Below, piece by piece: positions 1 to 64,000 of a DNA stretch of 64,000 nt (positions are counted from its first letter, which is position 1; every line of letters begins with the position of its first letter). Under the pieces are notes generated by a model that did not search any database, was not told the origin of the DNA, and saw nothing but the letters and a program-made list of their open reading frames with translations. Both the position numbers and the translations under genes were made by a program. The stretch comes from Leucobacter sp. L43. GTDB lineage: Bacteria > Actinomycetota > Actinomycetes > Actinomycetales > Microbacteriaceae. The stretch lies in assembly GCF_016597785.1 (NCBI RefSeq), contig NZ_JAENJG010000002.1:496001-560000 (forward strand). Reading direction: 5' to 3'.

Positions 1-1428
1 TTGTCGAGCGCGCGGAATGCGGACGAGACCTTCGCGCTCATACGCGCGGCCGTCGAGGGGGCCGACGCAGCCGGAGCCGATCCCGATTCCTGGATCACCG
101 GGGGCGGCTGGAGCCACGAGATCTTCCCGCACCCGACGCGGCACCTCCTCGACGAGATCGTCGCGGACCGTCCGGTCGCGCTCTCAGATGCCGGCCATCA
201 CACGCTCTGGGCGAACTCACGAGCGCTGGCACTCGCCGGGGTCACGCGCAACACCCCGCAACCCGCAAACGGGCGCATCGCGGTCGACGGCGATGGCGAG
301 CCGACGGGGTACCTGAACGAGACGGCCGCCGAACTCGTCGGCCGCGTGATCCCCCCGGCCACGGACGACGAAATCGCCGCCGGGCTCCTCGACGCGCAGC
401 AGTACCTGTGGTCCCTCGGCATCACTGGCTGGCACGAGGCCATCCTCGGGGAGTACAACGGCAAGGCCGATTGCACCGCAGCCTACCGGCGCGTGATTCA
501 CGACGGAACCCTGCCCAGCCGTGTCTCCGGCGCCCTCTGGATCGCGCCCGGACTCGAGGAGGCGGATGTGCCCGCCCTCGTCGAGCGCTTCGTGCGCCTG
601 CGCGCCGAGAACGCTGCGGCCGGATTCGCCACGTCGACCGCCAAAGCGATGATCGACGGGGTGCCCCACGGGGGCACCGCGGCACTGCTCGAACCGTACT
701 GCTCCCACGGCGATGGCACGGGCGACGCCGGTGCGGGCGAGCTGCACTTCAGCGAAGCCGCGGTGCATGCGTTCGTGGAGCAGCTCGATGCCGCGGGGTT
801 CGCCCTGCATCTCCACATCATGGGGGACCGAGGCATCCGGGTCGCCCTCGACGCGGTGGAAGCGGCGCGCGCCGCGAACGGGAGCGGGCCGAGGCATCAC
901 GTCGCGCACCTGTCGATGATCCACCCCGACGACGCGAGCCGATTCGGCCCGCTCGGGCTGACCGCGAACATGCAAGCGCTCTGGGCCGCACCCGACCCGT
1001 ACGTGGTGCCGATGATCGGCGAGGAGCGCATGCGCCGCGGGTACCCGTTCCGCTCCCTCGCCGACGGGGGAGCGGATCTGGCGATGGGTTCCGACTGGCC
1101 GGTATCGCCCCCGGACCCCTGGCTCGCAATGCACGTCGCGGTCAACCGGTCGCTCCCGGCCCCACCCGATGCCCATGCTGCGACTGGCGGGAGCCCGGAC
1201 GTGCTCGACGCGGCTCAGGCCCTGACCCTTGCGGAGAGCCTCGCGGCGTACACGAGCGGTTCCGCGTCCCTGGTGCTCGACGCTCCCGGACGCATCCGCG
1301 TGGGCGAGCGCGCCGACATCGCCGTGGCGACGTGCGATCCGTTCACCGGGCCGATGGAGGCCGTGATCGCGACCCGCACCGCCCTCACGGTGGTAGCCGG
1401 CGAGGTCGTCTTCGCGCTCGCGCCGTAG
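1..1428 (+). CDS. Amidohydrolase family 3 (YtcJ-like) protein, 5'-truncated
   Basis: The product resembles cytoplasmic metal-dependent amidohydrolases of the YtcJ type, whose substrates are mostly unknown amides, carbamates or similar C-N compounds. The 475 visible residues begin in the middle of the protein: full-length relatives are about 530-560 residues, and the N-terminal DxHxH metal motif of the first beta strand is absent. The TTG at base 1 is therefore probably not the real start. Visible metal-site landmarks are a His-rich HLHIMGDR segment near residue 270, HHVAHLSMIHP near residue 300 and MGSDWP near residue 361, in the expected order. The C-terminal part (IRVGERADIAV) is the usual small beta-sandwich of the superfamily. 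The gene converges on the ThDP enzyme at 1476 and shares a hairpin terminator with it. The substrate cannot be told from sequence. Confidence 0.88.
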   Translation: MSSARNADETFALIRAAVEGADAAGADPDSWITGGGWSHEIFPHPTRHLLDEIVADRPVALSDAGHHTLWANSRALALAGVTRNTPQPANGRIAVDGDGEPTGYLNETAAELVGRVIPPATDDEIAAGLLDAQQYLWSLGITGWHEAILGEYNGKADCTAAYRRVIHDGTLPSRVSGALWIAPGLEEADVPALVERFVRLRAENAAAGFATSTAKAMIDGVPHGGTAALLEPYCSHGDGTGDAGAGELHFSEAAVHAFVEQLDAAGFALHLHIMGDRGIRVALDAVEAARAANGSGPRHHVAHLSMIHPDDASRFGPLGLTANMQALWAAPDPYVVPMIGEERMRRGYPFRSLADGGADLAMGSDWPVSPPDPWLAMHVAVNRSLPAPPDAHAATGGSPDVLDAAQALTLAESLAAYTSGSASLVLDAPGRIRVGERADIAVATCDPFTGPMEAVIATRTALTVVAGEVVFALAP

Positions 1429-1430
1429 TC

Positions 1431-1464
1431 GACGCACGGGGGCCGCGGTCGGCCCCCGTGCGTC
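1431..1464. terminator. Hairpin terminator between convergent genes
   Basis: A perfect inverted repeat has 14-bp arms at 1431-1444 and 1451-1464 around a 6-base loop. It lies 3 bases after the amidohydrolase stop and 12 bases from the stop of the ThDP enzyme on the other strand, so it can serve both. There is no clear T tract, as is common for hairpin terminators in high-GC actinobacteria. Confidence 0.7.
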
Positions 1465-1475
1465 CGGCGTCCGAC

Positions 1476-3317
1476 CTATTCGGTCTCAGCCGGAACGTCG
1501 ATGCCGTTCACGCGCTGAATCTCCCGCTGATACTCGGCGACAACGCTGCGCGAGACGCGGCAGTCGAGCAGGATCGTTCCATAGGCGCCCGCTTCGGTCC
1601 ACGTGCGCAGAGCGTCGAGGTCCGCCAGCGTGCGCACCCGAACCCCTGTCGCGCCGAGCGCGGAGGCGACACCCGCGAAGTCCACGTCGGGGATCAGCAT
1701 CGGTTCCTGATCGAGGCCTAGCTCGCCGTAGAGATGCACCTCCGCTCCGTACGCGCCGTCGTTCCACACCACGATGATGCAGCTGGACGAGGTGCGGATC
1801 GCGGTTTCGAGATCGGCGAGGGCCATGAGCCCGCCGCCGTCGCCGGTGCTGAGCACGGTCGTCGTGCCGGGGACCGCCGCAGCGACGCCCGCGACCGTCG
1901 AGAAGCCGAGGCCGATGGTCTGATAGGCGGTGCCGACCATGATCATGCGCTCCGGAGCGGCGACCGGCCAGTACATGTTCGCCCAGCCGAGGAAGTGACC
2001 TCCGTCGGTGGTCACGTGACGCTCCGCCGGCAGCAGTGCGCCGATGCGCGCGGCGACGGCGCGAGGATCGAGCCTGCCGTCTGCGCACACACCGTCGACG
2101 ACACCGGTGCTGCGCTCGCGCAGTGCGCCTCCCGGTTCGAGCCCCGCGACCGTCGTGCGCCAGCCGCCCGCCGAGCTCCCCGAAACGTCGCGCACCGCCG
2201 CGATTCCCGCGAGCAACCGGTCCAGGATGTCGCGGGCATCGCCCTGCAGCAGCTGGTGCGAGATGGGACGATTCGTCCTCGGAGGGGCGACCTGCTCGGC
2301 ATCGACGCGAATCACGGTGGTGCCGGCGCCGAACAGATCGCCGAACCGCATGGTGAACTGGTTCAGGCTCGCTCCGACGACGAGCGCGACGTCGGCCGTC
2401 TCGACGACGCTCATGGCCCGCTGCTGGCCGAAACCGCCGGTGACGCCGAGGTCGAACGCCGTTTCGGGGAAGATGCCTCGGCCGAGCGCCGTCGTGGAGG
2501 TCAGTGCCCCGAGCGCCGACGCGATGCTCCCGAGCTCGGCTGAGGCTCCCGACACGTGCGCGCCGTGGCCCGCGATGACGAGGGGGCGCTCGGCTTCGAG
2601 GAGGGCGACCACCGCGAGTTCGATCTGATGGTCTGCGGGACGGGAGACGGGAGCCGGGGCGGGCGAGGGAGTGGTGGGCGCCGAGGCCAGGGAGCCGGTG
2701 CTCTGCGCAGACGGCTCCGCTCCGGACACGGAGGCGGATAGGGCGGCGAGCACCGCGGGATCGGCGAGGTCGATGCCCTGCGCTTCCGCTCCAGGCGCGG
2801 ATGCTGCACTGGAATCGACCGCGCCGGCGACCTCCACACCGACGAGATCGTAGGGGATGGCGAGCACGACCGGGCGCCGAACGCGCAGCGCGTAGGTCAC
2901 TGCGCGTTCCACCGTCCGCGCGATGTTGGTCACCGAGAGCGTGTGCGTGCGGATGCCGAGGGCCGCCGCCAGCATCTCCTGATCCACATCCCACGGGCGC
3001 GGCCCGGCGCTCGGTGCATCTCCGACAACGACGAGCATCGGCGTGCGAGCCTGAGCCGCCTCGGCGAGCGCGGTGAGCGCATTCGTGAAACCGGCGCCGT
3101 ACGTGGTGGTGGCGATGGCCAGCTCCCCGCTGACGCGCGTGTACGCGTCAGCGGCGGCGACCGTGCCGGCTTCGTGGCGCACGGCGACGTACTTGAGGCC
3201 GAGTTCGCCGAGCTGTTCGATGAGGTGGGCGTTGCCGTTGCCCATCAAGCCGAACATCAGGCGGGAGTGGGGGGCGAGTGCGGTCGCGAGTGCGCGCACC
3301 AGGGTGGTGTGAGACAT
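1476..3317 (-). CDS. Thiamine diphosphate-dependent enzyme, acetolactate-synthase-like
   Basis: This is a 613-residue member of the ThDP family that includes acetolactate synthase, benzoylformate decarboxylase and related 2-keto-acid enzymes. Domain order is the N-terminal Pyr domain with the cofactor-activating glutamate (RHEAG, E49), a central nucleotide-like domain, and the C-terminal PP domain with the GDG...ND metal/diphosphate motif (about 490-520). An Ala/Ser/Pro-rich stretch at about residues 185-230, rich in PAPAP and SAS runs, is inserted between the first and second domains and makes the protein longer than the usual 540-570. ATG at 3317 is preceded by AAGGA with six bases of spacing. 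It lies next to an IclR regulator and an aromatic monooxygenase, so a catabolic decarboxylase or lyase is more likely than branched-chain amino acid synthesis. The exact reaction is unknown. Confidence 0.85.
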   Translation of the reverse strand: MSHTTLVRALATALAPHSRLMFGLMGNGNAHLIEQLGELGLKYVAVRHEAGTVAAADAYTRVSGELAIATTTYGAGFTNALTALAEAAQARTPMLVVVGDAPSAGPRPWDVDQEMLAAALGIRTHTLSVTNIARTVERAVTYALRVRRPVVLAIPYDLVGVEVAGAVDSSAASAPGAEAQGIDLADPAVLAALSASVSGAEPSAQSTGSLASAPTTPSPAPAPVSRPADHQIELAVVALLEAERPLVIAGHGAHVSGASAELGSIASALGALTSTTALGRGIFPETAFDLGVTGGFGQQRAMSVVETADVALVVGASLNQFTMRFGDLFGAGTTVIRVDAEQVAPPRTNRPISHQLLQGDARDILDRLLAGIAAVRDVSGSSAGGWRTTVAGLEPGGALRERSTGVVDGVCADGRLDPRAVAARIGALLPAERHVTTDGGHFLGWANMYWPVAAPERMIMVGTAYQTIGLGFSTVAGVAAAVPGTTTVLSTGDGGGLMALADLETAIRTSSSCIIVVWNDGAYGAEVHLYGELGLDQEPMLIPDVDFAGVASALGATGVRVRTLADLDALRTWTEAGAYGTILLDCRVSRSVVAEYQREIQRVNGIDVPAETE

Positions 3318-3477
3318 GACAGGTCCTTCGGGAGGGTACTCGAAATACAGGGAACCGTGTGTGTCTCGCCGGGCGGCATCGCTCCGGCAGCAGCGCCCCT
3401 TTTTCGAGCGCCTTCCCCGGCAGGGCCGGCGGAAACCCGACCGAGCTGGACCTCTTCATCTTAGTGAGCGCACCCGC

Positions 3478-4194
3478 TCACCGGTAGCTCTGCGCGATCC
3501 GCTCTGCCGCTTCCTGCAGGGCGTCGACGACCTCGCCGATCGTCTCGGGGACCTTGAAATGCACGACGGCGATCGCTGCGGGGGGCTCGCCGGCGATGCG
3601 CAGCGGCACGGCGATGCCGGTGACGTCGTCGATGACCTCTGCGCGGCTGAGCGCGTAGCCCTTGCGTCGCGCCTCGCTGCCGGCCCGGCTCATCTCGGGG
3701 TCGCCGAGGTACGCTTTCCGCTCAGCGCGGGTGAGCGACGATTCGATGGCGTGGCCGGGGGCGCCGCGATGCAGCGGGTGCCGCACACCCGGGTTTCGGG
3801 CGATGGTGGCGGCGACGTTCGACGGTTCGGCGGTCACGAGGGTCACCACCTCATCCGCGTCGAGCACCGTGACGAACGTGGTCATGCCGAGCTCGTAGGC
3901 GAGCTCGGTGATCACCGGCATGGCGGCGGTGTGCAGCGCCGGGGCCACGCCGCGGGCGAGCACGGTGAGTTTCGGGCCGAGGCGGATCAGGCCGGCCTCG
4001 TCGCGCGCCACGAAGCGGTGCTGCTCGAGGGTGCGCAGGATCCGGTAGGCATTCGAGCGGTGCACCTCGAGACCTGCGGCGAGGTCGGCGATCGACATCG
4101 GGGATTCCGCCTCGGCGAGCAGTTCGAGCGCGCGCAGGCCGCGCGACAGTGTCTGGGAGCCGGCGGTCGTTCCGGCTTCGCTCGCGGAGGTCAT
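3478..4194 (-). CDS. IclR family transcriptional regulator
   Basis: This is a DNA-binding regulator of the IclR family, 238 residues from the chosen start. The N-terminal winged helix (LSRGLRALELLAEAESPMSIADLA, then the recognition helix around HRSNAYRILRTLE) is followed by the GAF-like effector domain (LGPKLTVLARGVAP through VALVHF-type strands). The open frame extends 20 codons further upstream to 4254. I chose the ATG at 4194 because AGGAG lies just upstream and a CAGAAT -10-like hexamer sits seven bases before it, and because IclR proteins rarely have a longer N-terminus. It is divergent from the MobA-like monooxygenase at 4338, with a 17-bp palindrome between them, so it probably controls that gene and perhaps the ThDP enzyme downstream of itself. 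The effector may be an aromatic acid; that is inference. Confidence 0.88.
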   Translation of the reverse strand: MTSASEAGTTAGSQTLSRGLRALELLAEAESPMSIADLAAGLEVHRSNAYRILRTLEQHRFVARDEAGLIRLGPKLTVLARGVAPALHTAAMPVITELAYELGMTTFVTVLDADEVVTLVTAEPSNVAATIARNPGVRHPLHRGAPGHAIESSLTRAERKAYLGDPEMSRAGSEARRKGYALSRAEVIDDVTGIAVPLRIAGEPPAAIAVVHFKVPETIGEVVDALQEAAERIAQSYR

Positions 4195-4282
4195 GACTCC
4201 TATTCTGTCGGATTCTCCGGCGGTCACGTATTGCGCATGAGCGGAGACGCACATATTCTATGTGTGCAGTATTCAGACTGAG

Positions 4283-4299
4283 TGTTCACTTAGTGAACA
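4283..4299. promoter_or_regulatory. 17-bp palindrome, candidate IclR operator
   Basis: TGTTCACT and AGTGAACA form perfect 8-bp arms around one central T. The site lies in the 143-bp region between the divergent IclR gene and the monooxygenase gene, 39 bases before the monooxygenase start. IclR-family proteins typically bind 12-20 bp palindromes in such positions. A weaker CACAT-N5-ATGTG dyad sits at 4250-4264. Confidence 0.55.
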
Positions 4300-4337
4300 T
4301 GCACCGCGGCGCTGGCTGCGGCGAGTGAGGAGAAACA

Positions 4338-6245
4338 GTGCAGTTCCATCACCACGGGTACGTCTCGACCGATCCGCGCATCCTTCCGGCCGCTGGCGTC
4401 GGCGTCGACCGTCCCGTCGACCTGCCCGAGCAGATCGATGTGCTGATCGTCGGCTCCGGCCCCGCCGGCATCGTCACGGCGGCCCAGCTGGCCCAGTTCC
4501 CGAACGTCGTGACGCGCGTCGTCGAGCGCCGCGACGGACGGCTCGTGCTCGGTCAGGCCGATGGCATCCAAGCGCGCAGCGTCGAGACGTTCCAGGCATT
4601 CGGCTTCGCCCAGCAGATCATCCAGGAGGCGTATCGCATCACTGAGACCGACTTCTGGAGTCCGGATCCCGAGAATCCCGAGAACATCGTGCGCAGCTCC
4701 ATCACGCCCGACGATCCGAAGGGCATCAGCGAGTTCCCGCACCTCATCGTCAACCAGGCCCGGGTGATCGACTACTTCGCGGAGTACGCGCGGCGCGCGC
4801 CCGCCCGAGGCGACATCGACTACGGGTACGAGTTCGTCGACCTCGAGGTGACGGGAGACGGCGACTATCCCGTCACCGTGACGCTCCGGAAGATCTCCGG
4901 GTTCACCGGCGCGGGAATCAACGCCGCGAAGGAGGGCGACGACGAGGGGGAGACCCTGGTGGTCCACGCGAAGTACGTCGTCGGCGCGGACGGCGCCCGC
5001 TCCTCGGTGCGGCGCTCGATCGGCGGGTCACTCGCCGGATCCTCGTCGCTGCACGCCTGGGGCGTCATGGACGTGCTCGCCGTGACCGACTTCCCCGACT
5101 TCCGCAAGAAGTGCATCATCCATTCGGCAGCCGGCAGCATTCTCCACATCCCGCGCGAGGGCAACCACCTGGCGCGCATCTACGTCGACCTCGGAGAGAC
5201 CGATGAGCACGACGCCGGCAAGGTGCGCGGCACGTCGCTCGACGAGATCATCGCCAGGGCGAACGCGATCCTCCATCCGTACACGCTCGACGTGCGCGAC
5301 GTGCCGTGGCACAGCGTGTACGAAGTGGCGCACCGCCTCACCGACCGGTTCGACGACGCTGCGACTTCGCCCGACGGCAAGGGACGCGTCTTCCTGATGG
5401 GCGATGCGTGCCACACGCACAGCGCGAAGGCCGGGCAGGGCATGAACGTCTCGATGCAGGACGGCTGGAATCTCGGGTGGAAGCTCGGGTACGTGCTCGA
5501 GGGGCGCAGCCCGGAGTCGCTGCTCAAGACCTACTCGGACGAGCGCTGGGTGACGTCGAAGAATCTCATCGACTTCGATCACCAGTGGTCGACCCTGATG
5601 GCGAAGAAGCCGGAGGAGTTCGCGTCCCCCGACGAGGTGGCCGAGTTCTACGTGCAGACCGCCGAGTTCCCCGCAGGCTTCATGACCCAGTACACCGACT
5701 CGATCCTCGTCGGGACCGATGCGCATCAGGAGCTTGCGAGCGGGTTCGCGATCGGCAAGCGTTTCAAGTCGGTGCTCACCACTCGGGTGGCCGACGCGGT
5801 CGACGTGCACCTCGGTCATCATCACCGGGCGGATGGGCGCTTCCGCATCTACGCATTCGCCGACGTCGACGGCACCAGGCTCGACGAGTGGGCGAAGTGG
5901 ATGCTCGAGGCAGCCGAGTCGCCGCTCGCGCGCTTCACCCCGAAGGGTGCGGACCTCGACTCCGTGTTCGATGTGAAAGCGGTCTTCCAACAGCATCACC
6001 ACGAGGTCGATATCGCGCGGGTCTCACGACTGTTCCTGCCCGCATCCGGTCCGTTCGGGCTGACGGACTACGAGAAGATCTACGCCGCCCATCCCGATGA
6101 CGACATCTTCGAGGCACGGGGCGTCAGCCGTGACGGGGCCATCGTCGTCGTGCGACCCGATCAATACGTCTCGACGGTGCTGCCGCTCACCGCGACGGAC
6201 GAGCTCGCGGAGTTCTTGAGCGGGACGTTCCTGCCTCAGCTCTGA
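4338..6245 (+). CDS. mobA: FAD-dependent aromatic hydroxylase, 3-hydroxybenzoate 4-monooxygenase (MobA-like)
   Basis: This is a 635-residue class A flavoprotein monooxygenase. By close overall resemblance to Comamonas MobA (639 residues, from memory) it should hydroxylate 3-hydroxybenzoate to protocatechuate with NADPH and O2. The order is an N-terminal FAD-binding GxGxxA motif (VLIVGSGPAGIV, 35-46), the substrate-binding middle, the GDACHTHSAKAGQGMN flavin motif (about 354), and the thioredoxin-like C-terminal domain of phenol hydroxylases that ends in VVRPDQYVSTVLPL. The GTG start at 4338 has GAGGAG five bases upstream. No ring-cleavage genes are in the window. It stands divergent from an IclR regulator and overlaps the convergent permease gene by 10 bases. 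Phenol 2-monooxygenase is the alternative, but the MobA-like opening MQFHHHGY and the length favour MobA. Confidence 0.88.
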   Translation: MQFHHHGYVSTDPRILPAAGVGVDRPVDLPEQIDVLIVGSGPAGIVTAAQLAQFPNVVTRVVERRDGRLVLGQADGIQARSVETFQAFGFAQQIIQEAYRITETDFWSPDPENPENIVRSSITPDDPKGISEFPHLIVNQARVIDYFAEYARRAPARGDIDYGYEFVDLEVTGDGDYPVTVTLRKISGFTGAGINAAKEGDDEGETLVVHAKYVVGADGARSSVRRSIGGSLAGSSSLHAWGVMDVLAVTDFPDFRKKCIIHSAAGSILHIPREGNHLARIYVDLGETDEHDAGKVRGTSLDEIIARANAILHPYTLDVRDVPWHSVYEVAHRLTDRFDDAATSPDGKGRVFLMGDACHTHSAKAGQGMNVSMQDGWNLGWKLGYVLEGRSPESLLKTYSDERWVTSKNLIDFDHQWSTLMAKKPEEFASPDEVAEFYVQTAEFPAGFMTQYTDSILVGTDAHQELASGFAIGKRFKSVLTTRVADAVDVHLGHHHRADGRFRIYAFADVDGTRLDEWAKWMLEAAESPLARFTPKGADLDSVFDVKAVFQQHHHEVDIARVSRLFLPASGPFGLTDYEKIYAAHPDDDIFEARGVSRDGAIVVVRPDQYVSTVLPLTATDELAEFLSGTFLPQL

Positions 6246-7690
6246 CGAGCCAGCTTCCGCCTCCGGCTGATGGTGGTACCCGCCCAGGTCAGCACCCAGA
6301 GCCCCACGCCGATCGCGAGGAGCAGACCGGCGATCTCGTACTGGATCCAGTCCTCGACACTCCTCGCCCAGGGGCCGACCAGGAAGAGCGACAGCGCGGC
6401 GCCGAGGATCGGGATCGCGGTCGGCGCGCGGAAGCCGCCCTCGACCCTCGGTTCTCGACGCAGCACGAGGAGTGCGATGTTGACGACGGCGAAGACGCAG
6501 AGCAGCAGGAGACCGGTCGTGCCGCCGAGTGCGCCGACGATGCCGTCATCCGAGTTCAGGTTCACGTAGACGACCAGGCCCACGGCGAGCAGGGTGCTGA
6601 AGAGGATCGCGACCCAGGGCGAGCGACGCTTCGGCAGCACCTTGCTGAGCACCTTCGGCAGTACGTCCTGCTTCGCCATGCCGTAGAGCAGGCGACTCGC
6701 CATGAGCATGTTGATGAGTGCGGTGTTGACCACTGCGAACACGGTGAGGAACGGGAAGATGGCGTCGACGGGAATGCCCGGCGCCCCGATGCGGACCACG
6801 TCGAGGAGGATGCCGGCGTCGGGGTTCTTCGGGTTGAGCAGGTCTCCTGGCGGGATGACCATGATGACGGTCACTGCCACGAGCATGTAGACGATCGCGC
6901 AGATGCCGAGGCCCGTCAGCATGATCCTGGGGAAGTCGCGCTGGGGATCCTTGCACTCCTCGACGAGGTTCACCGAATCCTCGAATCCCACCATTGCGAA
7001 GAACGCGATCGCGGTCGCCATCGTCACAGCTGCGAACGCGCCGCGGTCCCCGGGGGTCTCGAAGACGACGAGACGCGAGACGTCGCCGTTGCCCTGCGCG
7101 ATCGCGATGATCCCGATGAGGATGATCACCGCCATGATCGCGATGGTCACCAGCGTGAGCACGAGATTGAACTTCACGCTCTCGCCGACGCCCCGCAGGT
7201 TGATGAGCGCGAGTACGAGGATGATGGCGATCGCCGCGAACATCGTCGCCGTGGCGTCTTGCGGTACCCCATCGAAGAACTGCCCCATGCCGATGAGGAG
7301 GTTCTTGCCCACCAGGGTGGCCGATGTCGCCGCGCTCGTGATTCCTGAGGACGCCACCGCGAAGGCGATGATGAAGGTGACGAAGTGCACTCGGAACGCC
7401 TTGTGCGCGTAGAGGGCAGCGCCCGCAGCCTGCGGGTACTTCGTGACGAGTTCGAGGTACGAGAACGCTGTGAGCGTCGCGATCACGAAGGCGAGGAGGA
7501 ACGGGAGCCAGGCGACGCCCCCCACCTGACCGGCGACTCGGCCGGTGATGGCGAAGATGCCGGCGCCGATGATGTCGCCGATGATGAGGAGCAGGAGCAG
7601 CTTCGGTCCGATGACCCGTTTGAGGCCGGTGCCGTGCTCTCTCGGATCGTCGCCGATCGAAGCGACGGCCTCAGTGTTCAACTGCGCCAT
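6236..7690 (-). CDS. APC family amino acid/amine permease
   Basis: This is a 484-residue integral membrane transporter of the amino acid-polyamine-organocation superfamily with about 12 hydrophobic segments. The TM1 signature (LLLLIIGDIIGAGIFAITGRVAG, about 31-53) contains the unwound GAGIF substrate site, and the TM6 region FFAMVGFEDSVNLVEECKDPQRDFP is also characteristic. The family moves amino acids or amines inward by proton symport or exchange. Its start, ATG at 7690, lacks a strong Shine-Dalgarno. It lies on the same strand as the SSADH gene but is separated from it by a long palindromic terminator, so it is probably transcribed on its own. The substrate is not readable; the neighbouring SSADH suggests GABA or an amine. 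Confidence 0.88.
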   Translation of the reverse strand: MAQLNTEAVASIGDDPREHGTGLKRVIGPKLLLLLIIGDIIGAGIFAITGRVAGQVGGVAWLPFLLAFVIATLTAFSYLELVTKYPQAAGAALYAHKAFRVHFVTFIIAFAVASSGITSAATSATLVGKNLLIGMGQFFDGVPQDATATMFAAIAIILVLALINLRGVGESVKFNLVLTLVTIAIMAVIILIGIIAIAQGNGDVSRLVVFETPGDRGAFAAVTMATAIAFFAMVGFEDSVNLVEECKDPQRDFPRIMLTGLGICAIVYMLVAVTVIMVIPPGDLLNPKNPDAGILLDVVRIGAPGIPVDAIFPFLTVFAVVNTALINMLMASRLLYGMAKQDVLPKVLSKVLPKRRSPWVAILFSTLLAVGLVVYVNLNSDDGIVGALGGTTGLLLLCVFAVVNIALLVLRREPRVEGGFRAPTAIPILGAALSLFLVGPWARSVEDWIQYEIAGLLLAIGVGLWVLTWAGTTISRRRKLARQS

Positions 7691-7826
7691 GATGATTCCC
7701 GTCGTGCGTCGTGGTCGTGATGACGTGCAGTCGTTCGCCGGCGCCCGCGCCCCGGGAACGATGTGCGCCTACTGTACCGCGCAGGATCGATCGCGCGGGT
7801 GCTGGGCGCGATCGAGTCGCGCGGGC

Positions 7827-7874
7827 ACGTACTGAGGCCCCGGAATCCAGCTGGATTCCGGGGCCTCAGTACGT
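7827..7874. terminator. 48-bp perfect palindrome, terminator of SSADH
   Basis: Positions 7827-7850 and 7851-7874 are exact reverse complements: 24-bp arms with no spacer at all. The palindrome begins 10 bases past the SSADH stop and most likely terminates that transcript before the permease gene. There is no U tract. Because it has no loop bases it could also extrude as a cruciform. Confidence 0.75.
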
Positions 7875-7884
7875 CGAACGCGAG

Positions 7885-9243
7885 TTACTTCGCGGCGAAG
7901 CGGAAGAGCTTCTTGTTCGCGAATTCGAGCATGCCCACCTTGCCGAGCTCGCGGCCGTAGCCCGACTTCTTCACGCCGCCGAAGGGCACATCCGCGCCCT
8001 CGAGGCCGGCGCCGCCGATGAAGACCATGCCGACGTCGAGCTGGTTGCCCACCTGCTCGGCGCGCTCGAGGTCGTCGCAGATGATGACGGAACCCAGGCC
8101 GTACGGCGAGGAGTTCGCGAGATCGATCGCCTCCTGGTCGCTCGAGACCTTGTAGAGCTGCGCAACCGGGCCGAACAGCTCCTGGCTGTACACGTCCATC
8201 GACGGGGTGATGTTGGTGAGGATCGACGGGGTGTAGAGGTTGCCATCGGGCGTGTTGTCGCCGACGAGCACCTCAGCGCCCTGCTCGATCGCGCCCTGCA
8301 CCTGCGAGGTGAGCGTCTTCGTCGCGCCCGCCGAGGAGAGCGGGCCGAAGTCGCCGGCCTCGTAGGACTGGCCGGCGATGGCCGCCTTGTACTTCTCGGC
8401 GAACTCGTCGAACAGCGAATCGATGACGACGATGCGCTTCGAGCCGTTGCACGCCTGACCCGTGTTCTCCATGCGCCCGCCGACCGCGTGCTCGACCGCG
8501 TGATCGAGATCATCCGTGTCGAGCACCAGGAACACATCGGAGCCGCCCAGCTCGAGCACGCACTTCTTCAGCGCGCGCCCGGCCTGCTCGGCCACGATCG
8601 CGCCTGCGCGCTCCGAGCCGGTCAGCGAGACGCCCTGAATGCGATCGTCGGCGATGATGTCCTCGATCTGCTCGTGCGTCGCGAAGACGTTGACGTAGGC
8701 GCCCTTGGGGAACCCGGCGTCGAGGAAGAGCTGCTCGAGCGCGAGTGCCGACTCGGGGCACTGCGCAGCGTGCTTCAGAATGACGGTGTTGCCGAGAATG
8801 AGGTTCGGCACGGCGAAGCGCGCGACCTGATAGTAGGGGTAGTTCCACGGCATGATGCCGAGGATCACGCCCGTGCCCTGGAAGCGGAAGAAGCTCTTCA
8901 GCCCGTCCTCGACCTCGAGCTGCTCATCGGCGAGCCACTTCTCGGCGTTGGCGGCGAACGCGGCGCTGATGGCGCCCGAGAACTCGGCCTCGCCGATCGA
9001 CTGATCGAGGGGCTTGCCCATCTCGCGGTTGATGATCGCGCCGAGCTCCTCCTTGCGCTCCTCGAACAGCTCCGCTGCGCGATGGGCGAGCGCTGCGCGC
9101 TCGGCGACGGTGGTCTTGCGCGACCAGTTCTGGTACGTCTCCTGCGCCGACGCGAGCGAGGCTTCGATCTCCTCGGTGGTCGCGTCGGGGTACTCGGCGA
9201 CTGTCTCGCCCGTAGCCGGATTGATGACGGCGAACGTGCTCAT
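7885..9243 (-). CDS. gabD: NAD(P)-dependent succinate-semialdehyde dehydrogenase
   Basis: This is an aldehyde dehydrogenase of 452 residues that should oxidise succinate semialdehyde to succinate in the last step of GABA or putrescine breakdown. The catalytic glutamate motif ELGGSD (about 232) and nucleophile motif NTGQACNG (Cys about 262) are present, as is the C-terminal PFGGVKKSGYGRELG. The opening AVINPATGETVAEYPDA is typical of SSADHs of this clade. I chose ATG at 9243 over the longer frame start at 9297 because AAGGAG precedes it by about 10 bases and family homology begins there. It is flanked by APC permeases on both sides, and a flavin amine oxidase lies beyond the second; no GABA transaminase is visible. 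Substrate assignment among C4 semialdehydes is by family. Confidence 0.87.
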   Translation of the reverse strand: MSTFAVINPATGETVAEYPDATTEEIEASLASAQETYQNWSRKTTVAERAALAHRAAELFEERKEELGAIINREMGKPLDQSIGEAEFSGAISAAFAANAEKWLADEQLEVEDGLKSFFRFQGTGVILGIMPWNYPYYQVARFAVPNLILGNTVILKHAAQCPESALALEQLFLDAGFPKGAYVNVFATHEQIEDIIADDRIQGVSLTGSERAGAIVAEQAGRALKKCVLELGGSDVFLVLDTDDLDHAVEHAVGGRMENTGQACNGSKRIVVIDSLFDEFAEKYKAAIAGQSYEAGDFGPLSSAGATKTLTSQVQGAIEQGAEVLVGDNTPDGNLYTPSILTNITPSMDVYSQELFGPVAQLYKVSSDQEAIDLANSSPYGLGSVIICDDLERAEQVGNQLDVGMVFIGGAGLEGADVPFGGVKKSGYGRELGKVGMLEFANKKLFRFAAK

Positions 9244-9498
9244 AGGTGACTCACTCCTTAGTGATCGTCGGTGTTGTGCACGCCCAGTCTCCCACATCGG
9301 CGGTCGTGAGCACTACCGCCCGAGAGGATCGAATCATGCGAATTCACCGGGTACTCGCCGACGATTTCGGAAGTGGATCGGCGGCGGAGCTGCGGATTCC
9401 GTTGCGCTCGCGACCCGAGGCGCGATCCGTCTCAACGGGCCGCCGCACCTATAGGATGATCGCTGTCGCACCCCCGACCTCATAGAGGAGGATTCGCT

Positions 9499-11019
9499 TT
9501 GGCGAAACACACGCTCAGCAACGCCACCGACACCGGGCACATCCACGTCGGCAAAGGCCTGAACCAGAACGCGCTCGGAGTCGTCGGTTCGACGATCATC
9601 GGACTCGCCTCGACCGCGCCGCTCTACTCGCTGGCGGCGACGCTCGGATACGTGATTCTCGCCGTCGGCGCGCAAGCCCCGCTCGTGTTCGTCGTGGCCT
9701 GCATCCCGATGGTCTTCGCCGCGTTCGCCTATCAAGAGCTCAATCGCGAGATGCCGGACTGCGGCACGACCTTCGTCTGGGGCGCCAAGGCGTTCGGGCC
9801 GGTCACCGGATGGATCGGCGGCTGGGCCGTGGCGGTCTCCGCCGTCATGGTGCTCGCCAACGTCGGCGAGATCACCGGCAAGTACTTCTGGTTGCTGCTC
9901 GGGAACGAGGAATTCGCCGACAACCGGGTCATCGTGGTGGCGACTTCGGTGGTCTTCATGGCGCTCATGACCTTCATCAGCACGATCGGCGTGCAGATCG
10001 GCGAGAAGCTGCAGATGGTGCTCATGACCATCCAGATCGTCGCCATGCTGCTCTTCGGCGTGCTCGCCCTCGTGCACTCGCTCGACGGCAGCAACGCCGG
10101 ATCCGTCGCGTTCGACTGGCAGTGGTTCAACCCGGCCGAACTCACCTCCTGGTCGGGGTTCATGGAGGCCGTGTTGCTCGCACTCTTCATCTACTGGGGC
10201 TGGGACACGTGCCTCGCGCTGAACGAGGAGACCAAGAACCCCCGTAAGACGCCGGGCCGCGCGGCGATCTCGACGATCGTCGTGCTCATCGTGCTCTACG
10301 TCGGCATCTCCGTCGCCGTCATGATGTTCGCCGGGTTCGGCGACACCGGCTTCGGTCTCACGAACGAGGCGAACCTCGACGATGTCTTCACCGTGCTCGG
10401 CGGCGCCCTCTTCGGGCCGTGGGGCTGGTTCCTGCTGCTCGGCGTCATGCTCTCGGCGGCGTCGTCGACCCAGACCACGATCCTTCCCACGGCTCGAGGC
10501 ACCCTCTCGATGGCCGTCTACCGGGCGCTGCCGGCGAAGTTCGCGGATCTCCATCCGAAGTTCAAGACGCCGTGGTTCTCGACCACCGTCATGGGCGCTG
10601 CAGCCATCGTGTACTACGTCGGCATGTCCATCCTCTCGGAAGACATGCTCGCCGATTCGCTCACGTCGATGGGTCTCGCGGTCGCGCTCTACTACGCCAT
10701 CACGTCGTTCGCGTGCGCCTGGTACTTCCGCGACACCCTCCGAGACAGCGCGCGCAACCTCTGGATGCGCGGCATCCTGCCCGTCCTCGGCGGGCTGATG
10801 CTCGCGTATGCCTTCGTGCAGTCGTGCATCGACATGATCAGCGTCGACTACAGCTACACCGTCATCTTCGGTATCGGCGGCGCCTTCGTCATCGGCGTCG
10901 GGGCCCTCTTGCTCGGATTCGTGCTGATGGGCATCTGGTCGCTCCGACCCGCGGCGAAGCCGTTCTTCCGCGGCGAGAGTCTGAATCGGGAGACGCCGAT
11001 CCTCGTTCCGGACGAATAG
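9499..11019 (+). CDS. APC family permease
   Basis: This is a 506-residue amino acid/amine transporter with about 12 membrane segments. The N-terminal TM1 region (LGVVGSTIIGLASTAPLYSLAATLG) carries the family's helix break with an ASTAP variant of the GAGIF site, as in the actinobacterial GABA/putrescine-like group. The soluble loop LNEETKNPRKTPGRA follows TM6. The TTG start at 9499 is supported by GAGGAGG seven bases upstream. It is divergent from SSADH, with 255 bp between the starts, and is followed by a long hairpin terminator. Transport of an amine or GABA is inferred from context only. Confidence 0.87.
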   Translation: MAKHTLSNATDTGHIHVGKGLNQNALGVVGSTIIGLASTAPLYSLAATLGYVILAVGAQAPLVFVVACIPMVFAAFAYQELNREMPDCGTTFVWGAKAFGPVTGWIGGWAVAVSAVMVLANVGEITGKYFWLLLGNEEFADNRVIVVATSVVFMALMTFISTIGVQIGEKLQMVLMTIQIVAMLLFGVLALVHSLDGSNAGSVAFDWQWFNPAELTSWSGFMEAVLLALFIYWGWDTCLALNEETKNPRKTPGRAAISTIVVLIVLYVGISVAVMMFAGFGDTGFGLTNEANLDDVFTVLGGALFGPWGWFLLLGVMLSAASSTQTTILPTARGTLSMAVYRALPAKFADLHPKFKTPWFSTTVMGAAAIVYYVGMSILSEDMLADSLTSMGLAVALYYAITSFACAWYFRDTLRDSARNLWMRGILPVLGGLMLAYAFVQSCIDMISVDYSYTVIFGIGGAFVIGVGALLLGFVLMGIWSLRPAAKPFFRGESLNRETPILVPDE

Positions 11020-11028
11020 CACCGGATC

Positions 11029-11079
11029 CGTTACGACGTCGTCACGAAGCTGCGCGACGCTCGTGACGACGTCGTAACG
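11029..11079. terminator. Hairpin terminator after APC permease
   Basis: There are perfect 19-bp inverted arms at 11029-11047 and 11061-11079 with a 13-base loop, starting 9 bases after the permease stop. The core contains the self-complementary GACGTC. The length and position fit an intrinsic terminator without a T tract. Confidence 0.7.
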
Positions 11080-11100
11080 CGGATGGCGTGGAATACAGCC

Positions 11101-11535
11101 ATGGGTGAGCGTCTGCAGTGGAAGAAGGTCCTGTCGATCTGGATCGGCATGTACCCGGTCAACGTCGCGACCTCGTGGGTGATCACGATGCTGCCGTGGT
11201 GGGGCGCCGTATCGCTGCCCGCACGCTCCGCGATCGTCGTCACCGTCGTCGCGCCGGTCATGTGCCTCATCATGATGCCGGCAGTGACGCGTCTGCTCGC
11301 GCCGTGGCTCCGTCGTCGTGCGGTGCACGTGCAGCGCGAGCGAGCGCTGTGCGCGCAGCTCGACGCCCTCTCCGCGGCACTCGGCGCCGACGATCCCGAG
11401 CGCTCGACGACGGCTCTCCGCTACGCTGAGAACGGCGCGCAGGGGTGGGGCGACCGGAGCCTCCGGGCGGGCCGCGGGAGGTCACCATGGAGCGTTTCGA
11501 CACGATCGTCGTCGGAGCTGGAGTATCGGGTCTGA
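11101..11535 (+). CDS. Small two-helix membrane protein, uncertain
   Basis: This is a reading frame of 144 codons from ATG at 11101 (an earlier in-frame start exists at 11083). The first half has two hydrophobic helices (about residues 11-30 and 41-60) with the linker WWGAVSLPARS between them and a basic end APWLRRRAV. This resembles, from memory, the hydrophobic tail attached to some antibiotic-biosynthesis-monooxygenase proteins, here standing alone. The second half is charged, then low in recognisable features, and runs 49 bases into the amine oxidase gene in another frame. No good Shine-Dalgarno is present. The membrane half looks real; the C-terminal end may be spurious. Confidence 0.45.
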   Translation: MGERLQWKKVLSIWIGMYPVNVATSWVITMLPWWGAVSLPARSAIVVTVVAPVMCLIMMPAVTRLLAPWLRRRAVHVQRERALCAQLDALSAALGADDPERSTTALRYAENGAQGWGDRSLRAGRGRSPWSVSTRSSSELEYRV

Positions 11536-12851
11536 CGGCAGCGCGATTCCTCGCGAGGCACGGCCAGCGAGTGGTCGTGCTCGAAGCGCGCGATCGGGTG
11601 GGCGGACGCACCTGGAGCGAGCACGCGGACGGCGTGATCACGGATATCGGAGCCTCTTGGATCCATGGGATCGATGACAATGCGCTCTACACACTGACCC
11701 GCGCCTGGAACATGCACGCGATCGAGTTCACCGTCGGCAGCTATCAGCCCGACGGTCGCCCGATCGCCACCTACGGACCGGAGGGGTCGCGGCTCGACGC
11801 CGAGACTGCTGCGAGGTTCGCCGACGATCTGCGCGCCGCAGACACGATGCTGGCCGCGATGATCGACGCAGCCCCGGATGGGTCAGCATACGCCGACGCC
11901 ATCGATCGCGCTCTCGCTGAGCTCGACTGGGATGCGGAACGAGCGGCCCGCGTGCGCGAGTTCCTGCGTCACCGTTCGGAGGAGCAGTACGGCGTCGCCG
12001 CCGAGCGCCTGGACGCGCACGGCCTCGACGACGACCAGGTCGAGGGCGATGAGGTGGTGTTCCCCGGCGGATACGACGCGCTCGCACGCGGGCTCTCCGA
12101 GGGTCTCGACGTGCGCCTGGAGCACGTGGTGCGGCGCGTCGAATGGTCGGACGCGGGTGCGTCCGTGGTGACCGGGCACGGTGAGTTCGCTGCGGATCAC
12201 GTCGTGGTGACGGTACCCGTCGGCGTGCTCGCATCGGAGGACTTCGTCATCGATCCCGCGCTGCCAGAGCCGGTGGCGAAGGCCCTCGCCGGATTCGAGA
12301 TGAATGACTTCGAGAAGATCTTCCTGCGGTTCTCCGAGCGCTTCTGGGATGAGGACGTCTACGCCATCCGCAGGCAGGGACCTGCCGCGCTGTGGTGGCA
12401 CTCCTGGTACGACCTCACCGAGCTGCACGGGGTGCCGACCCTGCTCACCTTCGCCGCGGGCCCCAGCGCTCAGGCGACTCGTGAGTGGAACGACGACGAG
12501 ATCGCGTCCTCGGTGCTCGCCTCGCTCCGCGAGATCTACGGCGTCGCGGTGACCGACCCCGAAACCGTCCGCGTCTCGCGGTGGCGAGACGACCCCTACT
12601 CGCGCGGTTCATACGCTTTCATGACGCCGGGTTCCCGCACCGAGCACCACGATGTGCTCGCCACGCCGATCGGCGGAGCAGAAGGATCCGGCGGCGTGCT
12701 GCACCTGGCCGGCGAAGCGACGTGGACGGAGGATCCCGCAACCGTCACCGCCGCGCTCTACTCCGGGCACCGGGCCGCTGAGCGCATCCTCGGCCGGGCG
12801 CTCGACTTCACGGCGCTGGCTCCGGAGGCCCCGACGACGACCGCCTCCTAG
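11487..12851 (+). CDS. Flavin-containing amine/polyamine oxidase
   Basis: This is a 454-residue FAD-dependent amine oxidase of the monoamine/polyamine oxidase family. It should oxidise a primary or secondary amine to an aldehyde, giving H2O2. The N-terminal dinucleotide fold DTIVVGAGVSGLTAA leads to the VLEARDRVGGRT motif and GASWIHG, and the C-terminal flavin motif LHLAGEATW (near residue 410) closes the cofactor site. The ATG at 11487 has GGGAGG five bases upstream; the frame opens earlier at 11445. It follows the APC permease on the same strand beyond a terminator. With SSADH nearby, a putrescine-like substrate is plausible but unproven. The gene overlaps the convergent lipoprotein gene by 44 bases. 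Confidence 0.87.
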   Translation: MERFDTIVVGAGVSGLTAARFLARHGQRVVVLEARDRVGGRTWSEHADGVITDIGASWIHGIDDNALYTLTRAWNMHAIEFTVGSYQPDGRPIATYGPEGSRLDAETAARFADDLRAADTMLAAMIDAAPDGSAYADAIDRALAELDWDAERAARVREFLRHRSEEQYGVAAERLDAHGLDDDQVEGDEVVFPGGYDALARGLSEGLDVRLEHVVRRVEWSDAGASVVTGHGEFAADHVVVTVPVGVLASEDFVIDPALPEPVAKALAGFEMNDFEKIFLRFSERFWDEDVYAIRRQGPAALWWHSWYDLTELHGVPTLLTFAAGPSAQATREWNDDEIASSVLASLREIYGVAVTDPETVRVSRWRDDPYSRGSYAFMTPGSRTEHHDVLATPIGGAEGSGGVLHLAGEATWTEDPATVTAALYSGHRAAERILGRALDFTALAPEAPTTTAS

Positions 12852-13755
12852 TTTCGGAGGCCGGTTCAGCGGTGAGCCGCGTGCGCCGCCGTCGAGTTCG
12901 CCTCACTGCGAACCACGCGGCCCCCGCTCCCAGTGCACCCAGGAGGAGCCACGGCAGGAGCACCCCGAGCAGTACGAGTGCGCCCGATGCCGCAGCCCCC
13001 ATCGATGCGAAACCGGTGAGGAGCCCCTCCCAGAAGTTGGCCGGCCCGCCACCCGGAAGCGCACTCGGCGCGCTCAGCGTCACGGTGACGGTCGCCTCGT
13101 CGACCTGGCCCTCGAGCACCTCGAGTTGGGCGCGCAATCCATCGAGTTCCTGCTGCCGCTCGGCGAGCGCGGACTCGGCCTCGATGAGCTCGCCGGTCGT
13201 CGCAGCCCCGCTCATGAGATCGGTGAGACGCTGCACTGACCGTTCGAGTGCCTCGACGCGCGCCTGCAGGTCGACGCGCTCGGCGGTGACGTCGACGGCC
13301 GAACGGCTCTGCGAGACGACCGACCCGACCCCCGCGAGTTCGGAGAACGCGTCATCGAGTCGCTGGGAGGGAACGCGCACCGTCATGCTCGCCTCGGCGT
13401 TCGCCCCGTCGCCTGAACGTTGCACATGCTCCGACTCGATCGTGCCATCGAGGTCGGTCACAATGGCACGCACGCGATCCATCGCCCCGGAGGGGTCGGA
13501 GACCTCGATCAGCAGCTCGCCCGTACGGATCACGGAGCGTTCGGTCGAGACATCCTGCCCGGATGCCTCATCGCTGGCAGCCCCTGGTTCCGACGATGCA
13601 GAACGGGGGGCGGGAGCGGCGCCTGAGGAGGGGGCACCTGAGTCGGCGGGCTCAGCACCCGTGCACGCGGAGAGCGGGACGAGCAGCAGCGCGGCCGTCA
13701 GGAGCGCGGCGTACGTGCGGCGCGGGCGTCGGGCCGACAAGCGTCTGGGATGCAT
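12808..13755 (-). CDS. DUF4349 domain lipoprotein
   Basis: This is a 315-residue predicted membrane-anchored lipoprotein. An Arg-rich N-terminus, a hydrophobic stretch and the lipobox LSAC (Cys about 31) are followed by a Ser/Ala/Pro-rich spacer, the DUF4349 domain (RSVIRTGELLIEVSDPSGAM through TVTVTLS) with a coiled-coil segment (ERVDLQARVEALERSVQRL), and then one C-terminal transmembrane helix (VLLGVLLPWLLLGALGAGAAW) with a basic cytoplasmic tail. The function of DUF4349 is not known; an envelope-associated role is likely. ATG at 13755 is supported by the lipobox distance and by a TACGAT -10 hexamer exactly six bases upstream, consistent with a leaderless transcript. Its 3' end overlaps the amine oxidase gene. 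Confidence 0.85.
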   Translation of the reverse strand: MHPRRLSARRPRRTYAALLTAALLLVPLSACTGAEPADSGAPSSGAAPAPRSASSEPGAASDEASGQDVSTERSVIRTGELLIEVSDPSGAMDRVRAIVTDLDGTIESEHVQRSGDGANAEASMTVRVPSQRLDDAFSELAGVGSVVSQSRSAVDVTAERVDLQARVEALERSVQRLTDLMSGAATTGELIEAESALAERQQELDGLRAQLEVLEGQVDEATVTVTLSAPSALPGGGPANFWEGLLTGFASMGAAASGALVLLGVLLPWLLLGALGAGAAWFAVRRTRRRRTRLTAEPASETRRRSSSGPPEPAP

Positions 13756-13761
13756 GGCTTC

Positions 13762-13767
13762 ATCGTA
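13762..13767 (-). promoter_or_regulatory. -10 element of a leaderless promoter (DUF4349 gene)
   Basis: TACGAT reads on the minus strand six bases before the ATG at 13755, so transcription would begin at or next to the start codon. It fits the TANNNT consensus. No convincing -35 was found. Confidence 0.45.
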
Positions 13768-13873
13768 AGCCGCGGCGGGCTCGTTCGCGGCTGCGAACGA
13801 TGAGGTGCTGCATCGAAACGAGCGGGGTGCCGTAGCTGCGTCGCCGTGTTTCCCGCTCAGCCAGGGCGCGATG

Positions 13874-15097
13874 CTACGGAAGCGGAATGGAGAGCGTTCC
13901 GGTCTCTGCCGGGGGCTCGATCGAGCGGCCCTTGAGATCGGGCATCCAACGCAGGGTCGAGACGGCGATGATCGCGCAGATGACGAGCAGCCCAGCTGAG
14001 ACGGCGATGGCACCGTGTGCGCCCGCGATGTCGATCGCGATGCCGGCGAAGGCCGATCCGGTTGCCACACCGACGAGGGTGCCGGTGCCGATCCATCCGT
14101 AGGCTTCGGCGGTTTCGGAGAAGCGGACGGTGGAGCTGACGATGTTCGAGATCGCGGCGAAGGTGGGCGCAGTTCCGAGACCGCCGATGAACAGGACGGC
14201 GCTCAGCCACCAGATGTTCAGGCTGAGCAGGCACGCGGAGGTTCCCGCGAGCACGAGGAGGATGCGGAGCGCCGGCGACCAGGGCCGCATCTCGCGGTGC
14301 CCGATGAGCAGACCGCCCACGAGCGAGCCTCCGGCGAAGATCGCGAGCACGATGCCCGATTCGATGCTGCCGTGCCCGCCGTTTGGCCCGACGAATGCGG
14401 CGACGATGCCCGCCTCGATTGCTGCGAACGAAGCGACGAAGAAGAAGCTGACAACAGTGCCGATGACCACCGTCGGGTACCGCAGCACGGCGCCCAGCCC
14501 GCGCTTCGAGGGCGGAAGCTTGACTTGCCCGAGCGCCGGGCTCGAGATGAACCAGGCGCCGCCGAGCAGCATGAAGCCCGCTGCAACGCAGAGGCCGGCA
14601 GCGGTGCTGAACTGCGAGGTGACGAAGACGGCGACGACCGGGCCGATCACCCAGATGATCTCCTGCGCGGCTGCGTCGAGGGAGAACAGCGCCTGCAACT
14701 GCTTGCCCGGCACGAGTTTCGGGTACATCGTGCGCACGGCGGGCGTGATCGGCGGCGTCGTCAGTCCGACCAGCAGGGCGATTCCCGTGACGATGGGCAG
14801 GGGGAGATGCACGACGGCGATGACCACGAGCAGCACCGAGCACGCGATCGATGTCACGGTGAGCACGGGGCGCATGCCCCACTTACCCATGAGCCGGCTG
14901 CTCAGCGGACCGGAGACGGCCTGGCCGACGCTCTGCGACGCGAGCACGATGCCCGCGGAGGTGTAGTCGCCGTAGGCGAGCTGAATGTGGAGCAGCACGA
15001 TGATCGACAGCATCCCGAAGGGGAAGCGCGCCATGAGCTGCGACCCGAGCACGCGGAAGACGCCGGGATTGCTCCCCAGATCACGATACAAGCCCAT
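13874..15097 (-). CDS. MFS transporter
   Basis: This is a 407-residue major facilitator with 12 predicted helices, most likely an exporter of unknown small molecules. The N-terminal half shows the loop 2-3 region after SRLMGKWGMRPVLTV, and the C-terminal half has the repeat (AIFAGGSLVGGLLIGHREMRPWSPALRI). The length is normal for the family. ATG at 15097 is preceded by a perfect-looking TATACT -10 hexamer six bases upstream and by no Shine-Dalgarno, so a leaderless mRNA is likely. It is probably monocistronic, between the lipoprotein gene and the DEAD-box helicase gene on the same strand. Confidence 0.88.
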   Translation of the reverse strand: MGLYRDLGSNPGVFRVLGSQLMARFPFGMLSIIVLLHIQLAYGDYTSAGIVLASQSVGQAVSGPLSSRLMGKWGMRPVLTVTSIACSVLLVVIAVVHLPLPIVTGIALLVGLTTPPITPAVRTMYPKLVPGKQLQALFSLDAAAQEIIWVIGPVVAVFVTSQFSTAAGLCVAAGFMLLGGAWFISSPALGQVKLPPSKRGLGAVLRYPTVVIGTVVSFFFVASFAAIEAGIVAAFVGPNGGHGSIESGIVLAIFAGGSLVGGLLIGHREMRPWSPALRILLVLAGTSACLLSLNIWWLSAVLFIGGLGTAPTFAAISNIVSSTVRFSETAEAYGWIGTGTLVGVATGSAFAGIAIDIAGAHGAIAVSAGLLVICAIIAVSTLRWMPDLKGRSIEPPAETGTLSIPLP

Positions 15098-15103
15098 CAG
15101 ACG

Positions 15104-15109
15104 AGTATA
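15104..15109 (-). promoter_or_regulatory. -10 element of a leaderless promoter (MFS gene)
   Basis: TATACT lies on the minus strand six bases before the ATG at 15097. This is the best -10 match among several such sites in the window. The -35 region 17 bases further up (TCGAAT) is weak. Confidence 0.6.
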
Positions 15110-15246
15110 CGCGTGGTATCGGCGATATTCGAGTGCTCAGGCCACTGATTCGCGCGTCGTTTCGATGAAGAGCGAGCGAATCCGAGGTGTCCGCGGCGCT
15201 CGACGAGACACGCCCCTTCCCGCCGCTGCATGTTCGGCAGACGAGA

Positions 15247-15296
15247 CAGCACTGCCGGGCGGAGCGTCTCGATGATCGCTCCGCCCGGCAGTGCTG
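15247..15296. terminator. Hairpin terminator after DEAD-box helicase
   Basis: There are perfect 20-bp arms at 15247-15266 and 15277-15296 with a 10-base loop, beginning 14 bases after the helicase stop on the minus strand. It separates the helicase from the MFS gene. No T tract follows. Confidence 0.75.
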
Positions 15297-15310
15297 GAAA
15301 TCCGCTTCGG

Positions 15311-16927
15311 TCAGCGGCTGGTGCTGCTCGTCGAGTAGACCGTGCCACCCGAGCTCTGGGCGCGACGACCCGATCGACGACGCCCGCCGTCGGATCCGGC
15401 GCCAGCGCCCTGGCCGCGCGACTGCCCGCGCTCGCCCTGCTGGCTCTGTCCGCCCTGACCGCCGCCCTGTCCGCCGGGGCGCTGTCCGCCGCCGCCCTGA
15501 GCGCCGGAGCCCTGGCCCGAAGACCGTCGCTGCTGGCCGTCACCCGACTGACCCTGACCGGCGCTCGCCGATCCGGCACTGCGACCGCGACCGCCGCGCG
15601 AGCGCTTCCGCTTCGCGTTCGCTCCCGTGCTCGATCCTTCGCCCGCCGGGCTGTGGCCGGCGGCGCGCTGCTGTGCCGTCTGCGCCGCCGCGCGCTTGCG
15701 CTCGGTCTCGCGGGGGTCGACGCGGGGCGCGATCTCGCCGATGAGCGAGAGCACCTCAGGATCGATGTTGGCCGCGCTCGGGTTCACGGTACGGGGCGTG
15801 ACGTGAATCTTGGCTGCACGCATGATCTGACGCATCTCGCCGCGCTGCTCCGGCAGCACCAGCGTGACGACATCGCCCTCGTTGCCTGCGCGGGCCGTAC
15901 GACCCGAGCGGTGCAGGTATGCCTTGTGCTCGACGGGCGGGTCGATGTGCACGACGAGATCGACGCCGTCGACGTGCACGCCGCGCGCTGCGACGTCGGT
16001 CGCCACGAGAACCCGGGCTTCGCCGCTTACGAACTCGGCGAGGTTGCGGTCGCGCGCGTTCTGGGACAGGTTTCCCTGCAGTTCGACCGCGGGGATGCCG
16101 GCGGTGGTGAGCTGCTTCGCGAGCTTCTTGGCCTGATGCTTCATCCGGGTGAAGAAGATGCGGCGAGCGGTGCCCGACGCCAGCGCTTCGATGAGCGCAT
16201 CCTTCTGATCCTTGCCCGCGACCTCGAAGACGTGGTGCGTGAGCTGCGGAACCGGTGACTCGGCGGAATCGACGGAGTGCCGGATCGGGTCGTGGAGGTA
16301 CTTCTTCACCACGTTGTCCACGCCGTTGTCGAGGGTCGCGCTGAAGAGGAGACGCTGTCCCTGCTTCGGCGTCGCGTTCAGAATGCGCGTGACGACGGGC
16401 AGGAAGCCCATGTCGGCCATGTGGTCGGCCTCGTCGAGCACCGTGATCTCAACCGAGCTGAGATCGACGAGACGCTGCTTCATGAGGTCGTCGAGGCGAC
16501 CCGGTGCGGCGACGACGATGTCGATGCCGCCTTCGAGGGCGACTTCCTGGCGGCGCTGCGGCACGCCGCCGAAGATGGTCGTGACCTTGACGCCCATCGG
16601 GTCGGCGAGCATCTTCAGCGTCTCGGCGATCTGGGTGACGAGCTCGCGGGTCGGGGCGAGCACGATCGCGCGCGGGCGACTCGGGCGGCGCTTCTTGGCC
16701 GCATCCTCGGCGAGGTTCGCCACGAGGGGGATGCCGAATGCGATCGTCTTGCCCGAGCCGGTGCGGCCGCGGCCGAGCACGTCGCGCCCGGCGAGCGTGT
16801 CGGGAAGCGTGTCGCGCTGGATCGGGAACGGTGCGTCCTTGCCGTTCTTGGCGAGGGCGTCTGCAATGGGTGCGGGAACCCCGAGATCCAGGAAGGAAGG
16901 CGTTGGGGTGGTGGTCTGTTCGGTCAC
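15311..16927 (-). CDS. DEAD-box ATP-dependent RNA helicase
   Basis: This is a 538-residue RNA helicase of the DEAD family that unwinds short RNA duplexes and takes part in ribosome assembly or RNA turnover. Seen in order are the Q-motif region PFPIQRDTLP, Walker A TGSGKT (about 56-61), PTREL, the DEAD box VLDEADHMADMG (about 160), SAT, and the C-terminal helicase domain with VATDVAARGVHV and HRSGRTARAG. The last 110 or so residues are a low-complexity Gly/Gln/Ser/Arg-rich tail with RGGRGR and repeated GQGG units, which probably binds RNA non-specifically. The start is GTG at 16927 with AAAGG five bases upstream. A strong hairpin follows the stop. Confidence 0.93.
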   Translation of the reverse strand: MTEQTTTPTPSFLDLGVPAPIADALAKNGKDAPFPIQRDTLPDTLAGRDVLGRGRTGSGKTIAFGIPLVANLAEDAAKKRRPSRPRAIVLAPTRELVTQIAETLKMLADPMGVKVTTIFGGVPQRRQEVALEGGIDIVVAAPGRLDDLMKQRLVDLSSVEITVLDEADHMADMGFLPVVTRILNATPKQGQRLLFSATLDNGVDNVVKKYLHDPIRHSVDSAESPVPQLTHHVFEVAGKDQKDALIEALASGTARRIFFTRMKHQAKKLAKQLTTAGIPAVELQGNLSQNARDRNLAEFVSGEARVLVATDVAARGVHVDGVDLVVHIDPPVEHKAYLHRSGRTARAGNEGDVVTLVLPEQRGEMRQIMRAAKIHVTPRTVNPSAANIDPEVLSLIGEIAPRVDPRETERKRAAAQTAQQRAAGHSPAGEGSSTGANAKRKRSRGGRGRSAGSASAGQGQSGDGQQRRSSGQGSGAQGGGGQRPGGQGGGQGGQSQQGERGQSRGQGAGAGSDGGRRRSGRRAQSSGGTVYSTSSTSR

Positions 16928-17150
16928 GGGGACCTTTCATGCTGAGACAGCGCTGCGAGCAGAACACTCGGAGATCATCTCGAGTGCCGCGTTCACCGCG
17001 GTGCTGCGTGCGTCGCTGCCGTTTGTCAGAGTGCGCGGGATCGCGCATCCGTTCGCCGCGGATCGGGCCGAACGGCGCCCAGGCTCAGGAGTCGAGCGGG
17101 CGGTGCGGTGAATTGCGACGCGTAACGCTCGAAGCGCTACACAGAGCATT

Positions 17151-18890
17151 CTACCCCATGGGGCTGATCGCTCGGATGTTGGTGCGGCGCGAGTCGTTCG
17201 ATGGTGCTGCTCCGGATGCGGGCGACCGGGGCTCGGGTGCGAACATCAAGCCTCCTGACGCCACCTCCGTCGTGAGGCGCAACCAGATCCAGAGGCGCGC
17301 GGACGGGTGGTCCATATCGATTCCGAGTTCCGCCCTGATCGAGTTGAGCCGATAGCGCACCGTGTTCTGGTGCACGTGCAGATCGAGCGCGGCCCGACGC
17401 ACGCTGCCTTGATGATCGAGCACCGAAAGCAGTGTCTCGGCGAGTCTCGTTTCATGCTCGCGGTCGTGTGCCAGGATCCTCTCGACGAGATCACCCTCGA
17501 GCAACTCGGAGTCATGCAGGATCTCGCCGACGTGCGCGAGCCCGAGATCGGAGTGCATCTCGGAGAACTCGGCGACGTCGGATGCGTCGTCGTCCCGGGT
17601 GACATGCCCGGCCGCGGCGGTGGATCGCGTGGCCTGAGTTCCCCGCGCCGTTGCATTGCGAGTGACGATGATGCGGCTGATGCTCGCCGCATCGCGGTAC
17701 GACCGGGGGATCAGCGACTGATTCTGCGCGATCCGGCCGATTCCGGCGACTGCGCCGCCTTCCGCGATCCGGGTGATGCGGTCTGCGAAAAGCCGCGTGT
17801 GCGCCGTGTCTGAGCTGCGGAGCAGGGCCACGGCGACGCCGTCCAGAAGGGCGCAGTGCGCCCAGGCGAACTGCCCTTTCGCGGTCGTCGAGACCTGGTG
17901 GAGGAGTTGCTGGGCCCTGAGCACCGGATTCGCGTCACCGAGTTCACACAAGCGGAAGCAGATGACCGTGTGCGCGGAACCGGGGTCGAGATCGAGCTGC
18001 GCTGCAGCCGCCCGGCGATTCGTCGCGTCCTCGAGCAACGCACGGATGAGGTCGGTGCTCCGTCGTTCATCCGCCTGAGCGGTTTCACGCGCGCGCAGCA
18101 TGTGATGCGCGACGAGCGGCTCGACGGAGTCGAGGAACTGCCTGGTTTCGTCGGCGCCGCTCGGGTCCACCTGGATCGCCCAGACGGTTCCCAAGAGTTC
18201 ACCGGCCGCGCGGACTGGAAGTGCGACGCGACCGTAGCGAGATTGCTTGCCGGGGAAGTGGAGCGCCGCCGTGGACGCGGCGAGTTGTTGGAACTGCGCG
18301 TCGACACGCGGGTGATGTCCCTCATGCAGCGCGAGCGTCGTCGACCGGCGCAGCGCATCGATGGGCTGGCCGACATGCGTGGAATACCCGATGATGCGAC
18401 CCGCGATGTCGACGAGACTGACGGCGCCGTTCGACAATGAGGCCAGCGTGTTCGCGAGTGCGAAGAGGTCCCCCTGTCTGATGCCTCCCGTAACGAGCCG
18501 CGCGTCCGCCGAACCGAGGGCGCGCAGTGACTGCGCGACATCGGCCCAGTCCGCCTCCCGTTCGAGCAGCAGCAGTGCGGATGCGAGGTCGGAAGGCAGT
18601 CGCGGAAGACCCGATTCGGGCCGTTTGACGATGACACCGGCGGCACCGTGATCGAGGAGGGCTCGCACGCGGACGGCGAGATTCGGGCCTGCAGCATCGA
18701 GACCAGGCGCGAGTACCAGGTGATCTGCGTACCGGCGTTCGTGCGGTTCGTTCTCGAAGAAGACGCACCCCAGAAAACGACGATCTCCCGCCTCTGCCGA
18801 CGGATCCAGTCCCGCGAGCATGCCATCCAATGCATCGAGGGCGGCGCGGAAGCGCGTCGCCTCTCGGTCGGGGGTAGCGTTCGCGTTCAT
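17151..18890 (-). CDS. PucR family transcriptional regulator
   Basis: This is a 579-residue regulator with the PucR/CdaR architecture: an N-terminal sensory half (about 1-200), a GGDEF-like middle domain, and a C-terminal helix-turn-helix of the HTH_30 type (LAETLLSVLDHQGSVRRAALDLHVHQNTVRYRLNSI, about 505-540). Members respond to small metabolites such as purines, glycerate or amino acids. The frame opens 57 codons upstream, but the ATG at 18890 has GGAG six bases before it and homology begins near it. It is divergent from an ABC importer operon that ends in an alpha-hydroxy-acid oxidase homologue, so it probably controls that operon in response to the transported compound. The region between carries a GAGAAC-N8-GTTCTC dyad. 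Confidence 0.87.
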   Translation of the reverse strand: MNANATPDREATRFRAALDALDGMLAGLDPSAEAGDRRFLGCVFFENEPHERRYADHLVLAPGLDAAGPNLAVRVRALLDHGAAGVIVKRPESGLPRLPSDLASALLLLEREADWADVAQSLRALGSADARLVTGGIRQGDLFALANTLASLSNGAVSLVDIAGRIIGYSTHVGQPIDALRRSTTLALHEGHHPRVDAQFQQLAASTAALHFPGKQSRYGRVALPVRAAGELLGTVWAIQVDPSGADETRQFLDSVEPLVAHHMLRARETAQADERRSTDLIRALLEDATNRRAAAAQLDLDPGSAHTVICFRLCELGDANPVLRAQQLLHQVSTTAKGQFAWAHCALLDGVAVALLRSSDTAHTRLFADRITRIAEGGAVAGIGRIAQNQSLIPRSYRDAASISRIIVTRNATARGTQATRSTAAAGHVTRDDDASDVAEFSEMHSDLGLAHVGEILHDSELLEGDLVERILAHDREHETRLAETLLSVLDHQGSVRRAALDLHVHQNTVRYRLNSIRAELGIDMDHPSARLWIWLRLTTEVASGGLMFAPEPRSPASGAAPSNDSRRTNIRAISPMG

Positions 18891-18923
18891 ACAATTCTCC
18901 AATGAATGGAACGTCTCTTCAGA

Positions 18924-18943
18924 GAGAACTCTATATCGTTCTC
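18924..18943. promoter_or_regulatory. Inverted repeat GAGAAC-N8-GTTCTC, candidate PucR operator
   Basis: There are perfect 6-bp arms with an AT-rich 8-base spacer (TCTATATC) in the 104-bp region between the divergent PucR gene and the ABC importer. A second, wider pair ATGGAAC (18906-18912) and GTTCCAT (18970-18976) flanks it symmetrically. Confidence 0.4.
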
Positions 18944-18994
18944 GCTCGCTGTCCTCCACACTGTGGGAAGTTCCATAGATATCGAGGGAGAGCA

Positions 18995-19912
18995 ATGATG
19001 CACTTGACGACTCGAACCCGCGCCTGCGCGGGGATTGCAACGGCGTTGGTCGTCGCCGCACTGATGTCCGCCTGCAGCCAGAGCGAAGCGCCTGGCTCGG
19101 AGACCGGGGCCGGGGAAGCCGCTGAGCCCGTCAGCATCGATGCCGTGCCGGAGGCCGTCGCGCTCCTGCCCGAATCGATCTCGGACGCGGGCGTGCTCCG
19201 AGTCGCCATCCCCACCAATGAGCCACCGACCCAGTTCTATCGTGAGGGCACCCAGGAGATGACGGGCCTCAACCCCGACATCGCTGCGCTCATCGCCGAT
19301 GCCCTCGGCCTCGAACTCGAGGTGGTCGTGAGCAACTTCGATTCCATCATTCCGGGGCTCGCTGCGAACCGCTTCGATATGACGGTCTCATCGATGACGC
19401 CGACAGTCGAACGGATGGAAGCGCTCGACTTCGTCGAATACGTCAACATGGGCAGCGCGCTCGTCGTGCCGACGGGCAATCCAGACAGGATCGCCTTCGA
19501 TGCGCTGTGCGGAAAACGCGTGGCCGTACTGACGGGCTCGTACCAGCTCACGGTTCAGATTCCCGACCTCGACGCCGCATGCACGGCCGCGGGGCAAGAT
19601 CCGCTCGAGATTCAGCAATTCCAGGACACCAGGCAGGCCATTAGCTCACTCGCGAGCGATCGAAGCGACGTGGTGTACGCGGACGGTCCGATCCTGAGCT
19701 ATGCGACCCTGCAGAACCCCGACTTCGAGGTCGCCGAGGAGAACAATGTCGCGCCGGTCGGCATCGGCATCACCAAGGGCACTGGGATGACCGAACCCGT
19801 CGAGGCCGCGATGACCGCGATCATCGAATCTCCCGAGTACGGTTCCGTGCTGAGCGCATACGGACTCGAATCGATGGCCGTCACCGAGGCCCGCGTCAAC
19901 GTGGCACAGTAG
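18995..19912 (+). CDS. ABC transporter substrate-binding lipoprotein (polar amino-acid type)
   Basis: This is a 305-residue extracellular solute receptor of the family 3 periplasmic-binding fold. The signal peptide ends in the lipobox LMSAC (Cys about 28), after which an acidic Gly/Ala linker leads to the core: GVLRVAIPTNEPPTQFY, LNPDIAALIADALGLELE, RFDMTVSSMTPTVERMEALDF and the second lobe beginning GKRVAVLTGSYQ. It should capture an amino acid or similar small polar anion and deliver it to the permease encoded next. GAGGGAG lies a few bases before two adjacent ATGs at 18995 and 18998; either could be used. The downstream oxidase homologue suggests a hydroxy-acid ligand as an alternative to an amino acid. 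Confidence 0.88.
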   Translation: MMHLTTRTRACAGIATALVVAALMSACSQSEAPGSETGAGEAAEPVSIDAVPEAVALLPESISDAGVLRVAIPTNEPPTQFYREGTQEMTGLNPDIAALIADALGLELEVVVSNFDSIIPGLAANRFDMTVSSMTPTVERMEALDFVEYVNMGSALVVPTGNPDRIAFDALCGKRVAVLTGSYQLTVQIPDLDAACTAAGQDPLEIQQFQDTRQAISSLASDRSDVVYADGPILSYATLQNPDFEVAEENNVAPVGIGITKGTGMTEPVEAAMTAIIESPEYGSVLSAYGLESMAVTEARVNVAQ

Positions 19913-19926
19913 GCAGGCGGGGCGCA

Positions 19927-20868
19927 ATGATGCACACGGTCGGAACCCCGACGCAGGTCCAGTCGACGCTCACCTCGCTCGAAGTTCAGCCGCGCAAGCG
20001 GTGGCTCCCGCTGCTCGGTGCGGCAGTCGTCGTTTTCATCGTCGTGGCCGGGCTCTGGGATGTCGCCACGAACGAGCGCTTCCGCTGGCCCGTCGTGTTC
20101 GAGTACCTCTTCAATCCGCAGATCCTCTCGGGGGTCGGTCTGACGCTGACGCTGACCGTCGTATCGATGACGTTCGGCATTCTGCTGGGGATCGTGCTGG
20201 CGATCATGCGACTCGCGAAGAACCCGACGATCTCGATGGCGGCGGGGGCCTACATCTGGTTCTTCCGCGGCACGCCGCTCCTCGTGCAGCTGATCTTCTG
20301 GTACAACATCGCGGCTCTCTACCCGGTGATCGCCCTCGGGCTGCCGTTCGGCGGTCCGAGCGTCGCCATCGGCGAGGCGAACGTGCTGATCACGCCGCTC
20401 ACCGCAGCACTGCTCGGGCTCGCGCTCAATGAGGCCGCCTACATGGCGGAGATCATCCGCAGCGGAATTCAAGCCGTCGACGAAGGGCAGCGCGACGCCG
20501 GTCGCGCGATCGGGATGACCGACGCGAAGCTCATGTGGCGTGTGGTGCTTCCCCAGGCGATGCGCATCGTGATCCCGCCGACGGGGAATCAGGTCATCTC
20601 GATGCTCAAGGGCACCTCCTTGGTGAGCGTGCTGGCGATCTCGGATCTGCTGTACTCAGCGCAGATCATCTACGCGTTGAACTACCAGACGATTCCGTTG
20701 CTGCTCGTCGCATGCGCCTGGTACCTCCTCCTCACCTCGATCCTGACCGCCGTGCAGGGGCGTCTCGAAGTGCGGTACGGCCGAGGATTTCAACCCCGCC
20801 CCCAACGGAGATTCCGCCGCAGCGCGCGTGCTGCGGTGCGCACCGGCGAGCAGGAGGACCGGAGATGA
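19927..20868 (+). CDS. ABC transporter permease (polar amino-acid type)
   Basis: This is a 313-residue inner-membrane subunit of a HisM/GlnP-type importer. After a cytoplasmic N-terminus come an extra helix ([19 protein letters not shown]) and then the canonical permease domain: [27 protein letters not shown] and the ATPase-contact loop [30 protein letters not shown], with [15 protein letters not shown]. Only one permease gene is present, so the channel is probably a homodimer. It begins 14 bases after the receptor gene, and its stop overlaps the ATPase start (ATGA), so the three are co-translated. Confidence 0.92.
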
Positions 20869-21632
20869 ACGGCAAGATGATCGAAATTCGCGGACTGCGC
20901 AAGTCTTTCAGAGACAATGTGGTGCTCGCCGATGTCTCGCTCTCGGTCGAGGCTGGGTCGGTCACCTGTCTGATCGGACCGTCGGGGTCGGGGAAGACGA
21001 CGCTCCTGCGCTGCGTGAACCGCCTCGAGACGATCGACGCGGGGATTCTGCTCGTCGACGGGCAGCTCGTCGGCGCCGAGCGCCGACGAGGAAGGCTCGT
21101 GGAAGCCCGCCCCGGGGCCATCGCCCGGTCGCGCACGCAGACCGGAATGGTCTTCCAGCGATTCAAGCTGTTCCCGCATCGCACAGCACTCGAGAACGTC
21201 ATGGAGGGGCCCGTGCACGTGCTCCGGCGGCCCCGGGGCGAGGTGCAGGCCGAAGCTGAACGACTGCTCGAGCGCGTTGGCCTCGCCCACAAGACCGATG
21301 CCTACCCGCAGGAGCTCTCGGGGGGTCAGCAGCAACGCGTCGCGATCGCTCGTGCGCTCGCGATGCAGCCCAAGCTCCTCCTGTTCGATGAGCCGACGTC
21401 GGCGCTCGACCCCGAGCTGGTCGGCGAGGTGCTCGCTGTGATGAAGGATCTCGCCGCCGAAGGCATGACGATGCTCGTCGTGACGCACGAACTCGGTTTC
21501 GCGCGAGAGGCGGCCGACCAGGTGGTCTTCATGGACGGCGGCGTCGTCGTCGAGAGCGGAACGCCTGAGTCGGTGATCGGTGATCCGCAGCAGGATCGTA
21601 CGCGCGCGTTCCTCTCCCGCGTGCTGGCGTAG
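20865..21632 (+). CDS. ABC transporter ATP-binding protein (polar amino-acid type)
   Basis: This is a 255-residue ATPase subunit that powers the importer encoded upstream. Walker [10 protein letters not shown] (about 42-50), the Q-loop in [12 protein letters not shown], signature LSGGQQQR (about 150), Walker [15 protein letters not shown] and the H-loop VVTHE are all intact. The closest class is the GlnQ/HisP group. The ATG at 20865 overlaps the permease stop by four bases and has AGGAGG eight bases upstream. The alpha-hydroxy-acid oxidase homologue follows after 37 bases, probably in the same transcript. Confidence 0.92.
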
Positions 21633-21669
21633 ACGTACCACCCCATTCGAGATGCCCTGAGGGAGTGCA

Positions 21670-22848
21670 GTGAACCTAGACAAGATGATGAGCGTCGAGC
21701 AGATGCAGCGCGGTGCCGTGCGCAGGCTGCCGAAGATGGTGTCCGACTTCCTCGATGGCGGCGCGCTCGACGAGACCACCCTTCGCCGCAACCGCGAGGC
21801 GTACGAAGCCGTGTCCCTGCGTCAGCGAGTGCTCGTGAATCTCGAGCGCATCGATCCGATGACGACAGTGCTCGGGCACGGCTACGACGTGCCGATGATC
21901 GTGTCGCCCATGGGGCTTCTCACGGTGTGTCATCCCGACGCCGATGTCGCGATCGCCGCCGCCGCGCGAGCCGCGGGAAGTCTGATGGTGCACAGCCCCT
22001 GGTCCGGCGTGTCGATCGAGGAGACGTTCGAAGCAGCGGGCGGGCGCATGTGGGAGCAGATCGCATTCTGGCGACAGCCTGGAGAGACGGACCAGCACCT
22101 GTCGCGTGCACGAAACCTTGGCGTCGACACCATTGTCGTCGCCGGTGATGTCGCCGTTTCGAGTAAGCGCGAGCGCGATCTCAGGCACGGAACGGCAATG
22201 CCTCCGAAACCACCGGTTCGGGATGTGCTCGACGTCGCGCTGCACCCGCGCTGGGTGACGCGTTGGTTGACCGGGCGCAAAATGACGTGGGGCACCTACG
22301 CCATATCCGGCAGGCCGATCAAGATGTCCGAGATGGAGCGCTGGATGGAGAGCAACGGAGGAAACACCCGTGCCACGTGGGATGATGTCGCCGAGCTTCG
22401 GCGCCGGTGGGATGGCCGCTTGCTCGTCAAGGGGATCATGACTCCGGAGGATGCAGAGCTCGCATTGCATCACGGAGCAGATGGTGTATTCGTCTCCAAC
22501 CACGGCGGGCGGCAGTTCGACGGTCAACCGGGAACCCTCGACGTCTTGCCGGCGATCGCCGAGGCGGTCAACGGGCGCGGGGCGGTCATCGTCGACGGCG
22601 GGGTGCGTCGCGGATCGGATATCGTCACTGCGATCGCAGCGGGCGCCGACCTCGTGGCGGGCGGGAGGCCGTTCGCGTATGGGCTCGCTGCGGGCGGGCG
22701 GGCTGGCGTCGAACGGGTCTTCGAGATCCTCTTGGACGAGTTGAGAACCGCGATGGGCTCAGTGGGCAGCACGCAGATCTCCGACCTGGGCGCGCATGTG
22801 ATGAACGGGGGATCGCACCGGCCCGGTCGGCCGGCTGTGCATCAGTGA
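21670..22848 (+). CDS. FMN-dependent alpha-hydroxy-acid oxidase homologue with altered active site
   Basis: This is a 392-residue member of the glycolate oxidase / L-lactate dehydrogenase / mandelate dehydrogenase TIM-barrel family. The FMN and catalytic motif SNHGGRQ is intact (His 278, Arg 281), as are the barrel Lys (VKGIMTPED, K254), Asp 160 and Arg 167 in SSKRERD. Two tyrosines that in the family contact the substrate are replaced: the fdYldGGA motif reads SDFLDGGA (Phe 27), and the QLY motif reads QIA (Ala 132). The barrel also has an unusual VVAGDVAVSS strand. The start is GTG at 21670 with a GAGGGAG motif just upstream. It is the last gene of the PucR-linked ABC operon, so its substrate is probably what the importer brings in. 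Activity on ordinary lactate or glycolate is doubtful. Confidence 0.85.
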   Translation: MNLDKMMSVEQMQRGAVRRLPKMVSDFLDGGALDETTLRRNREAYEAVSLRQRVLVNLERIDPMTTVLGHGYDVPMIVSPMGLLTVCHPDADVAIAAAARAAGSLMVHSPWSGVSIEETFEAAGGRMWEQIAFWRQPGETDQHLSRARNLGVDTIVVAGDVAVSSKRERDLRHGTAMPPKPPVRDVLDVALHPRWVTRWLTGRKMTWGTYAISGRPIKMSEMERWMESNGGNTRATWDDVAELRRRWDGRLLVKGIMTPEDAELALHHGADGVFVSNHGGRQFDGQPGTLDVLPAIAEAVNGRGAVIVDGGVRRGSDIVTAIAAGADLVAGGRPFAYGLAAGGRAGVERVFEILLDELRTAMGSVGSTQISDLGAHVMNGGSHRPGRPAVHQ

Positions 22849-22937
22849 TTTCGCATTCTCGAAAAATCTGGTGTTCTTCGACGGAAAGTTCTGAGATTCA
22901 CGAGCGCTAGCGGCCGGCACTCTGCCAGCATGTGGCC

Positions 22938-24239
22938 ATGGGACGGATCACGATACGCGAATTCCACGACGACGACCTCGACGCGGTCGTCCGCTTGTGG
23001 TGGGAGGCGCACTCCACATCGGAGCAGCCGGTGTACTCGCTCGCCGAGGTCACCGCCTCGTGTCGCGAGGACCATGCGGTGGTCGCGGTCCGCGATGATC
23101 ACGTGGTGGCCGCCGCAGTCGGTCGGGCGGCCCACGCGCAGGGGTGGATCGTGTTCTTCGGGGTCGATGAGGATGCGCGCAGCGACAATACCTCTGGGGC
23201 GCTGCTCGACGCGCTCGAACGGAAGATGGCGCCGCTCGGGCTCGGCACGCTCTCGGTGCTGACGCCGGAGAGCAGTCGTATCGACCTGCTCACCTCGAAC
23301 GGATTCCAGTTGCAGCACAACCTGCGCTACCTGGAGCGGCAGATGCCCGTGCAGCGACGCGAGCTCGAGTTGTTGAAGGATCTGGGCGGTCGGATCCTGC
23401 CCCGCCACTTGTGGGAGCAGGTCGCCGGGATGCGGCACGAGAAGCAGCTGCTCGAGGAGCGCCTCGTGGCGCCGCTCGCGCAGCCCGATCTCGCCGACCG
23501 GTACGGTGTGGTGCCGCCGCACGCGGTGATGCTGTTCGGGCCGCCCGGCACGGGGAAGACGACCTTCGCGAAGGCCGTGGCATCGCGGCTCGACTGGCCG
23601 TTCATCGAGGTCTTCCCGTCGCGTCTCGGGGACGGCGTCACGAGTATGGCCTCCTCGCTCCGGGCCGTCTTCGAGCAGATCGCGGAGTTGGAGCACGGCG
23701 TGGTGTTCATCGACGAGGTCGAGGAGATCGCGTCGCAGCGCAGCGACCCGCCGACGCCGACGCAGGGTGTCACCAACGAGTTGCTCAAGGTCGTCGCGGA
23801 CTTCCGCGACCGGGAGGGCATGCTGCTGGTGTGCGCGACGAACTTCGTGCGCGCGCTCGACGCGGCCTTTCTCCGGCACGGCCGGTTCGACTACGTGCTG
23901 CCCATCGGGCTGCCGGACGCCGAGGCGCGAGAGGCGATCTGGCGCCGGTACGTGCCGACCAGCGTGTCGCCCGCGATCGACTTCGCTCAGCTCGTTCGGG
24001 TGAGCGAAGGGCTCACGCCCGCCGATATCGAGTACGCCGCGCGTCGCGCCTCCCAGGATGCGCTGGCGCGAGTGCTCAGGGGCGGGGAGGACGCGGCTCG
24101 CTCCGCCGCGTCCGCGACATCGCCCACGCATCTCTCGACCGACGATTACACCGCGGCGCTCTCCGTGACGCGCGCCACCGTCTCGACGGAGCAGCAGGAG
24201 GCCTTTCTCGAGGACATCGAGGCGCTGGCCCGCCTGTAG
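22938..24239 (+). CDS. GNAT acetyltransferase-AAA+ ATPase fusion protein
   Basis: This is a 433-residue two-domain protein. Residues 1-135 look like a GNAT N-acetyltransferase (ITIREFHDDDLDAVVRLWWEA start, HVVAAAVGRAA strand, LLTSNGFQLQHNLRYLERQM end), although the acetyl-CoA loop (ARSDNTSGALLDAL) is a poor match to the usual RxxGxG. Residues 150-433 form a FtsH/SpoVK-like AAA+ module: Walker A FGPPGTGKTTFAKA (about 199), Walker B VVFIDEVEEI (about 256), an arginine-finger region RHGRFDYVLPIGLPD, and a C-terminal lid with LTPADIEYAARRASQ. It may remodel or modify a protein partner; no partner is apparent. ATG at 22938 is chosen; GTG at 22932 is possible. No clear Shine-Dalgarno is visible. 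Confidence 0.78.
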   Translation: MGRITIREFHDDDLDAVVRLWWEAHSTSEQPVYSLAEVTASCREDHAVVAVRDDHVVAAAVGRAAHAQGWIVFFGVDEDARSDNTSGALLDALERKMAPLGLGTLSVLTPESSRIDLLTSNGFQLQHNLRYLERQMPVQRRELELLKDLGGRILPRHLWEQVAGMRHEKQLLEERLVAPLAQPDLADRYGVVPPHAVMLFGPPGTGKTTFAKAVASRLDWPFIEVFPSRLGDGVTSMASSLRAVFEQIAELEHGVVFIDEVEEIASQRSDPPTPTQGVTNELLKVVADFRDREGMLLVCATNFVRALDAAFLRHGRFDYVLPIGLPDAEAREAIWRRYVPTSVSPAIDFAQLVRVSEGLTPADIEYAARRASQDALARVLRGGEDAARSAASATSPTHLSTDDYTAALSVTRATVSTEQQEAFLEDIEALARL

Positions 24240-24364
24240 CCGTCGATTCTCTCTGGCGCAGCGCTGCCAGCACTCGATGTCGGACGCACGCGGTAGCGTC
24301 GGAGGCAGCCGCCGCGCAGGCCATCGAGCCGGCACCCATCGCGGCGTCGATGAAGGGAGCGCGC

Positions 24365-27300
24365 ATGTTCGTGCAGGATCGGCCGGCCGGTGCCGGGCAT
24401 CGCGTCGTCACCAGCGCGAGCGACCTCACTGCGGCGAGCCGCTGCGAGTTCGCCTTTCTGCGCCGATTCGACGCAAAACTCGGCCGCGATGTGGTGATGC
24501 CGCCCGACGACGACCCGATGCTGCAGCGCGCTGCACGTCTCGGCGACGCGCACGAGGAGCGCGTGCTGGCGGGTTACATCGACCGGCTCGGTGCGGGCAC
24601 CAGCGGCTCTGCCGGGGGAGTGGTCTCAGTGCCGCGACCCGAATCGATGTCGGCGAGTGACCTCGGGGCGGTCGCCTTCGAGACCGTGCGAGCGCTCGCG
24701 GGCGGCGCCGAGGTCGTCTTTCAGGCGACGTTCTTCGACCCCGAGCAGCGCCCGGCGCGAGGTGGCGAGCCCGAGATCGGGTTCGTCGGATTCGCCGACT
24801 TCCTGCGCCGCCTTCCCGACGGCCGGTACGAGGTGCAAGACACGAAGCTCGCGCGCCGAGCGAAGGTGACGGCGCTCATGCAGCTCGCGGCCTACGCCGA
24901 GCAGCTCGAGCGCGTCGGTGTGGCCGTTGCCGAGACGGCGGTGCTCATCTTGGGAGACGGCGCCGAATCGAGACACCGCATCTCCGACATCGCTCCCGTG
25001 TTTCGCGCACGTCGGGCTCGCATGCACGCCCTGCTCACCGCACGGTTCAGCGCAGCCGGCCTCGACGGCGATCGCTCGCACGCCGAGCCGATCGCCTGGG
25101 GCGCCTCGGGCATCGTCGCCTGCGGGCGATGCGAGGTCTGCACCCCCGAAGTGGAGCGCACCCGCGACCCGCTGCTCATCGCCGGCATCCGCGCCACGCA
25201 ACGAGATGCGCTCGTCGCCGCGGGGCTCGACACCGTCGACCGCGTCGCGGAGGCTCTCGATCCGGTGCGCTCCGAGACCGTGCAGGTGCCGGGCGTCGCT
25301 GGTCCCGTGCTGCTCCGGCTCGCGGAGCAGGCGCAGCTGCAGGTGCGGGCACTGGCTGCCGGCGAAGGATCCGCGCCGCCGTTTCTCGTCGCGCAGCCGG
25401 GCGCGCTCGCGGCGATCCCCGAGCCGAACCCCGGCGACCTCTTCTTCGATTTCGAGGGCGACCCGCTGTTTCGAGCTCCTGGCCCCGACGACACCGCGCA
25501 CTGGGGCATCGACTATCTCTTCGGAATGGTCGATACTGACGAGCGATTCACCGCCATCTGGGCGCACGATCTCATGGCAGAGCGACGCGCCCTCGAAGCG
25601 TTTCTCGCATGCGTAGCGGAGCGCAGGCAGCGGTACCCCGGCATGAAGATCTACCACTACGCCGCATACGAGCGCACGCACCTCGCCTCCATCGCCGCCC
25701 GCCACGGCGTCGGAGAAGCGGAGGTCGACGCGCTGCTCCGCGAGCACGTGCTCGTCGACCTGTATCCGATCGTGCGCGCGGCACTTCGCGTCGGCACGCG
25801 ATCGTACTCGATCAAAAAGCTCGAACCGCTCTACATGGGCGACGAACTGCGCGACGAAGCGGGCGTGACGAGCGGCGCGCAGTCGGTGACCGAGTACGCC
25901 GAGGCGAGCGCTCAGCTCAGCTCCGAAGACCCGGCGATCCGCCTCGAGGGCCAGCGGCGCATGGAAGCGATCGGCGACTACAACCGTTACGACTGCGTCT
26001 CGACGCTGCGGCTGCGCGACTGGCTGCTGCGGCTCGCCGAGGAGCACGGCGTCGCACCGTATGTTCCTGAGCCCGCGTTGTCCGAGAGCCGGCCGCAGCT
26101 CGAGCTGAGCCGCATCGGCGCCGCACTCGCAGAACACGCCACTGCGTTCGCAGAACACGATCGGCCAGCCGACCGAGCCGCAGCCGCCCTCGCAGCGAGC
26201 GCCATCGACTATCACGAGCGCGAGCAGAAATCGTTCTGGTGGGCCCACTTCGCCCGAATGGTCGATCCCATCGAAGACTGGGCGGATACGCGCGACGTGC
26301 TCGTCGTGGATCCGAGTTCGAGCCGCGTCGAGGCGGACTGGCATGTGCCGCCGCGAGCGCGCGCCGAGCGGAGGCACATCCGCCTCGCCGGGGAAGCCGC
26401 CCCTGGATCGCGGTTTCGGGAGAACGGCGACGCGTTCGCCCTGTACGCGCACCCATCGCCCTTCCCGCAGTACGGCGCAGCGCCGGGCTCCCGCGGCGCG
26501 AGGCAGGTGAGCATCCTCGAAGCCCGCGATGAGGGCGCGACGGTGCAGGAGAACCTGCCGGCGAAGGTCGAGCACTATGCAGTCCTCCCGGTGGCGCTGA
26601 CGCCCGGACCGCCGCCGCGTGCTGGCGCTCAGAAGAGCGCGATCGAAGAGTGGGGTGCCGCGCTCGCCCGGTCGCTGGATCGCGGATCGTTTCCCGCCGA
26701 TCCGGCGGTCGACCTGCTCCGCAGAGTACCGCCGCGTCTCAGCGGCGGAACGGCGCTCGTCTCGCCCGGGTCCGGGCAGGCGCTCGAGGCAGCGGGTGGC
26801 GATGTCGACGCGCGCCGAATCGGAGCCGTCATCGCCTCCCTGCTGCAGCTCGATCGGTCAGCGCTCGCCGTGCAGGGTCCGCCGGGAACGGGAAAGACCT
26901 ATCTCGCCGCCCGCGTCATCCGGCAGCTGGTCGAGCGACACCAGTGGACCATCGGCGTCGTCGCCCAATCGCATCGGGTCGTCGAGAACGTACTCACGGG
27001 CGTCGTGCGAGCCGGACTGGCCCCGGCCCTGGTCGGGAAGGCGGCCCAGCGAGGGGCGGACCCCGCAGATGTCGCCGCAGCGCCGTACACAGTGCTCCGC
27101 AGCGGTGGGCAGGCTTCATTTCTCGCGGGGCATCGACGCGCCGAGCGCGGCGCTGTCATCGGAGGCACCGCATGGGACTTCAGCAACGCTGAACGAGTGG
27201 CGCGGCATGAGCTCGACCTGCTCGTCGTCGACGAGGCCGGCCAGTTCTCGCTGGCCCCGACGATCGCCGCCTCGGTCGCCGCTCGCCGCGTGCTGCTGCT

Positions 27301-28048
27301 CGGAGACCCGCAGCAGCTGCCCCAGGTCTCGCAAGGATCGCACCCCGAGCCGGTCGACACCTCGGCGCTGGGGTGGCTGCTCGGCGAGCACGAGACGATC
27401 CCCGAGCACCTCGGCTACTTCCTCGCAGAGACCAGGCGCATGAGACCCGAGCTCGCGGCAGTGGTCTCCGAGCTGGCATACGAGGGCCGCTTGCACGCGC
27501 ATGCGAGCGCTTCAGAACGCGAGGTGATCGGCGTCGGCGCAGCGGGCGTGCACTGGCACGCGGTGCAGCACAGCGGCAATTCGACGCACTCCGAAGCGGA
27601 GGCGCAACGGGTCGTCGAAGTCGTTCGTCGTTCGCTGCAGGGAACGCTGCGCACCGTCGGCGACGTCGATCGAGCGCTCACTCCGGCCGACCTGATCGTA
27701 GTCGCACCCTACAATGCGCAGGTCGAATGCGTGTCGCGCGAGCTGCACCGTGCGGGCCTCGGCGAGGTCCGGGTCGGCACCGTCGACAAGTTCCAGGGTC
27801 AGGAGGCGGTGATCGCCATCGTGACGCTCGCCGCGTCCAGCGCCGCCGACGTCCCTCGTGGTCTCGAATTCCTCCTCATGAGAAACCGACTGAACGTGGC
27901 GATCAGCCGAGCGCAATGGGCCGCCCACATCATCTCCTCCGACCGGCTCGGAGACGGCCTGCCGACGAGCGCCGAGGGAGTCGCTGCGCTCTCCGGCTAT
28001 CTGCGCCTTGTGGAACGAGCCCACCCCGCTAACGTGGAGTCATGGTGA
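24365..28048 (+). CDS. TM0106-type RecB-like nuclease fused to a superfamily 1 helicase
   Basis: This is a 1227-residue protein with a nuclease-like N-terminal half and a Dna2/UPF1-like helicase C-terminal half. The first half has the CEFAFLRRFDAKLGR opening, a conserved YEVQDTKLAR segment that fits a PD-(D/E)XK core, a CGRCEVC cysteine cluster (about 252) and an RNase H-like exonuclease segment DLFFDFEGDPLF (about 358) with YDCVSTLRL. The second half has Walker A GPPGTGKT (about 838), Walker B VVDEAGQF (about 953), GDPQQLPQVSQG, TVDKFQGQE (about 1138) and NVAISRAQ (about 1177). The ATG at 24365 has AAGGGAG five bases upstream. A role in DNA repair or processing is likely. The aminotransferase gene overlaps its end by 7 bases. 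Confidence 0.88.
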   Translation: MFVQDRPAGAGHRVVTSASDLTAASRCEFAFLRRFDAKLGRDVVMPPDDDPMLQRAARLGDAHEERVLAGYIDRLGAGTSGSAGGVVSVPRPESMSASDLGAVAFETVRALAGGAEVVFQATFFDPEQRPARGGEPEIGFVGFADFLRRLPDGRYEVQDTKLARRAKVTALMQLAAYAEQLERVGVAVAETAVLILGDGAESRHRISDIAPVFRARRARMHALLTARFSAAGLDGDRSHAEPIAWGASGIVACGRCEVCTPEVERTRDPLLIAGIRATQRDALVAAGLDTVDRVAEALDPVRSETVQVPGVAGPVLLRLAEQAQLQVRALAAGEGSAPPFLVAQPGALAAIPEPNPGDLFFDFEGDPLFRAPGPDDTAHWGIDYLFGMVDTDERFTAIWAHDLMAERRALEAFLACVAERRQRYPGMKIYHYAAYERTHLASIAARHGVGEAEVDALLREHVLVDLYPIVRAALRVGTRSYSIKKLEPLYMGDELRDEAGVTSGAQSVTEYAEASAQLSSEDPAIRLEGQRRMEAIGDYNRYDCVSTLRLRDWLLRLAEEHGVAPYVPEPALSESRPQLELSRIGAALAEHATAFAEHDRPADRAAAALAASAIDYHEREQKSFWWAHFARMVDPIEDWADTRDVLVVDPSSSRVEADWHVPPRARAERRHIRLAGEAAPGSRFRENGDAFALYAHPSPFPQYGAAPGSRGARQVSILEARDEGATVQENLPAKVEHYAVLPVALTPGPPPRAGAQKSAIEEWGAALARSLDRGSFPADPAVDLLRRVPPRLSGGTALVSPGSGQALEAAGGDVDARRIGAVIASLLQLDRSALAVQGPPGTGKTYLAARVIRQLVERHQWTIGVVAQSHRVVENVLTGVVRAGLAPALVGKAAQRGADPADVAAAPYTVLRSGGQASFLAGHRRAERGAVIGGTAWDFSNAERVARHELDLLVVDEAGQFSLAPTIAASVAARRVLLLGDPQQLPQVSQGSHPEPVDTSALGWLLGEHETIPEHLGYFLAETRRMRPELAAVVSELAYEGRLHAHASASEREVIGVGAAGVHWHAVQHSGNSTHSEAEAQRVVEVVRRSLQGTLRTVGDVDRALTPADLIVVAPYNAQVECVSRELHRAGLGEVRVGTVDKFQGQEAVIAIVTLAASSAADVPRGLEFLLMRNRLNVAISRAQWAAHIISSDRLGDGLPTSAEGVAALSGYLRLVERAHPANVESW

Positions 28049-29304
28049 ATCCTGGAGGACCCCTCAAGACGCCGCCGTCCACGCCGCTGCCGCCGCGTTC
28101 AGGATCCGCAGCCGGCGAGCAGACAGCACCGCGGTCCGTCGCGGTGCGGCCCGGTGTCTCGCGAAGGTCGAGCATTCCGGCGTTCGAAGTCATGCGGATC
28201 ACCGACGAAATCGCGCGGCGCCGAGCCGGTGGCCACGACGTCGTCTCGCTCTGCGCTGGAGAGCCGAGCGCGCGAGCCATTCCGGGCACGCTGAAGCCGG
28301 CGGGCTACACCGGGCCCCTCGGCACTGCCCCACTCCGCGAAGCCGTCGCAGGGCACTACCGGGAGTGGTACGACGTCGAGATCGATCCAGCCACCGTTGC
28401 GATCACCACCGGCTCATCCGGAGCCTTCCAGCTCGCATTCCTCGCAGCGTTCGATCCCGGTGACCGGGTCGCCCTCGCGAGCCCCGGGTACCCGGCGTAC
28501 CGCAACATTCTCACCGCGCTCGGCGTGCACGTCGTCGAGATCCCCACCGGGCCCGAGAATCGCTATCAGCCGACACCCGCGCTGCTCGACGCGGCAGTCG
28601 CGGAGCACGGCGACCTCGCGGGGCTCGTGATCGCGTCCCCGGCCAATCCGACGGGCACCATGCTCGACCGCGCGGCGCTCACGGCACTGGTCGCCTGGTG
28701 CTCACTGCGCGGCGTGCGCCTCGTGAGCGACGAGATCTATCACGGCATCACATTCGCGGGCGACGGAGCGGACCATCGCGGCGTGACCGCTCGCGAGCTC
28801 GACGCCGAGGCGATCGTCGTCAACTCGTTCTCGAAATACTGGGGCATGACGGGGTGGCGTCTCGGCTGGGCGATCCTTCCGGACGCGCTCGTCGGTCCAT
28901 TCGAAGCACTCGCCTCGAACTTCGCCCTCTCACCGCCGGCCCCCGCGCAGGAACTCGCGCTCTCCGCCTTCTCGCCCGAGACGTATGCCGAGCGCGACGC
29001 CATCGTGGCGGGGTTCGCCCGGGCACGCCAGCTGATTCTCGACGCTGAAAGCTCGCTCGGCTGGGGCGTGGCCGCCCCCTCGGACGGCGCGTTCTACTAC
29101 TACTCCGAGCTCGGGCCGCAGCTCGAGCGCTTCACGGATTCGGTCGAGTACGCACGGCGCCTGCTCGCGGACGCTGACGTCGCGGTCGTACCGGGCGTCG
29201 ACTTCGACCCCGTAGACGGGTCGCGAGCTGTGCGCCTCTCCTACGCGGCCGGAGAACCAGCCGTGGCGGAGGCGCTCGACCGCATCATCCGATTCCAGGG
29301 CTGA
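28042..29304 (+). CDS. Pyridoxal-phosphate aminotransferase, class I/II
   Basis: This is a 420-residue fold-type I aminotransferase similar to bacterial aspartate/aromatic aminotransferases. Landmarks are the phosphate loop TTGSSGAFQLAF, SPANPTGTML, the D-x-x-Y cofactor segment SDEIYHGI and the Schiff-base lysine in NSFSKYWGMTGWRLGW (about K266). A 40-residue Pro/Ala/Arg-rich N-terminal extension precedes the conserved PAFEVMRITDEIARR. The ATG at 28042 overlaps the helicase gene by 7 bases, with GGAG close upstream. The amino donor and keto acid cannot be told from sequence. It ends three bases before the convergent CPBP gene. Confidence 0.88.
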   Translation: MVNPGGPLKTPPSTPLPPRSGSAAGEQTAPRSVAVRPGVSRRSSIPAFEVMRITDEIARRRAGGHDVVSLCAGEPSARAIPGTLKPAGYTGPLGTAPLREAVAGHYREWYDVEIDPATVAITTGSSGAFQLAFLAAFDPGDRVALASPGYPAYRNILTALGVHVVEIPTGPENRYQPTPALLDAAVAEHGDLAGLVIASPANPTGTMLDRAALTALVAWCSLRGVRLVSDEIYHGITFAGDGADHRGVTARELDAEAIVVNSFSKYWGMTGWRLGWAILPDALVGPFEALASNFALSPPAPAQELALSAFSPETYAERDAIVAGFARARQLILDAESSLGWGVAAPSDGAFYYYSELGPQLERFTDSVEYARRLLADADVAVVPGVDFDPVDGSRAVRLSYAAGEPAVAEALDRIIRFQG

Positions 29305-29307
29305 CGC

Positions 29308-30015
29308 TCACCCCAGGGCCATGCTGAGCGCGACACCCGAGCCGTTCCAGGCGACGTGAACGGCGATCGGAACGAGAATATTCCGGTTCGAGACGAGATA
29401 GAGCGCTCCGAGCAGCACACCCACACTGCCGTAATCCAGTATCAGCGGCCATTCGCTGAAACTGTGCAGATGCATAGCACCGAACAGCGTGCTGGACACG
29501 ACGAGGCACAGCCACGCCGGAATACGATGAGGGACTTTGCCGATCAGGGTGCCGCGGAAGACGAACTCCTCCACCAGCGGACCGCACAATGACGACGCGA
29601 GAATCAGCAGCACGGTCAGCGCTGCAGAGCCCTTCGCGAACTCCGTCGCTCGCGACGTCGCTTCGACGTTTTCGCCTACTGGGGAGACGCCGAGCCAGAA
29701 CAACAGGTTGCTGGCAATGATCAGAAGCACATGGGCGCCGACGAACCCGAGTGCGACCCAGCCCAGTGTTCTCCACGGGGTCGCGCGGCTGGCTCGCCAT
29801 CCCGCACCCAGTTCCTTCCGGAACACCCAGAGCCCAGCCGCTCCGAGTACGACGTATGAGAGCAGTTGAAACGGGAACATGAAATTCGGTGAGAGCCCAC
29901 GCCCAGAAACCAGCATGCCGAACAGGAGGTAGCCGATGTACACCACCAGGAACGCCACCTGGGCGCGAGTGATCGAATCTCGGTGACGGACGGTGGGCTC
30001 ATGCGCTTCCGACAT
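29308..30015 (-). CDS. CPBP family intramembrane glutamic/metalloprotease
   Basis: This is a 235-residue membrane protein with about 6-8 helices and the CPBP (CAAX-like, Abi) catalytic motifs: EEFVFRGTL (motif 1, paired Glu with Arg), the FGAMHLHS region (motif 2 His) and HVAWNGSGVAL (motif 3). Family members cleave within the membrane; bacterial roles range from bacteriocin immunity to protein processing. ATG at 30015 is preferred over 30030 because AGGAGG lies five bases upstream of it. No bacteriocin gene is adjacent. It converges on the aminotransferase gene. Confidence 0.85.
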   Translation of the reverse strand: MSEAHEPTVRHRDSITRAQVAFLVVYIGYLLFGMLVSGRGLSPNFMFPFQLLSYVVLGAAGLWVFRKELGAGWRASRATPWRTLGWVALGFVGAHVLLIIASNLLFWLGVSPVGENVEATSRATEFAKGSAALTVLLILASSLCGPLVEEFVFRGTLIGKVPHRIPAWLCLVVSSTLFGAMHLHSFSEWPLILDYGSVGVLLGALYLVSNRNILVPIAVHVAWNGSGVALSMALG

Positions 30016-30253
30016 CGGCGCCTCCTGCAAGGGTCTACGGAACGAACTCAGACGTCCGAGCTTTGCATCCGGAGCGCCGCGTCACGCTGTCGCAGCAGGA
30101 AGTGCGGTGTGCGCAACGGGAACTGCAGTATCGAATACCGCGACGTGACTGCGTGACGCCGTTGGAGCGAGGCGACCTCAGTGGGCCCTTCAGTGTTCCT
30201 TTCGCCCGCATGGCGCAGGAGAAGCTTCCTTGCGCCGCGACGAAACCGTCGCC
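30016..30253. other. Intergenic region with no recognised element
   Basis: The 238 bases between the CPBP gene and the small hypothetical gene hold no open frame with family resemblance and no strong inverted repeat. Part of it must carry the CPBP promoter. Confidence 0.4.
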
Positions 30254-30712
30254 CTACTCGTCGATGCGGATCGGAGTGCCTGCGGCGATTCCGACGCGGC
30301 GCTGCAGGGCCTCGTCGACGGCGGGCGCGTCGAGATCCGCGATCCCGAGCCACTGAACGGCACTCCGGGAGTCGGCGCCCAGCGAGAATACGACCGTGCG
30401 CACCGACTCGGCGAGCGGGCCTTCGAGTGTTGCGACCGCGCGGGCAAGCGCAGAGCGCGCCGCTTTGCCGAGGACGGCGGGGTCCTGCTGCTCGCCGTGC
30501 AGGGGCACCTCGGCGCGTGCATATGTGACCCCGTCGCCGGTCACGACCTCGCCCACCATGAGCGCCCCATCGCGGCGCACCGCCGCTTCGAGATCAGCGC
30601 TGGTCGAACCCGGCGTCACGGTCGTGAAGGGGAGCGGAATGCCCGAAGGGGCGCCCCCGTCATCGTGATGATGATCGGGAGACGCCCCTCCGAATGAGAA
30701 CTTCAAATCCAT
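30254..30712 (-). CDS. Hypothetical protein, His-rich N-terminus
   Basis: This is a 152-residue protein that I do not recognise. After MDLKFSFGG comes a short metal-binding-like cluster DHHHDDGG (residues 13-20), then an alpha/beta body without transmembrane segments or signal peptide (ALMVGEVVTGDGVTYARAEVPLHGEQ, VRTVVFSLGADSRSAVQWLGIADLDAP). The start ATG at 30712 has a TACCCT hexamer seven bases upstream and no good Shine-Dalgarno. It lies directly downstream of alanine dehydrogenase on the same strand, separated by a hairpin. The opposite strand is also open over this stretch, but its composition looks like a shadow frame. Confidence 0.55.
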   Translation of the reverse strand: MDLKFSFGGASPDHHHDDGGAPSGIPLPFTTVTPGSTSADLEAAVRRDGALMVGEVVTGDGVTYARAEVPLHGEQQDPAVLGKAARSALARAVATLEGPLAESVRTVVFSLGADSRSAVQWLGIADLDAPAVDEALQRRVGIAAGTPIRIDE

Positions 30713-30725
30713 GAGTTCCAGGGTA

Positions 30726-30761
30726 CGCGCTTCGCAGCAGCTCGGTGCACCACGAAGCGCG
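30726..30761. terminator. Hairpin after alanine dehydrogenase
   Basis: There are 9-bp arms CGCGCTTCG (30726-30734) and CGAAGCGCG (30753-30761) around an 18-base loop, 10 bases after the ald stop. The stem is modest, so confidence is limited. Confidence 0.45.
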
Positions 30762-30771
30762 CGGGCACGAG

Positions 30772-31896
30772 TTACGCGTTCGCCGAGAGCACCTCGTCGA
30801 TGCTCGAGTACGCGAGCTCGGGGAACGCGTCAGCGACACCCTTGAAGGTCAGCACACCGTCGTGGGCGTTCAGGCCCTTGGCGAGGGACTCGTCCGCCCG
30901 CAGCGCGGAGACCCAGCCCTTGTCGGCGAGTGCGACGACGTAGGGGAGCGTGGCGTTGGTGAGCGCAGCGGTCGAGGTCTCGGGCACGGCACCCGGCATG
31001 TTCGCCACGCAGTAGTAGATCGAGTTGTGCACCTGGAAGGTGGGATCGTCGTGCGTCGTGGGACGCGAGTTCTCGAAGCAGCCGCCCTGGTCGATCGCGA
31101 TGTCGACGAGCACGGAGCCCGGCTTCATCTGCGCGACCATCTCGTCGGTGACGAGCTTCGGCGCCTTCTCGCCCGGGATCAGCACGGAGCCGATGACGAG
31201 ATCGGCGTCCTTGAGCGACTCGGTGATGTTGTGCGCGTTCGAGGTGCGGGTCTGGATGCGACCGCCGAACTCGTCTTCGAGCTGCTTGAGGCGGGGGATC
31301 GAGATGTCGATCACGGTGACCTCTGCGCCCATGCCGAACGCGATGCGAGCGGCCTGCTCGCCGGCAGCGCCGCCGCCGATGACGACGACCTTGCCGCGCC
31401 GCGTGGCGGTCACGCCGCCGAGCAGCACTCCGCGCCCGCCGTTGGCCTTCATGAGCGAGTAGGCGCCGACCTGAGCCGAGAGGCGACCGGCGACCTCGGA
31501 CATGGGGGCCAGCAGGGGCAGGGCGCGGCCGGCCTGAACCGTCTCGTACGCGATGGCAGTGGTGCCAGACTCGAGAACCTTCTCGGTCAGCGTCTTGTCA
31601 GCGGCGAGGTGCAGGTAGGTGAAGAGCACCTGGCCCTTGCGCAGCTTGTCGTACTCGGCAGCGATGGGCTCCTTGACCTTGAGGATCATGTCGGACTTCG
31701 CCCACACGTCCTCGGCACCTTCGACGATCTGCGCGCCGGCGGCGGCGTACTCGTCGTCGGTGATGGCCGAGCCGATGCCTGCACCGGCCTGTACGAGCAC
31801 CTCGTGCCCGCGGCGGGTGAGCTCGACGACGCCGGCCTGCGTGATAGCGACGCGGTTCTCGTTGTTCTTGATTTCGGTGGGAATACCGACGCGCAT
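30772..31896 (-). CDS. ald: Alanine dehydrogenase
   Basis: This 374-residue enzyme (the family is about 371) converts L-alanine and NAD+ to pyruvate, ammonia and NADH, or the reverse. The N-terminal [45 protein letters not shown] with the catalytic His, the Rossmann motif [23 protein letters not shown], and [17 protein letters not shown] are all typical. The true start is ATG at 31896, with GGAG six bases upstream, although the frame is open for another 181 codons. An Lrp/AsnC regulator gene is divergent 166 bp away, the arrangement seen for ald-aldR pairs in other actinobacteria. Regulation by alanine through that regulator is likely. Confidence 0.95.
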
Positions 31897-32005
31897 GAGA
31901 AGCTCCAATGGGATCTGCGATGTACTGATGCGATGCCGACTCGCTGACCGGCCTCGTGCGGCGCGATCCGTTGCGGTCGAACCACTACAGTGTGCAGTAT
32001 ATTCG

Positions 32006-32026
32006 TCAGAGATGCAGTTGCTCTGA
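32006..32026. promoter_or_regulatory. Dyad in the ald/Lrp intergenic region, candidate operator
   Basis: TCAGAG (32006-32011) and CTCTGA (32021-32026) are exact inverted arms around 9 bases, flanked by GTAT and ATAC at 31997-32000 and 32027-32030. Lrp-family regulators bind loosely palindromic sites of about this size between divergent genes. Confidence 0.4.
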
Positions 32027-32062
32027 ATACTCTTCGGCTCACGTCGGAGAAGTGGTCGGGAA

Positions 32063-32575
32063 ATGAGTGAAAGGCGGCGTGAGATGGTCGAGAGTTCGAA
32101 GATTCTGCGCGAAAGTGCAGATCTCGACGATGTGGATCGCAAGATCGTCGAGGAACTGCAGGCCAACGGGCGAATCACGAACGCCGAGCTGGCGGATCGC
32201 GTGGGCGTCGCCGCTTCGACCTGCATCGCTCGCGTGCGCAGCCTGGTGGCCCGAAAGATCATCACCGGTTTCACCGCCTCGGTCGATCCGCGCGCGATCG
32301 GCCTCGACCTCGAGGTGCTCGTGAGTGTCACGGTGCGTTCTGGGGCGCGCCAACGCATCACCGAGCTCAGCGAGGAACTGCGCGGGCTGCCCGAGGTGAT
32401 GCAGCTGTTCTTCCTCGGCGGTGTCGAAGACTTCATCATCCATCTCGCCGTGCGGGACTCCGATCACGTGCGCGACTTCGTGGTCGAGCATCTCTCGGCG
32501 CATCCGGCGATCTCCTCGACGCGTACGAGCATCGTCTTCAGCCATCATCAGAACCCGGTGCGCATGCAGGGATAA
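32063..32575 (+). CDS. Lrp/AsnC family transcriptional regulator (AldR-like)
   Basis: This is a 170-residue feast/famine regulator. The N-terminal helix-turn-helix (LDDVDRKIVEELQANGRITNAELADRVGVAASTCIARVRSL) is followed by the RAM ligand-binding domain (VLVSVTVRSGARQRI, VMQLFFLGGVEDFIIHLAV). Such proteins form octamers and respond to amino acids. The position divergent from alanine dehydrogenase argues for control of ald by alanine, as for AldR. Two ATGs, 32063 and 32084, are possible starts; neither has a decisive Shine-Dalgarno. Confidence 0.9.
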   Translation: MSERRREMVESSKILRESADLDDVDRKIVEELQANGRITNAELADRVGVAASTCIARVRSLVARKIITGFTASVDPRAIGLDLEVLVSVTVRSGARQRITELSEELRGLPEVMQLFFLGGVEDFIIHLAVRDSDHVRDFVVEHLSAHPAISSTRTSIVFSHHQNPVRMQG

Positions 32576-32625
32576 CGCGGGCGCCGGGCCATCCTGGGCC
32601 GTACGGCACGTCAGCGGGGCGCTCG

Positions 32626-34356
32626 TCAGTGGGCTGGAGGTGGACTGGTTCTCGTCTCCTGCGCGTCGAGCGCGAGTTCCGCCGCCCGAAGCGCCTGCGA
32701 ACTGTAGCGGCCGATCGCGCGCTCCTCGAGCAGCGCGTCGCGCTGCGCATCGAGCACGGTGCGTGCGAGCCGACGGTAGCAGGCGGCCTGCGACTCCTGG
32801 GCCTGTGCCGGCGTCGACCCGGTGGCGGCGAGGGCAAACGCGAGGGGAGCGAGCGTGCTCTTCGCGGTCGCGCGCACACGCCTCACGAGGTCGTCGTCGG
32901 GCACGATCCTTCCATCATCGGCTTCCGCATCGATCTCGATCTCATCCGCGAGCGCCGCGTTGGCGGCGTCGAGCAGATCGCGGCCGAGCGACTGCAGCTC
33001 GGCGGTGCGCGAGCCGTTCGCTCCGTCCGGCCAGAGCTTCGAGATGAAGAGCGGCAGCGTGAGCCCGTGCAGGAGGAGCGTCACGACGGCGACGGCGAAC
33101 GCGATCAGAATGAGCTGCGGGCGATACGGCACATCGGTCGAGATCGACTGGGCGGCTGCGAGGGTGACGACGCCGCGCATACCGCTCCACGACAGGAGTA
33201 CTCCGTCCCGCCAGCCAAGCTGCTGCTCTTGCTCGTGAGCGAGGTCGGCCCGCGATCGTTGTTCGAGCAATTCGAGTTTGCGGAGGCGCCGCTCCGTCGT
33301 GTCGGCGCGACGAGCCCGCGTGAGAATGCGCGAGAACCCGTCGCTTCGCTGCTGATACCGCCCCTTGTCGCCGCGCATCGTCCAGATGAGCGGCACCATG
33401 AACAGCCCGCGAAGCAGGATGAGGATCGCGACGAGGCCGAGTGCGACGAGCGCGATGTGCTCGAGTTGCAGCTCCGTCTCATTGACCTCGTCGAGCAGGG
33501 TGTGCAGTTGCAGACCCATGATGAGGAAGACGCCGTTCTCCAAGCCGAATTGCACCGTGCGCCAGTTGAGGCGCTCGTTCATCCGGGCGGTCGCGGAGAA
33601 CCGTTTCGCCGCGTGATGCCCGGTGTACAGGCCGGTGACGACCACGGCCAGCACACCGGAGGCTCCGAGCGCCTCCGCGGGCATGAACGCGACGAAGGGA
33701 ACGACGAATGAGATGATCGTGTCGTAGACGGGGTTCCGCAGCCGTGCGCGGATCCACACCGTGACCATGCCGATCACGATGCCGATCACGATGGCCGCGA
33801 CGACCGAGAACCCGAAGGAGCCGGCCGCGTCCCAGAAGACGAAACTGCCCGCCACGGCCGCGAGCGCCGTCTTCAGGAGTACGAGAGAAGTGGCGTCGTT
33901 CACGAGGCTCTCGCCCTCGAGAATCGCCACCAGACGCTCCGGCATGCCGAGGCGCTTGCCGATCGACGTCGCCGCAACCGCATCCGTCGGGCTGATCACC
34001 GCTCCGAGAGCCACCGCAGCCGGCAGGGGGATGGCGGGAACGAACCAGTGGAGCGCGAATCCGATCGTCACCGCGGAGATGATGACGAGGAGCACCGAGA
34101 GTCCGATGACGGGGCGGAGGTTTCTTCGGAAATCGATGAGGGGAACATTCACGGCCGCCGAGTAGAGCAGCGGGGGGAGCACCCCGATGAGAATGATCTC
34201 CGGGTCGATCTCGATTCTCGGAATGAACGGGAGGTACCCCGCTCCGATGCCGACGATGACGAGGAGGAGCGGCGCCGCGACGCCGATCTTGCTGCCGAGG
34301 ATCGACGTCCCGACGAGCACGACCACTGCGGCGACTGCGATCAGGCCGATTTCCAT
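32626..34356 (-). CDS. Na+/H+ antiporter, CPA1 family
   Basis: This is a 576-residue cation/proton antiporter. The first 400 residues hold about 12 helices with the conserved core motifs GVLPPLLYSAAV, GAVISPTDAVAATSIGKRLGMP and EGESLVNDATSLVLLK, which carry the acidic transport residues. The cytoplasmic C-terminal part is charged and helical. It should help with pH and sodium homeostasis. The ATG at 34356 has TAGAAT exactly six bases before it and no Shine-Dalgarno, consistent with a leaderless transcript. The winged-helix gene lies upstream on the same strand across a gap of only 28 bases. Confidence 0.92.
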   Translation of the reverse strand: MEIGLIAVAAVVVLVGTSILGSKIGVAAPLLLVIVGIGAGYLPFIPRIEIDPEIILIGVLPPLLYSAAVNVPLIDFRRNLRPVIGLSVLLVIISAVTIGFALHWFVPAIPLPAAVALGAVISPTDAVAATSIGKRLGMPERLVAILEGESLVNDATSLVLLKTALAAVAGSFVFWDAAGSFGFSVVAAIVIGIVIGMVTVWIRARLRNPVYDTIISFVVPFVAFMPAEALGASGVLAVVVTGLYTGHHAAKRFSATARMNERLNWRTVQFGLENGVFLIMGLQLHTLLDEVNETELQLEHIALVALGLVAILILLRGLFMVPLIWTMRGDKGRYQQRSDGFSRILTRARRADTTERRLRKLELLEQRSRADLAHEQEQQLGWRDGVLLSWSGMRGVVTLAAAQSISTDVPYRPQLILIAFAVAVVTLLLHGLTLPLFISKLWPDGANGSRTAELQSLGRDLLDAANAALADEIEIDAEADDGRIVPDDDLVRRVRATAKSTLAPLAFALAATGSTPAQAQESQAACYRRLARTVLDAQRDALLEERAIGRYSSQALRAAELALDAQETRTSPPPAH

Positions 34357-34362
34357 GGACCG

Positions 34363-34368
34363 ATTCTA
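34363..34368 (-). promoter_or_regulatory. -10 element of a leaderless promoter (CPA1 antiporter)
   Basis: TAGAAT on the minus strand ends six bases before the ATG at 34356, between the antiporter and the winged-helix gene 28 bases upstream. This suggests the antiporter has its own promoter. Confidence 0.5.
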
Positions 34369-34384
34369 CCGAGGGCGCTCCGCA

Positions 34385-35578
34385 TCACCCTGCGTCGGCG
34401 GGCTGCACGACGGAGATGCCGCCGGTCTCGACGCCGTGGAAGTCGGCCCAGTCTCGACTGAGCGGCGCGAGCGCCGGCGCATCGATGTCCGTATCGGGAA
34501 ACGACGCGATCTCGAGCCCTCCGGTTTTCGTCCGAAGGCGCTTCCAGGTGGCCACCACCCGGCCCTTTCGCAGCACGGTAGGGAGGAACATGCCGTTGCG
34601 CCCCGGAACGATGCGGTCGAAGTGCTGCTGATCGAGCTGAGCGGTGCGATCCGTGTACCCGAGCAGGTGCTCGTCGAACGCCGCGAGCAGCGTCCACTCG
34701 GGCAGCCGCGCTTCCGAGACGGCAGAGCCGAGCGATTCAGGATCGACCCAGAGTCTGCCGGCGGCACCCGACACCGGGTCTCCCGACGCATCACGTGCGC
34801 GAGCCTCTGCCAGCTCCCCGGCATCGCGTGCTGCGGCCAGGCCCACGCGGGCCTCCGCGACGGTGAGCCCCGTCCACCAGGCGAAGTCGTTGACGCGGAA
34901 CGGGCCCCGGCACCTGGCGTAGCGCACCGCGAGCTCGCGCAGCGCATCATCGCCCGAGTACTGTCGCGGCGCGGTGATCCAGTGCTCTGCTCTCACGAGA
35001 AGCGGTTCGCCAGACGGGCCGATCGGGCCGAACGTCGCCATTCCGTTCTGGCAGATCCACCAGATCACGTGATAGCGCCAATTGCTCTGCCAGTCGATAC
35101 CCGCTTCGGTCCACGCTTCTGCGAGTGCGTCGCGCTCAAGACCAGCGGTGCCAGCGGCGTCGAGGGCGACGAGGGAGACCTCGACGAGCCGCTCGAGCAC
35201 GGCGTCGCTCATGCCGAGGAAGGCGCGGCGCTTCGGGGCGCCGGCGAGCACTCGGTGGTTGGTGGCTCCCTGCATCCACCCGATGTCTTCGGCCGCGACG
35301 ACGTGCACGGTGCCGCGCATCGGCCACGACCGCACGATACGTCGTTCGGCGAAGGCCGCCTCGACATCGGCGGTCGCCGAACCGGGCGCCCGCACCCCGA
35401 GCGCCCACCGAGCTGACCGCCAGTCCTGCCCCTGCACGGCGAGCATGCGCCGCGCCACACCGGCGATGCGCTCCGCACCCGGCGCTTCTGGTTCGCCGCG
35501 GGTCCAGCTCGTCGCTGTCAGACCGAGCGCATGCACGCGCACGCGAAGCACGTCGGTCGGGGAGAGGGTCTCGGTCAT
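34385..35578 (-). CDS. Winged-helix DNA-binding domain protein (AlkZ/YcaQ-related)
   Basis: This is a 397-residue member of the HTH_42 (PF06224) group, which includes the interstrand-crosslink and alkylation DNA glycosylases AlkZ/AlkX and many uncharacterised actinobacterial relatives. The segment ARRMLAVQGQDWRSARWALGVR near residue 40 corresponds to the Q-x-Q/D catalytic region of the glycosylases. WP..GTVHVVAAEDIGWM and LPTVLRKGRVVATWK are typical later motifs. Glycosylase activity is an inference. The start ATG at 35578 is chosen because TACACT lies exactly six bases upstream and homology begins there; the frame is open to 35725. Confidence 0.8.
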   Translation of the reverse strand: MTETLSPTDVLRVRVHALGLTATSWTRGEPEAPGAERIAGVARRMLAVQGQDWRSARWALGVRAPGSATADVEAAFAERRIVRSWPMRGTVHVVAAEDIGWMQGATNHRVLAGAPKRRAFLGMSDAVLERLVEVSLVALDAAGTAGLERDALAEAWTEAGIDWQSNWRYHVIWWICQNGMATFGPIGPSGEPLLVRAEHWITAPRQYSGDDALRELAVRYARCRGPFRVNDFAWWTGLTVAEARVGLAAARDAGELAEARARDASGDPVSGAAGRLWVDPESLGSAVSEARLPEWTLLAAFDEHLLGYTDRTAQLDQQHFDRIVPGRNGMFLPTVLRKGRVVATWKRLRTKTGGLEIASFPDTDIDAPALAPLSRDWADFHGVETGGISVVQPADAG

Positions 35579-35584
35579 GGCCTC

Positions 35585-35590
35585 AGTGTA
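35585..35590 (-). promoter_or_regulatory. -10 element of a leaderless promoter (winged-helix gene)
   Basis: TACACT on the minus strand ends six bases before the ATG at 35578. The IclR gene on the same strand ends at 35598, so this element sits inside a 19-base gap. Confidence 0.4.
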
Positions 35591-35597
35591 GGTCGCG

Positions 35598-36308
35598 TTA
35601 TGCGACGGTCCCCGGATCGAGGTCTGCTTCCAGCTGTCGGCGAGCATCCCGCATGATCTGGATTGCGTCATCAAGCGCCATGCGTCCTTCCGGGGCGATG
35701 ACGCTGAGAGCACCCAAGCACTCATGCCCCTGCATGAGCGGGACCGCGATCACTTCGATCGCGTCGCCCATCCAGACCGCACGGTGGACCGCGTAGCCCT
35801 GTCTTCTGATGATCGCGAGCTCCTCTTCATAGGGCGCTTGTTCTTCGGCCGTTGCGTGCGGATCGCAGGCGAGGAGTACCTGGCCAGAAGTTGAGCCGAG
35901 CGGCAAGAGAAGCTCGGTTTCGCGGCGCACGGAGAGGGAGCGTTTCGGTTCCAATCGTTCGACGATGAGTGCGGAATCGCCGTTGCGCACGGCAAACGAG
36001 ATGGGCTCTTCGAGTCGATCGACGAGCGTGCGCATATGGCGTGATACCGCTTCGGGCACGCCGGCGTGTGCAATGGCGAACCGACCGAACGCAGCTGCGC
36101 GGATCGAGAGGCGGTACTGGCGGCGGCTGTCCTGCTGAAGCCACCCGGTGTGCACGAGCGTGGTGAGGTACTGGTGTGTGGCAGGGCGGCTCCACCCCAG
36201 CGCATCCGCGATCTCAGAGAGCGTAACCGCCGCGCGGTCGAAATGCATGAAGACCTCGAGGGCGCGAATCGTCTTCTCGACGGACTGCAGGGTGGTGGGA
36301 CCTGACAT
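35598..36308 (-). CDS. IclR family transcriptional regulator
   Basis: This is a 236-residue regulator with an N-terminal winged helix (SVEKTIRALEVFMHFDRAAVTLSEIADALGWSRPATHQYLTTL) and the GAF-like effector domain (VSRHMRTLVDRLEEPISFAVRNGDSALIVERLEP, PLGSTSGQVLLAC). The ATG at 36308 has GGAG a few bases upstream. It is divergent from a seven-kilobase operon of an unknown large protein, a dipeptidase homologue and an ABC importer, and almost certainly controls that operon. Two dyads lie between the genes. Its effector is probably the imported substrate or a breakdown product. Confidence 0.9.
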   Translation of the reverse strand: MSGPTTLQSVEKTIRALEVFMHFDRAAVTLSEIADALGWSRPATHQYLTTLVHTGWLQQDSRRQYRLSIRAAAFGRFAIAHAGVPEAVSRHMRTLVDRLEEPISFAVRNGDSALIVERLEPKRSLSVRRETELLLPLGSTSGQVLLACDPHATAEEQAPYEEELAIIRRQGYAVHRAVWMGDAIEVIAVPLMQGHECLGALSVIAPEGRMALDDAIQIMRDARRQLEADLDPGTVA

Positions 36309-36372
36309 TGCTCTCTCCGATCAGGGCGCTGGCGTGCTTCTCACACTCGTCGAGTTTTTCTCGCACGCCCTC

Positions 36373-36401
36373 TTGACGCGCCGAAGCACCGTGTTTATTG
36401 T
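36373..36401 (+). promoter_or_regulatory. Sigma-70-type promoter for the IclR-linked operon
   Basis: TTGACG (36373-36378) and TATTGT (36396-36401) are separated by exactly 17 bases and face the unknown-protein gene. The DNA just downstream is strikingly AT-rich for this genome. Confidence 0.55.
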
Positions 36402-36402
36402 T

Positions 36403-36442
36403 TTCAGCATAACTGAATCACGATTAAATAATACTTAATCGT
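36403..36442. promoter_or_regulatory. Two dyads downstream of the promoter, candidate IclR operators
   Basis: TTCAG-N5-CTGAA (36403-36417) begins one base after the predicted -10. A longer dyad with 8-bp arms ACGATTAA and TTAATCGT around 7 bases occupies 36420-36442. Both lie where a bound repressor would block transcription of the operon. Confidence 0.5.
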
Positions 36443-36488
36443 CGCTACAACGGGTGCTGTCGAATCAATGATGATTGGAGCGGATAAG

Positions 36489-39017
36489 ATGCGGAATTCT
36501 TACCTTGATGAGGTGTTTTCGCCCCAACGGGTAATGGACCCCAGGAGCCTCGGAGCGCTGCAGCCGAGCCGGCTGAGCGCATCACGCAGTTTTCTCGCGA
36601 AGATGTTGCGCGAGGAGTGGAGAATCCGCCGAGATGCTCTCGAACTCGATGCACGCGGCAACGGGGCGGCTCGCTACACGATCGAGACTCCGGCAGGGAG
36701 TATCACCTATGCCGCATGGCTCAGCGAACCACAGGGAGTGAATCGCACCGGTCGCATCATCGGGTCGTCATGGGACATGATCGGAACCCTCATCGATGGG
36801 ATTGCAAGCGACGAGCAAATCGCAACGTCCGCGTCAGAGCTTCCGAAGCTGTACGAGGGTCGAGCGCCCGAGGGCACGCTGATCTGGATGCGATCGAACC
36901 AGAGCCTGAGGCTCTTCAAACACGTGCGGGATTCGCTCGCCGCAGGGCAACAGCCCGACGCGGCTGAAGTGAAACGAGTCGGCTATCTCATGCGCAATAC
37001 GGGCCTCGACGGGAACGGCACGTTCGGTTCCGTTTCGTTTCCCGCGATTCCCCCCGGGCATCCGCTCGCGCTGTCGTATCACGCGCAGATGCTGTCGGCA
37101 TATCTCATGCGCGAGCTGTCCGTCGATGTCGTCGAAGAACTCGCGCGGCTCGACGCCCCCGACACCGCGGTGCGCCTGGCGCCCGAAGTGCGTCAGCACA
37201 TCGGCGTCGGTAACGGATCGGCGCTCGGACTCGTGATGTTCGTGTACAACCGGCCGGCGCTGATCCACACGTATGTCTCTCTGACGGTCGAAGCGGTGCG
37301 GCACGCGCTAGAGCTACCGATTGAGGCAGGCGACGCACGGTTCGATCAGCTCGAAGCGCTGCTCAATCGCGCGATCCAGTACCGCGCCCTCGAAGACACC
37401 GAGTACCGGGTGTTCACGAACGGAAAGCAGCTCGCCGCAGATCTCCGTCGTATCCGTGCGACTGTTCGAGCTGCTCGCCGGGGAGAGATCACGCGCCTGA
37501 GCGGAGAAACCGCGCTGATAGCGGTGCACCGGTTCGTGAGCGGACGGGTGTCTCCGGAAGCTCTGAGCACGTTCAATACGCTCCTGATCGAACTCGACCC
37601 TGATTTCGCGGACGCGCTGGTGCAGGAGCGCCTGAACTTCGACGAAGCCCTCGACCTCGATCCGCGGACGCCTGCGTGTGAGATGCGGGAAGCACTGCTC
37701 GACACCCTCGGTTGGGCGCTCGCACTCCCCTTGAACGACGCCGAGCATCGCGACCGGGTGTGGTATCAGTCGCGTGCAGCAGAAGAACCGCGATCTGGGC
37801 CGGCGGAGGAAGTTCCGGGAGCTCATGAAGTCATCCCGAATTATCCCTCGCGAGCCCGGGAACTGCTCGACGTGCTCGACAGCGCTGAAGCGGAGACACC
37901 CATCGGCGAGATCATCGCGGCACATCCATCTTTGGAGCACGTGGCTCGATCGGCCGTCGCGCTTCGAGCAATGCCGTACGCCATTCCGCACGCCGATCCC
38001 CACGACATCGACTTCGTTCCGGTCTGGCTCGTGCGCCTCATGAATGCGTGCATCCACGGGCTCGACCGAACCGAAGATTTCTTGAACCGGTCCGTACTCG
38101 GACTCATCTACGACGGAGCGCCGTTCCGTGATGAGCTCGCTGCAGCGCATGCGGATGGCTGGTGGTGGCAGTACCGACCGGCAGAGGTGAAGCGCACAGA
38201 GGGGCCGGGTGAGCCATCCTCGCCCACGCTCACGCCGAAAGTCAGCGCGATCGTGGCACCCCGGCACGATGCGGCGGAGCGCATCACCATGAAGTTTCGG
38301 GAGCTCAGGCTGGCGAGCGGCCGTGCGATGCAGGCGCTCAACGTTCCCGAGGGATCCTGGCACGGCGCTCGCGACTTCTTCATTACGGCGGTGATGGCGA
38401 ACACCCAGGCGATCGCCGGTTTCGCGGCAGCGCTCGCACGTGAACTCGACGAGGAGGGCAACGCGCCGTCATGGCGTGCGCCAGTCGCGAGCCCCGCTGC
38501 CGGCGGACTCATCATCAAGGGTCACGGTGCCAGCCTCCACACGGTCGGTCATGTGCTCGTCCACCAGATCGCCGCTGCAGCGTCGAACTCGGAGGTCGTC
38601 GTCCGCCTCTCCGATCTCAAGGTCGACGGGGCAGCGGCCGGTCTCGCCCTCGCCCTCGCGCGGGTCGGCATCGAATGGAGCCCGACCGAAGGTGATGCAA
38701 GCGAGTACCGCGCGCGGCGAGCAGAAGACCCGGCCGCGATTCGAAGCCTCTATGAGGAGGCCTTCACAGCGCTGCTGGTCGACGGCATCGAGGTGCCGGC
38801 CCAGCAGTGGTGGGACGTTTACTATCCGGGAAACGCCGGGCTCTACCCGGATACTCCGCTTTCGCGGCAGCACACGGGAACGGTCAAGGACGTCTACGTG
38901 CCCGGGCAACAGCTGACGCGTCTCTTCGATCCTGCGGAAGTCGAGAACTCGACCGATCCGAACCGCGATACGGATCACTTCATCCCGCTCACCACCGCTC
39001 AACCAGCGTCCGTCTGA
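36489..39017 (+). CDS. Large protein of unknown function, first gene of dipeptidase-like/ABC operon
   Basis: I do not recognise this 842-residue protein. It has no signal peptide and no membrane helix, so it is probably cytoplasmic. There are two folded-looking regions. Residues 1 to about 420 include WLSEPQGVNRTGRIIGSSWDM, LIWMRSNQSLRLFKHV and a Gly/Asn-rich GVGNGSALGLVMFVYNRPALIH. After an acidic Pro-rich linker (about 425-450) the region from about 455 to 842 ends with GGLIIKGHGASLHTVGHVLVHQ (about 668) and DGIEVPAQQWWDVY. Single His and Asp residues in these motifs could be catalytic but no known motif is complete. The start at 36489 has GGAG eight bases upstream; in-frame ATGs at 36468 and 36471 are less well placed. 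It is followed after 9 bases by the dipeptidase homologue, so it is probably an enzyme of the same pathway. Confidence 0.8.
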   Translation: MRNSYLDEVFSPQRVMDPRSLGALQPSRLSASRSFLAKMLREEWRIRRDALELDARGNGAARYTIETPAGSITYAAWLSEPQGVNRTGRIIGSSWDMIGTLIDGIASDEQIATSASELPKLYEGRAPEGTLIWMRSNQSLRLFKHVRDSLAAGQQPDAAEVKRVGYLMRNTGLDGNGTFGSVSFPAIPPGHPLALSYHAQMLSAYLMRELSVDVVEELARLDAPDTAVRLAPEVRQHIGVGNGSALGLVMFVYNRPALIHTYVSLTVEAVRHALELPIEAGDARFDQLEALLNRAIQYRALEDTEYRVFTNGKQLAADLRRIRATVRAARRGEITRLSGETALIAVHRFVSGRVSPEALSTFNTLLIELDPDFADALVQERLNFDEALDLDPRTPACEMREALLDTLGWALALPLNDAEHRDRVWYQSRAAEEPRSGPAEEVPGAHEVIPNYPSRARELLDVLDSAEAETPIGEIIAAHPSLEHVARSAVALRAMPYAIPHADPHDIDFVPVWLVRLMNACIHGLDRTEDFLNRSVLGLIYDGAPFRDELAAAHADGWWWQYRPAEVKRTEGPGEPSSPTLTPKVSAIVAPRHDAAERITMKFRELRLASGRAMQALNVPEGSWHGARDFFITAVMANTQAIAGFAAALARELDEEGNAPSWRAPVASPAAGGLIIKGHGASLHTVGHVLVHQIAAAASNSEVVVRLSDLKVDGAAAGLALALARVGIEWSPTEGDASEYRARRAEDPAAIRSLYEEAFTALLVDGIEVPAQQWWDVYYPGNAGLYPDTPLSRQHTGTVKDVYVPGQQLTRLFDPAEVENSTDPNRDTDHFIPLTTAQPASV

Positions 39018-39026
39018 AGGAGACTG

Positions 39027-40013
39027 ATGATTTACGTCGATAGCCTGCTCTGCTCGCCACTCGAGACCGAGCGCCCGAACAACCGCATATATCTCGAGGA
39101 GGTGGCAGCCGGAAAGATCGGAGCGATCACCGTGACGGTCGGATTCTGGGAGGACGCCACCGAATCAATGGATCAGCTCGTGAAATGGCGCTATATGGCC
39201 GAAGACAATGCAGACCTCGTCGAGATCGCCTACGGTGCGAGCGACATCAGACGCATCGCCGAATCGGGCCGAACCGCCATCATCCTCGGATTCCAGAACG
39301 TGTCGTTCCTTCAAGGACGTCTCGGCTATGTCGAGCTCTTCGCTCGCATGGGTACTCGCGTCGGGCAGCTCACGTACAACATTCAGAACGACCTCGGGGG
39401 CAGCTGCTACGAACCGCACGACAGCGGGCTCTCCCGATACGGGAAGTACGTGGTACACGAGATGAATCGCTGCGGCATGGTCGTCGACCTCTCCCACGTC
39501 GGCGAACGAACAACGCTCGACGCCATCGAGGCCTCGAACGAACCCGTCGCCATTACACATGCGAATCCCGCATCTCTCGCGCCGCATCCGCGCAACAAGT
39601 CGGATCGGGTGCTCGATGCGCTTCGTGATCATGACGGGATGATCGGAGTGTCGGTGTACCGCAACCTCGTCGGGGAGTACACGTCGCCGCAGCAATGGTC
39701 CGAGCTCGTCGCATGGACGGTCGACCGCGTCGGTATCGACCGCGTGGGGATCGGCACGGATCTCGATCAGAACGGCGGGTTCGCATACGTCGAGTGGATG
39801 CGTCAGGGGCGCTGGGCGCGAGAGATTCAGTACGGCGCGTCGAGCGCGTCGACGCCGGGTCCGACGCCACCGCTCGAGTGGTTCCAGTCGCCCGCGCAGT
39901 TTCCGAATGCTGAGGAGTGCCTGCGCGAGCGCGGGTTCGCTGAGCAGGAAGTCGCGGCGATCATGGGCGAGAACTGGCTTCGCTTTTACGACACCGTCTT
40001 CCGAGAAATCTAG
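39027..40013 (+). CDS. Membrane dipeptidase (M19/renal dipeptidase) homologue with degenerate metal site
   Basis: This is a 328-residue TIM-barrel protein of the M19 family, which normally hydrolyses dipeptides with two zinc ions. The second-half residues are kept: His in DLSH (157), His in THANP (178), Arg in HPRN (189) and Asp in GTDLD (245). The N-terminal HxD ligand pair is missing (the strand reads YVDSLLCS), and the bridging Glu is replaced in LGFQNVS (Gln 90). At most one metal could be held in the usual way, so the activity may differ from simple dipeptide cleavage. There is no signal peptide, so it acts in the cytoplasm, probably on the substrate imported by the ABC system encoded next. 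The ATG at 39027 follows AAGGAG closely. Confidence 0.83.
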   Translation: MIYVDSLLCSPLETERPNNRIYLEEVAAGKIGAITVTVGFWEDATESMDQLVKWRYMAEDNADLVEIAYGASDIRRIAESGRTAIILGFQNVSFLQGRLGYVELFARMGTRVGQLTYNIQNDLGGSCYEPHDSGLSRYGKYVVHEMNRCGMVVDLSHVGERTTLDAIEASNEPVAITHANPASLAPHPRNKSDRVLDALRDHDGMIGVSVYRNLVGEYTSPQQWSELVAWTVDRVGIDRVGIGTDLDQNGGFAYVEWMRQGRWAREIQYGASSASTPGPTPPLEWFQSPAQFPNAEECLRERGFAEQEVAAIMGENWLRFYDTVFREI

Positions 40014-40030
40014 GCCGAGAGGAACCACCC

Positions 40031-40831
40031 ATGGCTGTCATCGATACGTCAACGACGACGTACACCGGCTCCACACTGCGACCCTTCCTGCACGCGGATC
40101 GGATCGTGAAGCGCTTCGGCGAGCACCGCGCCATCGACGACGTCTCGCTGGCAGTCGGGCGCGGAGAGGTGATTTCCGTCATCGGTCCCTCGGGCGCGGG
40201 AAAGAGCACCTTCCTGCGATGCCTGAACCTGCTCGAGATACCCGACTCGGGGTCCCTCTCCATTGGGAATGAAGAGATCGAGTTCGAGGAGGGGCGCGCC
40301 CCGGGACGCAGCCAGGTCGCGCGTTTGCGGCGGCAGGCCGGAATGGTCTTCCAATCGTTCAACCTGTTCCCGCACCTGACCGCTGCGCAGAACATCGAGC
40401 TCGCACAGAAGCGCGTGCTCGGGCGGAGCGTGGAAGAGGCCAGGGAGCGCGCCCGATCGCTGCTCGATCGTGTGGGGCTTGCGGCGAAAGCAGACGCCTT
40501 CCCGAGCCAGTGCTCGGGCGGGCAGCAGCAGCGCATCGCCATTGCGAGAGCACTCGCAATGGATCCTGAGCTCATGCTCTTCGACGAGCCGACATCCGGC
40601 CTCGACCCTGAAGTCGGGGCAGAGATTCTATCGGTGATGCGTGAACTCGCTGATTCCGGAATGACGATGCTGATCGCGACACACGAAATGGAGTTCGCCC
40701 GCCACGTATCCAATCGAGTCATCGTGATGGTCGACGGAGCGATCGTAGAACAGGGGCAGCCCGAGCAGATCATGACCGAGCCGACGAACCCGCGCGTCGG
40801 GCGCTTCCTCTCAGCAGTGCTGGGCCGCTGA
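40031..40831 (+). CDS. ABC transporter ATP-binding protein (polar amino-acid type)
   Basis: This is a 266-residue GlnQ/HisP-like ATPase. About 20 residues precede the core, which has Walker A GPSGAGKST (about 52-60), the Q-loop GMVFQSFNLFPH, signature CSGGQQQR in place of the common LSGGQQQR, Walker B LMLFDEPTSGLDPE and the H-loop IATHE. It is encoded 17 bases after the dipeptidase homologue and one base before the first permease. It energises the importer made of the next three products. Confidence 0.92.
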   Translation: MAVIDTSTTTYTGSTLRPFLHADRIVKRFGEHRAIDDVSLAVGRGEVISVIGPSGAGKSTFLRCLNLLEIPDSGSLSIGNEEIEFEEGRAPGRSQVARLRRQAGMVFQSFNLFPHLTAAQNIELAQKRVLGRSVEEARERARSLLDRVGLAAKADAFPSQCSGGQQQRIAIARALAMDPELMLFDEPTSGLDPEVGAEILSVMRELADSGMTMLIATHEMEFARHVSNRVIVMVDGAIVEQGQPEQIMTEPTNPRVGRFLSAVLGR

Positions 40832-40832
40832 T

Positions 40833-41477
40833 ATGGGCGACGCACTGCTCGCCATCGCGCTCGCCGCCGGCATGACGATTCTGCTCACGGCGGTATCCGG
40901 CGTCATCGGCATCGTGCTGGGGGCGCCTGTGATGCTGCTCTCGCGCAGTCGGTTCGCCCCGGTGCGCGCGTGCTACTGGGGCTTCGTGCACGTCGTCCGC
41001 GGCGTGCCGACCCTCGTCTGGCTCTTCATCGTGTTCTTCGGAATCACGCAGCTCGGCATCACGCTGAGCGCCGTGACCTCCGCCCTGATCACGCTCAGCG
41101 TCATCGCCGTCGCGAGCATGGCCGAGATCTACCGCGGCGGTCTCAACGCGATCAAACCGGGGCAGTGGGAGGCGAGTTCGGCGCTCGGGCTGGGGCAGTT
41201 CGCCACCGCACGCGACGTGCTCTTCCCGCAGCTCTTCCGCGCGGTCTCGCCGACCGTCGCGACCTATCTCGTCGGCCTCATCAAGGAGTCGGCGCTCGCC
41301 TCGACGATCGGTGTCGCCGAGATCACCTTCGTCGCCGGGCTGCAGGTGCAGTACTTCGGCGAGGGGCTCACCTTCTTCGCATTCGCGGGACTGATGTACC
41401 TCGCGCTCAGCGTTCCGCTCGGGGCACTGTCGCGCGTCATCCACGCCCGCCTGACCCGGAGGTACGCGGTCCTATGA
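40833..41477 (+). CDS. ABC transporter permease 1 (polar amino-acid type)
   Basis: This is a 214-residue permease with five predicted helices and the HisQ/GlnP signature (RGVPTLVWLFIVFFGI, then the EAA loop AEIYRGGLNAIKPGQWEASSALGLGQ and LFPQLFRAVSPTVATYLVGLIKESALAS). It pairs with the permease encoded next, whose start overlaps its stop (ATGA). One base separates it from the ATPase gene. Confidence 0.92.
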   Translation: MGDALLAIALAAGMTILLTAVSGVIGIVLGAPVMLLSRSRFAPVRACYWGFVHVVRGVPTLVWLFIVFFGITQLGITLSAVTSALITLSVIAVASMAEIYRGGLNAIKPGQWEASSALGLGQFATARDVLFPQLFRAVSPTVATYLVGLIKESALASTIGVAEITFVAGLQVQYFGEGLTFFAFAGLMYLALSVPLGALSRVIHARLTRRYAVL

Positions 41478-42226
41478 ACGACTTCTCCTGGCTGTGGGAT
41501 TGGCCGACGCACATTCCCGCCCTGCTGCCCGGTCTTGCAGTGGCGATCATGCTCACCGTCGTCTCCTGCGTGATCGGGTACCCGCTCGGCTTCTTCCTGG
41601 CGATCCTCTCCGAGGCGCGGAGCCGCTGGGTCCGATGGACGACGATCGCGGTCGTCGAGACGGGGCGCGGGCTCCCTGCGCTCGTGCTCCTGTACATCGT
41701 GTACCGCGGTCTTCCCCAACTCGGCGTCCTGATCGATGCAATTCCGTCAGCGATCATTGCGCTCACCATCACCGCAGCCGCCTACTCCGCCGAGATGATC
41801 CGTGCCAGCATCTCAGCATTGCCGCACGGACAGACCGATGCAGCAGACGCATTGGGATTGGGTCGGGCCGACCGGTTCCGCTTCATCATCCTGCCGCAGG
41901 CTGCGCGAATCTCGATCCCGCCGCTCGTGAACCTCACGATCACGATGTTCCACATCACGTCGCTCGCGAGCATCATCACCGTCGCTGAGATCATGCACGC
42001 CGCGTATCTGAGCGGAGCGATCAACTGGAGATACATGTCCGTCTACATCGCAGCCGCATTCGTGTACGCCATCATCGCGATTCCCGGGGCGGTGCTGGCC
42101 GGCCGCCTCGAGCAACGACTCGGGGGCGGCGCACCGACCCGACGCAAGCGCCGAGGCCTGCGGAACTCCCGTGATCCCGGCCCCGCCGCGGCACCCGCCG
42201 CGGCTCGAGAACCCGCGCCGGCCTGA
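41474..42226 (+). CDS. ABC transporter permease 2 (polar amino-acid type)
   Basis: This is a 250-residue second permease of the importer. It has ETGRGLPALVLLYIVYRGLPQ, the EAA loop AEMIRASISALPHGQTDAADALGLGR and PQAARISIPPLVNLTITMFHITSLAS, followed by a basic, Pro/Ala-rich cytoplasmic tail of about 30 residues. The true start is the ATG at 41474 that overlaps the previous stop by four bases, although the frame is open further upstream. Two different permeases imply a heterodimeric channel, unlike the importer at 18995-21632. Confidence 0.92.
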   Translation: MNDFSWLWDWPTHIPALLPGLAVAIMLTVVSCVIGYPLGFFLAILSEARSRWVRWTTIAVVETGRGLPALVLLYIVYRGLPQLGVLIDAIPSAIIALTITAAAYSAEMIRASISALPHGQTDAADALGLGRADRFRFIILPQAARISIPPLVNLTITMFHITSLASIITVAEIMHAAYLSGAINWRYMSVYIAAAFVYAIIAIPGAVLAGRLEQRLGGGAPTRRKRRGLRNSRDPGPAAAPAAAREPAPA

Positions 42227-42287
42227 CGCTGCCCCGACCTGAAATTCACCGTCACCCACTATTACGCACATCAATCAGGAGGCACCA

Positions 42288-43148
42288 ATGAAGCACCGAC
42301 TGACCCGCACCGCAGCGATCGGCGCTGTTGCCGCGCTGTTCCTGGCCGGCTGCAGCAGCTCAGGCGACGACTCGTCGCAGGCGGTGAGCAAGGACTGCGT
42401 TCCCGCTCACGAGGGCATCGAAACCATCAAGCCCGGGGTGCTGACCGTCGCCCACTACGACTACCCACCATTCGCATATATGGAGGAAGGGGAGTTCGTC
42501 GGCATCGAGGGCGAAATCATGACTCAGATCGCGGAGATGGAGTGTTTGGACCTTGAGCTCGTGCAGGGCGATGGCTCCGCGATGATCACATCGGTGCAGA
42601 CCGGACGCGCAGACACCACGTTGGGCAGCTGGTACCGCACCGCGGAACGCGCGGAGGTGGTGCGACTCAGCAGCCCGGTCGTGACGTCCCCGCTCTCAGT
42701 CGTCTCGACGAGCGGTGTGAAGACCGTCGACGAGCTCGCCGAGCTCGATGCCGTCGGTGCAGGGCAGGCGCTCGTCGGCGTCGAAGAGATGCAGGCCCTC
42801 CTCGGAGGCAAGCTCAAACTCTACGCGAACAACGATGCTGAGTTCGCCGACTTCCAGGCGGGCCGCATCGACGGTGCGGTGCTCGGGCTTGGCGCCGCGG
42901 TGACGCTGCTCGAGCTGTACCCCGTCGAAGGGGCGACCGTCGAACCGCTCGAAGCCGATCCGCGCCTCTCGGCGACGGTGAATGTCGGGCAGACGAACTT
43001 CCCCGTCAACCTTGACAATGAATCGCTCGGCGAAGCCATCGACGAGAACATCGCGCAGCTGCGCGAGGACGGGACGATCGCCGAACTCGCCGAGAAGTAC
43101 GGCTTCCCGGCAGAGATCGCTGACCCGGGGGAGCCGAACCTGCTGTAA
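42288..43148 (+). CDS. ABC transporter substrate-binding lipoprotein (family 3)
   Basis: This is a 286-residue solute receptor. The signal peptide ends in the lipobox LAGC (Cys about 23) and is followed by a Ser-rich spacer. The core shows GVLTVAHYDYPPFAYMEEGEFVGIEGEIMTQIAE and TSVQTGRADTTLGSWYRTAERAEVV, with second-lobe strands beginning [12 protein letters not shown]. It delivers ligand to the two permeases encoded upstream. The AGGAGG motif is seven bases before the ATG. The gene closes the operon and is followed by a hairpin terminator. The ligand is unknown; the dipeptidase homologue suggests a dipeptide or amide-like compound. Confidence 0.9.
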   Translation: MKHRLTRTAAIGAVAALFLAGCSSSGDDSSQAVSKDCVPAHEGIETIKPGVLTVAHYDYPPFAYMEEGEFVGIEGEIMTQIAEMECLDLELVQGDGSAMITSVQTGRADTTLGSWYRTAERAEVVRLSSPVVTSPLSVVSTSGVKTVDELAELDAVGAGQALVGVEEMQALLGGKLKLYANNDAEFADFQAGRIDGAVLGLGAAVTLLELYPVEGATVEPLEADPRLSATVNVGQTNFPVNLDNESLGEAIDENIAQLREDGTIAELAEKYGFPAEIADPGEPNLL

Positions 43149-43186
43149 TCGAACGAACGCCCGTGGCCGCGGCCGCGCGCGTCACT

Positions 43187-43225
43187 CGACGGGACGGGAT
43201 CACCTTCGCAGGTCCCGTCCCGTCG
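43187..43225. terminator. Hairpin terminator of the IclR-linked operon
   Basis: There are perfect 13-bp arms at 43187-43199 and 43213-43225, with an inner ACCT/AGGT pair inside the loop. It starts 39 bases after the receptor stop. Confidence 0.65.
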
Positions 43226-43326
43226 CTCAGGGACATCACGGTCACTCAGCCTCATCGTCCGGTCGTCGCTAGCCTGGAGTCACCCGTGCGACGGCCCGCC
43301 GCCCGGTGCGACTGAGCGGAGCATCC

Positions 43327-44148
43327 ATGGCCACCAAGACCATCATCATCACCGGTGCGAGCGATGGTATCGGGGCGGCTGCGGCGCGTCAGCTGCACCG
43401 TGACGGGCACACGGCCGTGCTCGTCGGGCGCTCGGCCGATAAGACCCGTGCGATTGCCGAAGAACTCGCTGCACGGTATTTCCTGGCCGACTTCGCCGAT
43501 CTCTCGCAGGTGCGCGCGCTCGCGGCGGCACTGCTCGCGGAGTACCGAAGCATCGACGTCCTGGCGAACAACGCGGGAGGCATCATGGGGGAGCGCGCGC
43601 TCACGATCGACGGGTACGAGCAGACGTTTCAGGTCAATCACCTCGCGCCGTTCCTGCTGACGAATCTGCTGATGCCCGCCCTGGTCGCGGGGGGCGCGAC
43701 GGTGATTCAGACGGCAAGCCTCGCCGCCCGCGCCTTCAGTCGTTTCGACATCACCGATCTGCAGAACGCGAAGCAGTATGCGCCGCAGCGCGCCTACGGC
43801 AATGGCAAGCTCGCCAACATCCTGTTCACCATCGAATTGCAGCGCAGGTACGGCGGTCAGGGAATCTCTGCCGTCGCATTTCATCCCGGCGTGGTCGCGA
43901 GCAGCTTCGCGAGCGACACGACGCACATCATGCGGCTCATCTATCACAGCCCCTTGAAGCGGCTGTTCACGATCAGCGCGGAGAAGGGCGCCGATCAGCT
44001 CGTGTGGCTCGCTGAAGGCGAGCCGCGTTCAACGTTCGAGCCAGGGGCTTATTACGAGTCTCGCGCGATCGCCGCGAAGGTGAGCCCGGAGGTGCACGAT
44101 CCCGAGCTCGCGCGCGAGTTGTGGGAGCAGTCCGCAGCGCTCGTGTAG
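43327..44148 (+). CDS. Short-chain dehydrogenase/reductase
   Basis: This is a 273-residue NAD(P)-dependent SDR. The cofactor motif TGASDGIG (residues 9-16), LANNAGG, and the catalytic Tyr-Lys pair in YGNGK with an upstream Ser in QTASLAA are present. GGI..E and HPGVVASSFASDT are typical of the retinol-dehydrogenase/WW-oxidoreductase-like group. The start ATG at 43327 has GGAG five bases upstream; the frame begins at 43306. The substrate is unknown. It converges on the OYE-family reductase gene. Confidence 0.88.
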   Translation: MATKTIIITGASDGIGAAAARQLHRDGHTAVLVGRSADKTRAIAEELAARYFLADFADLSQVRALAAALLAEYRSIDVLANNAGGIMGERALTIDGYEQTFQVNHLAPFLLTNLLMPALVAGGATVIQTASLAARAFSRFDITDLQNAKQYAPQRAYGNGKLANILFTIELQRRYGGQGISAVAFHPGVVASSFASDTTHIMRLIYHSPLKRLFTISAEKGADQLVWLAEGEPRSTFEPGAYYESRAIAAKVSPEVHDPELARELWEQSAALV

Positions 44149-44247
44149 GGCGACCAGTTCTCCGGCCGCACGCAACGCACGTGCCGACGCCGCAGCGGGG
44201 GTCAGGCAACCGATCGCGATTCTGACCCGCGCGCCGCGCCGCAACGC

Positions 44248-45333
44248 TTAGAAGCGAGCCCGAGCGTACTGCGGCGGTACGAGCTCCTCCGCAACGGGTG
44301 CGCGCAGTTCGTGCGCCCAGCTGATCGGCAGATGCGGGTTGGCGAGCAGCGGGCGGCCGAGGGAGATGATGTCGGCCTGGCCGGTGGCGAGGATGCCCTC
44401 CGCCTGCTCGGCGCTCGTGATGAGCCCGACTGCGCTGATGGGGAGCGCTCCGGTCTCCCGCAGCTGCGCTGCGAGCGGCACCTGGTAGGACGGGCCGACC
44501 GGAATCGGGGCGCCTGGTGTATTGCCGGCCGTCGAGGTGTCGACCAGATCGGCACCGTCTTCCGCGAGCCACCCCGTCACGCGGGCCGCCTCTGCGCCGT
44601 CGAACCCGCCGTCGAGCCATTCGGTGGCCGAGACGCGCACCACCATCGGCAGCTCGGGGTGCGCTGCGCGAACCGCGCGCACGATCTCACGGAGCAACCG
44701 CGCACGCCCTGCAAGATCACCGCCGTACTCATCGGCGCGTTCGTTGGAGAAGGGCGAGAGGAACTCGTGGATGAGATAGCCGTGAGCGGCATGGATCTCG
44801 ACCACGTCGAAGCCGGCCTGGACTGCGCGGCGCGCTGCATCGACGAACGACTGCACCAGATCTGCGATGTCGGCCGTGTCGAGTGCGCGAGGCTCAGCGA
44901 AGTCACCGAACGCGAGCGCCGAAGGCGCGACGGTCTCCCAGCCGCCCTCCGCGATCGGAACCGAGCCATCGGCGAAGCCGGGGAGCGATGGATACGTCGA
45001 TCCCTTGCGGCCAGCATGCGCGAGCTGGATGCCGATCTTCGCCCCATGGGCGTGCACTGCGTCGACGATGCGGGAGAGGGGCGGGAGCTGCGCGTCGTCC
45101 CAGATGCCCGGGCAGCGCGGACTGATGCGTCCCTCAGGCGTCACCGCGGTCGCCTCCATGAACACGAGACCGGCTCCGCCGCGAGCGAAACTGCCGAGAT
45201 GCTGCAGGTGCCAATCGCCGACGATCCCGTCTTCGGACTCGACCGAGTACTGGCACATCGGCGCCACCCAGAGTCGATTGCGGATCTCAAGATTGCGGAG
45301 GGTGAACGAGCGGAAGAGGAGGGGATCTGCCAT
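44248..45333 (-). CDS. NADH:flavin oxidoreductase, old yellow enzyme family (YqjM-like)
   Basis: This is a 361-residue FMN enzyme that reduces activated C=C bonds of enones or similar compounds. YqjM-class features are APMCQYS near residue 25 (regulatory Cys and Tyr), GDWHLQHLGSFARGG, QLAHAGRKGS, the His pair region EIHAAHGYLIHEFLSPFSNERADEYGG and the C-terminal SLGRPLLANPHLP. ATG at 45333 is chosen where homology begins; a TAGGCT hexamer lies eight bases upstream and no Shine-Dalgarno is visible, suggesting a very short leader. It is divergent from the ABC exporter gene. Confidence 0.92.
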   Translation of the reverse strand: MADPLLFRSFTLRNLEIRNRLWVAPMCQYSVESEDGIVGDWHLQHLGSFARGGAGLVFMEATAVTPEGRISPRCPGIWDDAQLPPLSRIVDAVHAHGAKIGIQLAHAGRKGSTYPSLPGFADGSVPIAEGGWETVAPSALAFGDFAEPRALDTADIADLVQSFVDAARRAVQAGFDVVEIHAAHGYLIHEFLSPFSNERADEYGGDLAGRARLLREIVRAVRAAHPELPMVVRVSATEWLDGGFDGAEAARVTGWLAEDGADLVDTSTAGNTPGAPIPVGPSYQVPLAAQLRETGALPISAVGLITSAEQAEGILATGQADIISLGRPLLANPHLPISWAHELRAPVAEELVPPQYARARF

Positions 45334-45437
45334 AGCCAGTGAGCCTACTCCCGGCCTCCGACAATCGCGATGCGGGGAAGAAGAACGGCGGATGGTACGT
45401 TGCACCTTCCGACACCATTGAAGGAGGCGCTCACGAC

Positions 45438-47303
45438 GTGACCGTGCTGATCCGCATACTGAAATTCACGCGATCACTCGCGCCGTACTACGCCGGCATC
45501 ATGATCGCCGCCGCGATCGTGACCGCGGCGGGCCTGGCGGTCCCGTTCATCACGGGCCGGGCGACGGACGTCATCTCGGAGGCGCTCAGCGCGGGGGCGA
45601 GCGATGGCGGTGCGGCCCCCGGCGCGACGCGGTCGACGATCATCACGGTGATCCTGCTCGCGGTGGCCTTGCTCGCGGTCAGCCTGATCGAAGCGGGAGT
45701 GGGCAACGTCGGCGGCTACTGGGGCGACGTGATGAGCGCGAAGATGCGAACGATTCTGTCGACGCGGTATTTCGAGCAGTTGCTCTCGCTGCCGCAGCGC
45801 TACTACGACAATGAGCTGACCGGCACGATCGTGGCGCGCCTGAACCGGTCGATCTCCGAGATCACGAACTTCATGAAGTCGTTCTCGAACATGTTCGTGA
45901 CGCTCATCCTCACCACCATCGCGGTGCTCGCAATCAGTGCGTGGTACTACTGGCCGCTGGCCGTGCTGCTGGCGATCGCCTACCCGGTCTACCTGTGGCT
46001 CACCGCGCTCACAAGCCGCCGCTGGCAGCGTCTCGAGGGCGACAAGAACGATCATGTCGATGTCGCTTCCGGTCGTTTCGCCGAGGTCGTCGGCCAGATG
46101 CGCGTGGTCAAGTCGTTCGTGAGCGAGCGCCGCGAGCTCAACGCGTTCAGCAGCCGCTTCCGGTCGACCGAGTCGCTCACCGCCGAGCAGTCGAAGCACT
46201 GGCATCGCATGGACGCACTCCGTCAAGGCGTGCTGCACGCGATCTTCTTCGGGTTGTACACGATCATCTTCGTGCGCACGGTGCTCGGCTTCTTCACGCT
46301 CGGCGAGATGGTGATGCTGGTGCAGCTCATGTCGATGGCGCGGCAGCCCGTCACGAGTCTCAGCTGGGTCGTCGACACCGCGCAGCGGGCGATCGCGGGA
46401 TCGAAGTCGTACTTCGAGGTCATGGATCTCGACCCTCGCGACGTCGACGGCGGGGGGACCCGGCCCGTGAACGCCGATCGCGACGCCAGCGGCTCGCGCT
46501 CGGCGGTAGCGCCGGGCGCCGAGCCGGAGCAGGCACCGGCAGCTGCGATCTCGTTCCGCGGTGTGCACTTCGGCTACGACGACGATGCGAACGTGCTCTC
46601 GGATGTGACGTTCGATGTGGCCCCGGGGGAGCGGGTGGCGTTCGTCGGGGAATCGGGCGGCGGGAAGACCACACTGACGAACCTGCTCATGGGACTCTAC
46701 GGCGTGCGCTCCGGGTCGATCTCGGTCGAGGGATCCGGAGCAGATCTCGAGTCGTTGCGACGGAACATCGGAGTCGTGTTCCAGGAGCCGGCGCTGTTCT
46801 CGGGCACCATCGCGGAGAACATCGCGTACGGTCGACCGGAGGCGACGCGGGAGGAGATCGACGAAGCGGCGCGCCGTGCGGCCGTCGACGTGTTCGTGCG
46901 CAAGTTCCCGCAGGGCTACGACACGGTGATCGGCGAGCGGGGCGTGAAGCTGTCCGGCGGGCAGAAACAGCGCATCGCGGTCGCGCGCGCCATGCTGAAG
47001 GACGCCCCGATCCTCGTGCTCGATGAGGCGACTTCGGCCCTCGATACGAAATCGGAGCGGATGGTGCAGGCGGGGCTCGAAGACCTCATGGTGGGTCGCA
47101 CCACCCTCATCATCGCCCACCGACTGTCGACGATCGCGGAGGTCGATCGGATCTTCACGCTGCGCGACGGACGCATCGATGAGATCGGCACGCCGGCGGA
47201 ACTCGCAGCCTCCGGAGGCATCTATTCGGAGCTGCTCGCCCTGCAGGCGTCACCCTCGTCTTCCGATCGCAAGCGGCTCCGCGAACTCGACGTGGTGGGG
47301 TGA
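45438..47303 (+). CDS. ABC transporter, fused permease-ATPase (multidrug/lipid exporter type)
   Basis: This is a 621-residue half-transporter with an N-terminal six-helix domain ([23 protein letters not shown] onward) and a C-terminal ATPase: Walker [10 protein letters not shown], signature LSGGQKQR, Walker [13 protein letters not shown] and the H-loop IAHRLSTI. An Ala/Gly-rich linker of about 40 residues joins the domains. It probably works as a homodimer to export drugs or lipids. The frame opens at 45339, but GTG at 45438 with GAAGGAGG ten bases upstream fits better. It is divergent from the OYE-family gene, and the DUF2130 gene follows after 106 bases. Confidence 0.9.
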
Positions 47304-47409
47304 GGCCCGAGCGAGAGCGCGTCGCCGCCGATGTCCGGGGTCTATGACAGTCTTGTCGTGTGTCACCGACCGCCCGGCGACCGCTCGTGAGTTCGTGAAG
47401 GAGGCTCCC

Positions 47410-48843
47410 GTGCACGAGATCATGTGCCCGCACTGCCGCAAGGCGTTCACCGTCGACGAAGCCGGGTACGCCGACATCGTGAAGCAGGTGCGAGACAGCG
47501 AGTTCGAGGCGCAGCTGCACGAACGTCTGGCACTGGCGGAGCACGACAAGCAGCAGGCGGTGCAGCTGGCCGAGGCCGCGGCTGCGGGTCGGTTGCAGCA
47601 GGCCGAGGCGGCGAAAGCAGCGGAGATCCAGCAGCTGCAGGCGCGGATCGAGGCGAGCGCCACGGCGCAGAAGCTCGCGGTGGCCGAGGCCCTCAGCGCG
47701 GTCGAGAAGGATCGCGACGCGCTTGCCGGCGAGCTCGACCAGGCGAAGCGCGAGCAGCGGACCGCGATCGAGCTCGCCGAAGCGAAGCTCGCGGCTGAGG
47801 CGGAGCAGCGGATCGCCGCACAGGAGCGGGAACTGCAGAGTGCGCGGGCGAAGCTCGCTTCGATGGAGCTCAGTCAGAAGCTGGAGCTCTCCGAGGCGGT
47901 GAGTGTCGTCGCTCGAGAACGCGATGAGCTGAAGAACAACCTGGAACGCGCTGCCCTCGAGAAGCAGCTCGCGGAGCGTTCCCTGAAGGAGTATCACGAG
48001 TTGCAGCTCAGGGACCGCGACGGCGAGATCGAACGGCTGAAGGACTTCAAGGCGCGGCTCTCGACGAAGATGGTGGGGGAGACCCTCGAGCAGCACTGCG
48101 AGGTGACCTTCAACCAGATCAGAGCCACGGCGTTCCCCAACGCGTACTTCGAGAAGGACAACGACGCGCGCACCGGGAGCAAGGGCGACTACATCTTCAG
48201 AGATCTCGATCTCAGTGACATCGAGATCGTCTCGATCATGTTCGAGATGAAGAACGAATCCGATGGCACCGCAACCAAGCACCGCAATGAGGATTTCTTG
48301 AAGGAGCTCGACAAGGACCGGCGCGAGAAGGGATGCGAGTACGCGGTGCTCGTGTCGCTGCTCGAGCCCGAGAGCGAACTGTACAACGGCGGCATCGTCG
48401 ACGTCTCCCATCGCTACCCCAAGATGTACGTGATTCGGCCGCAGTTCTTCATCCCGCTGATCACTCTGCTGCGGAACGCGGCACTCAATTCACTGAAGTA
48501 CAAGGCCGAGCTCGAGCAGGTGAAGTCGCAGAACATCGACATCACGCATTTCGAGAGCGAACTCGACAGCTTCAAAGACGCCTTCGGCCGCAACTACGAC
48601 CTGGCATCGCGCCAGTTCCAGGAAGCGATCAAACGAATCGATACGTCGATCGCCGAGATGCAGAAGGTGAAAGACAATCTGCTGAAATCCGAGAACAACC
48701 TGCGCCTCGCCAACGACAAGGCCCAGGGGGTCACCATCAAGAAGCTGACGCGCGGCAACCCGACGATGCAGACGAAGTTCTCCGAGCTGGAGCGCGGAGA
48801 CGCGACAGCGGGGGCAGGCGCCGACAGGAGCGCACGCACATGA
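47410..48843 (+). CDS. DUF2130 domain protein
   Basis: This is a 477-residue protein with a CxxC half-zinc-ribbon at the very N-terminus (MCPHCRKAF), about 250 residues of Ala/Glu/Leu-rich coiled coil, and the C-terminal DUF2130 domain ([58 protein letters not shown]). The GDY...ExK arrangement resembles the PD-(D/E)XK nuclease core, so a nuclease activity is possible; this is inference. A final coiled coil follows. The GTG at 47410 with AAGGAGG five bases upstream is the start, although the frame is open much earlier. Its stop overlaps the start of the DUF3516 helicase gene (ATGA), so the two proteins are translationally coupled. Confidence 0.87.
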
Positions 48844-51431
48844 ATCTGGGAACGATTCTCGACTCCACGCACTTCGACGAATCGGACGAGGCATTCGCCG
48901 CGTTCGAGGAGTGGGCGTGGGAGGAGCGCGCACTCCGTCTCTACCCGGCGCAGGAGGAAGCGGTGCTCGGCATCGCCCTCGGCAGCAACGTCATTCTCGC
49001 GACGCCGACGGGCACCGGAAAATCGCTGGTCGCGATCGGAGCGCACTTCATCGCGCTCGCAGAAGGGCGCCGCACGGTGTACACGGCGCCGATCAAAGCG
49101 CTCGTCAGTGAGAAGTTCTTCGATCTGGTCGACGTGTTCGGCGCGGATCGCGTCGGCATGGTGACGGGTGACACGTCCATCAACCCGGATGCACCGATCC
49201 TCTGCTGCACAGCAGAGATCCTCGCCAACCTCGCCATCCGCGATCGCAGTGCGGGCGGCATCACGCAGGTGGTGATGGACGAGTTCCACTTCTACGCAGA
49301 ACCGGAACGAGGCTGGGCATGGCAGGTGCCGTTGTTGCTGATGAACGACGCCCAGTTCCTCCTGATGTCGGCCACGCTCGGCGATGTCTCCGAACTCGCT
49401 GACGACCTCTCGCGACGCACCCAGCGCGACACAGCGCTGGTCACGGGCGTCGAGCGGCCGGTTCCGCTCACGTTCTCCTACGAGGTCGCGCCCGCCCACG
49501 AGGTCGTCGAGCAGTTGATCGAGGATCGCGAGACGCCCGCATACCTCGTGCACTTCAACCAGTCCCACGCCGTCGAACAGGCGCAAGCACTGTCGAGCAT
49601 CCGCATCGTCGATCGTGCCGGTCGCGACGAGATCGCGGCCGCCATCGGAGATTTCCGTTTCTCCACGGGGTTCGGCTCGACCCTGTCACGCCTCGTGCGC
49701 TCGGGTATCGGCGTGCACCACGCTGGCATGCTGCCCCGCTACCGAAGGCTCGTCGAACAACTCGCTCAGCGCGGTCTGCTCCGTGTGATCTGCGGCACCG
49801 ACACGCTCGGGGTCGGCATCAACGTGCCGATTCGCACCGTCGTCATCACAGCGCTCACCAAATTCGACGGTGAGAAGATGCGACGACTCTCCGCTCGAGA
49901 GTTCCATCAGATCGCCGGACGAGCCGGGCGCGCTGGATTCGACACCGAGGGCGACGTGGTCGCGCTCGCCCCGGAGCACGAGGTCGAGAACGCGAAATCA
50001 GCCGCGAAAGCGGCAGCGAAGGCGACGGGCGGGAAGAAGGCCAAGCCGGCGAAGAAGAAATCACCGCCGCAGGGGTTCATCGCCTGGAGCGAAAGCACCC
50101 TCGAGAAGCTCGTCGGCTCCCAGCCGGAGCCACTGGTGAGCCGCATGCGGGTGACGCACTCGATGGTGCTCGGCGTCATCGGGCGCGGAGAAGCCCGCGA
50201 GGGAGACGCGCTGCAGACGATGCGCACACTCGTCTTCGACAGCCACGAACCCCGCCCCGTGCAGTACGCCCATGCGCGCACCGCGATTGCCATCTTCCGT
50301 ACGCTGCGACAAGGCGGCATCGTCGAAGTCCACGTCGATGAACGGGGTCAGCGCCTGCTGCGACTCACCGTCGATCTGCAGTCCAACTTCGCGTTGAACC
50401 AGCCGCTCTCGCCGTTCGCGCTCGCAGCGATCGAACTCCTCGATCCCGAGTCCGAGACCTACGCCCTCGATGTGATCTCGATCATCGAGGCGACTCTTGA
50501 AGACCCTCGGGCCATCATCCGCGCGCAGGAGCACAAGGCTCGCGGAGAGGCCGTCGCGGCGATGAAGGCGGAGGGCATCGAGTACGACGAGCGGATGGAA
50601 CTGCTCGAGGCGGTCACGCACCCTCAACCGCTCAAGGAACTGCTCGACGAAGCCTTCACCGAGTACCTGAAGGAGGTACCGTGGGCGCGCGACTTCGCGC
50701 TCCGCCCCAAGTCCGTCGTCCGAGACATGATCGAGCGCGCCTTCGGGTTCCGCGATCTCGTCTCGTTCTATCAGCTCGGCCGGGCGGAGGGCGGAGTGCT
50801 GCGATACCTGAGCGACGCCTTCCGCGCCATCGAACGCACCGTGCCAGAGCAGGCGAAGAGCCCCGAGCTCGAGGAACTCATCGACTGGCTCGGCGAACTC
50901 GTGAGACAGGTCGACTCCAGCCTCATCGACGAGTGGGAAGCGCTCTCGAACCCCGACCCGGACGCGCACCGCAGGGCGCGGGCCCTGCTCGGCCTCGATG
51001 TCGACGGAGCGGAAGCAGCCGTCGCGCTCGCTCCGCCGACACGATCGGTGCTCACCAACCAGCGCGCATTCCTCGTCATGTTGCGCAACGCACTCTTCAG
51101 GCGCGTCCAGGCGGCCGCCTTCGAGCGCTACGACGAACTGGCCGAACTCGACGCGGCTCGCGGCTTCGGCGAGCAGAAATGGCGCGACGCCCTCGCCGGC
51201 TATTACGACGAGTACGACGACATCCGCGTCGACGCCGATGCGCGCGCGGCGTCCCTGCTCGAACTCGACCGGAGCAGCGCACCCGAAGGGTTCTGGCGCT
51301 TCAGGCAAGTGCTGCTCGACCCGAACGGCGACCACGACTGGGCCATCGAAGGCTCTGTCGACCTCGCCGAATCCGAAGCAGAGGGCGAACCCGTCGTGCG
51401 CGTCGAGCGCGTCGGCCCGTTCGCCGGGTGA
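48840..51431 (+). CDS. DEAD/DEAH-box helicase with DUF3516 domain (Ski2-like)
   Basis: This is an 863-residue superfamily 2 helicase of the actinobacterial DUF3516 type. It has Walker A TPTGTGKS (about 58), [12 protein letters not shown], Walker [16 protein letters not shown] with DEFH in place of DExH, SATLGD, then [17 protein letters not shown] and [10 protein letters not shown] in the second RecA domain. A Lys/Ala-rich insertion (about 380-405) follows, and the C-terminal 400 residues are the DUF3516 region. It probably acts on RNA or DNA. The ATG at 48840 overlaps the DUF2130 stop by four bases. A hairpin follows the stop. Confidence 0.9.
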
Positions 51432-51437
51432 CCGCCC

Positions 51438-51468
51438 GGCGGCTCGCGCACAGTGATCTCGAGCCGCC
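51438..51468. terminator. Hairpin after DUF3516 helicase
   Basis: GGCGGCTCG (51438-51446) and CGAGCCGCC (51460-51468) form 9-bp arms with a 13-base loop, 6 bases after the helicase stop. Confidence 0.5.
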
Positions 51469-51575
51469 TTCGGAGAGCCGCACCGGCGACGCCCAGGCGC
51501 GGCACGCCGGGCCTGCCCCGATGGAAGCCCCTGTAGCCCTAGAATCGGACCAATTGTCTAGAGGGGGGCCTCATT

Positions 51576-52853
51576 GTGATTCCGTTTGCAGAGCGTACTC
51601 GGGTACTCGTCGTCATCGGCACGCGCCCGGAGGCGATCAAGATGATCCCGGTCATCCGCGCCTTGCAGGATTCGGGAACGTTTCGGCCGGTGGTGATCGC
51701 CACGGGTCAGCACACGAATCTCGTCGACGACCTCCTCCGCCAATCGGGCATGCGCGTCGACGCCAACCTGCGCGCGAGCGAGATCGTCGACGGTGTTCGC
51801 CCCACACTCAACGAGATGTTCGCGAGAGTGATGACCGGCATCGACCGCATCTGGTCAAACCAGGAAGTCGAAGATCGCTTCCGCGCCGACGGACGACGCG
51901 AGGTTGCCGGAGCCGTCGCCTGCCTCGTGCACGGCGATACGAGCTCAGCGGCCGCCGCCGCCCTCGCAGCGTTCAATCTGCAGATCCCCGTCGTGCACGT
52001 GGAAGCGGGATTGCGCACATCGAACCTCCTCGCGCCATTCCCGGAGGAAGGCAACCGGCAGTTGATCTCGCGCATCGCCGCGCTGCACCTTGCACCCACG
52101 ACCACGAACAAGATGAATCTCGTGCGCGAAGGCGTCGACTACGACCGCGTCCTGGTGACGGGGAACACCTCGATCGACATGCTGCGCTGGGCCTCCACCT
52201 GGGAGGGCGGATTCGGTCCTGGGCTCGAGGCGCTGGACACGCAGCCCAGGCCGCGCATCGTGCTCGTCACCGCTCACCGACGCGAGAACTGGGGGAAGGG
52301 GCTCGAGAACATCGCGACAGCCGTGCGCATCCTCGCCGGCCAGCACCCCGAGACGCAGTTCGCTGTTCCGATGCACCCCAATCCTGTCGCTCGGCAACCA
52401 CTGCTCGATGCGCTCGGCGCGGTGTCGAACGTGCACCTGGTGGAGCCGCGCGACTATCTCGACTTCGCCCGGCTGATGGACGCCGCCCACCTGATCATCA
52501 CGGACTCGGGCGGAGTGCAAGAAGAAGCACCGGCACTCGGCACCCCCGTGCTCGTCGCACGCGAGACCACGGAGCGCGAAGAGGGGGTGCAGGCCGGCAC
52601 ACTCACCCTCGTGGGAACGGATGTCGATCGGATCGTGACCGAGGCGACCCGCCTGCTGACCGATGAGCTGGAGTACGCCCGCCGGTCGGCGCGCGCCAAT
52701 CCGTACGGCGATGGGCTCGCATCGGAGCGCATCGTGCAGGCGCTCGACCACATTCTTCGCGGTGGTGAACCTGCCAAGGAGGTGTCGGGAAACGAACTGC
52801 GGGAAGCCGTGCGGCGACGCCTCGGCCTGCAGGCGGGCGAGATTCATGCCTGA
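51576..52853 (+). CDS. wecB: UDP-N-acetylglucosamine 2-epimerase (non-hydrolysing)
   Basis: This is a 425-residue enzyme that interconverts UDP-GlcNAc and UDP-ManNAc to supply cell-surface polysaccharide synthesis. The two-domain motifs are clear: IGTRPEAIKMIPVI, VHGDTSSAAAAALAAF, HVEAGLRTSN, PFPEEGNRQLIS, TAHRRENWGKG and TDSGGVQEEAPALGTPVLVARETTER. It is about 45 residues longer than the usual 375-380, mostly from an insertion after the first domain (RIWSNQEVEDRFRADGRRE) and a C-terminal extension. The GTG start at 51576 has a GAGGGGGG motif upstream. The membrane glycosyltransferase gene overlaps its end by 8 bases, so both probably serve one polysaccharide pathway. Confidence 0.93.
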   Translation: MIPFAERTRVLVVIGTRPEAIKMIPVIRALQDSGTFRPVVIATGQHTNLVDDLLRQSGMRVDANLRASEIVDGVRPTLNEMFARVMTGIDRIWSNQEVEDRFRADGRREVAGAVACLVHGDTSSAAAAALAAFNLQIPVVHVEAGLRTSNLLAPFPEEGNRQLISRIAALHLAPTTTNKMNLVREGVDYDRVLVTGNTSIDMLRWASTWEGGFGPGLEALDTQPRPRIVLVTAHRRENWGKGLENIATAVRILAGQHPETQFAVPMHPNPVARQPLLDALGAVSNVHLVEPRDYLDFARLMDAAHLIITDSGGVQEEAPALGTPVLVARETTEREEGVQAGTLTLVGTDVDRIVTEATRLLTDELEYARRSARANPYGDGLASERIVQALDHILRGGEPAKEVSGNELREAVRRRLGLQAGEIHA

Positions 52854-54321
52854 ACCCGTTCTGCCCGCCGGGGCCGCGCTCGTCCCAGCCGTGGTGCTGC
52901 AGATCGTCGTTGGCATCGTGGATCCCGGGACGGAGATCGTCACCGAGGTCATCGACTACCTCTTCCACATGTACGACGGCATGCCGCTCTGGGCGCTGCC
53001 CGTCTTCCTCATCGCTCTCGTGCTGATCATCGCGAGTTTCGTCTCGCTCATCGTGCTCATTGCGCGAGCTCGCAGGCAGCGCCGGTTGGCCCGGCGCGGT
53101 CCGCAGACGCGTGAGGATTCCTCCGAGGCGGAGTTTCTCTGGGTGTACATGGTGCCCGCCTTGAACGAGGAGGTGACGATCACGGACTCTGTGTCGCGCC
53201 TTCTGGAGATCGAGGTGACGAACAAGTCGATCCTCGTCATCAACGACGGGTCGGACGATGCGACGGGCGATATTCTCGCGAACATCGACGCCCCCGAGTT
53301 GACGGTGCTCACACGAGTCGCGCCGAACGCGCGTCAGGGCAAGTCCGAGGCTTTGAACGATGCCTGGCGCTACCTGCATCGCGTGGTCATCGGGCAGGGG
53401 TCGTTCGCTGGATGGGATCCGCAGCGCGTCATCGTGACGATCGTCGATGCGGACGGTCGACTCGACCGCAAAGCCTGGAGAGCGGCGGAGATCTTCGATG
53501 CCGACGACCTGTGCGGCGGAGTGCAGTCGCAGGTGCGAATCTACAATCGCTCGACCTTTCTCACCTGGTCGCAGGACCTCGAGTTCGGCGTCTTCGGCTC
53601 CGTGTTTCAGTTGGGACGCATGGGATGGGGCACCGCGAACATGGGCGGAAACGGGCAGTTCAATCGTCTTGCAGCGCTCGACTCCGTCGCGGTGGAGGAT
53701 GCGCATGGCCAGGTTGGCCCGTGGAAAGCCGGCCGTTTGACGGAGGATCAGGACATCGGGCTGCGCATGATCCATGCGGGATGGCGAGGCGCGCAATCGG
53801 GCGACATCGTCATCGAACAACAAGGACTGAGCTCGCTCCGCGCCCTGTATCGGCAGCGCACGCGTTGGGCGCAGGGCGCTTGGCAGGTGCTCGACCTCCT
53901 TCCCGAGAGCGTCGGCAACCGGCGATTGTCGTTCGCGGCGCGCTGCGATCAGCTGTGGTACTTGCTGACGCCTCTGATTCAGGCGTGGGTCGGCCTATCC
54001 GTGCTGCTGAGCGTCGTGTTCCTCGCCGTCGGAATCGTTGTTCCTGATGGCTCGATCGTCATCCTGGTGCTGTTCTACGTGTTCTCGGCGACGCCGGGCA
54101 TCGCCGGGGTGCTGTTCGCGCGTCCTCCGCAGGGACTGCTCTCGGTTCTCAGAAACCTCTTGCTGGCTCACGCGTATCTCATCTACTCGTGGCTGATCTT
54201 CCCCGTCGTCTATCGGTCGCTGATACGTCAGCTGACCGGGCGCAACAGCTGGGCGAAAACGAAACGTGAGGCGATCGAGCCAGCATCCGCAGAGGGCGTG
54301 CCGGGCGACGGCGCAGCCTGA
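52846..54321 (+). CDS. Membrane family 2 glycosyltransferase (processive type)
   Basis: This is a 491-residue polymer-type glycosyltransferase. One N-terminal helix (LWALPVFLIALVLIIASFVSLIVLIA) precedes the GT-A domain with PALNEE, INDGSDD, VDADGRLD, the acceptor motif TEDQDIG and the processivity motif RQRTRW. About four helices follow at the C-terminus. The fold matches hyaluronan/cellulose synthase-like and poly-GlcNAc synthase-like enzymes. Its ATG at 52846 lies inside the epimerase gene (8-base overlap), which ties it to a ManNAc- or GlcNAc-containing polymer. The product is unknown. Confidence 0.9.
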   Translation: MPEPVLPAGAALVPAVVLQIVVGIVDPGTEIVTEVIDYLFHMYDGMPLWALPVFLIALVLIIASFVSLIVLIARARRQRRLARRGPQTREDSSEAEFLWVYMVPALNEEVTITDSVSRLLEIEVTNKSILVINDGSDDATGDILANIDAPELTVLTRVAPNARQGKSEALNDAWRYLHRVVIGQGSFAGWDPQRVIVTIVDADGRLDRKAWRAAEIFDADDLCGGVQSQVRIYNRSTFLTWSQDLEFGVFGSVFQLGRMGWGTANMGGNGQFNRLAALDSVAVEDAHGQVGPWKAGRLTEDQDIGLRMIHAGWRGAQSGDIVIEQQGLSSLRALYRQRTRWAQGAWQVLDLLPESVGNRRLSFAARCDQLWYLLTPLIQAWVGLSVLLSVVFLAVGIVVPDGSIVILVLFYVFSATPGIAGVLFARPPQGLLSVLRNLLLAHAYLIYSWLIFPVVYRSLIRQLTGRNSWAKTKREAIEPASAEGVPGDGAA

Positions 54322-54331
54322 CCCCGCGGGA

Positions 54332-54718
54332 TCACCCAGTCTCAGCGCTCCGACCCGCGTCGGCCAGTATCTGTGCAGCACGGTCGTCGCTGACGCCGAG
54401 CGCCCGCAGCCGTTCGACGGCTCCGAGTGCGATACCCCGCGCCGCTGCTTCGACGGGATCGTCGCCCAGCGACACGAAAGTGCCCGCTCGGCCGCGTCCC
54501 TCGATCACTCCGGTCGCTTCGAGGGCTCGGTAGGCCGACGCGACCGTGTTCGCAGCGAGCCCCAGGTGCGCGGCCAACCCGCGAACCGTCGGGAGCTTCG
54601 CGCCCGGCGCGAGGCGGCCCTGGGAGATCGCTCGCACCACCCCATCGTGGAGTTGGCGGTACGGCGGCTCGGGTGATCCGGGGTCGATGACGAAGAGGTC
54701 GAGTGCGGCGTCGCTCAT
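54332..54718 (-). CDS. GntR family transcriptional regulator, YtrA type
   Basis: This is a 128-residue short GntR protein: the winged helix (PPYRQLHDGVVRAISQGRLAPGAKLPTVRGLAAHLGLAANTVASAYRALEATGVIEGRGRAGTFV) plus a brief helical tail and no large effector domain, as in the YtrA subfamily. Such regulators often control ABC exporters, and an ABC pair lies nearby at 55919-58125. The ATG at 54718 has TAGCCT six bases upstream and no Shine-Dalgarno. It is divergent from the Ppx/GppA gene across only 66 bases. Confidence 0.9.
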   Translation of the reverse strand: MSDAALDLFVIDPGSPEPPYRQLHDGVVRAISQGRLAPGAKLPTVRGLAAHLGLAANTVASAYRALEATGVIEGRGRAGTFVSLGDDPVEAAARGIALGAVERLRALGVSDDRAAQILADAGRSAETG

Positions 54719-54724
54719 ACCGTC

Positions 54725-54730
54725 AGGCTA
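54725..54730 (-). promoter_or_regulatory. -10 element of a leaderless promoter (GntR gene)
   Basis: TAGCCT on the minus strand ends six bases before the GntR ATG. The opposing promoter at 54773 shares the same 66-bp gap. Confidence 0.45.
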
Positions 54731-54772
54731 GCGGGGGGAACGGGCGCGCGTCATCGCGGCTGCGAATCCCAC

Positions 54773-54778
54773 TAGAAT
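54773..54778 (+). promoter_or_regulatory. -10 element of a leaderless promoter (Ppx/GppA gene)
   Basis: TAGAAT ends six bases before the ATG at 54785, and no Shine-Dalgarno lies between them, so the mRNA probably starts at the A of the start codon. Confidence 0.55.
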
Positions 54779-54784
54779 CGCCCC

Positions 54785-55744
54785 ATGCGTCTTGGAGTGA
54801 TCGACGTCGGATCAAACACCGTCCACCTGCTCGTCGTCGACGCCCATCCGGGCGCGAGCCCTGTGCCGTTCCACTCGCAGCGCTCGGTGCTGCGGCTCAT
54901 GCGCTACCTCGACGCCGACGGCGCCATCGCCGAGGAAGGCGTGGTGCGGATCGTCGAAGCGATTCGTGAATGCGCCGAGATCGCGCGGGAGATCGGCGTC
55001 GACGACCTGATCTCGACGGCGACGAGCGCGATCCGCGAAGCGGCGAACGGCGAGGACGTGCTGGCGCGCGTCACCCGCGAGACGGGCATCGTGCTGCACG
55101 TGCTGTCGGGGGAGGATGAGGCGCGTATCACCATGCTGGCGGTGCGTCGGTGGCTGGGCTGGTCAGCTGGAGAAGTGCTGCTGTTCGACATCGGCGGCGG
55201 TTCCTTCGAGATCGCTCAGGGCGCCGATGAGTACCCCGATGTGCAGGTGTCGCTGCCGCTCGGCGCCGGGCGATCCACCATCAACTTCCTCGCCGAGGAT
55301 CCGCCCTCGCGCGAAGCGGTCTCCCGCTTGCGCGCCCACGCTCGAGCCGAGTTCACGAGGGTGCGCGACGAGCTCTTCGCCGACCGTCCTCGCCCCAAGC
55401 GCGTGGTCGGCACGTCGAAGACGATCCGCTCACTCGCCCGGCTCGTCGGGGGTCCCTCCGATCCGGTGACGGGAGACCTCGCGCAGTTGCACTATGTCGG
55501 CCTGCGCGAATGGGAGCCCTCCCTGCGCGAGATGCCCGGCGCGGTGCGGGAGTACCTGCCTGGAATCACTCCGGAGCGCGGCTACCAGATCATGGCCGGT
55601 GCCGTGGTGCTGCGCACCGCGATGAAGGTGTTCGAAGTCGAGACGCTCACGATCTCGCCGTGGGCGCTGCGCGAGGGGATCGTGCTGCGATACATCGACG
55701 CGCTCGACGGCCGCGGCGCCGAGCCGGTGCGCTCCGAGGCCTGA
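54785..55744 (+). CDS. Ppx/GppA phosphatase family protein (exopolyphosphatase-like)
   Basis: This is a 319-residue ASKHA-fold hydrolase that acts on polyphosphate or (p)ppGpp. The first phosphate loop GVIDVGSNTVHLLV, the catalytic-region ATSAIREAANGEDV, GEDEARI and the second phosphate loop LFDIGGGSFEIAQG are intact, followed by VGTSKTIRSLARL. The length matches short single-domain actinobacterial Ppx proteins rather than the 500-residue enterobacterial type. Transcription is probably leaderless. It is divergent from a GntR regulator. Confidence 0.9.
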   Translation: MRLGVIDVGSNTVHLLVVDAHPGASPVPFHSQRSVLRLMRYLDADGAIAEEGVVRIVEAIRECAEIAREIGVDDLISTATSAIREAANGEDVLARVTRETGIVLHVLSGEDEARITMLAVRRWLGWSAGEVLLFDIGGGSFEIAQGADEYPDVQVSLPLGAGRSTINFLAEDPPSREAVSRLRAHARAEFTRVRDELFADRPRPKRVVGTSKTIRSLARLVGGPSDPVTGDLAQLHYVGLREWEPSLREMPGAVREYLPGITPERGYQIMAGAVVLRTAMKVFEVETLTISPWALREGIVLRYIDALDGRGAEPVRSEA

Positions 55745-55918
55745 ACCGGTGAGTCGCCGGACGAGGTGTCTCGCCGGAGTCTCGGCCCGTCGTGCGTCGA
55801 GAGCGCAGTCGAGGTCCATCGCGCGCCGACCCGGATGCCGAACTGCGCGTTCGTCCGACGTGCCGCGCAGAACCGGTCGAGAGATCCGACTCGGGCCCGC
55901 GTTTGCGAAGATGGACGC

Positions 55919-56548
55919 ATGATCGTCGTTCAGGATGCCGAGGTTCGGGAGCGCGAGGTGACGCTGCTGAGTCCCACCTCGTTCGCAGCGGCGGGCGGTG
56001 ACGCCGTGGTCGTGCGCGGAGCGAACGGATCGGGGAAGTCGACGCTGCTCCGACTGGTCGCAGGCCTGAGGTCGCCGTCGAGCGGCACAGTGAGCATCGA
56101 CGGGCGCGACGCCGCGTCCCGCGACCCGCACACTCGGCGCAGCGTCGCGGCCATGATCGGGATGCCGCCGCTCGCGCCCGACCTCACGGTGCGCGATCAT
56201 GTGCTGCTCGTCGCGACGACGTGGTCCGCGTCGGGCCGGGACGCCGAGCGGCTGACCTGCCGCGTGCTCGATGAGCTCGACTTGAGCCCCCTCGCCACAC
56301 GGTTCCCGCACGAACTCTCGTCGGGGCAGACGCAGCTCTTCGGGCTCGCCCTCGTGCTCGCCCGCCCGTCTGACGCACTCGTGCTCGACGAACCCGAGCA
56401 GCGGCTGGATGTCGATCGCATCGGACTGGTTGTCGGCGCCGTCAATCGGCGCCGCGAGTCTGGTGCTGCGGTCGTGGTGGCGACGCACAGCGACGTGCTC
56501 GAAGCCGGCATCGGGGGCCGTACCCTCTGGCTGCAGGGCGCCGCATGA
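55919..56548 (+). CDS. ABC transporter ATP-binding protein
   Basis: This is a 209-residue small ATPase. Walker A GANGSGKST (about 38-46), signature LSSGQTQLF in place of LSGGQ, Walker B ALVLDEPEQRLDVD and the H-loop VATHSD are present. The serine in the signature and the Glu-Gln after DEP are unusual but seen in some exporters. The ATG at 55919 is inside a longer open frame that starts at 55766. It overlaps the next gene by four bases (ATGA), so it works with that membrane protein as a two-part exporter. Confidence 0.87.
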   Translation: MIVVQDAEVREREVTLLSPTSFAAAGGDAVVVRGANGSGKSTLLRLVAGLRSPSSGTVSIDGRDAASRDPHTRRSVAAMIGMPPLAPDLTVRDHVLLVATTWSASGRDAERLTCRVLDELDLSPLATRFPHELSSGQTQLFGLALVLARPSDALVLDEPEQRLDVDRIGLVVGAVNRRRESGAAVVVATHSDVLEAGIGGRTLWLQGAA

Positions 56549-58125
56549 GATACCGCCCGGCTCGCGCCGCCCTCGCCATCTGGAACGCCTCGCACGCTCG
56601 TTCGCCCAGCGACCGGCGCTACGCCGGTTACCTCGGCGTGATGGTCGCGATCGCGTTCGTCGCCCCCGCGGTGCGCGCGCTCTGGGGTGCTGTCTCGCAG
56701 CCGCACGTGCTGCACGCGCTCGTGGCGCCGGAGGCTCCGCTGGTCGGCGGGCTCTGCGTCGCCGGCCTGTGGGTCTTCGCGCTGCTCTTCGGCGGTCTCC
56801 GCGGCCCGGCACTGCGTCCGCCTCTGCTCACGTACACCTTTGCGCGCAGTGAGCTGTCGCGCATTTCGGCATTCGGCGGCAGCGTCGTGCGGGCGGGTGC
56901 CGCGCTCACTGCGACGACCGCGATGGTCGGCGCAGCGCTCGGAACGCTGCTCGGCGTGGCGCGCGGGGTGACGCTCCTCGACCTGTTCGCGGTCGCCTCT
57001 CTGGGTGTGTGCATCGGCGCCTGCGTCGGCGTCATCGCTACGCTGGCCTGGCTCACCGGGCAAGCGGTACCGCGGGGGGCGAGTGCTTCGTCCGCAGCTC
57101 TGGCGATCCTCACGGGCATCACGATCGCGTTTCCCTCGCTGACTCCTTTCACGCCGTGGGGATGGGTCGCCGCGCTCTGGCGCGAGGCGGCGCTTTCCGC
57201 GGGGGAACTCTCCGTCGGCGCGTCCTGGCTCGTGCCGCTCACCCTGCTCTGCGCGCTCGCCCTCGTGCTCATGTCGATCGCTCCGACGCTCTTCGCGCGA
57301 CTGGACACTCAGGTGCTCGAGTCGCAGGCCGCGAGATGGGCGGCCTCCGCGGTGCACGCGTACGGCATGGATTTCAACGCCTCGCTGTCGACCTACCGCG
57401 GCAGCCCCTGGGCCGGAAGGCGTGTTCGTGCGGTGCGCGCGGGCCCACGCGGGAGACGCGGAGTCGCACTCGCACGGACATTCCTGATCCGCGACGTACT
57501 CGGTGCCGCGCGGACGCCGGGACGACTGACCGGGGGCGCGGTCGGCGTCGCCGCTGCCAGCGTCGCAGTGACGCTCGCGAGCAGCGCGACGGAGCCCGGC
57601 GTCGGGTTCGGGGTACTCAGCGCCCTCGCCGCAGTGCTCGCCTTCGGCGCGCTCGGTCCGTTCACCGACGGCGTTCGTCACGCCGCGGCTGTCTCCGCCG
57701 ATCTGCCCATCTACGGTGTCGGCGACGCCCACCTGCTCGTACTGCACACCGTTTTCCCGGTGCTCGCCGTGCTGATGATCGGCGTGATCGCGGCCTCCAT
57801 CTCAGCATTCCTGCTCGGAGCGCCGCCGCTCGCCGCGGTGCTCGGCTCCGCCATCGTCGGAATGTGCGCCGTGCTCGCGCGGGTGAGCAACGCACTGAAA
57901 GGTCCGCTGCCGCTGCGGCTGCTCGCTCCGATTCCCACCCCGGAGGGCGACCTGAGCGGTGCGATGCGCTTCGTCTGGTCGATCGACGGCGTGGTGCTCG
58001 TCGCACTGGTCGGTGCGACGGCGCCGCTCGCGTTGATCGCGCCGGCGTGGTGCATCGCCGCGTGCTCCCTGCTGGCCGCCGTCTGCGCTGCGCGCTGGAG
58101 AGGCCGGCGAACGGTCGCGGGCTGA
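56545..58125 (+). CDS. Large membrane protein, putative ABC exporter permease
   Basis: This is a 526-residue integral membrane protein with about 12 hydrophobic helices in two halves (about 30-240 and 310-500) joined by a charged segment (SAVHAYGMDFNASLSTYRGSPWAGRRVRAVRAGPRGRRG). I do not recognise a named family, but the coupling to an ABC ATPase gene and the six-plus-six helix pattern fit an ABC-2-like exporter permease. The N-terminus RYRPARAALAIWNASHARSPSDRRYAGYLG is typical of such actinobacterial proteins. The exported molecule is unknown. Confidence 0.78.
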   Translation: MRYRPARAALAIWNASHARSPSDRRYAGYLGVMVAIAFVAPAVRALWGAVSQPHVLHALVAPEAPLVGGLCVAGLWVFALLFGGLRGPALRPPLLTYTFARSELSRISAFGGSVVRAGAALTATTAMVGAALGTLLGVARGVTLLDLFAVASLGVCIGACVGVIATLAWLTGQAVPRGASASSAALAILTGITIAFPSLTPFTPWGWVAALWREAALSAGELSVGASWLVPLTLLCALALVLMSIAPTLFARLDTQVLESQAARWAASAVHAYGMDFNASLSTYRGSPWAGRRVRAVRAGPRGRRGVALARTFLIRDVLGAARTPGRLTGGAVGVAAASVAVTLASSATEPGVGFGVLSALAAVLAFGALGPFTDGVRHAAAVSADLPIYGVGDAHLLVLHTVFPVLAVLMIGVIAASISAFLLGAPPLAAVLGSAIVGMCAVLARVSNALKGPLPLRLLAPIPTPEGDLSGAMRFVWSIDGVVLVALVGATAPLALIAPAWCIAACSLLAAVCAARWRGRRTVAG

Positions 58126-58185
58126 GGTCTTGGGGTCGGGAACGAGCATGAGCGCTCGGCTGGAGCGCCCGCGCTGGCGCACCGG

Positions 58186-58896
58186 CTAGGACTGTGCTGC
58201 ATGTGATGCGGATGTGCCTTCGAGGTGGGGCCGTGCCGCTTCGAGCATGGCGCGCGGTTCGTCAGCCCAGAAGCGCACGATCCGTGCCGTTTCGGTCGCA
58301 TCCGGGAGTCGCACCTCGACTGGGTGCTTGAGCACGATCTCGAGGTTCGTCTCGTTCTGCACGCGCAGATGGAGGATCCGGCCGCGGTCGCTGTTCGTGA
58401 ATCTGGGCGGCTTCGGCGGAGGGTGCGCAACATCGGCGACGATGGCCACGGAGTGAATATCGCTCCAACTCAGATCGAGACCGAGCTGCGGCCCCTCCTG
58501 CACGCGGATCCCGCCGGGGGCGACGGTGTGCGGGCGCGTGATGAACCCGAGGAGCAGGCCGATCATCCACATGAGTCCCCAGATGCCCGCTGCGAGCAGC
58601 GTGATGCGAATCACCGGCCAGGGGCGGGCGATGAGATCGAGGATCGGGATCTCCACTGCCGAGAGCACGATGAAGATGACGAGGATCGAGCGAATCGGAG
58701 CGTGATACGCGAACGCGACCCCGCCCTTCGGGGCGCGCGGCCGTCGCGCCGCGAAGCGCCACAGGCTGCTCCAGACTCCGACCTCCCAGCGCCAGGCCTG
58801 CCGGGCGAGCCGTGCGAGACGTGTGCGCAGGCGATTGGACGAACGTGCGTCGGATCGTGGGGGCGTCGCCGGTGTCGAGTCTTCTGGCTGTGTCAC
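58186..58896 (-). CDS. Two-helix membrane protein of unknown function
   Basis: This is a 236-residue protein. A Thr/Pro/Arg-rich cytoplasmic N-terminus is followed by two membrane helices (ILVIFIVLSAVEIPILDLIA and ITLLAAGIWGLMWMIGLLLGF), and then a beta-rich soluble domain (GGIRVQEGPQLGLDLSWSDIHSVAIVAD, RILHLRVQNETNLEIVLKHPVEVRL) reminiscent of bacterial PH-like domains. I cannot name the family. The GTG at 58896 overlaps the MarR stop (GTGA) with GGAGG four bases upstream, so it is translationally coupled to the regulator. The longer open frame to 59415 is not used. Confidence 0.75.
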   Translation of the reverse strand: MTQPEDSTPATPPRSDARSSNRLRTRLARLARQAWRWEVGVWSSLWRFAARRPRAPKGGVAFAYHAPIRSILVIFIVLSAVEIPILDLIARPWPVIRITLLAAGIWGLMWMIGLLLGFITRPHTVAPGGIRVQEGPQLGLDLSWSDIHSVAIVADVAHPPPKPPRFTNSDRGRILHLRVQNETNLEIVLKHPVEVRLPDATETARIVRFWADEPRAMLEAARPHLEGTSASHAAQS

Positions 58897-59381
58897 GTCG
58901 CCTCCGTCACCTCGGGGTAGGCGTCGGCGATGAGACGCGCGAGGACGCCTTCCACGTGCTCGAGCCCTCGGAGGAGCGCATCCGCATGATCGGGGGCGAG
59001 ACCTGCGACGAGTGCGCGTGAGAGATCCGCGTGCTGATCCGCCATTCGCTCCATCGCTCCTCTGCCGATGCCGGTGAGCGTCACCAGGGTCGCTCGGCGA
59101 TCGGAGGGATGCGGTTCTCGGGAGACGTACCCGGTCGATTCGAGTGCGTCGACGAGGCCCGTCACGTTCCTCGGGCTCACCTCCAGCGCAGCGGCGAGGT
59201 CGCGCTGTGTCGACGGGCCGGCGTGGTGCAGCACCCAGAGGAGGTGCGTCCGCGAGGTGGTGAGACCGGTGCCGGCGAAACTCCGCTCCATGTCGAGTTG
59301 GAGGAGCTGGCCGATGGCGAGCACGCGATCGAGCACAGTGGGAGGCGGAGTCGCCATCGGTGAACTGGCGGGCTGGGACAT
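58893..59381 (-). CDS. MarR family transcriptional regulator
   Basis: This is a 162-residue winged-helix regulator. The DNA-binding part is clear (STQRDLAAALEVSPRNVTGLVDALESTGYVSREPHPSDRRATLVTLTGIG) with the wing DRR motif, flanked by dimerisation helices. ATG at 59381 has TAGAGT exactly six bases upstream and no Shine-Dalgarno, consistent with a leaderless mRNA. Its stop overlaps the start of the membrane protein gene, which it may regulate together with itself. Confidence 0.9.
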   Translation of the reverse strand: MSQPASSPMATPPPTVLDRVLAIGQLLQLDMERSFAGTGLTTSRTHLLWVLHHAGPSTQRDLAAALEVSPRNVTGLVDALESTGYVSREPHPSDRRATLVTLTGIGRGAMERMADQHADLSRALVAGLAPDHADALLRGLEHVEGVLARLIADAYPEVTEAT

Positions 59382-59387
59382 ATCGGT

Positions 59388-59393
59388 ACTCTA
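59388..59393 (-). promoter_or_regulatory. -10 element of a leaderless promoter (MarR gene)
   Basis: TAGAGT on the minus strand ends six bases before the MarR ATG at 59381. Confidence 0.45.
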
Positions 59394-59496
59394 CATCATT
59401 GTTACCTCCCTTCACTATGAGGCTGTTTCAGCGCAGACTCCTGCGCAACGTTCGCGATGTGTGCGATTTCCAATGCGGGTTCGGTAAGGTGGGTGA

Positions 59497-59638
59497 TGCA
59501 GGGGGAGTATTCCCATCCGCAGTAGTCCCGTCAATACGAGTGCATCGATGTACTTCGGGCTATTGGCCTCGAACTCACGGAATCCGTGACACGATCGGGG
59601 TGGAAGAGACCTTGGTGTCCTCCACCGACCCCTAGGAG
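59497..59638 (+). ncRNA. yybP-ykoY family Mn2+ riboswitch upstream of terC
   Basis: The leader of the TerC gene carries both conserved loop sequences of this riboswitch in the right order: GGGGAGTA at 59502-59509 and GAGACC at 59606-59611. The latter sits inside a GGTGGA/TCCACC stem (59599-59604 with 59621-59626). The element ends at the Shine-Dalgarno TAGGAG (59633-59638), so Mn2+ binding could free or hide the ribosome site. A TAAGGT -10 at 59485-59490 would start transcription at the 5' edge. TerC/Alx genes are the classic targets of this class. Boundaries are approximate. Confidence 0.82.
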
Positions 59639-59643
59639 CCCCC

Positions 59644-60711
59644 ATGCAGGTCACCCCCATGATCTGGATCATCACGATCCTCGTCACGATCGCGTTCTTC
59701 GTCTACGAGTTCTTCGCGCACGTGCGCAAGCCGCACGAGCCGACCATCGGCGAGTCGGCGCGCTGGTCGGCGTTCTATATCGGCCTCGCGCTCCTCTTCG
59801 GCGTCGGCATCGGTTTCACGTCGGGCTGGAACTTCGGAGGGGAGTACTTCGCGGGCTACCTCACGGAGAAGGCGCTGTCGATCGACAATCTGTTCGTCTT
59901 CCTGCTCGTGATGAGCGCGTTCGCGGTGCCGAAGAAGTACCAGCAGAAGGTGCTGATGGTCGGCATCATCATCGCGCTGATCCTGCGCGGCGCCTTCATC
60001 GCGGTGGGTGCGACGCTCATCGAGAACCTCAGCTGGATCTTCTACGTCTTCGGCGCGCTCCTGCTCTTCCTCGCCTATCGCCAGGCGTTCGCGAACCACG
60101 ACGCCGACCCGGCGAACGGGCGGTTCATCAAGTTCGTCCGCCGCGTGCTCCCGGTCACCGACGAGTATCACGAGGACAAGCTCACCGCCAAGATCGACGG
60201 CAAGCGCTTCTTCACTCCGATGTTCCTCACGATCGTCGCGATCGGGTTCATCGACCTCATCTTCGCGGTCGACTCGATCCCCGCGATCTACGGCCTCACG
60301 AATGAGGCGTACATCGTGTTCACCGCGAACGCGTTCGCGCTCATGGGGCTGCGCCAGCTGTTCTTCTTGATCGGCGGCCTGCTCGAACGTCTCGTCTACC
60401 TCTCGCAGGGACTCGCAGTCATTCTCGCCTTCATCGGCGTGAAGCTCGTCTTCCACGCGCTGCACGTCAACGAGCTCCCGTTCATCAACGGCGGTGAGCC
60501 CTTGCTCTGGGTGCCCGAGATTCCGATCTGGTTCTCACTGCTCTTCATCGCGGTGACCATCGCCGTCGCCACCATCCTGAGTCTTCGCAAGACGCGCGGC
60601 GACCGCAAGGCCACCGAGCGCATCGAGGAACGACGGGACCGGGCAGCCGACCCGGAATCCGACATCGCCGATGCGCGCGCCGCGCGCCAGCGATCAGCTG
60701 ACGAGCAGTAG
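59644..60711 (+). CDS. TerC family membrane protein
   Basis: This is a 355-residue integral membrane protein with about nine helices, of the TerC/Alx family now linked to manganese export and metalation of exported proteins. The acidic membrane motifs EKALSIDNLFVF (about 77-88) and DLIFAVDSIPAIYGLT (about 203-218) are intact. The C-terminal 45 residues are highly charged (RKTRGDRKATERIEERRDRAADPE). The ATG has AGGAG five bases upstream, directly after the riboswitch. A hairpin terminator follows. Regulation by Mn2+ is expected from the leader. Confidence 0.94.
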   Translation: MQVTPMIWIITILVTIAFFVYEFFAHVRKPHEPTIGESARWSAFYIGLALLFGVGIGFTSGWNFGGEYFAGYLTEKALSIDNLFVFLLVMSAFAVPKKYQQKVLMVGIIIALILRGAFIAVGATLIENLSWIFYVFGALLLFLAYRQAFANHDADPANGRFIKFVRRVLPVTDEYHEDKLTAKIDGKRFFTPMFLTIVAIGFIDLIFAVDSIPAIYGLTNEAYIVFTANAFALMGLRQLFFLIGGLLERLVYLSQGLAVILAFIGVKLVFHALHVNELPFINGGEPLLWVPEIPIWFSLLFIAVTIAVATILSLRKTRGDRKATERIEERRDRAADPESDIADARAARQRSADEQ

Positions 60712-60776
60712 CTCCGCTCGTGCTTGAGTGCCGGCGTGAGCGCGCGCGCTGACCACGCAAGCTGAGCCTGAAGCGC

Positions 60777-60820
60777 GCAGTGCCCTCGAGGTTTCGACCG
60801 AGGGGGCACTGCTGTTCTTC
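60777..60820 (+). terminator. Terminator of terC
   Basis: GCAGTGCCCTCG (60777-60788) pairs with CGAGGGGGCACTGC (60799-60812) with a two-base bulge and a 10-base loop. A T-rich stretch TGTTCTTC follows, making this the most classical intrinsic terminator in the window. Confidence 0.7.
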
Positions 60821-60918
60821 CGCGTAGCCGGAATTCGAGCCGCGAAAGCGCGGTTTCGGCTCGCTTCCAGGGTGCGCGGGTGCCGAAGTGCGCTTTCGCG
60901 CAGACGGGGCGGTGGGGG

Positions 60919-60958
60919 GCGCGTGCGCGAGCGTGCGGGCGCGTGCGCGAGCGCGCGG
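60919..60958. repeat. Tandem duplication of a 20-bp GC-rich unit
   Basis: Two adjacent 20-base units (60919-60938 and 60939-60958) beginning GCGCGTGCGCGAGCG differ at one base. They lie between the terC terminator and the end of the LysR gene, in a stretch that is nearly pure G and C. No gene is visible from 60821 to 60984. Confidence 0.7.
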
Positions 60959-60984
60959 GGGCGGGCCGCGGCAGCCCGCAGACC

Positions 60985-61920
60985 CTACCCGGCGGCTGGG
61001 TGCTCGCTCAGCGCCACCGCGTGCCGGATCGCGACGGCGAGCTGTCGCACGGCCGTCGTCGGCTGCTCGCCGTTTCCCTCAGGCGGGGCCGCCAGGAGCA
61101 CGGATCTCGCGAATGCCGGGTCGTCGATCGGGCGGAGCACGACGCCCGGGTGCGTGGGGCCGGCTGCGAGTTTCGCGACGAGCCCGATCACCATGCCGGC
61201 GGCGATCATCCCGAGCATCACCTGGAAGTCATCGGTTCGAATTGCGACTTCGAGGGCGCGCCCCTCAGCGGCGAACGCGTCGACGAGCACCGAGTCCATC
61301 GGGTCGTGCAGACTCGTGCCAAGCAGCCAGCGCTCACCGTGCAGTGACATGAGCGCTTCGCGGTCGATCGAGGCGCGGTCGGCGAGCGGATGATCCTCCG
61401 GGAGCGCGAGGAGCAGCGGATCGCGCAGCACCTCGGTGGTCACGATGTCGGGTCGCAGCGGCACCTCGTATCCGGGCACCGAGTACAGCAGCGCGGCGTC
61501 GAGAGTGCGATCGTTGACGTGCGCGACGAGCGGACCCACCTCTTCGAGTACCGCGTCGATCTCGATGCCGAGGTCGGCGACTTGGGACACGACTGATGGC
61601 AGTAGCTTCGCCGCAGCGGTGGGAAACGTGCCGAACTTCAGGCGCGCCCGTCCCATCTGGGCGAGATCGCGCGCATCGCGCAGCGCGCGATCGGTGAGGG
61701 TGAGGATCTCCTGGCCCCGATCGAGTATCAGCACTCCGACGGGTGTCGGCGTCGAACCGCGCTTGGAGCGCTCGAGCACGGGGGAGCCGACGAGCCGCTC
61801 CAGGTTGCGCAGGTGGTAGTCGACCGTCGGCTGGCTCCAGCCGAGCGCGCGCCCGGCGCGGGTGACGGATCCCTCGCGCTGCACCGCGCGGAGCGCCTGT
61901 AACTGTCGGAGATCGATCAT
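60985..61920 (-). CDS. LysR family transcriptional regulator
   Basis: This is a 311-residue LysR-type regulator: the N-terminal winged helix (LRQLQALRAVQREGSVTRAGRALGWSQPTVDYHLRNLERLVG) and the two-lobed effector domain (RARLKFGTFPTAAAKLLPSVVSQV, LGIEIDAVLEEVGPLVAHV, DIVTTEVLRDPLLLALPEDHPL). The ATG at 61920 is chosen where homology begins; the open frame continues to 62028. It is divergent from a PLP-dependent decarboxylase gene, with a perfect 17-bp palindrome between, and probably controls it together with the permease downstream. Confidence 0.9.
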   Translation of the reverse strand: MIDLRQLQALRAVQREGSVTRAGRALGWSQPTVDYHLRNLERLVGSPVLERSKRGSTPTPVGVLILDRGQEILTLTDRALRDARDLAQMGRARLKFGTFPTAAAKLLPSVVSQVADLGIEIDAVLEEVGPLVAHVNDRTLDAALLYSVPGYEVPLRPDIVTTEVLRDPLLLALPEDHPLADRASIDREALMSLHGERWLLGTSLHDPMDSVLVDAFAAEGRALEVAIRTDDFQVMLGMIAAGMVIGLVAKLAAGPTHPGVVLRPIDDPAFARSVLLAAPPEGNGEQPTTAVRQLAVAIRHAVALSEHPAAG

Positions 61921-61980
61921 CGCTGCACTGCTCCAGTCACTTATCTCATGTGGTGCTCTCGGGCACACGAGTGATCCTCT

Positions 61981-61997
61981 CACATACGACGTATGTG
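61981..61997. promoter_or_regulatory. 17-bp palindrome, candidate LysR operator
   Basis: CACATACG and CGTATGTG are exact arms around one A, placed between the divergent LysR and decarboxylase genes. The inner ATAC...GTAT matches the T-N11-A-like symmetry typical of LysR sites. Confidence 0.5.
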
Positions 61998-62042
61998 GCA
62001 TCACAGGGGAGACGGGGGTTCCGCACACGTCCGGTCCCGGTC

Positions 62043-63680
62043 ATGATGGCAACCATGCTGCACACCGATGTTCCCGCACAGACGATCGCGCCCTCCGAGC
62101 TCTCGGGAGCCGGGACCTCGATCATGCCGTCGGAGCAGCGCGCAGCGGCTGAGCAGCAGCCGACGCCGCGCTTCCGGCTGGACCACAGCGCCGCGCCCTA
62201 CGCCGATGCGCTCGAAGCGTACGCGGATCGAGGCTCGGTGCAGCTCATGGTGCCCGGGCACGGAGGAACGGAAGACGATCTCAGCGGACGCCTGGCCGGC
62301 TTCCTCGGCGAGCGCGCGCTCCGACTCGACATCCCCATGCTCATGGACGGCGTTGACCTGCTCGCGCGCGGCCAGGAGCAGACACCCCTGGACCGAGCCC
62401 TGGAGCTCGCCGCCGACGCCTGGGGCGCGAAGCGCACCTGGTTCCTGACGAACGGCGCGTCGCAGGCGAATCGCACGATCGCACTCGCGGCCCGCGGTCT
62501 GGGCGACCGCATCCTCGCGCAGCGCAGCGCGCACTCCAGCTTCAGCGACGGCATCCTGCTCGCCGGCATCACGCCGAGCTATGTGATGCCCAACGTCGAT
62601 GCGGAGCACGGCATGGCGCACGGCGTCTCGCCCGCAGCGCTCGAAGCGGCGCTGGTCGAAGCCGAACAGGCTGGGAACCCCGCCCACGCGGTCTACGTCA
62701 TCTCGCCGAGCTACTTCGGGTCCGTCTCAGACGTGCAGGGTCTGGCGCGGGTCGCGCACGCCCACAACGCTCCGCTCATCGTCGACGGCGCCTGGGGCCC
62801 GCACTTCGGATTCCACCCAGAGCTTCCCGAGTCGCCCGCACGCCTCGGCGCCGACGTCGTCATCTCGAGCACGCACAAGCTCGCGGGCTCATTGACGCAG
62901 TCGGCGATGCTGCACCTGGGCGACGGTCCGTTCGCGGATCGCCTGGAGCCGCTCATCGAACGAGCCTTCAGCATGACCGCTTCGACGTCGACCAGCGCGC
63001 TGCTGCGCGGATCGCTCGACATCGCCCGGCACGCACTCGCGACGGGCGAGGAGTCGATCGGGCGCTCGGTCGCGGGAGCGCGCCGCTTCCGCGAGATCCT
63101 TCGCGAAGACCCCCGGTTCGCCGTGGTGAGCGACACCTTCGACCGGTTCGACGACATCGTGGATACCGACCTGCTGCGCGTGCCGATCGACGTGAGCGGA
63201 GCGGGCGTCGGCGGGCACTGGTTGCGGCAGCACCTCGTCGAGCACCACGACATGTACTTCGAGATGTCGACGGCAACGTCGATCGTGGCCGTGATCGGCG
63301 CGGGCAAGTCGCATGACTTCGATGCCGTGTACGCCGCGATCGTGGCGAGCGTCGAGTCGCCCGAAGCCGACCGCGAGCGGGCCGCTGCCGGCGACGCCCA
63401 CGACTTCCCGAGCCTGCCGGCACCGGGCGCGTACCGCGTCAGCCCGCGAGACGGATTCTTCGGCGCGACCGAAGTGGTGAGCGCGACCGAGGCTGTGGGC
63501 CGTGTCTCGGCTGACACGCTCGCCGCGTACCCGCCCGGGATCCCCAACGTGATGCCCGGCGAAGAGATCACCGAGGAAGCGGTAGCCTTTCTGCAGGCGG
63601 TCGCGGCTTCTCCGACCGGCTACGTGCGCGGCGCGATCGACCCGGCGGTCGATCGGTTCCGAGTACTGGCCGGCGGCTGA
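62043..63680 (+). CDS. Orn/Lys/Arg decarboxylase family PLP enzyme
   Basis: This is a 545-residue fold-type I PLP enzyme of the group that includes bacterial arginine, lysine and ornithine decarboxylases. It has MVPGHGGTEDDL near the start, TWFLTNGASQANRT, the cofactor Asp in LIVDGAWGPHFGFHP, the Schiff-base lysine in SSTHKLAGSLTQSA (about K278), and the C-terminal small domain with GIPNVMPGEEI. It lacks the wing domain of the large enterobacterial enzymes and resembles the Bacillus SpeA-like short type. ATGs at 62043, 62046 and 62055 are all possible starts. The following permease gene suggests an amino acid/polyamine exchange system for acid resistance or polyamine supply; the substrate is not fixed by sequence. 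Confidence 0.87.
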   Translation: MMATMLHTDVPAQTIAPSELSGAGTSIMPSEQRAAAEQQPTPRFRLDHSAAPYADALEAYADRGSVQLMVPGHGGTEDDLSGRLAGFLGERALRLDIPMLMDGVDLLARGQEQTPLDRALELAADAWGAKRTWFLTNGASQANRTIALAARGLGDRILAQRSAHSSFSDGILLAGITPSYVMPNVDAEHGMAHGVSPAALEAALVEAEQAGNPAHAVYVISPSYFGSVSDVQGLARVAHAHNAPLIVDGAWGPHFGFHPELPESPARLGADVVISSTHKLAGSLTQSAMLHLGDGPFADRLEPLIERAFSMTASTSTSALLRGSLDIARHALATGEESIGRSVAGARRFREILREDPRFAVVSDTFDRFDDIVDTDLLRVPIDVSGAGVGGHWLRQHLVEHHDMYFEMSTATSIVAVIGAGKSHDFDAVYAAIVASVESPEADRERAAAGDAHDFPSLPAPGAYRVSPRDGFFGATEVVSATEAVGRVSADTLAAYPPGIPNVMPGEEITEEAVAFLQAVAASPTGYVRGAIDPAVDRFRVLAGG

Positions 63681-63684
63681 CCCC

Positions 63685-63706
63685 GCGGCGCCTGCGACGG
63701 CGCCGC
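63685..63706. terminator. Hairpin after decarboxylase gene
   Basis: GCGGCGCC (63685-63692) and GGCGCCGC (63699-63706) form an 8-bp stem with a 6-base loop, five bases after the stop. It may attenuate or terminate transcription before the permease gene. Confidence 0.45.
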
Positions 63707-63753
63707 TCTGACTTCGCGGCCCACCGCCGCGGATTGCTCGAGATCCGAGCATC

Positions 63754-63838
63754 TCCTGGAAGACCAGGAACCCTCACTGCGCGAGCACCGAGGGACGAAT
63801 GACGGGGCCCTCGGGGCCCAGTGACAACGAAGTCTGGA
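63754..63838 (+). ncRNA. Structured leader RNA candidate upstream of permease
   Basis: Three consecutive hairpins precede the permease: TCCTGG/CCAGGA with an AAGA loop (63754-63769); CCCTC/GAGGG enclosing TGC-GCGA-GCA with a GNRA tetraloop (63771-63794); and GGGCCC/GGGCCC with a TCG loop (63805-63819). TCACTG (63774-63779) can instead pair with CAGTGA (63819-63824), which would break the second hairpin. I do not recognise a known riboswitch class. Confidence 0.4.
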
Positions 63839-63848
63839 GAAGACACGT

Positions 63849-64000
63849 ATGGCAAGCTCTCTGCGGCAGCAGCTCTTCCGAGTCAAGCCCGTTCCACGCG
63901 ACGGGGGTGAGAGCGGGAGTCAGCTGAAGCGCAGCATCGGGCTCGTTCCGCTCACCATGATCGGCGTCGGCGGCACCATCGGCACCGGCATCTTCTTCAT
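63849..64000 (+). CDS. APC family amino acid permease, 3'-truncated by the window
   Basis: Only the first 50 residues are visible. After a basic cytoplasmic N-terminus (SSLRQQLFRVKPVPRDGGE) comes the start of TM1, LTMIGVGGTIGTGIFF, with the GTGIF helix-break motif of APC amino acid transporters. GGAG lies nine bases before the ATG. It follows the PLP decarboxylase and its structured leader, so it probably imports the decarboxylase substrate or exchanges it for the amine product. The gene continues beyond base 64000. Confidence 0.82.
   Translation, partial: MASSLRQQLFRVKPVPRDGGESGSQLKRSIGLVPLTMIGVGGTIGTGIFF

Follow-up and report, generated by a model that had tools for sequence, protein, structure and literature searches.

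We have found that a six-gene cluster flanked by an IclR-type gene in Leucobacter sp. L43 is real, and that three of its parts, i.e., the N and C domains of an 842-aa protein and an M19-like protein, constitute a fixed module. The cluster lies within a window of 64,000 nucleotides (NZ_JAENJG010000002.1, positions 496,001 to 560,000), which is the whole stretch of DNA that was analysed. As for its function, we tentatively propose that the unit could take up and open a small zwitterionic nitrogen compound, and not a dipeptide; the substrate class, the reaction and the order of the steps are all put forward at this level of possibility.

Between positions 35598 and 43148, six close-packed genes run divergently from the IclR gene at the positions given by the original prediction (Table 1), with spacings of 9, 17, 1, −4 (an ATGA overlap) and 61 bases along the run. 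Coordinates, spacings and Pfam families agree with the arrangement that had been described, and the complete two-permease ABC importer is recovered by Pfam as well (ABC_tran, two BPD_transp_1 and SBP_bac_3). Both flanking genes lie on one contig in 31 genus genomes, and in 26 of these they are 58–1483 bp apart with no cassette between them. That is, some strains carry the cassette at a fixed site and others lack it there. Since the block recurs in other genomes and the flank site is empty in most of these 31, the cluster is beyond chance. The 842-aa gene has a further in-frame ATG upstream at 36468, and the GGAG at 36477–36480 suits the start at 36489.

Table 1 Features of the IclR-flanked cluster, in window positions.
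Feature	Position	Strand	Remarks
IclR-type regulator, divergent	35598–36308	−	Pfam HTH_IclR E 4.9e-15, IclR_C E 5.6e-12
Promoter-like site TTGACG-17-TATTGT	36373–36401	+	Sigma-70-like scan
Palindrome ACGATTAAATA-A-TACTTAATCGT, candidate IclR operator	36420–36442	.	Just downstream of the promoter-like site
842-aa protein	36489–39017	+	N domain and C domain, fused
N domain of the 842-aa protein	36489–38213	+	Unassigned family; ~575 aa
C domain, shortened Ldh_2-like (perhaps DUF3726-related), fused to N	38250–39017	+	Separate gene in relatives
M19-like protein, rewired active site	39027–40013	+	Pfam Peptidase_M19 E 1.3e-70
ABC importer ATPase, PAAT type	40031–40831	+	ABC_tran E 6e-34
ABC importer permease 1	40833–41477	+	BPD_transp_1; HEQRo_perm_3TM above cut-off
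ABC importer permease 2, ATGA overlap with permease 1	41474–42226	+	BPD_transp_1; HEQRo_perm_3TM above cut-off
Lipoprotein solute-binding protein, SBP family 3	42288–43148	+	SBP_bac_3 E 8.5e-25
GC-rich hairpin, candidate terminator	43187–43225	+	Perfect 13-bp stem, 13-nt loop

The association of the three parts is strict. C follows N in 88/88 non-duplicate loci, and an M19 gene is found within 3.5 kb in 87 of them and 6 kb off in the remaining one. Across the genus (41 genomes), each of the 16 N copies adjoins an M19 of at least 47% identity, and a close M19 occurs in none of the 30 genomes without N. The original prediction had been staked on the 842-aa gene and the M19-like gene occurring together in other genomes; because the module co-occurs throughout, that objection falls away.

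The 842-aa protein had been regarded as unassignable. It indeed shows zero Pfam matches up to E 10. It consists of two proteins that have been fused: N, of ~575 aa, and the Ldh_2-like C, of ~240 aa. The two are separate genes in 73 of the 88 relatives, and the fused members (n = 16) make one branch of the tree (SH-aLRT 100). An AF2 model of the whole protein has a pLDDT of 87.1 and a pTM of 0.90. For N, significant matches were absent from Pfam, NCBIfam, PHROG and PDB sequences. Kinship with adenylosuccinate lyase/fumarase or with YgiF was rejected as noise (Foldseek E ≥ 0.06, prob ≤ 0.14), and so were the matches in BFVD (best E 0.79) and the weak RAQPRD, FlbD and PHROG matches. A single scan of genome contigs yielded 146 confirmed N loci, of which 80 were kept, and rarer branches may be missing from it. 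In those listed plasmid entries that bear annotation, N is labelled 'hypothetical protein'.

On the other hand, C looks like a shortened Ldh_2 dehydrogenase. Its predicted fold is similar over ~135 residues to the Ldh_2 family (type II malate/lactate, ureidoglycolate and imine reductases, PF02615), with a Foldseek prob of 1.00 and E 4.5e-3 against type II malate/lactate dehydrogenases. The likeness in sequence is weak: C of one relative (L049) matches Ldh_2 at E 0.00039, and an archaeal (Natrinema) protein adjoining N does so at E 4.8e-9, both below the Pfam cut-off, and for the window protein this is a partial fold match, with no full-length Ldh_2 Pfam match above cut-off. Against DUF3726 proteins, for which no mention was found in the literature searched, hhalign gave prob 74.6 and E 2.6e-5, while the window protein has no PF12525 Pfam match. 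Unlike Ldh_2, C is much shorter (about 240 aa), carries its own conserved C-terminal S-R-x-H-x-G stretch, and adjoins N or is fused to it. A circular permutation of C relative to Ldh_2 was rejected, as a doubled Ldh_2 profile did no better than the linear one (E 0.0042 vs 0.0044).

The M19-like protein belongs to the same fold family as the renal and membrane dipeptidases (PF01244, E 1.3e-70, covering residues 13–320). We have surveyed its residues in 135 rows, 91 of window type and 44 of marine type (see below). The canonical numbering used here is that of renal dipeptidase, and the placing of H20 and D22 on this protein is presumed. Where canonical dipeptidases carry H20, D22, E125 and H152, other residues stand in 135/135 rows, in line with the degenerate metal site originally predicted, and the two-metal dipeptidase site (HxD, bridging E, substrate-site H) occurs in none of them. 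The HxD motif is lost, E becomes Q90 and H becomes Y117; window-type proteins have L7/C9, Q90 and Y117 in 91/91 rows, and marine-type ones L7/Y9, Q90 and Y117 in 44/44. H157 and H178, at the second metal site, are kept in all 135 rows, and R189 and D245 are also shared with family M19. Judged by these residues, the site is rewired, not decayed. The nearest solved structure is 2i5g, named only 'amidohydrolase', which we take to be P. aeruginosa PA5396. Our literature search gave nothing for PA5396 with dipeptidase or for 2I5G with amidohydrolase, and PA5396 and PA5397 went unmentioned in the papers inspected. In one paper, a predicted dipeptidase precedes dgcAB in Vibrio natriegens and P. aeruginosa (PMC12093977).

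These residues bear on the substrate. The original prediction took it to be dipeptide- or amide-like; the M19-like protein would then be the hydrolase and the 842-aa protein an accessory enzyme. The fold family, the retained H157 and H178, and Opp-type importer genes (SBP_bac_5) beside 7 cassettes grouped as Opp-type fit this idea, but the replacement of the four canonical positions (the placing of the first two being presumed) speaks against it, and so do a window solute-binding protein of family 3 rather than family 5 and relatives with other importers, one of them pyrimidine-binder-like and those of the marine branch partly of glycine-betaine type. We therefore consider it improbable. The replaced M19 site, the variety of importers (PAAT, NMT1-, Opp-, polyamine- and betaine-type), and the imine, aldehyde and amino-group enzymes that some of the loci encode close by leave the claim unsupported.

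Importer types are in fact swapped between clades: PAAT, NMT1-, Opp- or polyamine-type genes accompany the module, and betaine-type ones do so in the marine branch. One NMT1-type solute-binding protein resembles a formylaminopyrimidine binder. PAAT permease genes are present in the window and in the fetched stretches of all 15 other fused-clade members, which supports the claim that the importer belongs to the unit. The claim of a self-contained system for uptake and degradation is supported as well. Like the cystine (Tcy), glutamine (Gln) and ectoine (Ehu) PAAT systems, the window importer combines an ATPase, two HEQRo-type permeases and a family-3 binding protein in one operon; unlike them, it reaches the specific equivalog cut-off of none of the NCBIfam models shown, and these models thus do not call its cargo. 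For the ATPase, the top models are TcyN, GlnQ and EhuA, each below cut-off (best 25 of 203). Among the solved chains closest to the window solute-binding protein are binders of glutamine and of Lys/Arg/Orn (best E 5.6e-17). This closeness to ordinary amino-acid binders counts against the small-zwitterion reading.

Genes for GABA-type aminotransferases, which lie near 22 of the 88 window-type loci, also count against it, as they could mean polyamine- or GABA-related compounds. In that case an amine/amino-acid conjugate would be imported, N-C-M19 would set free GABA or some related amino acid, which enzymes of the GabT/GabD type would then channel to succinate. One aminotransferase member tested passes the TIGR00700 cut-off; aldehyde dehydrogenase and cupin-HTH regulator clusters occur in 16 and 13 of the 88 stretches, and one member of each is SSADH-like and PuuR-like, respectively, both below cut-off. 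One polyamine-type solute-binding protein has GABA, polyamine, agropine and mannopine binders as its nearest named chains. By position, with a presumed tag mapping, SMb20383 appears to belong to the S. meliloti N-C-M19 locus. This gene, in the sole mention of such locus tags in the literature searched, is annotated as spermidine/putrescine or histidine transport (PMC4960864), which again favours such compounds. Against them, the 15 fused-clade stretches lack the aminotransferase, RidA and cupin-HTH clusters and show the aldehyde dehydrogenase cluster once only (L026), the window operon has none of the four, and the marine branch has betaine-type transporters. We regard a polyamine- or GABA-related substrate as rather unlikely.

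A distant N branch was found in Rhodobacteraceae and rhizobia, with LysR-ALDH-M19-N-DUF3726-Ldh operons and BCCT or glycine-betaine ABC transporters. Window N aligns to marine N over 543 columns (hhalign prob 100, E 4.2e-72) at 27% identity, and the two form separate tree branches. Of the near-invariant N positions, 47 are common to both branches and 15 are switched as a set, several of them beside shared residues, a pattern as for one chemistry acting on different substrates.

A homarine catabolic operon of marine bacteria was reportedly described by Ferrer-Gonzalez et al. (2026, Nat Microbiol); its gene set is presumably homABCDER. By its synteny, the marine branch looks like this operon, and if so, the original claim of an undescribed system is partly wrong. 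Of the seven plasmid loci with annotation, four (L101, L103, L108, L110) have sarcosine-oxidase-type genes with an adjoining regulator gene and three (L106, L107, L123) do not; soxA-type genes occur in the fetched stretch of only 4/40 marine loci. The aldehyde dehydrogenase of L101, the only one tested, comes closest to models for 2,5-dioxovalerate dehydrogenase but stays below their cut-off. According to one paper, the AraC gene tmaR (SPO1584) lies upstream of mgdABCD (SPO1585–1588), and Mgd takes part in homarine catabolism (PMC13390433).

If this reading of the marine branch is right, both operons keep N, a C that may be of DUF3726 type and a rewired M19 adjoining, together with a transporter and a regulator. 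The shared families, and EhuA as third-best model of the ATPase (best 25 of 203), which makes a cyclic zwitterion cargo conceivable, would allow the window unit to degrade a single N-methylated pyridine carboxylate, homarine or trigonelline, in the manner presumed for the marine operon. However, the 15 N positions differ as a set, and C9/W41 of M19 become Y/H in the marine type. The window cluster has an IclR rather than a LysR regulator, a PAAT importer rather than BCCT or glycine-betaine ABC, and fused rather than separate N and C; between 35598 and 43148, ALDH, Ldh_2 and LysR genes and a betaine transporter are all absent, whereas the homarine-type operon has ALDH and Ldh_2 enzymes inside. 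Ldh_2 genes occur at 26/40 marine but 1/88 window-type loci and the marine ALDH type at 4/88, and with the same profiles soxA/soxB-type (mgd) genes, BCCT and glycine-betaine binding proteins are found in 0/88, so that a betaine becomes less likely and the small-zwitterion reading is somewhat weakened. We consider homarine or trigonelline very improbable.

An IclR match (E below 1e-20) lies within 8 kb of N in 88/88 non-duplicate loci, and the window IclR has both its HTH and effector domains (PF09339 and PF01614, above cut-off). As for the single front promoter originally predicted, the scan found one site vs 1.2 expected from shuffles, so that the site alone is no evidence; in an intergenic alignment of 8 orthologue regions, its TTGAC element is shared by four of the seven remaining rows (L012, L019, L020, L028). 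Both half-sites of the palindrome are kept across all 8 regions, as TTAA/TTAA in four rows and TCAA/TTGA in the other four. A perfect 13-bp inverted repeat is the candidate for the predicted single terminator, but the hairpin has no T run, and the terminator scan, by itself no better than shuffles, reported none at the cassette end. The SDR gene after the hairpin has no matching gene in L012.

Returning to the uptake and opening of a small zwitterion, we picture the cassette as an accessory operon for catabolism which strains gain or lose as a whole. IclR would probably repress it by binding the palindrome beside the promoter until an inducer appears, and the PAAT importer, as its class suggests, would take in one small zwitterionic nitrogen compound. 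Inside the cell, N and C would function together as a single two-domain enzyme. Along with the M19-like protein, this enzyme would open or trim the compound, which is most probably an N-heterocycle or N-substituted amino acid akin to the pyridine carboxylates; the product would be of the open-chain imine plus aldehyde type. The M19-like protein, rewired rather than bearing the two-zinc dipeptidase site, may provide a hydrolytic step, e.g., removal of a formyl or acyl group. Later steps could fall to RidA, a GABA-type aminotransferase and aldehyde dehydrogenase in part of the relatives, and to Ldh_2 in the marine branch; RidA genes occur in the fetched stretches of 22 of the 88 window-type loci. 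In Leucobacter, the finishing enzymes would have to be encoded elsewhere.

A bolder proposal, which we hold to be somewhat unlikely, is that N-C represents a new enzyme class of unsolved fold, a two-part catalyst on a cut-down Ldh_2 partner which would need neither flavin nor Rieske chemistry to dearomatise or open small N-heterocyclic zwitterions. The product would pass to an M19 remodelled into a deformylase-like hydrolase. On this view, the marine and IclR branches would be one class acting on different rings, across Actinomycetota, Pseudomonadota and haloarchaea, with whichever importer suits the compound.

The N family is widespread and not named by the protein databases searched. Tied to C and a rewired M19, it forms a three-part module whose function is testable in several culturable organisms. 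Our results also suggest that the rewired M19 branch is misnamed when called 'membrane dipeptidase'. Should the marine branch prove to be the homarine operon, the Leucobacter unit would be linked to enzymes of a marine osmolyte.

The cluster that the original prediction described, an IclR gene divergent from six close-packed genes at 35598-43148, is confirmed in the window genome (3.15 Mb, 67% GC; the window sits on its contig C2), with gaps of 9, 17, 1, -4 and 61 bases between the six genes. The intergenic region contains a sigma-70-like site directly followed by a palindrome whose arms are 11 nt long, and the last gene of the operon is followed by a perfect 13-bp hairpin. Both half-sites of the palindrome are kept in 8 aligned orthologue regions (TTAA/TTAA in 4 rows, TCAA/TTGA in 4 rows), the pattern expected of an operator. 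Next to the cluster, an AlkZ-like gene read from its first start shares 128 bases with the end of the IclR gene; the true start of the AlkZ-like gene probably lies further in.

Features of the window, and further loci considered in the text
Feature	Sequence	Coordinates	Strand	Remark
Na+/H+ exchanger	window	32626-34356		flanks the block
AlkZ-like DNA glycosylase	window	34385-35725		first-start reading
IclR gene	window	35598-36308	-	divergent from the six genes
842-aa protein	window	36489-39017		first of the six genes
M19-like protein	window	39027-40013		second
ATPase	window			third
Two permeases	window			fourth and fifth
Family-3 binding lipoprotein	window			sixth
FMN oxidoreductase	window	44248-45405		flanks the block
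Further cassette, L009	contig C1	1318001-1338000		fetched stretch
Further cassette, L010	contig C3	171001-191000		fetched stretch
Second marine-type set, L123	Phaeobacter inhibens pPGA1_262	8112-12902		ALDH-M19-N-DUF3726
Haloarchaeal N, L105	Natrinema versiforme plasmid pNVE500	12088-17282		
Very divergent N, L109	Mesorhizobium ciceri pMc1284	12019-14420		

The 842-aa protein consists of two parts, N (residues 1-575) and C (about 600-842), which are two genes in most relatives. A scan of genome contigs gave 146 relatives of N, of which 80 were retained; 10 loci from related genomes bring these to 90, and as two repeat a genome, 88 non-duplicate loci result. In all 88, C lies downstream of N on the same strand (fused in 15) and an IclR match is found within 8 kb of N. 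M19 lies within 3.5 kb of N in 87 of the 88; the exception, L058, has it 6 kb on, the only M19 match more than 5 kb away. Within the genus, each of the 16 N copies adjoins an M19 of 47–100% identity that shares its contig and strand. The co-occurrence of the 842-aa family with the M19-like protein, which the original prediction had set as its check, is thus upheld. The 16 fused members (window included) form a single branch of the N tree with an SH-aLRT of 100 (quick method, no bootstrap). All of them have PAAT permease genes; with a simple gene caller, 12 of the 15 fused loci also show a family-3 SBP, L019 stopping at a contig edge.

Counting the window genome, 41 genomes of the genus were compared; the 16 copies come from 11 of them, and no M19 above 41% identity to the window protein was found in the 30 genomes without N. 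A second M19 class, 39–41% identical to the window protein and not beside N, occurs in G004, G015, G635, G637, G639, G642 and G645. In 26 of the 31 genomes with both flanking genes on a single contig, these genes lie 58–1483 bp from each other and the cassette is missing from this site; in three (G000, G004 and G016) the distance is 9.1–10.0 kb and the cassette is present; in G022 and G009 the distances are 4.8 and 7.6 kb, the inserts being recorded by length only. The unit is an accessory block, present or absent at a fixed site, and its description as self-contained holds. In an even draw of the phylum, N is present in 5 of 396 genomes (own included). The window genome carries two further N-C-M19 cassettes, one with a taurine/NMT1-type importer and an IclR gene directly after N (L009), and the other beside an Opp-type importer (L010).

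The importer type varies by clade: PAAT in the fused clade, and NMT1, Opp or polyamine-type SBP_bac_8 systems, the SBP cluster of the last covering 45 of the 88 loci (one or two members per cluster were run against Pfam, the others assigned by clustering). For one polyamine-type SBP the closest protein is the unnamed SBP 4i1d, followed by GABA, polyamine, agropine and mannopine binders, and for one NMT1-type SBP the unnamed exported protein 3qsl and a formylaminopyrimidine binder. Neighbour clusters, counted anywhere in the fetched stretch and not always within the operon, include a ThDP enzyme (30 of 88), GABA-type aminotransferase (22), RidA (22), ALDH (16), a PuuR-like regulator (13) and a GlcD-type oxidase (6); of these six, the fused-clade stretches hold just two, a ThDP gene in L022 and an ALDH gene in L026.

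The survey of the M19-like protein covers 91 window-type rows (the window and 90 loci, including two repeats) and 44 marine-type rows from a distant N branch. Without exception in the 135 rows, L7 and C9 (Y in the marine branch) occupy the presumed places of the canonical residues H20 and D22, and Q90 and Y117 the places of canonical E125 and H152; the Q90 and Y117 replacements are visible in the alignment with GliJ (5lx0). H157, H178, R189 and D245 persist in every row of both types. Judged from these alignments, the site is a conserved alternative rather than decay. Among solved proteins, 2i5g is the closest at 210 bits, and the next scores 86.

Searches of Pfam, NCBIfam and PHROGs gave no significant match for N, and neither did PDB sequences by single sequence or profile (one profile had some misplaced C rows). 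An AF2 model of all 842 residues reached pLDDT 87.1 and pTM 0.90 from an alignment with partly misplaced C-only rows, and a Foldseek search with N gave no solved fold (best E 0.06, probability 0.12). For C modelled alone (pLDDT 88.1), the Foldseek probability for type II malate/lactate dehydrogenases is 1.00, but E is only 4.5e-3 and TM 0.42, top matches covering 133–180 columns. Against Ldh_2, the C of L049 gives E 0.00039 and the protein adjoining archaeal N 4.8e-9, both under the curated cut-off, and by hhalign the C profile is only weakly similar to marine Ldh_2 proteins (probability 7.9, E 0.0044). In its predicted fold, C resembles Ldh_2 enzymes.

The N profiles of the window-type and marine-type branches align with probability 100 (E 4.2e-72). 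In plasmid records the marine-type N lies in LysR-ALDH-M19-N-DUF3726 operons, mostly with Ldh_2, which carry a BCCT transporter or a glycine-betaine ABC system; sarcosine-oxidase-type genes adjoin in 4 of 7 plasmid loci (Phaeobacter, Ruegeria TM1040, Aliiroseovarius and Shinella). Of 198 genomes drawn from the family of G041, 92 contain N, in some cases as a fragment; G041 itself and G192 score as window-type. Forty marine loci from 40 of these genomes (mostly top-scoring and non-random; three cut by a contig end) contain C in 40, M19 in 38, ALDH in 30, LysR in 30, Ldh_2 in 26, BCCT in 15 and SoxA-type genes in 4. The same profiles on the 88 window-type loci give no SoxA, SoxB, BCCT or glycine-betaine SBP, one Ldh_2 and four of the marine ALDH type; by these counts, the two branches do not have these partners in common.

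The operon of the 2026 homarine work is reportedly named homABCDER, with N-methylglutamate as product. Since the five enzymes and the regulator fit the operon seen here, the marine branch is probably the hom operon. In R. pomeroyi, tmaR (SPO1584) lies upstream of mgdABCD (SPO1585-1588), and the role of Mgd in homarine catabolism is credited to a 2026 paper, according to PMC13390433. A second marine-type set on the Phaeobacter plasmid adjoins dmdD and a gene for a DMSP demethylase, with no BCCT or glycine-betaine transporter listed beside it. In Natrinema, the genes after N encode a 317-aa Ldh_2-like protein, treated as C, and a BCCT transporter; genes for a hydantoinase and an aldehyde dehydrogenase lie close by, and no M19 is listed for this stretch. 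The Mesorhizobium N and an unassigned 255-aa neighbour are in an ABC importer operon, in a stretch where M19 annotation is absent.

The dipeptide- or amide-like substrate of the original prediction is not supported. That betaine-type partners are missing from the 88 loci of the window branch argues against plain homarine as the substrate of the Leucobacter unit. A comparison of 67 window-type with 46 marine-type N proteins gives 47 near-invariant positions common to both branches, 10 of them Arg, and 15 that switch as a set, several adjoining shared ones: switched N170, D174 and T178 surround shared R169 and G177, and switched E432 adjoins shared E433. The simplest reading of this comparison would be one chemistry on different substrates.

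If N-methylglutamate is indeed the product, one carbon is lost from homarine, and hydrolytic deformylation by the M19 protein would fit this loss. The closest models of one marine-branch ALDH are those of 2,5-dioxovalerate dehydrogenase, below cut-off; the Ldh_2 family includes imine reductases, and a piperideine-carboxylate reductase is among the Foldseek matches. An ALDH of 2,5-dioxovalerate type together with an Ldh_2 enzyme would fit an open-chain imine-aldehyde product. RidA is an imine hydrolase, and is near 22 of the 88 window-type loci, with Ldh_2 near one. It seems that in the window branch the imine may be hydrolysed by RidA instead of being reduced by Ldh_2.
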